Notes under the pieces: generated by a model
Database searches by the model: none
Seen by the model: the letters and a program-made list of their open reading frames with translations, nothing else
Told to the model about the DNA's origin: nothing
Source of the DNA: Carnegiea gigantea
Lineage: Eukaryota; Streptophyta; Magnoliopsida; Caryophyllales; Cactaceae
NCBI GenBank assembly: GCA_029747015.1
Contig: JAKOGI010001362.1
Coordinates: 126,501-190,500 of the forward strand
DNA length: 64,000 nucleotides
Reading direction: 5' to 3'
Part shown: positions 1-64,000 of the stretch, piece after piece
Layout of the letters: the number at the start of each line of letters is the position of its first letter
Position numbering within the stretch: the first letter of the stretch is position 1
Made by a program: the position numbers and the translations under genes

Positions 1-2156
1 TAAATGATTCTACTTATCCAATTTATTAAATCTAATCTTAATAATTCTAAAATAATTAAAATGTAATGAATAAAAATCTAGAAAAATATCCAATGATGTT
101 CCTAAATATTTTGGATTATATTCTGGAAAGAAAACAGTAAAAAGCTTTCCTAAATAATCTAGAAAAATAAAATCAGAATAGTAACTGAAATTCTAATTAA
201 AAATCAAAACAGCAAATAATAAATAGAAAATAAATATTAAAAATGTCAAATAGTAACCTAAAATATTATTCTTTAGGTGTATAAGCTTATAACTCCTCAA
301 TTGTATCCAAATAATTCCAGAAAAATCAAATCAGAAAATTACCATAGAATATCAATGCAGAATATTAAATCTGAAATTAGAAATAAAATAATTTACGTAA
401 ATATAAATACGAAAATAATCAAGAAAATTACCCTAATTCTAGGGCACAATTTTCTGGACTTAACAATACCTAATAATCATGAATTAACAACTAAAATCAA
501 AATTTTCAGAATTAATAACGTAAAAACCTGCACATATCAATTTCACAAAATAATTTTGAAAAATTATCAAATAACTTCCAAAAATTACGAAATTAAATAT
601 GGGCAGACTAGGACACTAAACCCTAGGAACTGATAAAAATCGAAAAATAACAAAAATAGCTATTTTTAGTCTAATTTCTAACAAGCCGGTAATTAAATAC
701 GAAAACTGAACATAAATCAATCTAAAATTATAACCACTCCAAAAATCAAAATCTAAACTATCTAAAAATACCTGGACACTCCTAAAAGACTATACTTTTG
801 GGGGAGGGGTTCGATTGAAATTATATTGAAGCTAATAAAAATATAACAAACTAATCAAATTAACTCTAAGCAACAAATAATGATCAAAAATTGTCAAATT
901 TATGAAGGATACTTAGTATAATCTCAATCCACCATGCAAATTAATATTTATCATCAACACACAAGTTAATTTCATTCATGAGTTAAACTGTAGAAGACAT
1001 CCACTAGCGGTTCTTCCCCATTTTTCCTTAGGTTCTAGTTTACTTAGGTCCAGCCCTAATATAAACCCTACTAATTTGATAATCTTTACACCAGCATAAA
1101 AATTTAACCAAACTAGAGCATTAAGAATTAGAAAAACATCATTTAACACTTTGCAATCAATTTACCAGCAAATCGATTTAACAAAGATCTAAAGCGATTA
1201 CCTAATTAAAAGAGAAGGGTTTGAGCCATCCATGATTAATTAGGGTGATACCTAAGCCTAAAAGACTATAACTTTTACGTATTATAATCTTCTAAACTAT
1301 CAATCAAAATTGTATTTAATCAACTAACATGCATTCTAATCGATTTAACACAAATTTCATAAACGATAAACGCTAATCGCTAAAGAATCATGAATATAAA
1401 TCAACTAGGCATTAAAGTACAAAACTTATTTCAAAATAATTAATTTAGTATGGCTTCAAGAAGATTATGCTAAGTATAAAAAAATTACTCACTCGTATTA
1501 AAAATAACATCACAAAATTCACCTAAATAATTCATGTTTAACAATAAACTAAACAACTAAAATAAAACAAAATAAAACAAAACTAAAAACAAAAAAAAAG
1601 ATGATGGTGGGCGTGAGGTTAGAAGGTGCCGTGGCCTAATGAGTTTGGGGAGGTTGATAGATGATGGTGATGAGAGATGATAATGATGTGAAGGGAGATG
1701 AAGATCGTGGGGTTGTACAGAAGAGAAGGAAGGCGTGAAATTGTTGGCTGCCGAGGAGTTTATGGTGTCGTGATGGGGATTATGATCAAATATGGGTATG
1801 GTGATGATGTAATTTATGGTGGAGAGGAAGGTGGGATGTGATTAGGGTTAGTAATTAGGGTTTCCTTTTTCCTTTCTTCCTTATATTTCTTCTCCCTCAA
1901 GACTTCTAGCTCTTCACCAACTCTTGAAATTCTAGCCCAATTAAATAATTATGGAAATAATATCTTCCATAATTATTATTTTTGGACCGTTTTTATAGCC
2001 AAGCGTGTAAAATCCGAGCTTCGACGACTTGTCTTCTCCTTTTTATTTTAACAATGCCTAACCTGGAAAATATATAAAATACGTAAATTAGACACAATAA
2101 TGTGTAAAATATAATCAAAATAATTATTAAAACAGTGCATGATTTTTGGCTTAACA
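1..2156 (-). repeat. 3' LTR of element 1 (cut by window edge)
   Basis: The sequence matches 5803-7005 almost base for base at both ends and finishes in the same ..ggcttaaca terminus. It carries about 950 bases (roughly 156-1104) that are absent from the right-hand LTR, so the two LTRs now differ by one large deletion in the right copy. The full LTR would be about 2.28 kb. The open frame at 277-633 lies inside the LTR, has no recognisable domain and is not called as a gene. Confidence 0.87.
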
Positions 2157-2171
2157 AATTCCCCCACACTT
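2157..2171 (-). other. Polypurine tract of element 1
   Basis: On the minus strand this reads AAGTGTGGGGGAATT directly before the 3' LTR. This is the expected place and composition for the plus-strand primer of an LTR retrotransposon. Confidence 0.75.
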
Positions 2172-3389
2172 AGACTTTGGACGTTCTCGTGCAAAGAAAT
2201 TTTAGACTTGACTTAAAAAAATACTGATCCTTTTTCTTTCTTATAAAGTCATGCATAACTATGATATTCATACTAGGTCTTAGCGTGCCTTAAAAAGAGT
2301 TTCATTGAAAATTAATTAGTTCTTTCTCCAATAAGTGTATAACAGCTAAACATCCAACTCTCCTTAGAGAGTTTATTCATCAACTTCATAACATTTTCAT
2401 AATGAGGTAACAAGATCAATAATTATCCATCCCTTTTAGATATGCATACACTGATCAAGAGGTCTAAATATTTATGATAGAAAAATTAAGGTACGGTATG
2501 GCTATGGACACAATTGAACTAGGTGGAATAACTCATTGAATTGATTCTAAACTTGCCTTGTATTTGTTTTTCTTTCTTTTTTTTTTAAACTCCACTTGCG
2601 CACATATTCGAGACCCATATAGGGTCTTAGAAATTAAACACTCCTGTCTCACACTCACCCAAATAGAGGTGCTGGAGCAAATATTTTATGTTCATCATTA
2701 CTTTTATTTATTTTGATGGCTCATTAGTATGGGAAGCAAGCTTTCCAGTGGCAGTATTGTCTCAAAGGGTAACACCCAGTAGCGCATGCCTCAAAGGGGT
2801 ACTTGTCATTTCCAACTTTGACTCTCCTTTTTTTTTCTGTCTTTGTATGAAAAATAGACAAGTAAAATCACAATTTTAATGAATTATTCAACTAATTCAA
2901 TAGTCTAGGAGATGGGACAGGTCATTTTATTACCTCTGAATCGGATATATTATATGACTAAATAAGATGGATAATCAAGAGAGTTACTCATTAAAAAGAC
3001 GCATGAGGATTAACTCAAACTTCTCTAAAGGATAACTATCATGCTTAGAAGTCTTCACTTATAAAAGAATAAACTACAAAATAGCTAATAAAACAAAAAA
3101 AAAAAAATTTAAACAAGCAATCCTAGCATAAACTCATATCATGCATTATTTATAAGAAAAGAAAAAAAACAAATTTTGTTTTTTTTTCCCTATTTTCTAC
3201 TATTTTTTTTTTCAAGAATAAAAACTGCAAGAATTAAATGCAGGATGCACCCCCCCAACTTAATTCCTGCATTGTCCCTAATGCATGCAAAACGAAAGAA
3301 ATAATGAAAACAAAAGCAAAAGTAAACTTCCCTGAAAACGTTGGGTTGCCTCCCAACCAGCGCCTTTGTTTATAGTCATTGGCTCAACT
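2172..3389 (-). other. Non-coding internal region of element 1
   Basis: This 1.2-kb AT-rich stretch, with several A and T runs, lies between the protease pseudogene and the polypurine tract. No pol domain is visible in any frame. An autonomous Athila element would carry reverse transcriptase, RNase H and integrase here. The only block that stands out is 3341-3377, listed separately. Confidence 0.7.
3341..3377 (-). other. Conserved non-coding block after the gag-protease frame
   Basis: On the minus strand this contains GGCGCTGGTTGGGAGGCAAC. A matching block (GCGCTTATGGGGAGGCAACC) sits at the same place in element 2 (12,512-12,546), just past the end of its protease. The elements are otherwise diverged, so a shared non-coding block suggests constraint, perhaps an RNA structure. 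Its function is unknown. Confidence 0.6.
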
Positions 3390-4164
3390 TCATGAAGCTT
3401 CCGGATCCTCTAGTTGGATTTCTTCCAATAAATCAGCATTAATTTGGTAAGGCACTTTTTGAAACTCAGCATTATCAAGACTCTTAGTAAGCACAGTCAA
3501 AAATTCATCTTCATCGGACAAGTCATGAATATTTTGGGGCAACTCATCAATAACATCAAATGCATACACGTAATTCACATCAGCAGGGAATCTCATGACA
3601 TCAAAAATATTAAATTTAATCACTTCACCATCAAATTCCATGGTTAATGTTCCTTCATGCACATTAATTTTAGTCCTAGCTATTTTCAAAAATGGCCTGC
3701 CTAGCAAGATGGGAATATCATGACATGCTTCACCCATGTTCATTACATAAAAGTCAGCAGGAAACACTAGTTCATTTACTTGAACCAAAACATCCTCTAA
3801 CACTCCATCAGGATAAGTGTTGCTCCTATCAGCTAATTGAATCACTATGCTAGTTTTCTTTAACTCTCCTAAGTTCAGTTTGTCATAAACAGACCTAGGC
3901 ATAACATTAATGGAAGCACCCAAGTCAAGCATAGCCTTATCAAAGTAAAGATTTCCTATCTTACAAGGAACAGAAAACACACCTGGGTCTTTGCACTGAG
4001 GGGGAAGTTTCCTTTGAAAAACTGCAGACACATTTTCCCCCACACTTAGTTTTTCATTTCCTACTAATTTTCTTTTAGTAGTACATAATTCTTTCAAGAA
4101 CTTAGCATAACGAGGCACCTGTTTAATAGCATCAAGGAGAGGTATGTTGATCTCCACCTTTTTT
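3390..4164 (-). pseudogene. Aspartic protease domain of element 1
   Basis: This is the C-terminal part of the gag-protease polyprotein, which would cut the polyprotein inside virus-like particles. The frame opens with a stretch resembling the Athila gag-protease linker (NIPLLDAIKQVPRYAK). The active-site motif DLGAS follows about 80 residues in, and ILGRPFL, the second conserved strand of retropepsins, lies near residue 150. The catalytic Asp is present. A TGA at about 4170 separates this frame from gag. The frame ends at 3390 without reading into reverse transcriptase. Confidence 0.85.
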
Positions 4165-5552
4165 AATGTCTCTCAGATCTCTTGGTTAGCCTCATTTACC
4201 TTAGAAGTAGGGCTTTGAAATCTATTAGGAAAGGGTGGAATTGGCTTATAAGGTTCTCTTTTCTTCTCTCCTATTTTCCTAGTAGTTTGATGAGAATCTG
4301 TATCTAACTCTGGTTCAGCCCCTTTGGTCTCTAACTTAGGTTCTAATTCTCTACTCTTCCTAGGCTCTTTTAACTCTTTCCCATTCCTAATTGTTATGGC
4401 ACTAATATTCTCTTTAGGGTTAGGGTAAGGGTGAGATGATAACCTATTTTGCATTTGAGCCTGCAAGTTGCTAACTATGATATCAGTTGCCGTCTGTCTC
4501 TGTTGAACCTGCTTAAGAGTTGTCTCCAAAATCTGGAACCTATCATCCATCTTCTTAAGGACTTGTTCAAGTAGGAAGTTGGTCCTGTCTTGATTAGAAG
4601 GTTGACGAGATATTTGGTCAAAATCAGGTGGATTGGTTTGAGGGCCATACCTAAGATTAGGGTGGTCTCTCCATCCTTCATTATAAGTATTCGAATAGAG
4701 ATCATACCTCATTTGATTTTGGTTAGAGTAAAGAGCATTAACATTACCTTCTTGTACAGTAAGACATGCATCAGTGTAATGCCCATCTAGACAACAAATA
4801 CCACATATTACTGCTTTTTGAATAGCCCCAGTAACAATCTTATTTAGTATAGCAGTAATGTGAAACAACTGATTCTCTACAGATGAACTAGAACCTATCT
4901 CATTTACCCTTTTAACTTGTGAGTCCCTAGCACCAAACTGCTAAGTGTTTTGGGCCATTCAATTAAATAGATTTCTAGCATCAGCCGGGGTTTTATTAAC
5001 CAGAGCTCCCCCACGAGCAGCATCAACCATATTACGGTCCATAGGAAGTAAACCCTCATAAAAATATTGAATCAATAGTTGTTCAGTTATTTGATGTTGG
5101 GGACAACTAGCACATAACTTATTAAATTTTTCTCAATACTCACAAAAGGTTTCCCCATTCATTTGTTTGATTCCACATATTTCTTTCCTAATAGATCCAA
5201 TACAGGATGCAGGAAAAAACTTTTCTAGAAACGATTTATGCAATGCAGTCCATGTAGAAAAAGATCCAGTAGGCATATAATATAACCAGTCCTTAGCATT
5301 ACCAAGCAAAGAAAAAGGAAAGGCCCTTAGTCTAATTTGGTCCTCAGGAATTCCTTCAGGCACCATAGCAGAGCAGGTAATAAGGAATTCACTAATGTGT
5401 CTATAGGAGTCCTCTCCAACTAATCCATGAAACTTAAGTAATAAATTAATAAATCCTGAGTTTAATTTCAAAGGCTTATCTAAAATAGCATAATTAATGG
5501 ACATTGGTTGGGTTTCTAAGTTAGGGGCAGCAAGTTCTCGAAGAGTTGACAT
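4165..5552 (-). pseudogene. Gag of element 1, broken by nonsense changes
   Basis: This is the structural capsid protein of an Athila-type retrotransposon. I take the start at the Met of MSTLRELAAP (5552). The upstream part of the open frame overlaps the primer-binding site and is spurious. A Retrotrans_gag-like core (RAFPFSLLGNAKDWLYYMP, then FLEKFFPAS) occupies 5200-5350. An intact CX2CX4HX4C zinc knuckle (CGICCLDGHYTDAC) lies near 4780-4820. In-frame stops near 5130, 4960 and 4940 replace positions where relatives have Trp, Trp or Asn, and Gln. All fit G-to-A or C-to-T changes. Confidence 0.87.
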
Positions 5553-5658
5553 TCTTACCTCTTTAACTTGAAGACTTACTGGCGATCTGCAATAATAAAA
5601 ACAAAACAATAAAAGTCGTAAAATTAAATAAAAGTAAACTAGCAATTTAATTTTCTTT

Positions 5659-5675
5659 CCCAGGCAACGGTGCCA
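5659..5675 (-). other. Primer-binding site of element 1
   Basis: The minus strand reads TGGCACCGTTGCCTGGG five bases inside the 5' LTR end. It resembles the TGGCGCCGTTGCCGGGG site common in Athila-type elements, usually ascribed to tRNA-Asp. Confidence 0.75.
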
Positions 5676-5680
5676 AAATT

Positions 5681-7005
5681 TGTTAAGCTTGTCGAGAGCT
5701 ACAAATTTAACCACTACTTCGTTTATTAATTACTTTTTATAGCATAGGAAAGTAGGAATCGATCCACGAGAAAAGATTGTTTTAAAAAGGCTAGTTTAAT
5801 CCTAAATGATTTTACTTATCCAATTTATTAAATCTAATCTTAATAATTCTAAAATAATTAAAATCTAATGAATAAAAATCTAGGAAAATATCCAATGATG
5901 CTCCTAAATATTTTGGATTATATTCTGGAAAGAAAACAGTAAAAAGCTTTCCTAAATCAAACTAGAGCATTAAGAATTAGAAAAATATCATTTAACACTT
6001 TGCAACCAATCTACCAGCAAATTGATTTAACAAAGATCTAAAGCGATTATCTAATTAAAAGAGATGGGTTTGAGCCATCCATGATTAATTAGGGTGATAC
6101 CTAAGCCTAAAAGATTATAACTTTTACGTATTATAATCTTCTAAACTATCAATCAAAATTGTATTTAATCAACTAGCATGCATTCTAATCGATTTAACAC
6201 AAATTTCATAAACGATAAACGCTAATCGCTAAAGAATTATGAATATAAATCAACTAGGCATTAAAGCATAAAACTTGTTTCAAAATAATTAATTTAGCAT
6301 GGCTTTAAGAAGATTATACTAAGCATAAGAAAATTACTCATTCATATTAAAAATAACATCACAAAATTCACCTAAATAATTCATGTTTAACAATAACAAA
6401 ACAACTAAAATAAAACAAAATAAAACAAACTAAAAACAAAAAAAAAAAGATGATGGTGGGCGTGAGGTTAGAAGGTGTCGTGGCCTGATGAGTTTGGGGA
6501 GGTTGATAGATGATGGTGATGAGAGATGATGATGATGTGAAGGGAGATGAGGATCATGGGGTTGTATAGAAGAGAAGGAAGGCGTGAGATTGTTGGCTGT
6601 CGAGGCGTTTATGGTGTGGTGATGGGGATTATGATCAAATATGGGTATGGTGATGATGTAATTTATGGTGAAGAGGAAGGAGGGGTGTGATTAGGGTTAG
6701 TAATTAGGGTTTCCTTCTTCCTTTCTTCCTTAGATTTCTTCTCCCTCAAGACTTCTAGCTCTTCACCAACTCTTGAACTCCTAGCCCAATTAAATAATTA
6801 TGGAAATAATATCTTTCATAATTATTATTTTTAGACCGTCTTTATAGCCAAGTGTGTAAAACCCGAGCTTCGATGACTTGTCTTCTCCTTTTTATTTTAA
6901 CAATGCCTAACCTGGAAAATATATAAAATACGTAAATTAGACGCAATAATGTGTAAAATATAATCAAAATAATTATTAAAACAGTGCATGATTTTTGGCT
7001 TAACA
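5681..7005 (-). repeat. 5' LTR of element 1 (internally deleted)
   Basis: It runs from tgttaagc to ggcttaaca, giving a short terminal inverted repeat TGTTA/TAACA. It lacks about 950 bases present in the left LTR, with the junction near 5957. The minus-strand transcription start would lie in this copy. Confidence 0.88.
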
Positions 7006-7430
7006 CTTACCCACCTGAACTGGAAGATCTTCTAGAATTCCTGCAGGTTGCCTAATGGAGCAATCTGCTAACTGGACGAGTGTGGTAGCGGGTTTCAGGT
7101 CGGGCAGTTGCAGCTTCTTGCAAAGAGAGAGAGACAGTAAGCTCACACTAGCCCCCAAATCGCAAAGGGCTCTCTCAATCTACACATCCCCTATACAGCC
7201 AGGGATAGAGAAACTGCCAGGGTCTTGCAGCTTAGGTGGGGATGGGCTCTGTAGGATTGCATTGCAAGCTTCCCCAATAGGCGCCACCGGCCCCCTCTCA
7301 GGCTCACCTTTCTTGGAAAGGAGCTCTCTCAAAAATTTCAAGTGCGCAGGTGCTTCTTTGAGAGCCTCCAGAAAAGGGGTGTCAGCATAGATTCGCTTCA
7401 GGACACCCAAGAATCTTGTAAATTTCGGCC
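7006..7430 (-). pseudogene. Aspartic protease, copy A of element 2
   Basis: Minus-strand reading gives an ALCDLGASVSLL active-site segment with the catalytic Asp intact, then QLADCSIRQPAGILEDLPVQ ending at the element 1 insertion point. A stop interrupts the frame near 7180. The linker upstream (TPFLEALKEAPAHLKFLREL) matches the gag-protease junction of Athila polyproteins. The remainder of this copy lies beyond element 1, outside the window. Confidence 0.8.
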
Positions 7431-7439
7431 CGTGCTAGA

Positions 7440-9085
7440 ATAGCCTGGCCCAAGCTACCCTCTAAGGGTAGGGTACTGCTGGCTGGTAAGCCCGAGCTGG
7501 GAGTGGATGGCTAGTCTTTCCAATAGAGTTCGGGTTCTCTTCTCTCTTCGCTCCCCCCTTTCTTCCAGAATGAGGAACTGTAACTACCTCTTGGAGAACC
7601 ATCACCGGACTCTCCTCCAACCCCTCTCCTATGGAGAAAATGGCATTGACATGAGCGCAGGGGTTAGTCTCAGGTTGGCTGGGGAGATGCCCTTGAGGCC
7701 GAGATAGGTGGCTCACCTGTTGAGCGATCTGAGCGATCTAGGCGTCCATTGTCTTCTGATGGGTGGCCATAGCATCGAGTCTGGAGGTTAGTAGATTGAT
7801 CGATTCACCAAGACTTTCATTAGTCTTGGCTTGAGTCGCTATGAAGCACTCCATGAGACTCTCCAGATGTGATATGGGTTGAGGAGGTAGAGGGGGTGGA
7901 ACAGTGTAGGGAGTTCTGTTGTGGAAATCAGGTGGCTGGACAGAACTCTGGGGGTGAGGACTGGAGTTTTTGTAAGGGAGGTTTGGGTGACTCTTCTAAC
8001 CCTGACCGTAGCTAGCGGAGTGGGGGTTATTTTGTGGTGAGGGGTTGAAGCTGTGGAATACGTTGAGGTATTCAATGCTAGAAAAGCCATTGTAACAGTC
8101 AACTGAAGTATGCCCTTGCACACCACATGTCTCACAAATAGCATGTACTCCAAGTGGGTTAGGAGTACCCACTCTATCCAACCTCTATGCCAGTGCATCC
8201 ACCCTGCTGGCTAGGAGTGTCATAGCATCAACCTCACAACTACCGCTGCTTTTCTTCAGTGCGGCTCACTCATTTGACCATTGATAATTGTTGGAAGCCA
8301 TCTCTTCCAACAAGGCCTTTGCCGCCTCAATTGACTAGCCCATGAGAGCGCCCCCCGCTGCAGCATCTATTGAGATTTTCACTTACCGCTCCAACCCATT
8401 GTAGAATATTTGGATTAGGAGCCAGTCAGGAACTCCATGGTGGGGGCACTACCACTGAAGGTCTTTAAACCTCTCCCAGGCCTCATAGAGGGGCTCTCCT
8501 TCCTGCTGGGTGAAGGATGTAATCTCTGTCCTCAGCTTTGCAGTTTTTCCCGGTGGGAAGTATTTGTTGAGGAAGGCCTTGGAGAGGACCTCCTAGGTGG
8601 TGAATGAGTTGGGCTCCTCGTTCTGCAGCCAATCACTAGCTCTGTCCCTCAATGAGAAAGGGAAGAGCCCCAGTCGAATAGCATCGGCGGACACCCCATT
8701 GAGTTTGATAGTGTCGCACTTCGCAAGGAATTTACGAAGGTGCACGTTGGGGTTGTCCGAGGGATATTCGCCGAACTGGTTATGCTCCACGAAACTGATG
8801 AGCGCTGGGTTGAGCTGGAAATTATTAGCCTTGATCGTCAGGCTAACAATCGATGTGGTAACGCCAGATGCCTACGGCAGGGCATAGTCCCGCAGCACCC
8901 TATTGTCTTCCTGGGCCATCATCGCTGCTTCTTTCTCCCTCCTTCTCGCTTCTCCGCTACGTCGGTGTGCGGCTGCTTCTATCTCAGGATCAAGGGGGAT
9001 AAGGTCTTGATCCCTCTTACTCCTCCTGTGCATACAAAGCAAGCACTACCAAGGCGTAAACAGTTTCAAGCAGGAATGAGGAATG
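7440..9085 (-). pseudogene. Gag, copy A of element 2
   Basis: This is capsid protein of the same type as copy B, heavily decayed. The N-terminus (RRSKRDQDLIPLDPEIEA) is readable near 9000-9060 and the capsid core (LFPFSLRDRASDWLQNEEP) near 8620-8700. An intact zinc knuckle, CETCGVQGHTSVDC, lies near 8100-8140. Many Trp and Gln positions are now stops, among them TTWEV to TT*EV near 8595. Despite heavier nonsense damage, its zinc knuckle and protease Asp are better preserved than those of copy B. Confidence 0.83.
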
Positions 9086-9161
9086 ACTGAAAGTTACGAA
9101 AAGAAAAATAAAAAGGCCTAGTCTAGAGTATAATGACCGGTTCTGATATCAAAAGGATCAA

Positions 9162-9181
9162 GTTCCCCGACAACGGCGCCA
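9162..9181 (-). other. Primer-binding site, copy A of element 2
   Basis: The minus strand reads TGGCGCCGTTGTCGGGGAAC about nine bases from the LTR A edge, the classic Athila-type site. Confidence 0.78.
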
Positions 9182-9190
9182 AAAACTTGT

Positions 9191-10606
9191 TGTGTTAAAT
9201 TACCGCAAGTGCACGACGTAGGTGTAGCTAGCAACCGGCAAGTACAGGTCGTGTCCACGAGGAACTTGCTTTCGACTACCAAAAATAATCAACTAACCCA
9301 ATCTAGGCCAAATCAAAATATAAGTCTATGGCTAAACTAATGAACACAATAGCAACTAAGAATCGAATGAGGCAACAGAATATTAAAGCACTCAGGTTGG
9401 AATTAACAGCACGATTGTGCTAGCTGAACCAATTACTAACCCCGCCGAACAATCCTAGAGTTGTGTCATGAGTGAATAGATTGCCAATTAAGTCCATCTC
9501 CTCCCTCTCTCAAGGGTCGAAGACTAATCCTAGAACTATAGTCATCTATTTTCATGGGACTAAAGGTCACAGGATTATCATATCTACAATCTCTAATCCC
9601 AACTAAAACCTTGATTATTTTCATATCAAAATCCTAATTGTCTACTAATTCGCACTAAGTGAAGGTTCCGTCTTTCAACGCTCCCCTAAACCCAAATAAT
9701 AATGGATGAATGCCCTCTCAAGCATTTCATCAAGCATGTGGCGTGCATAGTAGAAATCATGAACGCATAAGCAAGGAAAGTAAGGGATTGGGGCTATAAT
9801 TGATTCAACTAAACATAATCGGCTTTAATCCCAACCCAAGTCGGGAATTTAGCCACACATCACTTCACAATGAACAACCATAATTTCAATTCTACCAAAC
9901 AACATTCAATTCACAAAAACCTAGAATAACAATAAAGAGAAGAGAAGGAATCGGGAAAACGAACTTGAATTAATTGTTGCTGAAAGGTAGATCCAACTTC
10001 GATGCCAATGAATTCAATACCCAACAATGGAAACACAAAGCCAGAATATAAAACCTAAAAATCGCCTCTAAACATCTGTGTAAAGAGAAAACTGAATAAT
10101 CCCCTAAAAACAGCTCGAGGAAAACTTAAGTCGCGCAGTCGAAAAGGTCGGCACGATCGTGCCCAGAGGCACGGGCCCCCCGTGCCAAAACACTGTCGGA
10201 GTTACGCGAGCACCGCGCACGTGGCACGGTGTCGCCATGTGGCACCGCCACACCATGCCACACGGCACGGTCGTGCCACGTGGCACGACCAGGCCTTTGT
10301 GCCGTGCTCGCGTGGTACGGTCTGGCTTTTTGCCCCAGGATGTTCGCGCTTGATCCGTGGAACTCTACGCGGCGCTTTCACCTCCTTCGCGACTTTAGAT
10401 TCGCCTCTTTGATGCTCTTTTCTACCAAATATTAATTATCTTTCCGTTCCTTCAACAAAGTTCCTGAAATTACAGAAAGACGTCATACGAGCGAAATATA
10501 TGCGTAGGAGGTCGATTTGACCTTTCCCTGACGTGATAAAGCATGAAAATGTAGGAAAAATCGAGTCAAATACTGGCTAAAATATGGTATAAAAATAGGT
10601 TTATCA
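9191..10606 (-). repeat. LTR A of element 2 (shared middle LTR)
   Basis: It runs from tgtgttaaatt to ggtttatca, 1416 bp. It is flanked on the left by a primer-binding site and on the right by a polypurine tract, so it serves two adjacent internal regions. Compared by eye with LTR B, the first 120 bases differ at about eight sites, mostly transitions. Confidence 0.88.
10148..10320. repeat. GC-rich palindrome cluster in LTR A
   Basis: A GC-rich island in an otherwise AT-rich LTR. It contains nested palindromes built from GGCACG/CGTGCC, including a perfect 14-bp palindrome at 10,150-10,163 (ggcacgatcgtgcc) and a perfect 18-bp one at 10,271-10,288 centred on CACGTG. The matching island in LTR B is 16,138-16,290. 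The RNA would form strong hairpins. Confidence 0.8.
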
Positions 10607-10620
10607 ACTCCCCCATGCTT
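10607..10620 (-). other. Polypurine tract of element 2
   Basis: The minus strand reads AAGCATGGGGGAGT abutting LTR A. This marks LTR A as the 3' LTR of the right-hand copy. Confidence 0.75.
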
Positions 10621-12511
10621 ATCTCTTGCTTGTCCCCAAGCAAGACTAGCATAAAACGCTAACGAAGGAGAGAAACCTATAGCATCGCTCCTCCTCAGGC
10701 AAAAGGTGAACGATCAATAAATCCGAACGACTTATGCATTGGAAGTGGCCAAGTCAAAATGTGAGACAGTCAATAAAATACTCTCATACCACCCAATAAT
10801 TCCCCTACACTATGCAATACGTCAATCATCCCAATATTGAAGCACATAGTAGGATAAAACATTCCTCAACAAATGGTGAGTAAGCAGGACTGGCAGAACC
10901 TCACTTTAGGAAAAAGTGGAACACTTCCCTCAATGTGTTTAGAATATATAGTAACGGTGCACTCAATACTCTATCCAATCAAGCAAACTACCATAAGCTT
11001 CGTAGAGTTCTCGATTCTCCACCACTTGATGCAAAATGCAATATGCCAATTATGAGGACTTGCAAGAGGGTTGTAATGAGGCTAAGGGCAATGGGTGAGA
11101 AGTGGAGTACATTTGAAAAGAGTGGAGCTAATAGTCAAGGGACTAGAGAGCAAAAAACTCTTCCACAACTCATATTAAATCAACGACTTCGCACCACATT
11201 TAAAGTTAGGAAACAAAGCCCACAACAACCTCAAGAGGAAATTTAGCAATCTCATTGTCGTATCCCCATGTCAAACACTTTATTCACAACTTCTCTTTTT
11301 CCTTGCTTTTCTCTCTTTTTTTTGGACATTTCTTTTCTTTTCTTTTCTTTTTTGTGAGAAGCAAAAACAAAGTATATGTGAATGACATAGAATCCATACA
11401 CTCAAAGCATGATTCCTCCTAAGCAACCACTAATAAAATACCCAATGCGAACTAGTATCCAAAGCAAACCCAACTCAAGCGAAAGTGTTGCTCCACTAGA
11501 CCTTGACAAGGATATCAGAAGTGTGTATAGGCCAAGTGCGTAGTGGGTAGGGTGCAGCAACAAAAACAGGGGCAAGGCACAAAGGGCTAGCAAGGGGATA
11601 GTATACATTAATGGGTGGCTTTTTGGCTCATGTAGCTAAGTGAAACAAACATGCCTCAATCATATTAACATATGCACATGCTAAATGTGATTTCAAAGAG
11701 AACGATACCAAGTTCTAGAGATGCAATCATAGATGAGTCACACATGAAAGAGAGTATGAGACTATATGTAATGAATAGTCATTAGGCTCAAAATCTCACA
11801 GGTAACTCTACCATAGTCCAACAACTTACTCCAAGGTATGTCCCACTTATCAAGGCCAATCAAGCCAAACCACATGAATCTCAAGGGCAATATAACATAC
11901 AACACAGGGCAGGGGAGCTATAGATGGCAATGTTAAAGTACAATTTCATAAGAACTCGCACAATAACAGGCCACACTTCAACACACAACTCAACCAGATC
12001 AATCAATCACCACCCCTTGTGTTCTCTTCATAAGAGGAGTTTTCGCACATATTTATTAAAAAGCAATAAAGTTAACTAAGAAAAGCAATAAAAGATATAA
12101 AGGATAGTGAGAAGAAGGGTAAGAAGTAGTACCTGGAAAACTTAGGGATGCCCAACTCGATCACTTCTCCTTTTGAGATGCAACATGTATCTTATATGCT
12201 CTAACCTATATGCTCTCTTAAAGGAAAGAAATGCAAAGATACCCTAGGAAAACTATATGTCATCCTATCTATATGATGCAAATGCAAGTGATGTCATTCA
12301 ACCAACACCCCAAAATCCACCATTCTACCCAAAGAGCGATAAGCTCAACCCCCCCCCCCGCTTGAGACTTTTATTGTCCTCAATGAAAAGGACAGAGAGA
12401 AAGCTAAGGGGAAGGTAGAGCCAATGGCTCCTAGGGGGGAAAAAAGAAAAAAGGGCAGGAGGGTGGGCAAGAAAAACATTTTTTTTTTGTTTTTTGAAAG
12501 CAGGTAAATGC
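10621..12511 (-). other. Non-coding internal region of element 2
   Basis: About 1.9 kb between the polypurine tract and the protease end. No pol domain is seen on either strand. It includes a C11 run (12,349-12,359), T-rich and TTTTC stretches around 11,290-11,355, and short unrelated frames. Autonomous relatives would encode reverse transcriptase and integrase here. Confidence 0.65.
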
Positions 12512-12546
12512 TTAGGTTGCCTCCCCATAAGCGCTTATTTAAGGTC
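12512..12546 (-). other. Conserved non-coding block after protease (element 2 copy)
   Basis: The minus strand contains GCGCTTATGGGGAGGCAACC, the counterpart of 3341-3377 in element 1. Both lie immediately downstream of the protease frame. Confidence 0.6.
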
Positions 12547-12610
12547 TTTAGCTTGACCCTTACCTCCAAATAGTAGACGGTAACGGTGTGGGAGGTGGAC
12601 CGGGAGAGGG

Positions 12611-13430
12611 TTAAAGATGTGAAGTAGTATCCCGTACCTTCCCAGTGTAAGCAGAAGTTGGCCTAAAATAGGTCGGGATGACCCCTGAAAAAGTAGAGGA
12701 ACTTCCAAGAAATGTGTGGGGTTCTCCTTTTTCCTCCAGTGCCTCGGCCCCAGAGACAGCATCAAAGGGAGCAAAATGGAGAGGGGTCTCAGAAGGTGAA
12801 GAGAGGATAGGCACCGGAGGTTGTGTGGGGGGAGGGAAACAGAAATCTACCCTCTCCCCACACTGCTGGAAAGATAGAGTGCCTGCCTGCACATCGATCA
12901 ACGCTCCGACGGTGGCAAGAAATGGCCTCCCTAAGATGAGAGGGACCTGTGAGTTCTTGTCCATGTCCATAATGAAGAAATCACATGGGATGACGAACTT
13001 ACCCACCTGAACTGGAAGATCTTCCAGAATTCCTGCAGGTTACCTAATGGAGCAATCTACTAACTGGACGAGTGTGGTGGTGGGTTTCAGGTCGGGCAGT
13101 TGCAGCTTCTTACAAAGAGAAAGAGACAGTAAGCGCACACTGGCCCCTAAATTGCAAAGGGCTCTCTCAATCTACACATCCCCTATACAGCAAGGGATGG
13201 AGAAACTGCCAGGGTCTTGCAGCTTAGGTAGGGACGGGCTCTGTAGGATTGCACTGCAAGCTTTCCCAATAGACGCCACCGGCCCCCTCTCAGGCTCACC
13301 TTTCTTAGAAAGGAGTGCTCTCAAAAATTTCAAGTGCGCAGGTGCTCCCTTGAGAGCCTCTAGGAAAGGGGTGTCAGCATAGATTCGCTTCAGGGCATCC
13401 AGGAATCTTGCAAATTTCGGCTCGTGCTGA
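12611..13430 (-). pseudogene. Aspartic protease, copy B of element 2
   Basis: Minus-strand protease with VPLILGRPFLATVGALIDV near 12,880-12,960 and an active-site region near 13,150. The catalytic triplet there has changed from DLG in copy A to NLG (GAT to AAT), so this copy would be inactive. Several other stops interrupt the frame. A Pro/Ser-rich tail follows and ends at 12,611 with no reverse transcriptase after it. Confidence 0.83.
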
Positions 13431-13439
13431 AATAGCCTG

Positions 13440-15066
13440 GCCCAAGCTACCCTCTGAGGGTAGGGTACTGCTGGTTAGTAAGCGCGAGCTAGGAGTGGAT
13501 GGCTAGTCTTTCTAATAGAGTTCGGGTTCTCTTCTCTCTTCGCTCCCCCCTTTCCTCCAGAATGAGGAACTGTAACTACCTCCTGGAGAACCATCACCAG
13601 ACTCTCCTCTAACCCCTCTCCTATCGAGGAAATGGCATTGACATGATCGTGGGGGTTAGTCTCGGGTTGGCTGAGGAGATGCCTTTGAAGTCAAGATAGG
13701 CGGCTCACCTGTTGAGCGATCTGAGCGATCTGAGCGTCCATTGTCTTCTGATGGGTGGCCATAGCGTCGAGTCTAGAGGTTAGTAGATTGATCGATTCAC
13801 CAAGACTTTCATTAGTCTTAGTTTGAGTCGCTACGAAGCGCTCCATGAGACTCTCCAGATGTGATGTGGGTTGAGGAGGTGGAGGGGGTGGAGCAGTGTA
13901 GGGAGTTCTGTTGTGAAAACTAGGTGGTTGGACAAAACTCTGGGGGTGAGGGTTGGAGTTTTTGTAAGGGGGGTTTGGGTGACTCTTCCAACCCTGACCA
14001 TAGGTAGCGGAGTGGGGGTTATTTTGTGGTGAAGGGTTGAAGCTGTGGAATGCATTGAGGTGTTCAATACTAGAGCAGCCATTATAACAGTCAACTGAAG
14101 TATGCCCTTGCACACCATATGTCTCACAAATAGTATGTACTCTAATTGGGTTAGGAGTGCCTACTCTGCCCAATCTCTGTGCCAGTGCATCCACCCTGCT
14201 GGCTAGGAGCGTCATAGCATCAACCTCATATCTACCGCTGCTTTTCTTTGGTGCGGCTCGCTTACTTGACCAGTGATAATTGTTGGAAGCCATCTCTTCC
14301 AACGAGGCCTTTGCCGCCTCAATTGACTTGCCCATGAGAGCGCCCCCGCTGCAGCATCTATTGAGATTTTCACTTACCACTCCAACCCATTGTAGAATGT
14401 TTGGATTAGGAGCCAGTCAAGAACTCCATGGTGGGGGCACTGCCGCTGAAGGTCTTTAAACCTCTCCCAGGCCTCATAGAGGGGCTCTCCTTCCTACTGG
14501 GTGAAGGATGTAATCTTTGTCCTCAGCTTTGCAGTTTTTCCCGGTGGGAAGTATTTGCTGAGGAAGGCCTTGGAGAGAACCTCCCAGGTGGTGAATGAGT
14601 TGGGCTCCTCGTTCTGCAGCCAATCACTCGCTCTATCCCTCAATGAGAAAGGGAAGAGCTGCAGTCGAATAGCGTCGGCGGACACTCCATTGAGTTTGAT
14701 AGTGTCGCACTTCGCAAGGAATTTACGAAGGTGCACGTTAGGGTTGTCCGAGGGATATCCGTCGAACTGGTCACGCTCCACGAAACTGATGAGCGCTGGG
14801 TTGAGCTCAAAATTATTAGCCTCGATCGCCGGGCTAACAATCGATGAGGTGACGCCAGATGCCTGCGGCAGGGCATAGTCCCGCAGACCCTATTGTCTTC
14901 CTGGGCCATCACCGCTGCTTCTTTCTTCCTCCTTCTCACTTCTCCGCTACGTCAGCATGCGGCTGCTTCTATGTCAAGATCGAGGGCGATAAGGTCTTGA
15001 TCCCTCTGACTCCTCCTGTGCATACAAAGCAAGCACTACCCAGGCGTAAACAGTTTCAAGCAAGAA
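13440..15066 (-). pseudogene. Gag, copy B of element 2
   Basis: Capsid protein of an Athila-like element. The longest open parts are 14,494-14,781 (core with LFPFSLRDRASDWLQNEEP and a KYFPPGKTAKLR end) and 13,691-14,380. The second part has a linker, a defective zinc knuckle CETYGVQGHTSVDC whose second Cys is Tyr, a Pro-rich segment and a C-terminal coiled-coil-like QIAQIAQQ segment. Copy A keeps the Cys, so the Tyr is a later G-to-A change. Confidence 0.85.
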
Positions 15067-15151
15067 TGAGGAATGACTGAAAGTTACGAAAAGAAAAATA
15101 AAAAGGCCTAGTCTAGAGTATAATGACCGATTCTGATATCGAAGGGAAGAA

Positions 15152-15171
15152 GTTCCCCGACAACGGCGCTA
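15152..15171 (-). other. Primer-binding site, copy B of element 2
   Basis: This is the same site as 9162-9181, but its TGG start has become TAG, another G-to-A change. Confidence 0.75.
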
Positions 15172-15180
15172 AAAACTTAT

Positions 15181-16579
15181 TGTGTTAAATTACCGCAAGT
15201 GCACGGCGTAGCTGTAGCTAGCAACCGGCAAGTACGGCTCGTGTCCATGAGGAACTTGCTTTTGACTACCAAAACTAATTAACTAACCCAATCTAGGCCA
15301 AATCAAAATATAAGTCTATGGCTAAACTAATGAACACAATAGCAACTAAGAATCGAATGAGGGAACAGAATATTAAAGCACTTAGGTTGGAATTAACAGC
15401 ATGATTGTGCTAGCTGAACCAATTACTAACCTCGCTGAACAATCCTAGAGATGCGTCATGAGTGAATAGATTGCCAATTAAGTCAATCTCCTCCCTCTCT
15501 CAAGGGTCGAAGATTAATCCTAGAATTATAGTCACTTATTTTCATGGGACTAAAGGTCACAGGATTATCATATCTACAATCTCTAATCCCAACTAAAACC
15601 TTGATTATTTTCATATCAAAATCCTAATTGTCTACTAATTCGCACTAAGTGAAGGTTCCGTCTTTCAACGCTCCCCTAAACCCAAGTAATAATGGATGAA
15701 TGCCCTCTCAGGCATTATATCGAGCATGTGACGTGCATAGTAGAAATCATGAACGCAAAAGCAAGGAAAGTAAGGGATTAGGGCTATAATTGATTCAACT
15801 AAATATAATTGGCTTTAATCCCGACCCGAGTTGAGAATTTAGCCACACATCATTTCACAATCAACAACCATAATTTCAATTCTACCAAACAACATTCAAT
15901 TCACAAAAACCTAAAATAACAATAAAGAGAAGAGAAGGAATCGGGAAAACGAACTTAAATTGATTGTTGCTGAAAGGTAGATCGAACTTCGATGCCAATG
16001 AATTTAATACAAAACAATGGAAATTAAAAACCCGAATGCAAAACCTAAAAATCGCCTCTAAACGTCTGTGAAAAAGAAACTGAAATAATCCTCTAAAAAC
16101 AGCTTAGAGGATAACTTAAGTCGCGCAGTCGAAAAGGTCGGCACGGTCGTGCCCAGAGGCACGGGCCCATCGTGCCATAAACACTGCCGGAGTTACGCGA
16201 GCACCGCGCATGTGGCACGGTGTCGCCACGTGGCACGGCCACACCGTGCCACAGGCCGTGCCACGTTTGTGCCGTGCTCGCGTGGTACGATCTGGGTTTT
16301 TGCCCCAGGATGTCCGTGCTTGATCCGTGGAACTCTACGCGACGCTTAATTGACCTCCTTTGCGACTTTAGATTCGCCTCTTTGCCGCTCTTTTCTACCA
16401 AATATTAATTATCTTTCTGTTCCTTCAACAAAGTTCCTGAAATTACAGAAAGACGTCATACGAGCGAAATATATGCGTAGAAGGTTGATTTGACCTTTCC
16501 CTGATGTGATAAAGCATGAAAATGTAGGGAAAATTGAATCAGATACGGGCTAAAATATGGTATAAAAATAGGTTTATCA
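15181..16579 (-). repeat. LTR B of element 2 (5' LTR)
   Basis: It is collinear with LTR A from tgtgttaaatt to ggtttatca, 1399 bp. The GC-rich palindrome cluster is at 16,138-16,290. One 14-bp palindrome (ggcacgatcgtgcc in LTR A) has a single mismatch here. Confidence 0.88.
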
Positions 16580-17520
16580 CAAAGTCTGCTTCAAATCCTT
16601 TCATAGAGGGTAAAGAGGGAATAGTTTGAGCAAACCTGCAATAATCACTCATAATAGATTCATTAGAAGTGTGGGCCTCAACCTTGGGTATGCTAGGTGA
16701 CATAGGAGCAGCAAACTCTACCTTAACATACCTTTGGTTGGGGTCCTCAGTAGAAATCCAGTCAAAGTCAAGAGAATCTTCACAATTCAAGACATCCTCT
16801 ATGTTAATCCCAGGGGAAGGAGGAAATTCATCCAATAGAGAAGAATTAGGGGAAACCACTTTCTCCTTCATATGGCAAGACACAGCATAATGCCTTTGCA
16901 TGTCAAATGTGATCTGTCCCTTTCTTACATCTATACGACAACCAACTGTAGCCAATAAGGGCTGACCTAGGATAATTTGAGCATCATCGGTCTTAGGCAT
17001 ATCAACTATGATAAAGTCTTCTAATACCCAAATATCTCCTATATTGACCGAAACATCTTCTAATTTGCCTATGGGTTATGTTTCAGAACCGTCTGCTAAC
17101 TGTGATAAAAAAAAGGTGCGATTTATAATGGCCCTAGGTGAAGCTTATGAAACAAAGAGTATGGCATTAAACTGACGCTTGCACCTAGATCACATAAAGC
17201 TCTCTCAATTTTCACCTTTCCCACAATACAGGGAATAGAAAAGCTACCTGGGTCAAGAAGCTTAGGTGGAAAAGTTGTGAGGATCACTACAGTGTCATTC
17301 TCTATGAATGTGGCGGTCTTGCCACCATCATTTCTCTCCTTACTTTCTGCCAGGGTTGTTTCTCTACCATCTTCCATTAGTATATCCTTGGGGTCAACAA
17401 ACTTGTCCACTTCTTCCTTCAAGGTGACACAATTACAATACTGACGAGAGTTAGGTTCGGGCTTGCTAGGAAGTTTGTCTGGGGGCATAGATGAAAAACT
17501 AGCTTTTTGGGCAATCTGGG
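16580..17520 (-). pseudogene. Aspartic protease of element 3
   Basis: The active-site segment ALCDLGASVSLMPYSLF lies near 17,130-17,200, preceded by DPGSFSIPCIVG. The later strand IILGQPLLATVGCRIDVRKG lies at 16,900-16,980. The catalytic Asp is retained. The frame is broken near 17,110-17,120 by an A run, and the protein is severed at 16,580 by element 2. Confidence 0.85.
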
Positions 17521-18810
17521 CTTCCAATATCTTATTATAAGTTATAAGCATATCAACCTTTGCGGCTAATTACTTAATATACTCATCCTGCTTTTGTTGT
17601 GCCATAAGCGTACTTTCCATCATAGCTTTTAAATTGGATTTTTGGGGTACTTGAGAAGGGAAAAGAGGTCTTTGGAAACCGGAGTGTGGTCTAACATTCA
17701 TTGGAGGCATATTCGAAGGGTTTGGATTAGACCTATATGAGAAATTCGGATGATTCCTCCAACCTGGATTGTAGGTACTAGAGTAAGGGCCATTGGCCGT
17801 CCTCAAGTTGAAATATTGAACATAGTTGACTTCACTAGGGTCTTGGAAAAAAGGACTCTTAACTTGACAATTCAAAGTCACATGCTCAATAGAACCACAA
17901 ATTTCACATGTGGAAGGGGCACTAGAATTCACAGCATTAACATTTATTCGGTCCAATCTTTAAGTCATAGCATCAACTTTAGTAGAAAACAAAGTAAGTG
18001 CATCAACTTCAAGCTTACCTCCAACTCGTTTGGGTTGGCCTCGTTTGGTGGACCATTGGAAATTGTTAAGTGCCATCTCCTCAATTAGGTTATAGGCCTT
18101 ATCTTCAGTTTTGTTCATCAAGGTTCCTCCTTCTGTCGCATCAATAGTGGACCATACAGGTTGGGTCAAACCATTATAAAAAACTTGGATAATCATCCAT
18201 CATTGAAGACCATGATTAGCAGCAAATCTTTAAACCGCTCCCAAACTTCATAGAGCGTCTCTTCATCTTTTTTAGTGAAGTTGGTGATTTGATTCCTCAA
18301 ACTTGCCATTTTGCTTGGAGGGAAAAACTTGGTGAGGAAAGCTTTCGTTAGCTCATCCCAAGTGATAATACATCTCGATGGCAAAGAATATAGCCAAGCT
18401 CCTGCCTTATCCCTGAATGAGAAGGGAAATAATCGCAGCCGGATGGCATCGGTGGAGACTCCATTAAGTTTCAACGTGTCGCACACTTCCAAAAAGACCG
18501 AGAGGTGTAGATTCGGGTCTTCAAAGGAGTTCTATCAAATTGGGATTATTGCAACACGAAAATGAGTGCCAAGTTTAAGCATGAAATTGTTGGCATCAAC
18601 ATTAGGGCGAATGATGCTTGAGGCGATCCCTTGAACTCTAGGGGTAATGAAATCCCTAAGCGTCCTTCTTTGGTCACCTTCTCCTCCCGCCATATCTGTT
18701 GGATTTCTTCTTGCCTCATGTCGTTGTTCTTTAATCTTTTGCTTCTTCCTCCTTAAGCAAAAAGTCCTCTCAATCTTAGGATCGGGTTCGTATAGGAATG
18801 GACTTTGCAT
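17520..18810 (-). pseudogene. Gag of element 3
   Basis: Capsid protein in three frame segments. The first (18,535-18,810) has an N-terminal domain with basic RRKKQK residues. The second (18,193-18,492) is the capsid core, with LRLFPFSFRDKAGAWLYSLP and FFPPSKMASLRNQ. The third (17,570-17,956) has an intact zinc knuckle CEICGSIEHVTLNC and an Asn/Pro-rich tail. Stops at about 18,192, 17,958 and 17,569 and a frameshift near 18,530 break it. Compared with element 2, it has fewer nonsense changes. Confidence 0.86.
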
Positions 18811-18947
18811 AAATTGGCAAGATTCCTAAAAGCACTTTCACTAACACTACCAATGCAATCAAACAAGAAAATAAAAGAAATAAAACTAAAAGATAATGGA
18901 ATACTTAGTCACTTTCGTAAGACTAGCTCGATAGTTAACAAATTAAT

Positions 18948-18964
18948 CCCCGGCAATGGCACCA
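18948..18964 (-). other. Primer-binding site of element 3
   Basis: The minus strand reads TGGTGCCATTGCCGGGG, differing from the Athila consensus by two transitions, both at CpG sites. Confidence 0.75.
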
Positions 18965-19180
18965 AAAACTTGATTACTGCCGCAAGTGCACGGATAGTCG
19001 TAGTGTAGATAAAAGATCGTGCTCAGGGACCACAGTAATCCATCGAGCTTTGTCTATCAGAATATGCTAAGCAAATCCTAAATCAAGGGGCTTCGATTCA
19101 ACGATTTCAAATTTACTAATTCTAAATCAATCAAGGAAAAACGCTTAGGAGTTCATGCAGTTAAACAAGGTGATTGCATC

Positions 19181-19503
19181 TAGGCCTGGCAACGGGTTGG
19201 ATTTGGAGCGGGTGAAGCTCCACCCGCATCCATCACCCGCATCCATCCACTCCACCCGATCCACCCGTCATCCACTCATCCGCTCACCCGCATCCAATCC
19301 ACCCACCACCCACGGATGAAGCGGGTGGTAAACGGGTGAAACAGATAAAACGCGTTCTATCTCATTTTATTCGTTTATCGCTCAAATAAGGTTCAAAAAC
19401 TTGAAAAATTTAAAATATACAAAACAATAACTAACGGAAACCACATGCCCTAATCGTAAACATAACAATTATCACAAATGATAAAGATACCAAACATAAG
19501 TTT

Positions 19504-19547
<44 letters not shown>

Positions 19548-19639
19548 CATATATCTACAAATATATATATACATGTCTATATATATATATATACATATAC
19601 ATATACATACATATATATACATATACATATACATACATA

Positions 19640-19706
<67 letters not shown>

Positions 19707-19877
19707 CGGGTGACGGGTCGGGTGACGGATCGGATGGACTGTCACCCGAATCCGACCCGATCCATCACCCGATTATCCATCACCCGTTTAATTCACCCGT
19801 TTAGTCGGGTTTTCACCCGATTTTTCGGGTCGGGTGAATCGGATATCTATCGGGGTCGGGTGAAATTGCCAGGCCTA
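19181..19877. mobile_element. Non-autonomous hAT element
   Basis: Perfect 8-bp TSD attgcatc at 19,173-19,180 and 19,878-19,885, with 12-bp terminal inverted repeats TAGGCCTGGCAA. Both are hAT hallmarks. The subterminal regions are rich in CACCCG/CGGGTG repeats. There is no transposase. The centre holds a microsatellite. The open frame at 19,478-19,804 is just translated microsatellite. Confidence 0.92.
19505..19703. repeat. (CA)n/(TA)n microsatellite inside the hAT element
   Basis: A CA run of about 13 units (19,511-19,538) grades into interrupted TA/CATA and ends with a long pure TA run (about 19,642-19,703). It expanded inside the transposon. Confidence 0.95.
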
Positions 19878-20931
19878 ATTGCATCAAAATGATAAACATG
19901 TGCTTTTCTCTAATTGGTTAATTTTAAGGAATTGCAATCTATCCAGAATTTAGTCTATTCTTTCGAAATCAACCAAATTACCTAAACTAAGCAAAAGTCA
20001 TTCTTTCGAACTAATTTGTCTTAATCCAAGTTGAATATATTTCTATTACTCTCTAGTCCTCCCAACATGCAAATCTCTCTTTCAAATCGACGCTATGTTA
20101 GGTCTTATCAAGCAGTCTGACAATCGAATGTCACCTTTCGGCTCTTCACTCAATTGTTTCAAGTGTGCAAGCAAACTTTGACCAAAAAGAATCCACTCAC
20201 GACATGATAATCACTTGATAGAACAAAATCAAACGAATCATTAAACAAAGCATAATTCTATTGATTAAAACATGATCCAACTACACTTTCATTAATAAAT
20301 AAATCTCTAGCCAAAATAGACTACTCACACATGATTAAAGATTAAACAACTAACTAAAGATTCAGCAAAATCTGAGAGGGAATGGCTTGATAAATATAGC
20401 CTTCAACCAAGGGCTTCAAACCGCCTCAAAACCGAACTCACATTCAAGATTTCTCACTAAAACAACAATCAAACTAAAAATTCTAACTAAAAAGAGCAAA
20501 ATTTTGAGAACGAAAATGAACTAAAGTATGCTTTCTCCTCTTCTGCTGCTAAAAAAAAAATGAGGTTTTATAGAAGAACAAGGACGTTTTTAGGCACATA
20601 GCCAAAGAAAGACGAAAAGTCCACAGTTACACAGCTCACCATGATCTATGGCAGACACCACAGTCTGACCGTCGTCTTGGATGAAACCGAATTTATGCTC
20701 TTCTCTTGCTCCACGGGCATAGCATCACATGGCTGTCCGTGGGAGAGGTCAAGATACATCCAATGAGGATCAAATGTTGGGTCAAAATGGTCCAAAACCT
20801 ACAAATATCATCAAACAACCATACCCAAACATAAATCGAGAATAGGAGTATAAATGGTAACTTAAAGCACATAATTCTCCTAAAATTGTGGCAAAATGGC
20901 CTAAAATGATGCATACATTAAGCACTTATCA

Positions 20932-22150
20932 CTCCCTAACCATAAAATCAAGGATTTAAAAAAAAATCAAAGAGTTGTGCCTAATCAAGATAAACCATAG
21001 AATAACTGTAATTGCTTATGATATATTTCCATTTTTGTTACCTAAATGAGTCAATCCTTATTAAGTCTTTTCCTTGCAAACTTGCGAATGCATTATTTCA
21101 TTTGTTCAAAGTGAGGTTTTGTTATCTGCTTTTGCCTTTCGCATCCTCAATATCGAGTGAAGTTGTGTAACTAGTATCATTACTCACTGCTTTATGTTTG
21201 AATTGGATCATGTTATAATAAGGTCGGTCAAATTCAAATTCGGGTTGGTTTGGGTTTGGATCATTTGTGTTTAGGTTGGATTAGTTCGGGTATGAATCAG
21301 TTCGGGTTATTTTGGATTTGGGTCTACATTGGGTCAATAAGGTTTCGGGATAGTTTAGACTCAGTTCGGGTTATTTCGGGTTTTGGATCAAATCCAGTCA
21401 ATACTGTTTCGATTCGGCTCGGTTTTGGCTCGGCTCAATTTCGGGTTTCGAGTCGAGATCAGCTCAATTCTTTCAGGTGTTGGTTCGGATCTGGTTTCGG
21501 ATTGTTCAGTTCGGGTCATTCGGATCGAGTCAGTTTTGTCAGGTCTCCATATCATCATGTATATCTATCTATCTATCTATCTATCTATCTAAATCTAAAT
21601 ATATCTAAACGTGAGTGATTGACATTTGTGATGACATTTGCACTATTCTATTAGTTAGTTGGATTTTTTCAACTGAACTTTTAAGATCAAGAGTTTATTA
21701 CAATAATATATTAGTCGGATTAATTATAAATCCATACATATTCTTCTTTATTTTTGGATAATAATGCGCTTATATATGTTCTGTATGTTGACTTTTTGAG
21801 TTCAATAAGCATAAAATAAAAATCAATAGAAAAATTTAGTTACCAAAAAGTGACATTATGGGTTTTAAATTTTTGCAATTTTGAACCCAAGCTGTTTAAA
21901 AAAGCATGAATGAAGGAGTTTGATCACTACATGTTTGCACCGAAAATTATGATAGTTTTGTAGTATTTCTACACTGAATTTAGCTTTTAATAATTATGAT
22001 TTTTATATTTTTAATTGAGTTTTTATTATCTTATAGGTCTTAAAATAAATTGAAAAAAATGTGAAAAATAGAGAAAAAGCATCATTGGGTCAAATTGATT
22101 CAAATCTAACCGAAATTCCTCAACCCATTTTCTTTTGTAACCCAAAAGAA
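20932..22150. other. Intergenic, no gene seen; degenerate CGGGTT-rich repeats
   Basis: AT-rich DNA flanking element 3. Between 21,225 and 21,545 the plus strand is filled with diverged TTCGGGTT/TTTGGGTT/GGATC units, resembling the subterminal repeats of hAT elements, but no bounding terminal repeats or TSD were found. A pure ATCT microsatellite follows at about 21,562-21,591. The open frame 21,250-21,618 is translated repeat. Confidence 0.6.
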
Positions 22151-23830
22151 AAGAAAGAGGGAAACAAAAATTGAAAACATCCCCCCACGTGCCTCTCGCA
22201 TGACCAGTCCCCCCTCCTTTCTATTTCCTCACTTTCTCTCTCCTATCCCGGCCCAGAAACTCGACACCCCCCCCCCCCCCCCGGCTAGTTCTCCTTCTTC
22301 TTCGAAAACACCACCATCACCACTACCATCCTCATCCACCATCGTGCGCCCCAACGCAATACCAGATCACCACCACTACCACGCCAATGGCCAGCACATC
22401 ATCATCTCCACCATCCACATTAACCTGTAATTCGATGGTCAAGAAGCAAGCTTGAAGGCTATAAAACGAGGCAGCGGCGCGATGGGAGGTAATCTAGGTT
22501 TTATTGAGGGCTTTAGTTAGTTTTAATTTCAGTTTTACTATTTTAGGGTTTGAGTTTTAGGGTTTTATTTTCTGTTTTTGGTTTCAATTTCAGATCTGTT
22601 TGTGAGTGTTCGATTTCTTGTATTTTGGGATTCAAATCTCTAAACGTTTGGTTTAGTTCACTAGTTTAATATGGAATTTGTTAGTTATGGCTTGAATTTG
22701 CTCGCTTGATCATCATATTTTACTAGCAATCTTTGCTCTGTTTTTCGATGGAATTTGAAGCGTCAGTAATGGCGATTCCGCCATTGTTAACGAGCTTAAA
22801 AGCTTGTTCATTGATTGTTTCTGGGTTACTAGTTGGCTGCAAATCTGAATCCTCTTCTTCCCCTGTTTTGGCCTGAGTTCGAGGTCACGTCAATGGCGAT
22901 TACGCCATTGTTGGCGAGCTTGGAGCTTGTTGGTTTCGCTGTGCTAGGCTGAGCTCTTAAATGGGCAGGGACACCCCATCCTTATTCCTCCCCTCTTCCC
23001 TGTTTTAGCTGGGTTATTCTTCGTTCCCTTCCCCATTCTATTGTTGTCGTTCTTGAACTTGGGTTGCCATCGCCTAGTGAATCTACGTAGAACTGAGTGA
23101 ATGTTATTTAGCCTTCCGTTAATGGAGGTCTTTAAGTTGGGTTGAGCTTCAAGCAAGGATGTTCATGGCGTCTATTCCTCTTCTCCTGTGATTGTTCGGT
23201 TGTTCTACGTTGTCTGTTTTATTTGTTTTTGTCACCCCCTGCTTGATTTATTTTGGCTTGATTTTGTTTACTTTTAATTCTCACTTTAATTTTGGCTTGA
23301 TTGTTTTGCTAGATTTTTATACCTGATTGTGACTTTGTTTGTGCTCTCTTGTTTCTAGTTGTATTGGATTATGGTGTTCATTCTTATTTTTAGTTTTATG
23401 AGGGTTAGTTTGGATTTTCATTATGTCAATCTTGATTTTTTGATTAGAATTCCCTACATTATAGCACGCCTAGTATCATATTATTTGTGGTCAGTTGAGA
23501 TAATGTACGCATTGAGTTTGGTTTTGCTATTTTATCTAGTTTAAAGATATTTAGATCATATTAGAGTATGTGAATAATTACGAATTGTATAGAATTTGAT
23601 CCATTTATAATCTACAATTTTAGTTGGTTATTGTTTTAATTGGTTTAGAATGATGATAGATTAGTTATTTCTGTAGTTAGTGGTCTAGTTGCATCTATCG
23701 TCTCTGAAGAGACGACCCTCAAGTATTGCAGCGAAAGCTGTACGTTTGGGGCCTTCAAATTTACCTTGAAAATATCGTGCACTACACTAGACATTTTATA
23801 CTGTAATTTTTTCATTAAGTGCACCAAATA
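22150..23830. other. GC-richer unrecognised stretch, possibly a gene or transposon 5' region relic
   Basis: Composition changes here: a CT-rich stretch with a C16 run (22,267-22,282), then T-rich sequence with many ttttag/tttcag strings typical of plant introns. A small Pro/Ser/His-rich frame (22,200-22,430) has no domain I recognise. No protein homology is visible in the remainder. I do not call a gene. A 5' leader with an intron, or a captured gene fragment, is possible. Confidence 0.4.
22756..22935 (+). repeat. Imperfect direct duplication with short palindromes
   Basis: The segment around aatggcgattccgccattgt (about 22,767) recurs about 125 bases downstream with aatggcgattacgccattgt. Each is followed by a near-copy of cgagctt..agcttgtt. 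Each copy centres on an aatggcg/cgccatt hairpin. Confidence 0.65.
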
Positions 23831-25297
23831 GTGTTAATTCATGCCTAACATTATAACTGACTATTTACTTCTATTAAATGTTTTTAGCTGCAAATGACTT
23901 CATTGTTTTTGCATTACAAAAGCCTCAGTTTGGTAGAGCACTCTACAATGTGAGATTTGCCATTTAGGTAATGTGTAGAAAGATATAAAATATGTTATAA
24001 AAAAAATGTGCTTTTGAATTTCTTCTACAAAATTGCTTTACCATATTGTACAGTTGGGAATGAAAGTATATGCTATTGGCAGCTTTCTTGCACTATCTCC
24101 GTGTTCATGAGGACAACTACACCGAGAGTACCAAGCGTTCTTCATGCTCAGATATTCCCCCCCCCCCCCCCAAAAAAAAAAAAAAAAACACGCACAGCTA
24201 CGTAGGGGTGAACAAAAAATCAGGTTCTAAAATTTTGAAACCAGAGCCGAAAAGAGTATCCAGTACCTAGTCAAAATGTAAAGAATTTAATGAAAAATAT
24301 AAAAAGTTAACTTTTATTCTTCAAGTGATGTATTGTTCATACCGAAACCTAACTCTCAACTATCCCAGTTTGACCCCTTGTCTTTTTTGCTCTCAATTTA
24401 TCCCCGACTTGCTCTTTATGTATCTTGACTGCATGGATATGTTTCTTCAAACTTTGGTTCTTCTCCTCGTAAGCGTTGTTGCTTACTACGTATTTGTTTT
24501 TATATTATTTTGATAGCTTTCCTCTCTTTCTCTCGCAAATTTTTTCAATCCCTACTTCTCCCTATTTTCTTAGAGGAAAAATGAGAAAAAAACAAAAACA
24601 TTACTGAGGAACCGGGTATCCGAATGGAACCCAGTCTCGATCGAGTCTAAATTCTAGGACGAGGTTCCAACTGGGTCCAGGACTGGTTCAAAATTCTAGG
24701 ACTCAGTTCCAACTGGGCCTGGTTTCGATTCCTAAAAATTCAACCGGGTACCCCTGATCCAGCTTACCTTATGCCTACACAAATCTAATAAATAAACTAA
24801 CATAGTATAATTTTTGCTTATCATCATGTTGTACATGTTATAGTTGGTCATATTATACGTGTTATTTTTGACATGTTGTACCACGTATATATACTGATGT
24901 ATTTTTCGTTCTAAATGGTATCTCTTCAGGTATAGAAAAGCTATGTTGCTTGAATTTATTAAAGTATAACTAATGAAATTTTGTCAAATACTATTACAAT
25001 TTTTTATAGGTTTTTGCATTATCTATCGGACTCACTACATGATATGTAACTATAATAATTATTTGTTTATTCTTGTATTTACTGTTAATAGGTAGCTTTA
25101 ATTTATTTATGGTATTCAATTAATAAATAACAACGTAAGACTTAAGAGTCACTGAAATTTGATAAAATAGGTAACATTGTATTTGTAGAAGATATCATTT
25201 AGATATAAGTGTGAGCAATAGTAAATTTTTAAGAATAGATCGATATCATAATAACTTAAATATAAACATAAATTAGTGATTATTTTTTTTAAAAAAA
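23831..25297. other. Intergenic, no gene seen; one hAT-like end pair
   Basis: AT-rich DNA with a C15/A17 homopolymer pair (24,157-24,188). From 24,203 (taggggtg) to 24,756 (acccctg) the ends are roughly inverted, and the right part carries aaccgggt/ggttcc repeats seen in hAT subterminal regions. No 8-bp TSD matches, so this is only a possible degraded element. Confidence 0.4.
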
Positions 25298-25378
25298 TTG
25301 ATGTATTTTGATTATCCCCGCGAAAGCGGGACCCACACTGGGAGGTGATAGTGTTGTTGTTGATGTATTTTGATTATC
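25298..25378 (+). mobile_element. Tiny SINE-like retro-insertion with 19-bp flanking repeat
   Basis: A 19-bp perfect direct repeat (ttgatgtattttgattatc, 25,298-25,316 and 25,360-25,378) encloses 43 bases. The insert begins with a perfect hairpin CCCGC-GAAA-GCGGG and ends in a TTG repeat. Some plant SINEs end in (TTG)n, so a 5'-truncated SINE is plausible. A simple tandem duplication of 62 bp is the alternative. Confidence 0.5.
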
Positions 25379-25437
25379 ATATTTTTTTTTGGTGTAGTTG
25401 ATTATCATGATTGTTGAAGCAGTGGCTATATCGTCCA

Positions 25438-25469
25438 CCCGGTTGTACAAATCCAATTGTACAACCGGG
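25438..25469. repeat. Left terminal hairpin of M1
   Basis: Perfect 13-bp arms (cccggttgtacaa / ttgtacaaccggg) around a 6-base loop, 18 bp inside the left end. A related, decayed hairpin occupies the M2 right end (50,431-50,462). Confidence 0.9.
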
Positions 25470-25519
25470 CCCATAAATTGCGCCCACGTACAAAACACAA
25501 AGAAAACCGTCAGATTTCG

Positions 25520-27370
25520 GCTCACTTAAAATGCCTTATAGCTCACTAAAATATGCTGTTGTGCATCTAGTTTCGCTCACTAAAAATAATATATAACTCA
25601 CTAAAATATTTTAGTGAGCTGAGACACAGTTTTAGTTAGTTAATACGTACTTTTAGTGAGTAGACATACCGAAACTAATGTATCTTATGTATCAAGTTTC
25701 ACTTAGTAAAAATATTATATAACTTATTAAATGTGCTATTGTACTAAAAAAGTGTTATTGTGAATCTGAAATTCACTAAATTATATTCTAGTTGTCTATA
25801 TTTTTTTTAGTGAGCTATGATATTTATTTACTGAGTTGGTATCTCATACAACCGGTTGTACAGAACCAATTGTACAATCGAATTTCAGCTCACTAAAATT
25901 GTATAGCTCACTACAATACTTAGTGAGATGAGATACAGTTTTAGTGAGCTAATACATACTTTTAGTGAGCGGATAAATCAAATCAATGCATCTTATGTAT
26001 CCTAGGTTTCACTTAGTAAAAATACTATGTAACTTATTAAAATGTGCTATTGTACTTTAAAAAAAAAGTATTATTGTGCATCTGAAATTCACTAAACTAT
26101 ATTCTAGTTGTCTATATTTTTTTAGTGAGATATGGGATATATTTAGTGAGCTATGACATATATTTAGTGAGTTGAACTATATTTAATTAATTCACTACAT
26201 TTCTATTATACTCACAAAATATAATATAAACATCCTTATGGCATACTAAAAAATGATTGAGTTGTAACATAACCCAAGAACTTCACAATATTATTTGCTG
26301 GCTATCTATACTATTTATTTAGTAAGCTATACTATTTATTTAGTGAGCTATGATAGATATTTGGTGAGTTATAAAATATACTTTGTGATCAATATGATTT
26401 AGCGTGAAATACTAATCATTCATAATAAAAAAATGAGTAAACAAACAATTTTAGTTAGCACATATACTTTTTTGTTCATATTCTAAGGTATGATATATTC
26501 GTCTTTGAGTGAGTTATGACTTATATTTAGTGAGCTATGACATACGTTTAGTGAGTTGGACTATATTTGTATTATACTAACTAAATATGTATAATACGAA
26601 TACGCTTATGTCATAATAAAAGATAATATAAATATTTCTTACTAATATTGTATTGCTCATTAAATATATTATATAGCTTACGAATGCGCCTTTGCCTTTT
26701 GAAACACCAGTAGGATTATACAAAATTCTAACATAATAATCAACATCAACAGCCTCAGCAACAGAACGATCTAATGTAGATATGAAAAATGAGGTATCAT
26801 CTGCAAAAACAACATAATTTTTGTGGTGAGCTATAACGCATAATTGGTGAGCACAATCTTCGTTCTAGTGAGCCAAACACTTGTGTTAGTGAGCAGAAAT
26901 GCTCTGTGGTGCAAGGCAACAGATTTTTTAAAGTGAGCTATTGTTTTCCTGTTATGCATAAGATTAATTATAGTGATTATATTTGATGAGTAGAGAACTG
27001 ATTTATGATTGTTGAATGCAAGCTCAATACAAGTGAGCTAAATGTATTTCTTTAGTGAACCAACGACTATATTTAGTGAGCACATAGCTCATATTGGTGA
27101 GCTGTTGTTTCTCATATGTACATAAAAACAATGAAAATATCATCTGGAAAAACAACCATAACATTTGTGGTGAGCTATAATGCAATATCGGTGAGTACAC
27201 AGGTCAATTCTAGTGAGCCAAACGTTTCTTTTAGTGAGCAAAAACTACTCCGCAACACAGGGTAACATATTTTTTATAGTGAGCTAAATGTACATCTTTG
27301 GTGAGCCAATGACTATATTTAGTGAGCACATAACTCATAACGGTGAGCTATTGTTTCTCATATGTCGCAA
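25520..27370 (-). repeat. Dispersed TTTAGTGAGC motif array in M1
   Basis: Dozens of tagtgagct/ggtgagcta units spaced mostly 20-40 bases apart. From about 25,520 to 25,610 the motif is on the plus strand as GCTCACTAAA. At 25,590-25,622 it flips through the palindrome ctcactaaaatattttagtgag and runs inverted to the right end. A second copy of the terminal block (25,850-26,130) repeats the flip. Confidence 0.9.
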
Positions 27371-27514
27371 ACCAAAATTTACATAACGCAATCCAGTTCA
27401 AAAATCTTGAAATTAACTCATCAAAACGCAAAACTAACGAACACAACTTCTAATCCTAAAAACAAAAACAAAGATCGAAAAAAGCACTATCAAACTTGAA
27501 AAACAATTCCCGTT

Positions 27515-27562
27515 TTATGAAGATTCAACATCAATAGCGATGTTAAGATCAAACCTAACCAT
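27515..27562 (-). pseudogene. Relic of transposase exon 1 in M1
   Basis: The minus strand encodes an M-V-R-F-D-L-N-I-A-I-D-V-E-S-S stretch nearly identical to exon 1 of the M2 transposase (38,100) and of M3 (59,489), then a stop. It lies the same distance from the same element end in all three. Confidence 0.8.
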
Positions 27563-27744
27563 TCAATAATTGCTGAACATTAAAGCAACCGAAGTAGCGA
27601 AGAGCAATCGAAACAGCGAAGAGTAATCGAACAATGAGGAGAATAAAAACCGCGATTTTAAAAAATTGAGGAGAATGAATTTTTTTAAAAAAAAAAAGCC
27701 TAGGGCTCGACAGTTGGATAACTCAAAATCGCTGTTGGTGAGCC

Positions 27745-27771
27745 CGGGTGGACAATTAAGTTGTCCACCCG
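27745..27771. repeat. Right terminal hairpin of M1
   Basis: Perfect 11-bp arms (cgggtggacaa / ttgtccacccg) around a 5-base loop. The corresponding M2 hairpin is 37,925-37,947 with 8-bp arms. Confidence 0.9.
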
Positions 27772-27799
27772 TTGTACATAATGATTTACGTTGTTGAAG

Positions 27800-28205
27800 T
27801 AATAGAACTGGGGCACGTGTATTTGTTGTGTATGTTGAGGCCTTTTTTTCTGAAAAAAAAAAAATCTTCGTTGGTAATCATCTTAGAGAGAGGGGGGAAA
27901 AAAAAACCACTTCATCGAAATGAATTAATGAAAACTCAACCTAATAGCACACGTATTACTAATTATGAACTTTAGGTTATGAATTACGATTCTTTGTTTC
28001 AATTTCATTTTGTTGACTTTGTTGCTAAGAGAGTGCAATGTGGTCACCCATGATTTAGCCCATTTCAACATTGCTCCTTGGGTCAGAGGTTATGAGAGAG
28101 GGATATCTTGTAAAACATTGTTGCTTGAATGTCTAATGATATACATGAATTTATTAACTCCAATTTCATTTAATCTACCCCTTTTGTTCCATGCAAAAAA
28201 ACTAT
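27800..28205. other. Short flank, no gene seen
   Basis: About 400 bases of AT-rich sequence between M1 and the next LTR. No coding or repeat signal was recognised. Confidence 0.5.
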
Positions 28206-28845
28206 TGTAGGCACTAAAAATTTAATAATATATGTCATGCTACAAATTAAATATAAATTGATTATTTCGGTAAGCCCACTTAATCAATTAATTTATTTAA
28301 ATAACTTAGGCCAAACCGACTTTCAAGTCACAATATAAACGACTACCAAGTCCAAGGCCCAATCAACGACCTAAGAAGGCAAATAAGTCGCAAACACTAA
28401 TAAGTGGAGGGGATTCCTTCCCTATAACCAGAGCACTACTCCCTCCTACTTAGGGGGTGGAAGATTCATTTACTCTGAATGCATTTTAAAGACTCAAATG
28501 GTTAATTTCTCTAAAGGAAGATAACAAACACAATCAAAGCACATGTCATCTACCATCCAAGATCAAAGAAAAATCGTATTGATTGATATCAAGCCTCTTA
28601 GACAATCTCTCAAGATCAAATTCATTGAAGTTCATTCAAAAGAGGTCAAATCAATCAACTTGATCAGAATTCAAGTCAACCGACTCTTTTTCAAGTACAA
28701 ATTGGAGATCGAATTATAGGATTATTTATTTGTTTACTTGTAACAAATACACAGAGGTTTTACTCATATATTTTGAAATTAATATAAACTAATTTATCCA
28801 TATTTCTTGTCTTAATTTATTTTAGATGCAAAATTTGTGTTTACA
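28206..28845 (+). repeat. 5' LTR of element 4
   Basis: It starts tgtaggcactaaaa and ends gtgtttaca, 640 bp. It matches the inverted solo LTR at 50,911-51,516 over its full length, which fixes both boundaries. Confidence 0.88.
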
Positions 28846-28849
28846 AATT

Positions 28850-28866
28850 TTGGCATGCTCGGTGGG
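28850..28866 (+). other. Primer-binding site of element 4
   Basis: tggcatgctcggtgggg follows the LTR after four bases. It resembles the TGGC.CGC.CGGTGGG sites of some plant Ty3-gypsy elements. I do not assign a tRNA. Confidence 0.6.
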
Positions 28867-28965
28867 GCTTCTCTGCCTCTTATCTCTTTCTCCAAGCTTC
28901 TCTGCCTCTTATCTCTTTCTCCAAGCAAACAAGTTCTACACTTCTTTAAATTCTTTGAAGAAGAA

Positions 28966-30638
28966 ATGGCTCCCGAAAACGCCATCCTTCAATCTTCAAA
29001 GAAGGAAACTATCGGATCTACATCTGAAGGATTTGCAAAGGCTAGTATTGCATCTGACAATCAAAGCACTAGAGTGATGACTAGGAGTATGGCCAAAGTT
29101 GTTGCCTCCATCACCCCTAAACAACAAGTTGTGACTCCAACTTTGCAGTCACGCAAAATTCAAAAAATTTTCTCCAACTTGCCTACTGATGGAGTCAATC
29201 AGACTACTTTTCTCCCTAATTTGAAACTAAAGCCTTTTGCTGTCTCCAATATGAGGAAGACTCTACCCTATAGATTGGATGAATTTCAAGCATACACCAA
29301 TAATGTCTTCCAACCTTTCAATGAGGAGGATGATGACTATAGTAGTAGCGATTCTTCACCAACATCTCCAAGGGATTCAGTACTTTTCTCACAAGTTGAA
29401 GTTGAATTATCTGACACTATCTTCATACCAGTCATGGTGACAGAGGCTATCAACTTGGAGGAAGAATTGGCAAATATGAAGGCAACTCTGGAAAAACTCT
29501 CTAAGGAGAGCGAAGAAAAGGATGCTCAAATTAAGCATCAAAATAAGCAAATTGCTGATTTGAAAAAGAAGTTGGAAAAGCCGTCATCTGAAATCTCAAA
29601 CAAAGGCTCAGGCGGTAAAGATTCTGATAAAGAATCCAATCACAGCAAGGAGTCTGACGATGAACGCAATCCAAAAAATGATTCAACCTTGAATTCAATG
29701 TCAGTTGAGCAAATTCAAAACTTGATAGCTGATGCGATAAAGGCACATCTAGAAGGAGGTTCTTATAGAACTCATCGTTATAGCAAGCCTTATATAAAAA
29801 GGATTGATGCACTGTGGATGCCTCAGGGATTCCAACCTCCAAAATTTCATAATTTGATGGCAAAAGGAACCCAAAGCAGCATATAGTGCACTTCATCGAG
29901 ACTTGCAATAATGCCGACATAGGTGACAACCTCTTAGTAAAGCAATTCATGCGATCTCTTAATGGTCTTGCGTTTAACTAGTAAGTAGACCTTACTTCTG
30001 CATCCATTGATAGCTGGGGGCAAATGAAAAGTGAATTCCTGAATCGCTTCTATAGCACACGTCGCGTGGTCAGCATAAGTGAGTTGAGTAACACTAGGCA
30101 ATGGGATGAGGAGCCAGTCATAGATTATATCATCCGTTGGCATGCCCTCTCTTTAAAGTGCAAGGATCACTTACCTGAATCTTCTGTTGTTGAGATGTGT
30201 GCTCAAGAAATAGAGTTGAATATCTTATACGCTTTGTAGGCAAACAAGCCCAAGACTTTCTAAGAATTAGCAACACAAGCTCATGATATAGAGCTCACAA
30301 TCGCCTACTATGGAAGACGATTCAATGATGGTGAATCAATGGCATCATTAAGAAATAGAAGCTCAATGCTAAGAGACTCTGAAAAAAATGAACATTCTTA
30401 TTCTAAGTTTGATGCACCAAAAATGCTTAACAAACTTCTTGGGAAAGGACTTATAGAACTCCCAGAGTCAAGTCATCCTGAAGAAATTAGAAGAATTAAT
30501 GATCCTAAGTACTGTAAGTATCATGGGATCATCAGTCATCCTATAGGGAAGTGTAAGTCATTCAAGAGGCAAATCCTGCAACTTGCAAAGAAAGGAAAAA
30601 TCACATTAGATGAAGGAGACATCAAAGAATCTGATTGA
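28966..30638 (+). pseudogene. Gag-like polyprotein of element 4
   Basis: The start is taken at the Met of MAPENAILQSS (28,966), because the upstream frame reads through the leader. The first open part (to 29,886) has TRVMTRSMAKV near residue 40, an acidic stretch, and a coiled-coil (EEELANMKATLEKLSKESEE). It ends in the family-typical YSKPYIKRIDALWMPQGFQP motif. A frameshift near 29,870 moves the capsid core into another frame (FLNRFYSTRRVVSISELSN near 30,035). Trp and Gln stops follow near 29,980, 30,238 and 30,261. The last part (30,339-30,638) carries a CKYHGIISHPIGKC metal-binding-like motif. Confidence 0.83.
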
Positions 30639-30769
30639 TCCTCTATCAAGATCATATTGGAAAATGCTTTGGAAAAAGGACAATCCAAAATGAGCTTGGA
30701 GTTCGCAAACTTCCAACTCATTTGAATACTCTCAAACGCAATTGTATGCTTGCAATACATATCTAAAAA

Positions 30770-31008
30770 CTTTCAAATTGTCAAGTTGACTTCAAGTCAC
30801 TCTTAAGGACTCCCGAGTCGCAAAACAATTTTGACTATCAAGTCATTCTTAAGACTTTCAAGTCCAAACTTCTAGACTCTCAAGTCAACACAGACTATCA
30901 AGTCACCCCCAGGATGCTCAAACCATCAAAATCAAAGACTCCCAAGTCGTCTAAAGACTATCAAGTCTAGGGCTAAGCAAGACTGGGTATCCGGTCGATC
31001 TAAAGACT
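30770..31008 (+). repeat. AAGACT-CAAGTC short tandem repeats, left part
   Basis: Degenerate units of about 18-22 bases built on gactctcaagtcatcaaag. The same array resumes at 35,317 after the hAT element, so the transposon split one array. Confidence 0.8.
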
Positions 31009-31016
31009 ATCAAGTC

Positions 31017-34000
31017 TAGGGTTGAGCAAGATCGGAAACCCGGTCGATTTTTACAGAACCGATCCCAGTTGTGGTTGGACCGGGTTCAGAAATCTAAGAA
31101 CTGGTCCCGATCCTAGTTGGATCGGTTCTAGGATTTCTGAACCCGATCCCAGAACCAGTTAGGATCGGTTCCACAACTAAGTACCCGATTTCTTTTTTTG
31201 GCATTTTTAATTTAATTTTTAATCAGTTTTTTTGGTTAAAAGACCAAACCATTATCAATACATTCATTCATTTTATTAAAATGAGCAATATGCCCACAAG
31301 GCCACAATCTAAAGTTTAATATATAACCAATCAAGTTTGAGAATTAGGATGAGAGGAATAAAGACAAGCACATCTTACAAACCAAGTTTCAAACAAATTA
31401 CAAATTTTAAGTTTACAAAAGCCATAACCACAATTAAAAATATGATCTTAAGTCACAGTTTTGCTTCCAACTAAACAAAGGCCATAACCTGACAATCCAA
31501 TGACTCCATTCATCCTTATGCAACTTTTTGGACCTTAAAAAAAGAAAATTTATGTTAGAATCAAAAAGACCAAAAGACGAAACCAAAGTCCCAAAAACTA
31601 AGAAGATACCTCAATAGAAGATAGCCTCTAATTTTGGCTCCTCTTCAATCACCCATAATTTGATCAATTTCGGTTATCTCTTCCTCACCCAAATCTCAAT
31701 ATTAAAATAAAGAAAAACAAGTTAAAAACCAAAATTCAACATTTAATAATAACTATGAAATACAATGATAAATGTAAGCTATATATATAATTAATATTTC
31801 TCCATATCGTCCATAAGTTGCTCAACATCAATGTAAATGGTGGATGCCCGCAACCAATCTTGAGCACAAATCAAGGTCTGTGTTGTTTTGGGTCCAATCT
31901 ACTAGGAAATTGATCAAATACCCGACTTGATCTACTAAATGCAGACTCACTTGACACGGTAGAAACAGGCACAGCTAGAACATCCCTTGCCATTTCAGCT
32001 GACACCTTATAAGTGTCACTATGTCTCTTCCACTACTTTAAGATGTCAAAAGTGTCATCTACCATTTCGCGAAGAGCATCTTAATAGACATCCAACTTAG
32101 TTTTCTCAACAACCTCCACATCATGTTCCCCATCCTCATGCCACTAAGAGTACAACTCCTTAAGAGTATCATTGTTTAAGGACATCTTTGAATGATCAAC
32201 ATGAATAGGGAAATAAGAACCGTTATGATCATCCTTATCAATATTCACACAAGAATAGTATGAACCGTATAATCTCTTAAGAACACTATAGAGATTATCA
32301 TAAACTCTATCTGCCTTGGCAAAGTCATTGGGATAAAGCTTTCTCAAAGAGAATCTTACAAACTTCAACTTGTATAGTTGATTAAAAAAACAACCCCAAT
32401 CAACACCGTAAGATTAGTTTTTGCCAATCTTCATAATAATCATCAAATTTCTTATGCATTTAGAAAGCCATATCCCGAAGACTAGGAGATGGATCTTTCT
32501 CCCATTCCAAGAAGTTAGTAAGTGTGATCAATAAGTCATGAAAATCCAAAGTGCCAGACATCCTCTTAGTGGCTTCATAAATTGCTCTAAAAACTTTATC
32601 AAGACTTTTGCATTTTCCTAATCCTTTTTCGTAGGAGCATTTTCCTTCAGCTTGTTCTCAAAATTGCAATCATCATTCTTAAATATTTCAAAGGCATTTT
32701 CAAACCTCAAATCCATATTCAACATGAGGAAAGTCTTGTACACACATCCAAGTACAAAGAACCTTTACAAGGAACCTTAACAACTTTGGCATAAGTATTA
32801 AACAATACAGATCTCGCAGGAGAACTCCCTATATATCTAATAGCGTAACGAATGTTATGAATGTAATCTTTAACCCTTGACAAACCATCTCTCACAACCA
32901 AATTTAAAACATGGGCAGCACATATCATATGGAAAAAATCGTCATTCAAAACAAGCTTATCACTAAGATTGTCTTTCAAATAACTAACAGCCACATTTGG
33001 AACTTGCATTATCAACAGTTAAACACGAGAGTTTATCTTTAATACCCCAATCAATAACACAACTCTCCATAGCTTTTCTAATTTCTTTGCCTTTATGACT
33101 ATCCATCAACTTAAAATTTAAAATTCTCTTACGCGAATTCGTTCATCATCTATGAAATGTGCAGTCAAGCAATGATAATTCAAATTTTGCACAGTTTTTC
33201 AACAATCAGTTGTGAGAGCAATTCTAGATTTCAAATCTTTCAAAGTAGTTTTCAAGGCATCTTTCTCACAAAGATAAAGTTTCTTACAATCTCGAACAAC
33301 AGCGAAGCGAGATGGGACATGACTAACAACTTATGGACAAGAAACGCTCACAAAACCCCTAAAGCCTTCCTTTTCAACTACGGAAAAGGGATGCTTATTA
33401 ATAATAACCATTTTTGCTAAAGCAGGCCTAATAGCCTCTGGATTAAAGGACCAATTGGAGAGAGTAACACTCTCATTTTGTGGGTCTCTAAACAAGGAAA
33501 TCTTCGTTTGTTTTTTATCCACATTGTAAGGATATTTAGAATATGATTGAAGATGCTTTCTCAAAGTAGAAGTCACATTATTAGGGTTGGCAGACAATAC
33601 CTTGCTACAATACTTGCATTTCACTTTCTCAATTTTCTTGGTCACTGGATTAACGATGTCAGTAAAATGCTCCCAATAAATTGATTTCCTCTTACCACCA
33701 AACTTTACTTGCTCCTTGCTAGTTTTGTTATGGAAAGCTAAACCAGAACTAGCATTACTCTGCTCTTCCAAATTAGTATGACCTTCCATGCTGATGTTCT
33801 TCAAAATAAGAGAAGAAAAAGTAAGTACTTACAATTTCTTCCTCTAATGCTTGCAAACTAACTTTATCAACTAATGAAGTGAGGAGAAGGGCTGGTGAGT
33901 TTATTGCCAGGGTTAAAAGCAGATCAAGCTTGAAGCTAATCAGGTTCTAGTTTACTAGCTAGTTGAAATAATTGTAGGGAAGATTTTGTAGTACTTTAGT

Positions 34001-35308
34001 AAGATAATATTTTAGGTTCAGTGTTGAGTACAATTATTGACTGACAAGAAATTTACTGGGCTAAACTTCATTTTTAGTAGTCTTATCTTTGCAGATCACC
34101 CCAAAAAAAAAAATGCTTGCAGACTAAACTTTGAATTGATCAAATTAAGGGAGGATTTACTAAACTTTCACAATTGGTTCTTGAATTAAGTATGCAATTG
34201 TAGAGGAAGGGATTCAAAGATTACCGTGAACATAATCTCACTTTTAGATTTTCTTATAGAACCTTCTTTTGAAAAGCTAGACAAATTACTGTGAACATAT
34301 TCTCTTCAAACATCAAATTAATTATCTTCATCTCTAATTTTGAATCAAAACAGTGATTGTAGCAAGATAAAAATTAAACGACATTAACCCTGAATTAACT
34401 AAACAAACCCTAGGCTCATTCAATCATTAAGATCAAAATTCAATCAAAACAGTGGAGTGACAAAAATAAATCAGGAGCTTGTAAGTAATACAAGTATACA
34501 ACACAGATCTAAAACACGAACAGATCTAAACACGAACAGATCTAAACAAGAACACGAACAAGTCTATCTAAACGAAAATAAATCAAACAACCTCCAAGTA
34601 ATACACAGATCGAGAGAGACAGAGTGTTACTCACTGTTGGCCGTCGGCAGAAAAGTTGTCGTCGTAGCCGGGGAGAGAGATCAAGAGAGTTGAGACGTCA
34701 GTCACAGGTTGCGGGTCACTAGGAAGAACAGTCACTGACTCATCGTCACTCACCGTAGCCAAGGACGAATATCAAACTACCGGTGCCAGAGAACAGTAGT
34801 CGACTCGCTGTAGCGAACTAAGCCGGGGGGAAAGAAAGAGAGAGGGCAATGGCTCAACGTCTGAGACAAGGAGAGAGAAAGACTGAAACAGATTGAGGAG
34901 TGCAGGTCACCGGGTGGCTGAGCGCTTGAGCCTGAGCCTGAGCAGGTGAATGGAGAGAGAGAGACCGTGAGATAGAGAAAGCGCAAGACGGAGAGAGAGC
35001 CTGGTCAGGGGAAGAGAGAGAGAGAGAGAAAGAAGTAGCCGAGGCCTAAGGGGAGTGACTAGGGAGGAGTTGGACTGAGGAAGTTTTAGGGTTTCATTAT
35101 ACATTTTTTAATTTATTTTTTTAATTTTAGCAAATGGACTACGTAATCGGGTTCGGGGGCCAGTTTTGGTTCCAAACTTTTAGGATCCAGACCGGGAACC
35201 GATTGTAACTGAGTCCTAAATTTTGAAACCGATCCCGGTCCTGGTCCCGGCCGTGGTTGATCCGGGTCCGGGTCTAAGTCCGAGTACCCCTTTTTTTGCT
35301 TAGCCCTA
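31017..35308 (-). mobile_element. hAT element with decayed transposase
   Basis: 8-bp TSD atcaagtc at 31,009-31,016 and 35,309-35,316. The ends are tagggttgagcaa and (inverted) tagggctaagcaa, matching at 11 of 13 positions. Subterminal regions carry CGGTCC/GGTTCC/GATCCC repeats on both sides. The host sequence contains similar strings (tatcaagtc), so the TSD must be weighed with the TIRs. A minus-strand transposase lies in the middle. Confidence 0.85.
31785..33804 (-). pseudogene. hAT transposase, many breaks
   Basis: Three conserved blocks are readable on the minus strand. A BED zinc finger lies at 33,520-33,720 (KCKYCSKVLSANPNNV, Cys pair then HLQSYSKYP). The central RNase H-like/hAT part lies at 32,719-33,015 (ICAAHVLNLVVRDGLSRV). 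The C-terminal dimerisation block lies at about 31,790-32,045 (VSTVSSESAFSRSSRVFDQF, then SRLDPK). A one-base frameshift follows SRLDPK, and the remainder (LICAQDWLRAS) continues in the next frame. The ILKWW motif has become ILK*W. Usual length is about 650-700 residues; no intact frame exceeds 160. Confidence 0.85.
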
Positions 35309-35316
35309 ATCAAGTC

Positions 35317-35870
35317 AACTAAATTACAAACTCTGAAGTAAATTCAACGACTTATAAGTCATCAAAGCTAAAGACTCTCAAGTCATCAAAATCGAAAGCC
35401 ATCAAAACCAAGACTCTTAAGTGTCCTGAGTTCAAGACTCACAAGTCATCGAAGATGAAGGCTCTCAAGTCATCAAAACTAAAGGCAACTAAGTCAAAGG
35501 TAAAGACTCCCGAGTCTTCAAAGTTTAAGACTCAAAAGTCATCAAATATAAAGATCAGACTCCAAATTCATCCAAAGCAAGACTCCTAAGTCCTCAAAGA
35601 TAAAGACTTTGAAGTCATCAAAGTTTAAACTATAAAGTTATCAAATGTTTAAGACTCCTAAGTCATTGAAGTTTAAGAAAATCCTAAGTCTTTGAAGTTT
35701 AAGACCTCCAAATCATCGAAGTTGCTGATTCTCAAGTCATTGAGCAAACATTTGTATCATTTAAGTAGACTTTAGACTGTCATTAAAGTGGTAGACTCTC
35801 AAGTCATTAAAGATTATAAGCCTTAAGTCATTAAAGCTTCTGACCCTCAAAGGTGCTACGTCAACTCTTA
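35317..35870 (+). repeat. AAGACT-CAAGTC short tandem repeats, right part
   Basis: Continuation of the array split by the hAT element: about 20-base units such as agactctcaagtcatcaaa, strongly diverged. Confidence 0.8.
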
Positions 35871-36454
35871 CATTGTTTAAATTGTAGACTCTTAGCACTC
35901 CTTTAAATTAGGGCAATAGTGACATATGCCTCTTCCTTTAAGTTAGTAATAATAGTGCTAGAGCCTCCTTGTTCAAGTTGTCCACCTCTTCTTTCGAGTT
36001 AGCATCAACGACAATGCATGCCTCATCCTTCAGGTTGGTAGCGATGGTGCCTTGATCTCCTTCTTGTTGTTGGCAATGCAAGCTCCTCTCTCAAGTTGGT
36101 AGAAATAGTGCCATAACCTCTTCCTTCATCTTATCGACTTACGCCCCCCTCAAGTTGGTGACGATAACAACGTGACCTCTATCTTTATAATAGGGAAAGT
36201 CACCCGAGGCAGACTCACACAAGCAAGCCATCCAAGGGTGAGAAAAATAAGGAAAGTCACTCCAAGTGGACCTATTCAAGGGGGGGAAAAAACATTTCGT
36301 ATTGCTTGTGGCAAGTTATAGAGAAAATGATTTATTTAGTCCAAAGCTTTAAGCATCCCACATTTCAAAATGACAACCCTGCAAAAGCATGAAGGAAAAA
36401 AGTTGCATAGTTGCTTGACATGTGCGGTACAGCCTTCTTCAAGTTGGTCACACA
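35871..36454 (+). repeat. Second degenerate repeat block
   Basis: To about 36,190, units of roughly 60 bases repeat a cctccttc..caagttggta.cgatagtgcc theme. The remainder is unrecognised sequence leading into the 100-bp repeats. No coding signal. Confidence 0.6.
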
Positions 36455-37440
36455 AGCGATACACATCTCTTTAGGAGGATTCAAGATTAACCCGTTGATG
36501 CACGCAAAAGGGTCGTACATTCAAAGATTAATCGATAATCAAGTGAAATTCACTTTTGGAGGATTCTCACCTTAAGAGGATTCAAGGTTAACCCGTTGAT
36601 GTACCCAAAATGTTCGACATTCATAGGTTTATCAATAATCAATTAGTCAAATTCACCTTTGAAGGATTTTCGCCTTATGAGGATTCAAGATTAATCCGTT
36701 GATATACCCAAAAGGGTTAAACATTTAAAAGTTAACCGATAATTAAATCAAATTCCCCTTTGGAGGATTTTCATCTTAGGATGATTCAAGGTTAGCCTGT
36801 TGATGTACCCAAAAGAGTCAGACATTCAAAGGTTAACCGATAATCAAGTCAAATTAACATTTGAAGGATTTTCGCCTTAGAAGGATTCAAGGTTAACCCG
36901 TCGATGTACCCAAAAAGGTTAGACATTCAAAGGTTAACCGATAATCAAGTCAAATTCACCTTTGGAGGATTTTCACCTTTTGGAGGATTTTCAACTTAGG
37001 AGGATTCAAAGTTAACCTGTTGACGTATCCAAAAGGGTTAGACATTCAAAGGTTAATCGATAATCAAGTCAAATTCGCTTTTGGAGAATTTTTGCCTTTT
37101 GGAGGATTTTCAACTTAGGAGGATTCAAGGTTAGCTCGTTGATGTACCCAAAAGAGTCAGACATTCAAAGGTTAACCAATATCAAGTCAAATATCCTTTT
37201 AGAGAATTTTTCGCCTTCGCAGAATTTTTGCCTTTAAGGAAGTTCACGTCAGGAGGATTCGAGGTTAGCCCGTTGATGTACCCAAAAGAGTTCGACATTC
37301 AAAGGTTAACCGATATCAAGTCAAATCTCTTTTTGGGAGAATTTTTCGCCTTTGCCTTGAAGAAGTTCACCTTAGGAGAATTCAAGATCAACCGTTGATG
37401 TACCCAAATGGGTGAGACATTCAAAGGTCAATTAATAGTC
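36455..37440 (+). repeat. About 100-bp tandem repeat array
   Basis: Nine or ten copies of a unit with gaggattcaaggttaacccg, gttgatgtacccaaaagg and gataatcaagtcaaattcac. The gttgatg marker recurs at about 36,496, 36,597, 36,698 and 36,799, giving a 100-103-bp period. Later copies have small internal duplications of the tttggaggatttt segment. Confidence 0.88.
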
Positions 37441-37893
37441 AAGTCAATTTTATCTTGAAAGAGAATCCACGAGATCAAGAGATTTAAAGATTATTAATTA
37501 GTGTTGTACATCTTACCGCAAATCATAATAATGCCCAAAAAAAAAAAAGTGAAATGTTGCTACCAACTTGAATTACGAACCAGCACATAAAAGAAAAGGA
37601 ATAAAAAATGGAAAACCAAAAACAGAAGGCAAAAAAAAAGGAAAAAAAAAGCAGTAGCAGTCAATTATTGTTCTCGCAGGGAGGAAACCATTGACAGCAA
37701 AAGTTCTTCAAGGTGTTCTTCTGATAGGTAGATTGCAAGCAAGTTCGCCCTTCTTGAAGGGCAGCTCTAAAGTTGAAACTCGGGAATGCCAACAGCAGGA
37801 AGTTTGGATTAATGTTATTTCCATCGCACGGCCAAGGCATCAATTCATTGAAAATGAAAAAAAAACAATCACAATCTTTCAATTTGCGCTGAA
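37441..37893. other. Unrecognised tail of the repeat element
   Basis: AT-rich DNA with several A runs, then about 220 bases of more mixed composition. No domain is seen in the overlapping frames at 37,661-37,921. Confidence 0.5.
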
Positions 37894-37924
37894 GAATTAC
37901 TCCGCATTTTATTACGTACAACTA

Positions 37925-37947
37925 GGTGGACATTTCATTTGTCCACC
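37925..37947. repeat. Left terminal hairpin of M2
   Basis: 8-bp arms (ggtggaca / tgtccacc) with a 7-base loop. It is the counterpart of the perfect 11-bp hairpin at the M1 right end. Confidence 0.8.
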
Positions 37948-38499
37948 CGATCACACTACAAAGCGTTTCAGGCAGCAACTACCTCTTAAAAAAAAAATTC
38001 ATAGTTCTCAGTATTTGAACTTGCCGTTTTCATTCTCTCTCATTCTCGCACGGATTTGTGGTCGCTGCTGCAATTGCTTTAGTATTCTGCAATTACTAAA
38101 TGGTTGAGTTTGATCTTAATGTTGCTATTGATGTTGAATCTTCATCAAATGCAAATTCATCGTCAGGTTTGATATCGTTTTTTTGGATCTCTATTTTTGT
38201 GTTCGTATTTTGAAGTTATATGCATGGGTTTTTGAATAGTTAATTTCAAGTTGTTTGAACTAGTTTGTATTATTGTTGTGTTGTCGTGATCTGACATTAT
38301 AATGCAATTGTTCTTGAGTTGGTGATTTTGCGAGTTATTGTTCTGCATTTTGGCAGAATGTTTGATTGGTGTTTTTAGTTGTGTTTTGTGTTAATTTCGG
38401 TTAAGATACAAGTGTACCATGGTTTTTTCGTTTAACTATTGAATATTATGTGAATTTTGGTTAGTGACATATGAGAAACAATTGCTTACCGTTATGAGT

Positions 38500-39003
38500 T
38501 GTGTGCTCACTAAATACAGTCGTTAACTCACTAATGGTATATATTTAGCTCACTAAAAAGAATATGTCGCCTTCTACTACAGAGCAATTTTTTGTTCACT
38601 AAACGAAACGTTTGGCTTACTAGTATTGAACTCTGTGCTCACCGATTTTGCACTGTAGGTTACCAAAAATGTTATGGTTGTTTTTCCAGACGATATTTTT
38701 ATTGTTGCCATCTACATATGAGAAACAACAACTCACCAATATAAGTTATGTGCTCACTACATATAGTCGTTGGCTCACTAATGAAATAACTTTAGCTCAT
38801 TGAGATTCAGATTGTATGCATGAATCATTTATCAGTTTCTGTACTCACCAAATGTAATTACTATATTCCATCTTACGCCTATCATAGAACAGAATCTGTT
38901 ACCTTCGACTATGCTACATAGCATTATGTGCTCACTAAGACAAGCATTTGGCTCACTGGAATGAAGCTTGTGCTTACCAATTTTACATTATAGCTCACCA
39001 CAA
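38500..39003 (+). repeat. GCTCACTAAA motif array, transposase intron 1
   Basis: Units such as gctcactaaatac, ggctcactaatg and gctcaccacaaa recur every 20-40 bases. A segment starting acatatgagaaacaa (about 38,468 and 38,714) repeats with a period near 245 bases, showing tandem growth of the array. M1 carries the reverse complement of the same blocks (about 26,800-27,360). Confidence 0.88.
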
Positions 39004-40339
39004 AAATAATTTTTTTTTTTTTTGTGGATGATACTTCTTTTTACACATCTACATTAGATCGTTGTGTTACTGAGGCAGTTGATGTTGATGATTATGTTAG
39101 GATTTTGTGTAATCCTACTGGTGGTTCAAAGAGCAAAGGTGTGGCTTCTGATGATGGTAATGGTGTTGGTGGTGTATCTAACTATGTTGTGATTGATAAG
39201 GAGAAACATGGAGATGGTGATGAATGTGTTGTTGAAGTGAAGGAATGTGAAGAATCAGAACTGATTGGTAGAAGGGTCAATTCTCTAGATACTGCATTTG
39301 AGGTATACAATGAGTATGCTTTTCGTAAGGGTTTTTCCATTAAGTGTGACAAGTTGCGAAGGAGAGAGGGTTCACAAGAGGTTCGTTCAAGAGAGTTTTG
39401 TTGCAGCAAACAAGGTGTTAAAAGGCGTCCAGGAAAAAAAAGACAAGACATTTACAAAACGGAGCCGGATGTGTAATTGTAAAGCTAGGGCTATATTTTA
39501 CATTGAACCAAATGGGGAATGGGGTTGTAAGAAGCATGAAATGGTTCATAATCATGAACTGCTTTTGGAAGATGAGGTGCATAAGTTGAGGTCACATAAA
39601 AAAGTCGAGAAAGCTCATGTGGACTTTTTCTAAAAGATGAGGAGAAATGGTATGAAAGTTTCACATGCGTATCAGCTTCTAAGAAATGAGGTCGGGGATT
39701 TACCATCACTTGGTTTTAGTGAGAGGGATGCGTACAATAGTGTTGCAAATAACGTCAAGAGGACTTTACATAGGGGCGATGCCAATCATTTGATGTGTGT
39801 TTTAGAAGTCAGGTGTGCTAATGAACAAGATTTTTTTTATAAGTTTAAATTAGACGAGGATGATTGTTTGATGTGCTTCTTTTGGAAAGATTCACAAATG
39901 AAATGTGATTACTTGTTATTTGGTGATCTCCTTGTATTTGACACGACATATAGGACCAATCGTTATGAGATGATATGTGCACCATTTGTTTGTATGAATC
40001 ATCATGTGAAGAATGTTATGGTGGGATGTGGGTTTTTTATGAATGAAAAGATTGAGAGTTTTGTGTGGTTATTTGAAACATTTTTGGAAGCTATGGGTAA
40101 TGTGCAACCGAAAACTATGATGACGGACCAAGCATTTTCTATGGCAAATGCTATTGAAAAGGTGTTCCCCTTGGCAAAGCATAGGTTGTGTACTTGGCAC
40201 ATCTTGGAGAATTCAAAAAAGAATATTAGTCATCTTAGAGTATTGGGTAGATTTGTTGATAAGTTTGACCATGTTTTGATGAGATGTGATACAGAAGTAG
40301 AGTTTAACTTTTGTTGGCAAAGGTAAGCCCTCTGTCTGT

Positions 40340-40500
40340 TTGCTATTTTTTAATGTGCTCACCAAGTTATTGCTTTATGCTCACTATTTTTTAGTGTCTC
40401 CTCACCCAAGTTATATGTTTTTGCTCACTAGACTATACCTTCTGCTCACCATGGTTACATTTTTCTGCTCACTAGTTTATTATTTTTTGGTAACTGGTTT
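40340..40500 (+). repeat. CTCACTA motif array, transposase intron 2
   Basis: The short intron between the two catalytic-domain exons consists largely of tgctcaccaag, tgctcactatt, tgctcactaga and similar units. I did not see the hexamer GCTCAC in the flanking exons. Confidence 0.85.
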
Positions 40501-41634
40501 TGTGTGTTAGGCTAGTTGAAGATTATAATTGTGCTGAAAATGCTTGGTTTGTTAGATTATTTCGGTTGAAAGAAAAATGGTGTCCAGCCCATTGCAAGGA
40601 TGTTTTCTCTGGTGGCATTTTATCGTCACAAAGAAGTGAGTCGACAAATGCTTCTTTGTCAAAGAGAGTCAATGGCACTTGTGGGTTGTTTGATTTTTAC
40701 AATATATTCTGTGACGTTGTTACTGAGTGGAGGATTAAGGAGAAGGATGAGAATGTGAAAAATAAGGATGGATTTTCCGATATGTACTTGCCACATGTTA
40801 GCATTTTGCAGCATGCTTCAAAGATCTATACGAACAACTTGTACAAAGCGTTTGAGAATAAATACATTAAAGGAGAAGGGTGTTATCAAGATCTTCTTAG
40901 CTCAAGTGAAACCCCCTACAGTACAGAGCATAAATATGTTGTGTATGAGAATCGTCTTTCGAAGAAGTTTGGGTTTGTGGTTAGGTTTAATCTACCAGAC
41001 CATAATATTGTTTGTGATTGTAAAAAGTACAGTGAGAGTGGTATTTTCTACTGCCACTGCTTGCGTATTTTCAATGTTCATTGTGTGCCTAAAGTCCCTG
41101 ATCAATATATTTTGAAACGATAGACTAGGCTAGCAAGACCTCCACGGGTTGTAGAAGCTGTAAGTAGTAATACATCTAGTGTTCCCGGTTCTATATGGAG
41201 GGTTTAGATGCATAGGTAGTTTGAAGCTTTGCTTTTTACAAGTGACTCAAATAGTCAAGCAAGAAAGCTATGTGAAGAAGCATTTGCCAAGCTGAAGGGT
41301 GATGTTGGTGTTGTTGTGGCTTCTGTTTATGTTTCTGACACTGAAAATGATCAACAGTCCAGTGGTGGTAACAAAATCATTGGTAATCCTAAAGGTTCGA
41401 GGAAGAAAGATGAAAGGAATGTAAGAAGGAAGAGTACGTTGGAGAAGATATCAAATATTGTTAGATCAAGGAAGGCAAGGTTTTCTTTAAGAAATTTAGA
41501 GGAGATGTGTCTCAACATTAGGTAAAATTCTATTGATAATCTGATTGAATAAGCTATATTTCTTATAGTAATATCGTTTTGGAGTTTTCTGAGTTTGCTG
41601 CTAATACCAGTAGAATTAATATGTGTTTGTAGCG

Positions 41635-42690
41635 CACTAAATGTTTTGATACGCTCACTAATATATGGGCTCCGCTCCCTAGAAGTTTGTATTGGCTCAC
41701 TACGTTTTCAGTTCTCACACTGTTACTCTTACATGTTGCACTCACTATATTTAATACGTTGGCTCACTAAGTACATATATATGCTCACTACAAATATGTT
41801 TTTGCTGTGGTGGTTTAGGTTGTCGCTGCAGGTTCATCTAATACACCAGTTGCATCTAATCCAGCGGTAGACTTTAATGAAATATATATGGTTTTTAGCT
41901 TGATTTTTGATGAAAGGTTGAGGCCAACAAATGGGGATACGATTCCTAGCAATCAGTTGAATCCTGTTTCTAAAGCTGCTAGCATTCAAGGATAATATGC
42001 TTACTATTATAGCGTGTCTGCTCACTTAAAATATTTATTGGCTCACTAATATAATGTTTCTGCTCACTACATTTAGAGATTTGGTTCACTAAAGTTATGT
42101 ATATGGTTTGTTATTTTTGATACAGGTTACGTGGGAATCAAGCATGGAATTTTGCTATGATGATAGAGGGAATTCGCTTCTACCATTAACGATTTTTTTT
42201 TGCCACCTGGGCCATTCAATAGTATGACTTGAACAAATATTTTAAATGTAAATTTGTATCTTGAGTAATAGTGCTCGAATGTGTATTCTGATGTTTTAAT
42301 GTTTTTGTGTTTGAGAATTGTTTTTTTATTTGAAGTTCAAGTAAATGATGCTGAATAATTTTGAAGGTTATAATAGGGTATTAGGGTGAATACTTTTGAC
42401 ACGCATAATATGTTGTACTCACTGCTGAAGATTCATAGCTCACTAGCTTCATGTGTTAGCTCACTATTTTCTACAAAACTACTGTAATATATTTGATGAC
42501 TTCACATTATAAAAGTATAGCAGTGTATGACAATGACATGTTGAACACTTTAATATTTGACTTAACATTATAAAGAAAATATCATTGTAGTTTGATTCTA
42601 CATTCATTTATAGAATTGAGCATAGTAAAAGATATAGCTCACTGGATTTCGCTACGAGCTCACTGCATTTGTCTTCTACCTCACTGGAAT
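41635..42690 (+). repeat. CTCACTA motif arrays around the 3' exons and spacer
   Basis: Clusters at about 41,640-41,800, 42,010-42,090 and 42,410-42,690 (gctcactaaatatt, agctcactagctt, agctcactggatt). They separate the last exon-like pieces of the transposase and continue into the spacer. The rest of the spacer up to 43,150 has no feature except ggctgatt.gtcacgctgttg duplicates near 42,870. Confidence 0.8.
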
Positions 42691-43394
42691 TTGACATAGT
42701 AATCGATTAAAAATATCCAATAGTGAATGCTGTTTACTAGTACTTCACCATGATTAAAGGTAAGAATATTAATTGTCTGAGTTAAAATTAGTCTAGCTAA
42801 AAATTAGACTGTAAATATAAGTTTCTAAAATTAGTCTAACTTAAAGTAAGGCTGATTAGTCATGCTGTTGACACTTGAGGTTGGGCTGATTAGTCACGCT
42901 GTTGGCACTTAAGGCTGGGCTGATTTTGTATTTAGTTCTGCTTATTGTTTATCATGGAACTCTCCTCTTCACTCTATTTTTATATATATTGTCGTCATTA
43001 TTGATGATTTCATAGCAGTACCGTGCTCGCATTACATCAAGCAGATTTTTGTCCTGCAAACAAAACACACACAAAAAAAAATGAACCATTAATAGGTGTT
43101 GTATTTATTTTGAACATATTTTTGTAGAGAACATATTTTTGGTAAACTTACTTCATTTTTCTTGGAACCACAATCTCATTTATCTACTTCTCCAAAATAA
43201 GACTCCACGTGCCTCATACAAAAAATTCCACAATCTGTGACATTATCTGTTGTCCTACATTGCATTCTCATTTGTACTAGTTTCATGTTCTTCACAATTT
43301 CATGTTTGGGGTCTCCAACACTCTCTTGAAAAAATCTGGCAAAAGATCTTTTCTGTGTGCAATAAACAACTTTGTTCAACTCACAGAAATTGGG

Positions 43395-43640
43395 TAATAG
43401 CTCACCAAATATGTGTCTTTGCTCACTAAGAATGTGTGTTGGCTCACCAAATATGTTTGTTAGCTCACTACATATATATATGAGCTCACTAAATATGTGT
43501 GTTAGCTCACAAATATTATGTGTTAGCTCACTACACATATGTATTAGCTCACCAAATACGTGAGATAGCTCACCAATATTATATGTTAGCTCAGCAATAA
43601 TATGTATTAGCTCATCAAATTTGTAAGCTCACCAGATTTT
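43395..43640 (+). repeat. GCTCAC motif array, last intron of the Ulp1-like gene
   Basis: Ten exact GCTCAC hexamers by hand count in about 245 bases, mostly as agctcaccaaatatgtgt or agctcactacatat, spaced 20-30 bases. It lies between the His/Asp exon and the Cys exon. Small open frames here on both strands are translated repeat. Confidence 0.9.
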
Positions 43641-44579
43641 TGTATTGATGTATTATAAAGTAAATGATTCAGTGAGGATTTGAACATACCATTAACAGAT
43701 GGGTTTCTCCATATGTTGTTTTGTGTGGAGCAATGATGTGCTTGTTGTCGATGACATCAAGCCTTTCCTCCTTCAAATCAAAGCAGAAGACGAAGAAGTG
43801 CTTCTTGTGACATACTAGGAAGAACATCTTGAAATTGGAGAATGATTAATATTATATAATGTGATGTTTTAATATACAATTAAAATGTATTAGATGATTG
43901 CTTACCAGATACAATAATTTTCCTGAGATCCATTTATCACATCTCTGGAATTTTTTTTGAAGAATTGTTTCAAAATCAATGTACCTTCCTTCTGCTGATT
44001 TTGCTGGATTTATCGAGGGGTCCAAGATTGACTATATTTTTGCAGCAATATAATTAGGTGTTTGATTATGTGTATCTGAGTAAATTTAAAATAAGTATAT
44101 ACTTACCATTGCATCAACTAGTGCAAAAAATCTTCTTGGAGATCCTTCACTTTTCTTTCTCTCCAAGTTTTGTTGAGGATAGCAGCCCAAACATTGATTA
44201 CCTGGGTATTAATGTATTCTCATGGACGCATGTTGACGTGTGATAACGATATGCAACATGTATGTCGCTATCAAACATTTCTTCACTGGTTTAGTAAGAA
44301 AAGTAAAAAAAAAAAAATTGTAAGTTTATATTCATTTTATTTCAACTGTTTGTAAGAGTGTTACGTGTGAGAGTTATGTGCTGACTTTGAATCAAGATCT
44401 TGTGACAGATGGAATACATATTCAGCTACGCTCCTTTCCTAGGCTAACAAATCCCCTGTAATCTTGGTTATTCTCTGCACAAAAGGAGAGTAGAGGGGCT
44501 CTATCATTGGGCCTTTCTCTCTCCTCGGTTGATGTATTGGCTTTTTGCTATGCTCTTCTCCTGCATACATAACATGTGT

Positions 44580-44990
44580 AAGTGCTCACTAAAATAGTTG
44601 CTATGCTCACTGAAATACTTGTTGTGCTCACTAACATATATGTTCTTTATAGTCACACATATGCCCTGCTCAGTAACACATGTGTTCTGCTCATCAAGTC
44701 ATACTTTATGCTCACTAAAATATAACTTCTACTCACTAACATATGTGTTCTGCTCACCAAGTTATACTTTATGCTCACTAAAATATAACTTCTGCTCACT
44801 AACATATGTGTTCTGCTCACCAAGGTATACTTTATGCTGACTAAAATATAACTTCTGCTCACTAATATATGTGTTTTACTCACCAAGTTATAGGTTATGC
44901 TCACTAACATATGTGTTCTGCTCACCAGCTCACTAACGTATGTGTTCTGCTCATCAAGTTATAGGGTATGCTCACTGAAAGCAAGAGCAT
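44580..44990 (+). repeat. GCTCAC motif array, Ulp1-like gene intron
   Basis: Thirteen exact GCTCAC hexamers by hand count in about 410 bases, plus several one-base variants. A higher-order unit of about 80 bases (tatgctcactaaaatataac .. tgctcaccaag) repeats in tandem from 44,697 to 44,890. Confidence 0.92.
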
Positions 44991-44999
44991 GGTCAATGA

Positions 45000-45470
45000 A
45001 AATCCTTACCATCCTTTTTTTCTTTTTTATTCTTTCCATCTTCTCTACCATGAGATTTTTGCTCTCTTTCAGTTATTTTCTGCCTTTCTTCCCCCTCTGT
45101 TTGTGTTTCTAGAATTGGTGGTGGTGGTGGTGTTTGAGATGATTCATGTGGTGGTTGTGTCACAAGGGCTTGTGATGGATGTTGTGGGTGGGAGGGTGGT
45201 GGTGTCTGACGTGCCTTTGGATGAGAGAAAGATGGTGTGTTTGATGTGTTTGTGGAGGAGGAAAAGGTGGTGGTGTCTGATGTGTCTGTTGAGGAGGAGA
45301 AGGTGGTGGTGTCTGATGTGTCTCTGCAGGGGGGAGGGTGGTGGTGCTTGATCTACTTTTGTAGGGGGCGGATGGTGGTGTGTGAAGTGATGCTGGTGCT
45401 GCTAGTGTTGCAGTAGTTGGGCTTTGGCTATCATCAACCAACTTAAAACTTGGTATGTCATTGCTCCTTA
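45000..45470 (-). pseudogene. Pro/Thr/His-rich segment of the Ulp1-like gene
   Basis: The minus strand is open from 45,441 to 45,160 and reads PPPSPPQQTHQTPPPFPPPQ-type repeats. The position between readable exons suggests a disordered linker, but it could be a non-coding GGTGGTGT repeat. No domain recognised. Confidence 0.45.
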
Positions 45471-46284
45471 CCTTGATGCAGAAGCTTTGCTATTGGTGCT
45501 GCTGGTCTATTGTTGCCTTACAAAAGCATTCTCTAACTCAATTATGGCCTCAAGTACAGCAGATCTATTCTACCATTCTTCATCTTGACTAAATGATGGT
45601 ATCTCAGCAGTTTCATCCCCCTTTTCTCTTTATGTCACTGGTGGGGATTTTGAGATTTGAGCCTCACAGTAGGAAGTGAACATGCTTATGGCCTTATCTC
45701 TTATCTTTTTGAGTGCTTCATGGTTTTGGTACCTTTTTGATAAGTAGTTCATGAATGTCCTGTACCTCTTGAATGCACTTGCTAAAGCCTTTGTTACTTC
45801 AGCCACTTCTTCCATATCTTTCGGCAATGTGGATAACATTCAAGTATTGTAAGATCTTATATAGATATTTCGTTAAATTATTTCATTCTGCTTGATTGAT
45901 ATGAATGCAATAAAGAAATAAATGTTACCTCTATCTCTTATGGTTCATCATTTTCTGATAAGATTTTTTTATGTTCTTTCTTTTGTGGCTGAGGTTCCTT
46001 TTGCAGAGGTGGTTCAGCATGCACCTCCTTTGTTATTTGTATTGGAGGCTCCACTCTTCCCTTGTTATTTGTATTGGAGCCTCCACTCTTCCCTTTCCAA
46101 AGCCTTTCGGCCCTTCTTTTGCAGCAAGTTGATTGGCTTTTCTTTCTTCTCTAACTCTTTTCCTTAGCCTTTCTGTTGTCCAGCCCTTGATTGTTGGGAA
46201 TTACCTCTGAATAGTCCTTCTTGTCAAGAGAACCCTGTCAAGATACAGCATCTGTAAGAGAAATGTTCTTTGTAATCAGTCTGT

Positions 46285-46985
46285 ATAGCTCACCAAAAAT
46301 GAATCCATTCTCACTAAAATATATCCCATGCTCACCAAAAATGTATACTAGCTCACTAAAATTAAGTAATGTTGTCTAAGAATAATTCTTATTAGGCTCA
46401 CTAAATTTGTGAATAGAGATCAATGTAATAGATAATTGTAATATATGAACAACTAACTTACAGCTCGGCAAAGCTAAACTGTTGCTCACTAAAAGGCTTG
46501 TTTCGCTCACTAGGTTATATTGTATGCCCACTAAAAATAGTGCTCTGCTCACTAAACATTTTCGTGTGCTCATTAAAATATATTGTAGCTCACTAACATT
46601 GAGTAATATTGTGTAACAATGATTCCTATGTGTATGTAGGGTACGTGATGCGTGCTCACTAAAGTGGTCATTGTAGAACAATGTAGTAGACAATTTTCAC
46701 ACATGATGAAGTTTTCCATAGCTCACCAAAAGTTTTGGTGTGCTCACTAAAATACACCTTCTGCTTACTAAAATGTATGTTGCGCTCACTAAAGTACATG
46801 CCATGCTCACCATAATATATGTTAAGCTCACCAAAAGTTTTGGTATGCTCACTAAAATACATCTTCTGCTCACTATATTATATGTTCCTCTCACTAAAGT
46901 AAATGACATGCTCATCATGATATATATTTAGCTCACTAATTATATATGTTCAGCTCACTAAATTTGACATTGTGCTTACTGAAAA
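46285..46985 (+). repeat. GCTCAC motif array, long intron of the Ulp1-like gene
   Basis: About 25 units (gctcactaaaatac, gctcaccaaaagttttgg, gctcactaaagt). Two copies of a roughly 110-base block, each starting agctcaccaaaagttttggt, are seen at 46,721 and 46,828. Confidence 0.9.
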
Positions 46986-48589
46986 CATAATATTCTGATA
47001 GAGTATAAAGAACTTACCATCAAGAAGAGAATAGGGTCATCGAAGTTTGAAACCCTCTTTTTGACAGATTCACATAATCTGTTAATGGTGTATTGACACC
47101 AATCAATTGTTGCTATATCCTCAACATGAGCAACATTCTTGGCAAAATAGGGTGTGCAATGTACGTTCTTTGAACCATTGGAGAAGCATGATACCATGTA
47201 TAGCACAAAATTTCTCTTGAAACTTTCCCCTACATTAGTCTGGCTGAGTATGTATTGTGGCATTTGGCTCAGCTTAGGGGTCCCATCTTCCAGATTCCAG
47301 TCTTTTCTTCATGAATCAAGGACTTCGTTGTATTGGGCATCTTTTGGCTTTTTCCCATAAAACTCCTCAACTTTCCTTCCACCAATAGGGAGTGCCAATG
47401 TAAGATGCACATCCATTGGTGTCATCCCAATCCTTTTATCAGGTGATATATACAAGGTGACTGAGCATGGGTCAAATCTGTCTACTAGCCATTTGCATAA
47501 ATCCCCTGGCAATTCAGTGACTTCTAAGTGGAGGAATCATCCAAACCCTATATCTTGTATTGCTTTTCTTTATGCCTCATTGAAATTATCAATCATGCCA
47601 ACAAACCCTGATGGTGACATTCTTGTTTGAAAGATCTTTTTGGATTTTGTGTCTCCCTCTGCAGGCTTTGGCACAGATTGCATAGACTTGGGGCCTTTAA
47701 CAGGGACAATAGCACTTTTTCGGACATCCTCCTTCTTCTTCAGGGATTTTTGTTCTTTTTTATGCTTCATAACTGAGGGTAGTCTACTCTTTATAGGAGG
47801 TTTAGGACTCTTTTGGACATCCTCCTTCTTCTCAAGTTGTGCCTTAACACACTTTTTTAACCTGACTTGCATTTTCTTTGGCCTAGACTTTGTTCCTTGT
47901 TTTATCTTCTTCATTCTCTTCACCAATACTCCATCATCAGACTCAGATTCATCATCATGTCCAGAGGGAGGTATTTTGTAATTGGTGTCCTCCACAGTTT
48001 CATCTGTTTCCTCTAAAGGTTATTGATGAATGTCGATAATTGTTTTTTCAGAGCTTTCTTGGGCAGTGTTTTTGGGAACATTGGGGGAGTTTCTGCTGTG
48101 CATTATTTTCTCTCCCTTTTGTTGTTCTGTTTGCCAACATTCTGATGTGCATCAGTCTTCTTTAGCTCCTTTTTCCTTTTTTTACAGCACGAACTTTAGT
48201 CTCTGCCCTGATGTTGGTGTGCGTTGTTGAGGTGGGTTTGCTATTTTTTGCTGCTCTTGTCCTCCCTCTCCCTGTTGAATAGGCTGTGATTGTTCCATAG
48301 CATGCACACTTTGTGGTTTTTCCAGCACCTGAAGTAGGTGGAGTGTTGCAAATATTTCTGTTCTTCCTAACTTCTTGTTTCAGCCTTCTTTTAGTTGCAG
48401 TACTACTTGTTGCGCTGGTTTTCCCACCAGACGTTGTCTCCCTTGCTGTGGATAGGGTTTCCTGATGCTTTGGTTGAGCTTCCTTGGTTGCTTCTTCTGC
48501 AGCTGTACATGGTATTTTGTATAAGTGAACAAGATGTATAACTAAATAAATGTGTAATGTTTAATGTAATGGGGGTCTCAATATATATA

Positions 48590-48960
48590 TTTTAGCTCAC
48601 TAAAATAAAATGTCTGCTCCCCAGAATTATAGGTCAGCTCACTAAAATAAATTGTCCGCTCACCAGAATTATAGGTCAGCTCACTAAATATAGTTGTCTG
48701 CTCACCAGAATTATATGTGAGCTCACTAAACATAGTTGTCTGCTCACTACAATTATAGGTCAGCTCACTAGACATAGGTGTCTGCTCACTACAATTGCAG
48801 GTCAGCTCACTAAATATAGTTGTCTGCTTACTACATTTGCAGTCAGCTCACTAGATATTTGTATTAGCTCACCAATCAATATGTCAGGTTCACTATTTGA
48901 TAGGTATTAACATAGAATATAATGTAGACGTGCTTTGAATATAATTTCCCATGCTCACTT
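48590..48960 (+). repeat. GCTCAC motif array with about 50-bp higher-order unit
   Basis: Twelve exact GCTCAC hexamers by hand count in about 290 bases. They alternate as cagctcactaaatatagttg and tgctcaccagaattatag, giving a regular two-motif unit of about 50 bases repeated five or six times. Confidence 0.92.
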
Positions 48961-49309
48961 CACATGGAATTTAGATGATTACATATAAGCTTACATAATC
49001 TAGACATACCTTGGCCTGAATTGTGTGTAATATCACCTTGCATTCCTTGACTTATTTCATTTGTTTTATTTTGATCATTTGGGCTTCAATAAAAAAGGAA
49101 AAGATAATGTTCGTGTAGTGGACTATTCCGTGTGTATTTTTTCATATATTTCGAGTGGTAATTACCAAATGTTCACTTGCTAAGATGAGTTGTCTCTAAA
49201 AGCCTTCATAATGATGTCTTGAGGGCTTGTGTTTGACCCTTCTGTCTTTGATCTATCAAATAGTAATAAATATAATGTTAATATTACATGAAATGTGATA
49301 ACACACTAG

Positions 49310-49965
49310 AATAAAAGGTACAACTCAGCACCAATATACCACTATCATATAAGATACAACTCACTGTATATGTGAAATAGTATATGAAAGGAGATTGGAG
49401 TTCTAGATTGCACACTTTAATGTATGGTTCCACTCTCTAAATTTAAGGTATAGCACAGTAGGATGTAAAGTACAGCTCACTATATTATAAAACAGAAATC
49501 ACTATAGGATGTCGACAGAAACTTGCATATTATTCACTGCTCACTACATTTTTATCATGGGTCACTATATTCAAGCCATAGCTCACTAAAATATAGGGCA
49601 CAACTCACTGGAGCATGCATATGTTGACAGCCACTAGCACATAATTTATAACTCACCAGATTTTTGTCATGGCTCACTACATACAAGCCTTAGCTCCCTA
49701 CATTATAAGACACGACTCACTATGGGATTCATATGTTGACAGGAACAAGCACATAATTCATAACTCACTAAAATGAAGATATGGCTCACCACAATATAAG
49801 GTACAACTCACTATAGAACAAAATCAGAAGAGTTGAGGTAAAAGTGTCTTGGATGTATTAGTCAACATCAAGGTAAACGTGTTTATTGTAAATTTACAGA
49901 CAAAATCAGGAACAAGCACGTACTGCTCACTGGTTATGTACGTTTGCTTACTAATATTAGGTTTA
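49310..49965 (+). repeat. Diverged CTCACTA array near the right end of M2
   Basis: Units such as acaactcactatag, tcatggctcactac and atagctcactaaaatat, with atatgttgacag spacers. M3 carries a close relative of this block at 59,645-60,170. Confidence 0.85.
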
Positions 49966-50430
49966 AGACGGTTTAAGGTTCTCAACATACCTCTTCTGAG
50001 GAGTGTTTGATGCATCACTAGCAGATCTCTTCTTCGCTGCTGATGAATGTTGAGCTTCCATCTACAAACATTTGAAAAACGCGATAATGAGTGTGCGATT
50101 TTAACAAAACCTACAATGTTAAACCAATTCATCGTTTTGTTTTGATCATGCCAATAAATTTCGTATATGCTAAAACTTACGTCGAATTTGTTTGCTTCAA
50201 ACTTGAGTAGTGATTTTCCGAAGATTTCTTGCTAGAATCGGTGAGCAAAGGTACCAGAATTTCGCCAATTCAAGCATGAAGTTGAGTGGGTTTTCGAAGA
50301 GAGAAAGTGAGCGGAACTTTTTGGGTCGTGGTGTTTTGAAGTTGTAGTTATGAGCTTTTGTTGTTTTTTTTTTTAGGCGGTGGTTTCTTCACTTTATGCT
50401 TCGTGGTGCGCCAGTTAGACAATGGGTGGG

Positions 50431-50462
50431 CCCGGTTGTATAAATGCAATTGTATAATCGGG
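50431..50462. repeat. Right terminal palindrome of M2
   Basis: cccggttgtataa / ttgtataatcggg arms match at 10 of 13 positions around a 6-base loop. In M1 the same arms are perfect. Confidence 0.75.
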
Positions 50463-50489
50463 TGGACGATATAAGAACTAGAATTACTC

Positions 50490-50905
50490 AGGGGGCTCCT
50501 GGGATGCTCTAATTATTGTAAATCAACATTTATAATTGTCTGTATTAGATTAAAGACTTATCGACGACTTGGTAAATATTTATAAGAAGTCATTTAGCAA
50601 GCGTTAAAAGAAAAGGAGCTACATAACCTAATTTCCTATTTTAGATATGCGATATTTTTGATTTGATCCTTCTTCCCAAAAGAATGATTACTGTAACATA
50701 TGTGAAATTCTTCCCATTTAAAGCAGGCTATCTAAATTTTAACAAATTGGCCATGAAATATGGTGATACTTCTGCCAATTAAAATCAATGTGCCAGCCAA
50801 GTATATTGATGGGCCGAATAAGGCTCTAGGACTTAAGTAGATGACTCAATAGTTCTTTTGAGATACCCAAGGCCAAGGAGGTACAACAAGCTAAGTTGTA
50901 TGGTA
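50490..50905. other. Flank right of M2, no gene seen
   Basis: Begins with a purine-rich aggggg tract and continues as AT-rich DNA. It may be the far end of element 4, but no LTR of that family follows in the expected orientation. Confidence 0.45.
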
Positions 50906-50910
50906 CTTCT

Positions 50911-51516
50911 TGTAAGCACAAATTTTTCGTCTAGAATAAATTAAGATAAGAAATGTTAACAAATTAATTTATATTAATTTTATAAGATATGGGTACAATC
51001 TCTGTGTATTTGTTATAAATAAATAAATAAATAATTCATCTTGATTCGATCTCCAATTTGTACTTGGAAGAGGATCGGTTGACTTGAATCCCGATGAAAT
51101 TGATTAATTTGACTTCCTTTGAATGAACTTCAATAAACTTGATCTTGAGAGATGCCTAAGAGGCTTGATCTCAATCAATATGATTTTTTCTTTGATCTTC
51201 GATGGTAGACGGCATGTGCTTTGATTATGCTTGTTGTTTTTCCTTTAGAGAAATTAACCCTTTGAGTCTTCAAAATGTCTTCAGAGTGAATGAATCTTCC
51301 ACCTCCTAAGTAGGAGGGAGTAGTGCTCTATTTATAGGGAATGAATGCCCCTCCCCTTATTAGGCTTTGCGATTTATTTGTCTTCTTGGGTCATTGATTG
51401 GGCCTTGGACTTGGTAGTCGTTATGATTGTGACTTAAAAGTCGATTTGGCCTAACTCGAATCAATTTATATTTAATTTCTAGCATGACACATATTATTAA
51501 ATTTTTAGTGCCTACA
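50911..51516 (-). repeat. Solo LTR of the element 4 family, inverted
   Basis: The reverse complement of the 28,206-28,845 LTR from end to end (TGTAGGCACT .. GCTTACA). Flanks cttct (50,906-50,910) and ctcct (51,517-51,521) form a 5-bp TSD with one mismatch. No internal region is attached, so it arose by LTR-LTR recombination. Confidence 0.88.
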
Positions 51517-51521
51517 CTCCT

Positions 51522-52027
51522 ATCAACTTTCATATTTTGAAACTCAACCGCATCAAGCATTCCAAAGTTATGGATGCGACCAACTCTCGAGGGGCAAGAG
51601 ATGGAAATCTAATAACATAGAATATTATTATTCTTGTAATTTTTAAGTTAATTATAAGAAAATTATTAAAGAAAATATTTGATTATCTAATTTATATTGT
51701 ACAGTAGCTAAACGAGAAAATATTTAAATTTTTTGTAAAATTCAATTAATGAAAAATTACTTTTTGCTTATGGATTATTTATCATATATGATTTTGAAGT
51801 AATTAGGAAACCCAACATGACCAATACACATTTATTGTGATAAACCAACCTAGTTACAAAGTCCAATTCAACAAATAAGCCAATCAACTTGGCATAGTGG
51901 AACAACTACGTTCCAAACTGATCTCTAAATTGATCATCATCTTCTTTGTTTATTTTTTTCTAAACACTAGGTGACTTTAACAATTGACCATGCAATTTTA
52001 AATTGACCCAACTTCAATCATGGATGA
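51522..52027. other. Intergenic, no gene seen
   Basis: About 500 bases of AT-rich DNA without coding or repeat signals that I recognise. Confidence 0.5.
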
Positions 52028-52036
52028 TCTAAATGA

Positions 52037-52449
52037 GAACTGTTGACTTTTAGAGTTTTAGGTTCCTTGAGATTTGATGCATTGATTTTTATGACTTTGA
52101 TATTTGAGGTTATTGTTAAATATCTTCGCTTCTGAATTCCTTACAATTCACTCATGAAATTACAAAAATACCTTTACTATTATCCTTTTTGGATTTTTTT
52201 TAAAGCAAAAACCCCCAAAACTATCTTTCTGCTATTAAACAATCTATCGGTGGTGTTGTGGGTATTTAAAAGAGAAGGGTTGAGGGTAAAAAAAAAAAAC
52301 CAAAAAGCACAATAGTAAGGAAATTTTTGTAATTTTAGGACTAAATTGTAAGGAATTCAAAAGTGAGGGTACTTAAAAATAAACTAAAAAGTATCAGGGT
52401 CATAAAAATCAATGCATCAAATTTTAAGGAACTTAAAAGTCAACAGTTC
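52037..52449. mobile_element. MITE with long TIRs and 9-bp TSD (Mutator-like)
   Basis: Perfect 9-bp TSD tctaaatga (52,028-52,036 and 52,450-52,458). Terminal inverted repeats start gaactgttgacttttag and extend more than 150 bases with moderate divergence. Most of the element is therefore a foldback. It has no coding capacity. A 9-bp TSD and long TIRs indicate a Mutator-type MITE unrelated to M1-M3. Confidence 0.88.
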
Positions 52450-52458
52450 TCTAAATGA

Positions 52459-52870
52459 ACGTTAGGTCAAGTAAATTGGGGTTGGTAAAAGGGTGTAGTT
52501 GGTGAGATAGGCTAAATGAATTGAAGTTGATATTTTTTGTTGAAGTGGGTTGAAGTGGGTTGAAATTGATGTATTTTTAAATGATGGGTTGAAATTTGTT
52601 AAAATACTGAGAATAAAATTTTGAAGGAGGTGGGTTGAAGTTCATTGAAATGGATTGAAGTAGGTTGAAATTGATTGAAGTGGATTGAAGTTGGTATTTT
52701 TTATTAAAGTGAGTTAAAGTTAATTGAAGTGGATTGAATTAGATTGAAATTAGCAAATTAAAAAAGAAAAACAAAAAAAAAACAGGCCATGACTAATGGA
52801 ATTAATTTGACATGGACAAAGTAAAATAATTTCTAACAACCTACCTAACCGTGCTGGTTGCTACATTCTT
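52459..52870. repeat. ttgaagtgga minisatellite and AT-rich flank
   Basis: From about 52,510 to 52,755 units of 10-13 bases (ttgaagtggat, ttgaaattgat) repeat with much divergence. No gene. Confidence 0.75.
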
Positions 52871-53019
52871 ATTTTTTTTTGGTAAGAAAGGTAAGACATA
52901 CAATCTAGGATGCCCTTCTCTCAAGTGCTCGTCCTAAATTATCCTCGAGGAGAATACGCTCAAGGTCCCTATGAGGAACCAAATTCCACCCAACAGTGGA
53001 ATGAATAGAAAGCCCCTAT

Positions 53020-53400
53020 TTAGCCAACCAATCGGTTGTGCAATTGCCCTGCCTAAGAGTATGATTTATAATGACATTGTTGAATCTATCTAAGAAGGTA
53101 GTAATATTATGGACCAAAACTTGAATTTCCCATGGTACTTAAATTTTCCTTTTCACTGCTTGGATGAGAATGCGATTGTCCCCTTCAATGTGAATATCCA
53201 TAAATCATGCCTGCACAGCTTCTCTAATCCCATTACGCATTGCTATAGCTTCTGCCACTAATACTGACGCGGCTCCTAGGTTGAATGCTGCCATCTGGAT
53301 GAATCGCCCGGCCCAATCGCGGATGATAAAGCCTCCCGCTGCTACTTTAGAATTTTTGGATCTGTCAAAGTTCATTTTGACGAATCCACCTGGTGGCCTC
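53020..53400 (-). pseudogene. RNase H domain of the LINE
   Basis: The minus strand reads GFVKMNFDRS (first Asp), then VAEAIAMRNGI (Glu), IEGDN (Asp) and a C-terminal NCTTDWLA region, the plant LINE/RNase H-like pattern. Stops occur near 53,210, 53,140 and 53,020. Relatives have Gly where this copy has Arg in FDRS. Confidence 0.75.
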
Positions 53401-53516
53401 TTCCATGATATCCACCGTGATTGCTTACACCGACGGCATGAGTGATGATGGATGGATGGGTGGAATGGTTGTAATAGTTTATGTCTTATGCGCCATTCTG
53501 TTCTCGCTCATTTTGC

Positions 53517-54827
53517 TCATAAAAGGGATAATCCCAGACTGGATGGCGCGTTATGAAATACTTTATTATTTCTGGATTTCCACATACTCCAAAGAAATGC
53601 GACAATTCTGTCCATCTTAATATTTGGTAGCGACTGCTTAATAGAGGAAAGCCAGTTTTCGATCTTCAGTTGGGAGTTAACTGGAAGATCAACATTGAGC
53701 CAATCATGATCATGTGCTAATTGCCAAAGGAGTTGAGCACTATGACGCCCCATAAACAGATGTTGTGCATCTTCAATAGCCCCTTTGCAATGGGGACATA
53801 AAGGATCAATATCCATACCCTTAAGGAGTAAATTCCCGAGGAAGGGATGCATGACAAACTTTCCAGAGGAAGACCTTTAACTTAGGCATAATATCTGACT
53901 TCTAGATCTAGCTGAAATCCCAGGATTGGGAGTTACGCAAATCTAACTCATGGGCAGTGCATAACAGGGTTTGACGGAATTGGTGTCGCCAAAATTGCTT
54001 AAATGCAGGAATGATTAACTAGTCCCCACAATTTGACAATATCCCATTCTTTAGAGGGTAGAATAAAATATGCAACAGTGAGGGATGTATCAATGGTGGA
54101 AGTATCGGAGATTCCCATAAGATCAGCCAAACTACGATTATCACACCAACGATCTGTCCAGAATTTAATATTTGTGTCATCGCCAACTTTCCAAGGTATT
54201 CCTTCGCGAAGTTGATGACGGTTTCTTAAGATACACTTCCACACCCAAGAATCCGATTGGCATGGCTCTGCTATGAAGAAAGTTTTATTGGCAGGAGACT
54301 TAGCCAATATTTGTTCTGTCCAGGGACATTGCTGGTTGAACCGTTTTCAGGCCAGCTTACTTAAGAAAGCGTTGTTAACAGCCTCTGTCTTTCTAAGGTC
54401 AAGGCCTCCTGATTTCTTGGGTCTACAAAATTTATTCCAAGACACCCTTCGTAAACCTCTGATATTGTCAGATTTCTTCCACAAGAAATCACAGCTAATT
54501 TTATCGATCTGCCTACTAGTTACAGTCAGCAATTGAAAACATTGTATAGTGTGGGCAGGCATGGCTTCCAAATTTGTTTGGATTAATGCTACTCGGCCTA
54601 CTTTAGAAATGTTAGCAGTCTTCCAATTCTGGAGCTTGGCTACAGTCTTATTCACTAGTTCAGAAAAAGTCTGTACATTTGGTTATCTCTTGAACACTGG
54701 ACATCCCAAACATTTACCCAGATTGTCTTGGTGCTTAATATTAAAGACGAAGAATACAACACGTCGGTCATGCAAACTTGCATTTTAGAGAAAGTAAGGG
54801 ATGACTTCTGGAAATTGATGAGTTGTC
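53517..54827 (-). pseudogene. C-terminal part of LINE ORF2 with zf-RVT
   Basis: Open segments at 54,347-54,655 (WKTANISKVGRVALIQTNLE, DFLWKKS), 53,999-54,307 (GIPWKVGDDTNIKFWTDRWC) and 53,517-53,852 (zinc-binding LCPHCKGAIEDAQHLF) follow the reverse transcriptase in the usual L1 order. Frameshifts and stops separate them. Confidence 0.83.
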
Positions 54828-55970
54828 CTAATTGCTTACAGAAGGTATAAGAAGGTTCATAAGCTTCTGGCATGACTCAAGGTTGGTTCGACAAAAAAAG
54901 AGGCTATCATCTGCAAACAATAGACAAGGCAATTTATCTGCTTGGGGTGAAATGTTGAATACTTTTCCACTTTTCTTTTTACTAAGTTCTGTGCGTAATG
55001 CTCGCGTTAGTACTTCCATGCATAAAAGAAAGAGATACGAAGATAAAGAATCCCCTTGCCATAATCCTCTGGTTGGGGTAAAAAACCCCAAAACTTCTTC
55101 GTTCACAATAATCAAATAGGATACAGTGGAAACACATTGCTGAATCCACATTATCCATTGTTGATAAAACCCTAGTTTTGTGAGACTGTCAAATAGGAAG
55201 CTCCATTCCACTCGATCGTAAGCTTTTTCCATATCAAGTTTGAGTGCAACCCGGGATTTCTTGCCCTTCATAGAATTAAATTTACTGATGACCTCATGTG
55301 CTAACAAGATATTATCGTGCATGGACCGGTGTAGAATAAAGGCGCTTCGGACAGGGTCGATGAGTTTTTCAAGAAGAGGCCGCATTCTGTTCACCAGAAT
55401 TTTGGCAATGATTTTCTGAAGCGTATTGCATAAACTAATAGGTCGAAACTGCGCTGTAACTAAGTGATTATCAACTTTCGGGATTAAAGCGATAAGTGTA
55501 TGATTAATTTGTTTTAGCAGCTTGCCTTCTAGGAAAAAAGACCAAACTTTCTGACAAACATCATTCTGTACAAAGTGCCAATGGTCCTGAAAAAAAGCTG
55601 CGCCAAACCCATCAGGTCCCTTTGCTTTAAATTTATCCATCTGGGACACTACCTCTCTAATCTCATGATTATCAACAGGTTTAATAAGACTCATATTATC
55701 TTCCAAAGAAACCATTGTGGGTAGGTCGACCATCGTTGAATATGGACCTGGCGATGACTTGAAACGTGACTTAAAGTCGTTAGCAAATAATTGTTGAATA
55801 GCAACCGCGTCGTCAATCCAGACTCCCGATGAGTCTTTGATTTTTACAATAGTAGAACGCAATTTCCTAACTTTCGTCGCTTGATGGAAAAAACGAGAGT
55901 TTCTATCTCCATTAACAAGCCAATCTTTCCGTGCTAATTTTTTCCAGTATTTTTTATTAAATAAGTACAT
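54828..55970 (-). pseudogene. Reverse transcriptase of the LINE
   Basis: A 380-residue open frame. Conserved RT blocks are KFKAKGPDGFGAAFF, HTLIALIPKV, FRPISLCNTLQKIIAKIL, ALKLDMEKAYDRVEW (catalytic Asp) and LLFADDSLFF (FADD catalytic pair). The usual GLRQGDPLSPYLF block reads GLWQGDSLSSYLF here. Those three changes fit C-to-T substitutions and probably inactivate it. The downstream frame continues with a break at 54,828. Confidence 0.9.
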
Positions 55971-56165
55971 TTTCTCACACTATTTAATGAGTCGGTAGTG
56001 CCAGCTATTGAGCCGAGCACTGTTGGTCTGGGCCACAAGTTTTTGCTCGACTTGTAGCAAATTTTCGGCATTTCGTTCAAGTTTGTGCTTAAAGTTGCCG
56101 AATGTGCTTTTACTCCATGTTTTGAGCTCAAGTTTTATTTTTTTCAGTTTCTGAGTAATGTAATA

Positions 56166-56973
56166 CATTGGTGTGCCTTACAGAGAAGACTTCCAACTAC
56201 ACTTTACTATGCAATGTGTGTCGTGATACTGGGCTCATGAATGTTGATATCTGAAATATGTGCTCTTTGTGAGAGGGTGAGCAGGTTCAGTATTAAGATA
56301 AACATAAGAGTGGTCAGAGCACGTGAATGGACCATAGTCACGCAATAATTCGGGAAGAGATAGAGTCAATCCTCTCTAAGAATAACTCTGTCTAATTTTT
56401 CATAAATGAGCTGACTGCAAAAACTTCTTCCATGTGAAAATCCTTCCTTGAACATGAGCGTCGTGACCTTTACAAAATGAGAGAAAGTCGTTAAATCATC
56501 GGAGCTTAGAGGTACACCACCGCCAATTTTTTCAGCTAAGTGCAGCATTTCATTGAAATCGCCCGGAATACACCACAGCAAGGTGAAAGAAACATTAAGA
56601 CTTTTGAGATGACTCCAAAAAGCATATTTTTCATGATTTGGGCCGGTGCATAAACTGTTGTAACAATACATCTTTTATTAGTACTTTTTTCAAGTACCGA
56701 ACAATGAATTGCTCAATGCTCCTTAGCAACAATATCAACCACAACATTATCATCTTTCCACAGAATCCATATTCCCCCACATGATTGTGAGGTAGGAATA
56801 AAATCAAAATTGCGAAACCCAAGAGTTCGAATAATTTGTTGAGTATTATGTTCGTTCACCATGGTTTCGGTAAAAAATAAAATATCAGGCTTAATCGTTC
56901 TATTGATAAATCCAACCTCAAGTTGGAGTTGGACTTTCTTAGCTCCTTGGACATTCTATATGATAATTTTCAT
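56166..56973 (-). pseudogene. Endonuclease domain of the LINE
   Basis: ORF2 begins near 56,973 with MKIII followed by a stop where Trp is expected, then NVQGAKKVQLQLEVGF and the KPDILFFTETMV block with its catalytic Glu. The CIPGDFNEMLHLAEKIGG block lies at 56,510-56,570. Several stops and frame changes occur. Similar to apurinic endonuclease domains of plant L1 elements. Confidence 0.83.
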
Positions 56974-56999
56974 TAAACAATAAAGAAGACGTATCCTTG

Positions 57000-58750
57000 T
57001 TTCAGTGACAGCCCATGGCCATAACTAATGGAAATTCGAGTTTCTAGGTACGACATACATGACCTTATAGTCTGGTGGCACAAGTGACAGGGAAGGAAGA
57101 CCTTCCTTACACATAAGCCGCTTATAAAGACAACATCCAATCTCCAAGAAAAACAAACGACTATCCATAAAGGTTTACCAATACAGTGTCCTATGATTTG
57201 CGATGCATATAACCAAAAATGATTTCCATTATATAGTAAGTGATAGAAAATGGTGCTAATGATCCCAAGGATCGGTAGGAATAATGGCCTTGGGAAAGAG
57301 CGAGTCCGCTCTATTCCACTCACCGACACATACAAGCCAAAAGAAAAAACCACAATAAACAACAGTATGATGCATACACCATATAGACCGTAGCGAATAA
57401 TACATGGCAGGAGGATAACAAGAGAGAGACCTAACAATGGAAACAGAAAAAGGCACCAGCTTCCTGGCTCCCATTCCCCTCTGTAACCTGATAGTGGCTG
57501 TCAAAAATGCAACACTTTGTAACAAACAATACCAGGAGCAGCAGTATGAACGTGCTGATTCGCACACGAGCCCGCATTTGTTAGACAGCATAAAATGAGA
57601 AGCCTGGAGTAGTCCTGCTGTGGCAAAACCAGGAGAGTGTGCAGACACCAAGTCAGAGTTAGGATAAGAGTCTCAGTTAGCAGCACATGAAAGCTGTTAT
57701 CTTCCTCGACTAAAATAAAAAGGTTACCAAGGATATCACTCTCAAGCCACCAAGGACCGCACAGCCTGGTAGCACTGAGATGCACCAGAGGTAGCAAACC
57801 AAGAATTCGAAATCCCGGTAACATAACTGGGGAAAAGTCCTGAAATTGAAGCAGCCAACAAAGTCCCAGAATTCTCAGTTGCCGCCTCCTCCCAAAAAGG
57901 AAGTGGCAGGCAACCAAGACCAAATTGAAGGTTGAAAAACAATTCCAAAACATAAGTCCATAAAATAAAAGTTTCATTAACAGCAAGCAAATTAAATTAC
58001 AGTACATATTCAACCTGCCTACTAAGATAACTGGCCAAGTATCTGGGAACACAACCCTACATAAACAGTATCCGAAAGTAATCCACCACAACCATCAACA
58101 GAGCAAGCAAAACCGATAAACATCTGGGCTAGTCAACAATAGAGTCAGAATAGTGAGAGAAACAGCCAAATTAAGCAAGAAAACAATCATAAAAAATACA
58201 TAATGACAGAGAAACTAACCTTGGAGTACAAGGCACCACGGGACTTACCAGAAATCCGAGCCTCACACAGCAACACTTACCAGTCAAGGACTTGGAAGGG
58301 GAGGGGGAGGGGGAGGGGGAGGCATGGCACACCTTACCACCGTACATCAGAGGGGCCAAGCTCCTAAGCCAAGGCCACAGTAGAGGGTTATGGCCTACAT
58401 CAGAACAAATCATCACGGTAACACCACAGGCCACATCAAGCGTTCGCGCGATATCAGACAGAAGGGGGGCAAGGTACACAATCTGGACACCAGATCTGCC
58501 ATACCTAGCACTGGATACAGCCCTATTGACACGAAATTGAGAGCAATTAAAGGTACCCGCAAGGAAATCGAAACACGTCAAGGCGCAAGGTGGACTGCAA
58601 AGAGCGGCAAGCGAAGTCGAGTTCATATCAGAATTGGAGTACACGAAAAGAGGACGGGTACTCTGGATGAGTCTAGAGATGGGGAATGACAATGGCTGAG
58701 TAGGCGACGGATCTGGGGGTAACATTCATGGCAGAAATTGCAGGAGGGGG
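57000..58750 (-). other. Unrecognised 5' region of the LINE
   Basis: About 1.7 kb upstream of ORF2. Minus-strand frames of 196 and 184 residues (57,501-58,091 and 58,171-58,725) are rich in Leu, Cys, Trp and Phe and show no ORF1 features such as a zinc knuckle. The composition is higher in GC than the flanks. A (GGGGGA)n tract at about 58,296-58,322 could form a G-quadruplex on the plus strand. ORF1 is missing or not recognisable. Confidence 0.5.
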
Positions 58751-58813
58751 GTTCAATTTAGATTAAAGGTAACGGGACGCTAGAGGCCTTCTCTCTCTAC
58801 CAATGAGGAGTTA

Positions 58814-59247
58814 GCCCATGTTCGGTAAAATTAGCTGCTTGGATAGCGGATAGTAGTTTAGATAGTAAATTACGGTTTAGATAATAGATAACGATTTTAA
58901 TTTAGCTGTTAGCGAATAGCTGTTTAGACTAGCGGTTAAAACTAATGTATTTGGTAAATTTAGTGGTTATGCTAGCTGATTCATGTAAATTAATATAAAA
59001 GAATATAGATAATTTTCAAAGATAAAATTTTTAAAGGATATTTTTTTCGCTAAAAAATATGAAACGCTACTTTTAAATGTCAAACGTTAATACTATTAGC
59101 TTTTCAAAAACGCTGCTTAAAACGCTAAACGCTACTTGAAATGCTAGTCAAAACATTAGTTTACCAAACACTAAAAATTAACTAATTAGCATATTGACCT
59201 GGTCAAAACACTAAAGACTACCCAAAATATTGTTGTCGAACACGGCC
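58814..59247. mobile_element. Tourist-like (PIF/Harbinger) MITE
   Basis: TSD tta on both sides (58,811-58,813 and 59,248-59,250). Ends gcccatgttcggtaa and (inverted) ggccgtgttcgacaa form imperfect TIRs with the GGCC.TGTTCG start common in PIF/Harbinger MITEs. The interior is AT-rich with gctagc/acgct inverted stretches. No coding capacity. Confidence 0.75.
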
Positions 59248-59488
59248 TTAATCTTTAGGTACCTTATGTACGCAAATTATTACGTACAACCGGTTTGATA
59301 CTTCATTTATCCACCCGATCCCACCTCCCAACGGCTATATGCGTTGTCTATTTGAACTGACTCTTAAAAAAAAAAATATTTATTGTTCTCAATTTTTGAA
59401 CTTGTCGTTTGCCGTTTTCATTCTCTCTCATTCTCGCACTCAGTGGTCAATGTTGTAATTGCTTTAGTATTCTGCCAGTTCTTACTAA

Positions 59489-59555
59489 ATGGTTGAATTT
59501 GATCTTAACGTTACTATTGATGTTGAATCTTCATCAAACGCGATTTCGTCGTTAG
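59489..59555 (+). pseudogene. Transposase exon 1 relic in M3
   Basis: Reads MVEFDLNVTIDVESSSNA, almost identical to M2 exon 1. The gtttgatatcg string after the M2 exon is also kept. Confidence 0.82.
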
Positions 59556-59644
59556 GTTTGATATCGTTTTTGGATCTCTATTTTTGTGCTCATATTTTGA
59601 AGTTATATGCGTAGGTTTTTGATTCATTAGTTTCGAGTAGTTTG

Positions 59645-60170
59645 AACTGGTATGCATTCATATGTTGACAGGAACTATGTTATAAGACGGATGTTAGTAT
59701 AGGATGCATATGTTAAAAGGAACTAGCATATTATTCACAGCTCACTACAGTTTTGTCATGGCTCACTATATTCAAGTCATAACTCACTAAAATATATGGC
59801 ACAACTCACTGGAGCATGCATATGTTGACAGGCACACAGCACATAATGTACAGCTCACCAGATTTTTGTCATGACTTACTACATACAAGCCTTAGCTCAC
59901 TACATTATGACACACGACTCACTGTAGCAGACATATGTGTACAAAAACAACCACATAGTTCACAACTCACTAAAATGAAGACATGCCTCACCATAATACA
60001 AGGTACAACTCATTATAAAACAGAATCCTAATAGTTGAGGTAAAAGTATCTTGGATGTATTATTAAACATCAAGGTAAACGGGTTCATTGTAAATTTGCA
60101 GACAAAATCAGGAACAAGCACATGCTGCTCACTGATTATACACGTTTGTTCACTAATATTATGTTTAAGA
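59645..60170 (+). repeat. CTCACTA motif array in M3
   Basis: Same units and atatgttgacagg spacers as M2 49,310-49,965 (gctcactacagttttgtc, gctcactatattcaag, actcactaaaatatatgg), same strand orientation relative to the ends. Confidence 0.88.
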
Positions 60171-60192
60171 AGTCTTAATGTTGTCAACATAC

Positions 60193-60263
60193 CTCTTCTG
60201 AGGAGTGTTTGATGCATCGCTAGCAGATTTCTTCTTCGATGCTGATGAATGTTGAACTTCCAT
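60193..60263 (-). pseudogene. Ulp1-like gene exon 1 relic in M3
   Basis: Reads MEVQHSSASKKKSASDASNT on the minus strand with the same GTATGTTG splice donor as M2. Differs from M2 exon 1 by three residues. Confidence 0.82.
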
Positions 60264-60688
60264 CTGCAAACATTTGAAAAACGCGATAATGAGTGTGCGA
60301 TTTTCTTAAGACCTAGAATGCCAAACGAATTCATCAATTTCTTTTGATCATGCCAATAAATTTCGAATCTGCTAAAACTTACCTCGATTTTGTTTGCTTG
60401 AAACTTCAGTAGTGATTTTGCGTAGATTTGTTGATAAAATCAATGAGCAAATGTAGTAGAATTTCTCCAATTGAAGCACGAAATTAAGTGGTTTTGGGAG
60501 AGAGAAAGTAAAGGAAGTTTTTAGGTCGTGGTGTTTTGAAGTTGCAGCAGTTACGAGCTTTTTTTTTTTTTTTAGGCGGCGGTGATTCACTTTTTGCATG
60601 GTGAGGGCGCCAATTAGGCAGTGGGTGGGCCTGGTTGTACAAATGCAATTGTGCAATCGGATGGACGGTATAATTACTGCCCTATGTA

Positions 60689-60990
60689 TGCGACATTAAT
60701 TTTTCAGGATCTGCGTTTTTGGAGTGAATATTTTAGCACCTTGATTTTTTTTATTGAATTTTTAGATATTTTTTATTTTTTTCTTAAGTCTCTAAACTTT
60801 TAAAATGGGTATTTGAATTTCAATCATTAAAAACTTATTTTCAAAAAATCCAAAATTGCGTATATAGTGTTTTGCTCACTAGTCATACTTGTCATCTTCT
60901 CTCATTTGCTTTCAGAGCCACGTGACCAAAAAATAATTAAAATAATTAAGCTAATAAATGATTAATTAAGCTAATTAACTGTTATTAATG
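60689..60990. other. Short AT-rich flank
   Basis: About 300 bases between M3 and the first recognisable viral sequence. No feature seen. Confidence 0.5.
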
Positions 60991-61079
60991 CTAGAATCAT
61001 CACCTGCCTGCCCTGGATCAAATTATTCACATATTGTCACTCCCTGGAAAGCCTTTCTTCAATAGCACCACAATTAAAC

Positions 61080-61609
61080 TATCTCACTGATATAATTTTA
61101 GAACTAAAAGCAGAATTGGGTAAAATTAAAACTGAACTCAAGGGACTTAAAAATCAGTTAACTGTTGTCCACTTTCTCTTATTAATGAAATTAGACATAG
61201 CGAAAAAGTTACCCCCTGTATTAGTACTCCTTTTCAGCATAAATATTCTTTCCAAAACGCAAAAAATAAGACTCTACTTTCTTTGCAAGACATAGAAATT
61301 CAAAAAAAAGTAGGAGAAAAATCTGGTTAAAAATCGACTGAAAAGATAGAAAAAGAAGACAGAGTATAAACAATATACTCTTGAAGAGCTACAAAAAAGA
61401 TTCAACAAAGAACAAAATCCGGAAGAATTAAACAAAATCATATGCGCAATTAGTGATAAACATGATATTTTGTCTGATAATAATGAAGAGACCAATAATA
61501 TCCAATTAAAAAAAGAAATAGATCAGTAGATGAATCTGATTAAATTAGAAGGTCTCAATGTATTACCATTAGAAGAAATTAGGGGAAACTTGATAAGAAT
61601 TATGGTAAA
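61080..61609 (+). pseudogene. N-terminal coiled-coil region of the viral polyprotein
   Basis: Readable fragments rich in Glu, Lys, Leu and Ile with heptad-like spacing occur in more than one frame, for example 61,085-61,160 and 61,370-61,530, separated by stops. It precedes the coat domain, as in several caulimovirid polyproteins. No specific domain identified. Confidence 0.5.
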
Positions 61610-62760
61610 ATGACTATTGAAAATGAGATCAATAAGATTGAAGAAGAAATTGACTTATATGAAACAGAGACTAATTTAATAAACAATGTCATTCCTAAGC
61701 TTGAAGAATTTGGTGAACCGTCTAGAAGAAATACTCATTTCCTAAGACCTAGGTACGTTCCAGCAGGACATACAAGCAATTTTTCCTTCGGGTTTATCCC
61801 AAGGAAAACCACAACCTATGAAGAAATTGGCCTTACCCTAATTAGCCAAATTGAATATATCTTAAATATTGATAGAGCTCGTAATAGAGAAGAAATATTT
61901 GAGCACCGGAAAACAGGAACAAATAATGTCTTAAATCTAAATACTATATGGGCTGCGATAAACTTCCTAAACTATATCGAGTATAGTTTTGCTGGTACTA
62001 TAGATGATTGGTATGATTCACTAAGTAAAGACAGTAAAAATACATTAAGAATGATGAAAATATCGGCTGCTATGTTTAGAAATTTGTGCAAAGAAATTGG
62101 AATTGAATTCATAGGAGCTAAACTTGATTTTGAAGAAAAAGCAAGAAAATGGCAAAGGAAGATTAACAACATAGAATTATGGGATATGAGATATCTAGAA
62201 AATTATATTGCTGAATGTAGTCAATATTATTACAAAATTGGGCATAATGAAACTAATCTTTGTATGTTCTATGACAAGTTGTCATATCCAATAAATTTCA
62301 TAATTAATGAAAAATACATTGCATGGCTTGAACGAACAGATGTTATCGATACCCTTGGTTCAAGAATTTTCTATTTAAGAAAGTGGGTCAATGAATAATA
62401 TCTTGATCTTCAAAAGTAAAAGAAGATTAAGAAACAGTTCTTGATTTGCTGGAATTCATCTCACAAATGGAAAAAGGAACCTAAAAAAAGAAGGAAAAGA
62501 AAATTCTATAAGAAAAAGAGTTTTAACAAGTAAAGAGGCGAGAAATATAGAAGAAAATATTATAACAAATCAAGTCCTAAAAAACGTAGATTTTTTAGGA
62601 AAACTACTTATTGTCCTGTAAAAAAACAACTGCAAATATTGGGCATGCGGAGAAGTAGGGCATTATGCTAATGAATGTAAAAATAAGAAGAATAACAAAC
62701 TAATCGAAATTTTGGGAAGCCTAAATTATGTTGAGTTTAGTGAAGATGGGGCATTAAAAC
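61610..62760 (+). pseudogene. Viral coat protein region
   Basis: The open part (61,610-62,398, 262 residues) begins with an acidic coiled-coil. It then has a capsid-type helical region with a DDWYDSL segment and a C-terminal FYDKLSYPI-like segment typical of caulimovirid coat proteins. After a stop at 62,396 a Lys/Arg-rich stretch (about 62,440-62,600) leads to a zinc knuckle at 62,631-62,678. That knuckle keeps the GHYANEC half, but a Cys expected near its start is Tyr. At least two stops and a frame change lie between the open part and the knuckle. Confidence 0.75.
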
Positions 62761-62779
62761 CTAACCCAAAGTAATAACA

Positions 62780-63390
62780 AAGGAATCGTTAAAATTATAT
62801 TGGACAATAAGTATGAAGAAAGTGATTATGATGAAACAAGTCAAATGATGAAGAGTAGCTTGGTTAGCCTTGGTGATATTCAAGGAGAAGAGTTTGTTAT
62901 AGACAATGATCATGAAGAAGTCAAAGGAGATTGGGTTCTTCCCATGATCAAAAAAGACATGATCTATAAAAAATTCATCTTTCAATTAAAAAGCAAATAC
63001 GTATGTGAAATAATGGAAGGAGATCTTAAGATAAAAGATTGTGAGTATGACGTTGGGAAAGTTAATCTCATTAATTGGGAGAATATATATAAGCATAACA
63101 AAGATAGAAAGTATAGGTATATCCATGTCGGAAGCGTCCAAGTTCAAATCACTCTATTACAATATTATGATAAAGATATTGATCTTTATGTTTTACTCCG
63201 TGATATTAGACATACCAAATTCAATAATCAAATTATCAAAGGGATAAAAATCAATTTATGTAATGGGTCAGTAGGATTCAACTGTCAACCAGGATATTAT
63301 ATGAGTCTAAAAGATGAATTTACTAAAAACTTCCTATCCCTTAGTATAAAAACAGTTGGGATGGACATGAAAAGAGGAGAATATTCTTAA
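62780..63390 (+). pseudogene. Viral movement protein region
   Basis: A 196-residue open part. The C-terminal two thirds (63,100-63,380) resembles the 30K-type movement proteins of Caulimoviridae: a YIHVGSVQV strand, an LRDIRH segment and an LCNGSVGFNC segment follow in order. These proteins help viruses pass through plasmodesmata. The N-terminal Glu/Asp-rich part is not recognisable. The frame relation to the coat region is broken by a stop at about 62,773. Confidence 0.75.
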
Positions 63391-63599
63391 GGATATTTTG
63401 AAAAAGTATCTATAAATTAGATAATACAATAGACCCTAAGACTAAGGTGACAATGATAGAGGTAGAAAAATTTAAAAGTCCTACCCCTATGTAAAAGATC
63501 CAAATGATTAAGTCCAATTATCAGGAGATAAAAAAATCGATCGTTCATGGATATCTAACTTTGCCAATCTACAAAGATCAATAAGAAAAGTATAATAAA

Positions 63600-63880
63600 A
63601 ATAGATGAAAAAGATAGTGGTTGTTTTGTATGCTTTGGAAAAAGATCATTACTTCCAGAATTTATGTGGAAAAAAGCGAAGAATCCTTTACAAGTAAGGA
63701 TAGCTAATGATAGCGTTATGAGTCATAATGAGACAATAGAAGGATTATCCATAGAACTAAGAGGAGTCCAATGCATTATATTAGTTCTATGTGCTACTGA
63801 TCAACCCTCTCGTGATATGATTATTGACAATAATTTTCAAAGATTATATTCTCCATGCACCCAAACCATAACTAAATAAT
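63600..63880 (+). pseudogene. Viral aspartic protease region
   Basis: Starts with a DSG triplet near 63,614 in the position of the retropepsin active site. A LLPEFMWKKAKNPLQVRIA segment and an MIIDNNFQRLY segment follow, which align in type with caulimovirid proteases. Stops follow at 63,877 and later. Reverse transcriptase sequence is not yet reached at the window end. Confidence 0.65.
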
Positions 63881-64000
63881 ATTTACAATTAATGGTCACT
63901 CAATTTCTATTAAAAAATTCAGTAAGGCTTACACTCATCAGAGAATTGAATTTATAAGCGGTCAGCATAGTGAGAAGGTAATGCCTGCATAACGAGAAGT

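Follow-up and report, generated by a model that had tools for sequence, protein, structure and literature searches.

The window analyzed here, a 64,000-nucleotide stretch of Carnegiea gigantea DNA, harbors a decayed member of a cactus family of Mutator-like transposons. This element, M2, has degenerate, non-TIR ends, lies in plus orientation at 37903..50479, and is flanked by a 10-bp target-site duplication, AGAATTACTC (37893-37902 and 50480-50489), which bears out the boundaries given in a preliminary description of this DNA. Local similarity between its left end and its reversed right end is weak. The accessible text of PMC6446971 gives 8-11 bp as the range of target-site duplications in Mutator-like elements (MULEs), and the duplications of both M2 (10 bp) and its shortened relative E1 (9 bp) fall within it. 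A MULE domain (PF10551, E=1.9e-28) was identified at 39634-40323. The transposase gene to which it belongs is on the plus strand (38101..42228) and combines FAR1 and MULE domains according to Pfam. It carries a frameshift, stop codons, and an altered intron-1 acceptor; its pieces, joined as a read-through protein, match FAR1 (PF03101, 1.6e-12) and MULE (3.4e-27). There are 511 homologs at E<=0.001, the best of them 45% identical (Cuscuta), and among the best 120 of the 511 the majority are named FAR1-related or SWIM-type.

A second decayed gene occupies the minus strand at 42990..50058 and is 63-79% identical to six Carnegiea proteins. It belongs to a Carnegiea family with multiple copies (of 53 matches, 51 are named Carnegiea), and its layout comprises a K-rich N part, a domain common to C. 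gigantea proteins, a proline-rich part carrying 36-bp coding repeats, and a C part. The string DCGIFCMRH in the C part appears by eye to be Ulp1-like or cysteine-protease-like; when the C part of this decayed copy was used as the query, neither Pfam nor the PDB returned a match to Ulp1 (Peptidase_C48). The joined N and C parts gave no match in Pfam. DUF1985, a domain of VANC proteins, was not found in the joined N and C parts (251 and 254 aa; E up to 1) or in the six Carnegiea relatives (profile search, E up to 10). The best profile match among these six is a plant mobile domain in one of them (E=0.025, below its cut-off). The predicted fold of the relative P0001 has a mean pLDDT of 51, too poor for a fold search.

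The noncoding DNA of M2 is densely populated by a short motif, GCTCACYAAA. A weight matrix of 13 positions (8 bits), refined on the element, finds 118 plus-strand and 3 minus-strand sites in M2, for a chance expectation of 3.3 per strand under a first-order Markov model of M2; 47,590 bp from elsewhere in the window contain 10 plus and 8 minus sites. The exact word GCTCAC occurs 84 times on the plus strand of the whole element and 3 times on the minus strand, and the earlier hand counts of 13 in 44580-44990, 10 in 43395-43640, and 12 in 48590-48880 (where 1 more is on the minus strand) are exact. The preliminary description had also placed the motif outside exons, and the observation is confirmed in a form stricter than first described: none of the 118 plus sites falls in the hand-drawn exons (18 segments, 6,246 bp), and all are in the noncoding DNA (19 segments, 6,326 bp). 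By these exon and other-DNA counts, the motif is not equally common in exons or in unrelated DNA. Four patterns were used to look for array-encoded peptides in 53 relatives of the second gene, and none were found.

Eleven of the 19 noncoding segments contain sites, and 10 contain at least two. The four introns of the transposase gene hold 31 sites, in arrays at 38505..39005 (intron 1, 15 sites), 40357..40480 (intron 2, which is 187 bp long, 5 sites), 41653..41796 (intron 3, 6 sites), and 41999..42097 (intron 4, 5 sites), and a further 5 lie between the two genes, in the central spacer (42417..42671). The remaining 82 are in introns of the minus-strand gene, with arrays at 43400..43640 (12 sites), 44584..44983 (19 sites, 63-bp higher-order unit), 46288..46987 (24 sites, 105-bp higher-order unit), 48595..48880 (14 sites, 42/84-bp higher-order unit), and, in intron 1, 49475..49959 (12 sites, 112-bp unit). 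All of these blocks read on the plus strand. The arrays are CpG-poor (observed/expected 0.24), but so are the exons (0.26), compared with 0.67 in other noncoding M2 DNA and 0.58 in other window DNA; the core word itself lacks CpG.

The polarity of the motif follows the element and not the gene, given that sites have the same orientation in the introns of two opposed genes, which argues for a signal at the DNA level rather than the RNA level. The earlier statement that the motif is always on the plus strand is largely correct for M2, but in E1-type copies the right end carries a small block of reversed sites. Signals acting in RNA, such as splicing elements (branch points, donors, and others), or repeats that produce small RNAs, would fit the intronic position of 113 of the 118 sites, as well as the resemblance, by sight, of GTGAGC to a splice donor and of CTCAC/CTAAC to a branch point. 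However, the intergenic spacer also holds five sites, and because the sites keep one orientation with respect to the element and the two genes are read oppositely, the transcripts of these genes carry opposite words. We consider an explanation of this type very improbable.

Spacing is also regular. Among 106 neighboring pairs less than 130 bp apart, 75 are separated by 21 bp, 9 by 22 bp, and 2 by 20 bp; distances of 8, 17, and 23 bp occur once each, and the remainder are 42 bp or more. The preliminary description placed a unit every 20-40 bases; this is corrected here to a 21-bp register. When runs are broken at gaps above 48 bp, they comprise 106 steps of 21 bp, of which 97 are occupied by a site and 9 are empty. 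Comparison between blocks shows spacers that are 33% identical, as against 31.5% expected at random, and a 10-base core that is 77% identical, so the core and the register have persisted while the intervening sequence has not. A neutral 21-bp minisatellite, with a single origin, copied into several introns and absent from exons only because insertions in them destroy the genes, would explain higher-order units of 42, 63, 84, and 105 bp as ordinary tandem amplification. Yet drift alone would have erased core and register together with the spacers, and a single orientation over ten separate segments is not expected from such a history; we regard this origin as rather unlikely.

The motif is not confined to M2, and arrays were observed in family members both in the window and elsewhere in the genome. 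E1 (25420..27790, minus orientation) is an inverted relative of reduced length, whose ends and arrays are of the same kind as those of M2, flanked by the duplication TTGTTGAAG at 25411 and 27791. Its segment 26689-27386 matches M2 38446-39139 at 80%, and it has 33 sites along and 8 against its own orientation (counted on 25423-27791). E3 (about 59271..60680, plus orientation), found by similarity to M2, is a deletion derivative that retains 0.37 kb from the left and 1.0 kb from the right of M2 (79% and 85% identity to the M2 arms), with 9 sites along and 1 against (counted on 59271-60684) and a target-site duplication that is imperfect by eye. Six further genome copies, picked through the motif itself, also bear arrays. 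The chance local satellite, absent from other copies, that the preliminary description had allowed for is thus not what these copies present.

Genome-wide, GCTCACTAAA is 14.7-fold more frequent than its reversed control, and in 20 fetched loci a spacing of 21 bp strongly predominates (138 cases), with 22 bp a distant second (20 cases). On two contigs, C1 and C2, 12 clusters account for 67 of the 85 exact sites, and 8 of these clusters have family ends. A host transcription factor that drives the genes of the element could be expected to leave a strong short core, fixed spacing, and clustering in noncoding DNA. However, 118 sites over 11 segments, many of them far from both gene starts, exceed the need of a promoter, and the concentration on C1 and C2 in clusters with family ends also speaks against host-factor sites, which we judge quite improbable.

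A search elsewhere for three motifs at 21-bp steps gave 29 viral-contig stretches and at least 118 genome-contig stretches, and these 147 were then scanned with the matrix. No plant locus was recognized among them; the site lists of eight were inspected, and the sequences of L029 and L011 were read in part. L029 and L011 consist of GC-rich 7-bp TGAGCAG repeats that have no relation to the arrays, and an identical 7-bp step occurs in L098. Steps of 24/21 bp occur in L017. No transposon title was among the matches listed in a literature search for the exact motif word, and a search on cactus MULEs gave nothing relevant by title.

Whether the motif is better conserved than its surroundings among copies gave a mixed answer. 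Between M2 and E1/E3, 229 of 260 core positions and 1099 of 1303 other positions are conserved, a difference that is not significant (P=0.13). Across six E1-type copies with E1 as reference, conservation is 0.867 in the core, 0.843 in noncore positions, and 0.835 in random noncore blocks, 13 of 300 of which reach the core value; shifted columns give 0.861-0.892, and the result is reversed when either of two of the six copies serves as reference. An advantage of the motif over its surroundings is therefore not robust, which counts against the explanation favored below, and a core that drifts about as fast as its surroundings among short copies speaks for a minisatellite.

The distribution of sites near the ends bears on another candidate role. 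Subterminal repeats of Spm and Ac place many short binding words of the same family in one element, and the M2 arrays could similarly be sites by which the FAR1-type transposase finds or folds the element for transposition. The FAR1 DNA-binding domain of the transposase, the retention of arrays in shortened copies, whose movement must depend on transposase supplied from elsewhere, and the reversed sites about 75-175 bp from the right end in all seven E1-type copies are consistent with this role. The sites of M2, in contrast to those of Spm and Ac, are deep in introns: no forward site occurs within 602 bp of the left end of M2 or within 529 bp of its right end (one reversed site is 229 bp from the right end), and the termini of E3 are likewise free of forward sites over 470 and 536 bp. 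Transposition sites of this type seem unlikely.

We propose instead that noncoding DNA of the M2 family is a putative binding-site array, with the consensus TNNGCTCACYAAA about once per 21 bp and nearly all in one direction. This step corresponds to two turns of B-DNA. Protein molecules would occupy a single face of the helix cooperatively and throughout the element; the likeliest binder would be the protein encoded by the second, minus-strand gene, followed by the transposase. The bound protein would keep the element free of silencing marks, and only array-bearing copies would be freed, as by VANC on VANDAL elements. Binding by some protein is likely and binding by one encoded in the element somewhat less so, although still probable, and through the motif the element is probably recognized as self by a protein that it encodes; anti-silencing as the outcome has about an even chance. 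Taken as a whole, an array for an element-encoded self-recognition factor with VANDAL/VANC-like anti-silencing is our best explanation, which we would hold and doubt in equal measure. The VANC papers pose the puzzle of how a protein encoded by a transposon can single out several kilobases of that transposon while leaving all other DNA unmarked. If the proposal is true, M2 would add a second case, in a plant order far removed from the first and with a different motif and strict two-turn spacing, and would allow the general features (noncoding, one-way, and dense) to be told apart. It would also provide a simple geometric rule, testable with synthetic arrays, and suggest tools for sequence-addressed demethylation with a new address.

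Anti-silencing in Mu-like elements is already published, and Sasaki reportedly described eudicot VANC systems in EMBO J in 2022 (e110070). Ulp1-carrying VANC genes with their own target motifs have also been described, according to the available part of a review (PMC13317346). Ulp1-carrying MULEs (Kaonashi/KIU and CUMULE; melon, grapevine, and rice) resemble M2, as far as their available descriptions go, in having a second gene; that of M2, a decayed copy, ends in a DCGIFCMRH that looks by eye like a cysteine protease and gave no Ulp1 profile match. Jittery-type MULEs share with M2 a FAR1 domain (PF03101) in the N part of a MULE transposase; unlike in M2, no motif array is mentioned for them in the accessible text of PMC6446971.

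The closest likeness is to Arabidopsis VANDAL21 (Hiun)/VANC21 and VANDAL6/VANC6, which in the portions of the sources available (PMC5735166; PMC10398659) are also MULEs without long TIRs and with an extra gene. VANC21 targets a short motif in the same orientation, at high density, and in noncoding tandem arrays (PMC5735166, in part), and VANDAL motifs are described there as mainly outside coding DNA, in introns, intergenic, and terminal noncoding regions. The analogy drawn in the preliminary description is partly supported: it fits the short, dense, one-way, tandem noncoding motif of M2, its degenerate ends, and its extra gene, whereas DUF1985 was not detected in the joined parts of the decayed second gene. 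In addition, the motif is different (GCTCACYAAA in M2, and YAGTATTAY or AGTTGTCC/AC in VANDAL elements), the VANDAL descriptions compared mention no 21-bp register, and M2 has a FAR1 domain in its transposase and a cactus host. It is a tentative and rather doubtful prospect that M2 extends self-recognition and anti-silencing beyond the VANDAL/DUF1985 lineage to a FAR1-type cactus MULE, with recognition by a helically phased 21-bp array rather than by motif density alone and with array-bearing short copies (on the order of a thousand, by extrapolation) activated in trans.

The Mutator-like element M2 (37903-50479, plus strand) is flanked on both sides by AGAATTACTC, at 37893-37902 and 50480-50489. 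Its plus strand encodes a transposase with FAR1 and MULE domains, and its minus strand carries a second gene whose closest relatives, at 63-79% identity, are hypothetical Carnegiea gigantea proteins. Both genes are decayed: each has stops, and the transposase is also frameshifted. Ends and parts of M2 are also present in two relatives in the same window, the shortened, inverted E1 (25420-27790, minus strand) and the deletion derivative E3 (about 59271-60680, plus strand). Intron 1 ends in GTGG in M2 versus GCAG in E1. The M2 exons were drawn by hand with the arrays partly known beforehand, and several junction coordinates are wrong by a few bases; homology independently backs transposase exons 2 and 3 and the large exon of the second gene. 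This gene also contains a 36-bp coding tandem repeat (45195-45346) that specifies a proline-rich peptide; tandem peptide motifs are also reported for variable regions of VANC proteins (PMC5735166). The end regions of E1 (25427-25480) and M2 (50420-50473) match each other, and each, with its own inverted repeats visible by eye (e.g. GGTTGTACAAATCCAATTGTACAACC), could fold back on itself.

Refinement of a weight matrix on M2 yielded TNNGCTCACYAAA as the motif consensus. At 8 bits, M2 has 118 plus-strand and 3 minus-strand sites (Markov model expectation, 3.3 per strand), a count somewhat inflated because the matrix was derived from M2; exact GCTCAC, which is unaffected by this inflation, occurs 84 times on the plus versus 3 times on the minus strand. 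The preliminary description had placed the motif always on the plus strand; a strong bias stands, "always" does not, since three minus sites occur. Its proposed exclusion from exons holds: none of the 118 sites lies in the 6,246 bp of hand-drawn exon, and the 6,326 bp of noncoding sequence contain them all. The motif is scarce in other DNA, with 10 plus and 8 minus sites in the remaining 47,590 bp of the window (same matrix and threshold). Site direction does not change between the plus gene (31 sites, in four introns), the spacer (5 sites) and the minus gene (82 sites, in introns). An RNA-level signal would flip from one of these opposed genes to the other, and we take the motif in M2 as a DNA signal instead. 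Arrays (38505-49959) and exons of M2 are depleted in CpG to a similar degree, with observed/expected ratios of 0.24 and 0.26, and its other noncoding DNA is depleted less (0.67).

Among 106 neighbouring pairs of sites less than 130 bp apart, the spacing is 21 bp in 75, 22 bp in 9 and 20 bp in 2, and within runs (broken at gaps >48 bp) a site occupies 97 of 106 steps. Identity between blocks is 77% in the core (GCTCACYAAA), 56% at the third base before it and 33% at spacer bases 10-17 (random, 31.5%); spacers one to six units apart within a block are 42-60% identical. Blocks thus amplify locally, yet even those with no spacer sequence in common agree in core and step. Twenty-one base pairs correspond to two turns of B-DNA, and this step suggests that a protein would load along one face of the helix.

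The assembly holding the window, from a cactus close to Carnegiea (1,134,924,608 bp, 5,575 contigs; window at C1362:126501-190500), contains 14,833 occurrences of GCTCACTAAA versus 1,010 of the reversed control. From the first 100 exact-word matches listed, on contigs 1-3, we took 20 stretches. Fourteen of them cover clusters, namely every one of the 12 on contigs 1 and 2 plus two on contig 3; the other 6 cover single sites. Family ends were matched in 10 of the 14 cluster stretches and in none of the six single-site stretches, with both end types in eight (L157, L158, L159, L160, L161, L164, L166 and L168) and one type in L163 and L169. All of the former except L161 and L164 were counted as complete. 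Together with M2, E1 and E3, this makes nine complete copies, all with sites (311 along and 54 against element orientation; L159 is balanced, with 6 and 6), although six were selected through the motif and the frequency of motif-less copies is not derivable from them. The arrays therefore extend beyond M2, as the preliminary description needed. E1 and the six fetched copies also have in common a reversed site block, lying 76-175 bp inside the right end. The motif-array anatomy is real, statistically overwhelming and common to the sampled relatives. Contigs 1 and 2 (9.26 Mb) hold eight clusters with ends, which suggests, by extrapolation and if these contigs are typical, a copy number on the order of a thousand. 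L156:4824-6104 and L167:4120-5847 carry more loosely spaced clusters of (A/G)CTCACTAAA-like words, in which no family ends were recognised; they are perhaps older relatives or another family.

Between M2 and E1/E3 (omitting the site-less left arm of E3), 229 of 260 core and 1,099 of 1,303 other positions match, a difference that is not significant (P=0.13). Among six E1-type copies, with columns set on E1 and the comparison made between the others, conservation is 0.867 in the core and 0.843 in noncore positions; random noncore blocks stand at 0.835, and 13 of 300 come up to the core figure. Shifting the columns by 5 or 11, however, yields 0.861-0.892, and when L157 or L166 serves as reference, core conservation falls below that of the other positions. 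Both comparisons count against a functional motif. We read the short-copy comparison as drift after insertion, with no robust sign of selection at that time scale; the argument for putative selection stands on the comparison of blocks within M2.

Elsewhere in the window, direct repeat pairs at 1-155/5803-5957 and 1106-1405/5955-6254 (97% identical) look like LTR parts of a young retrotransposon cut at the window edge. A tandem array of 101-134 bp units (TTAGGAGGATTCAAGGTTAACCC...) at 36471-37352 ends about 0.5 kb left of M2. By eye, a 383-aa open frame (54828-55979, minus strand) resembles a LINE reverse transcriptase, and another (33331-33828, minus strand) has a BED-finger-like stretch, cf. 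hAT elements.

The likeness to Arabidopsis VANDAL21 and its anti-silencing protein VANC21, suggested earlier, survives on the target side but not, by sequence, on the protein side. Noncoding DNA of VANDAL21 is dense in the VANC21-bound word YAGTATTAY, in one orientation and often in tandem, and VANC expression brings extensive methylation loss across the whole element, according to PMC5735166; the motif and arrangement in M2 agree in the points compared by sequence. In contrast to VANC systems, Pfam detected no DUF1985 in the joined second-gene parts or in six relatives, whose best domain match is a weak plant mobile domain (PMD; E=0.025, one of six). The label "Ulp1-like" goes back to a resemblance by eye (DCGIFCMRH, in the decayed C part), and Pfam and PDB searches of this part returned no Ulp1. 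Other systems are described in the literature: two or more groups of plant MULEs carry PMD in antisense and the Jittery group has FAR1 (PMC6446971), captured PMD is speculated to serve anti-silencing (PMC5418596), and Ulp1-carrying VANC genes are said to act on their own motifs (PMC13317346, citing Sasaki 2022). The best reading of the arrays is self-recognition through putative motif binding. Since the target side agrees and the protein side does not match by sequence, we do not file M2 as a VANDAL; it appears to work like a VANC target.
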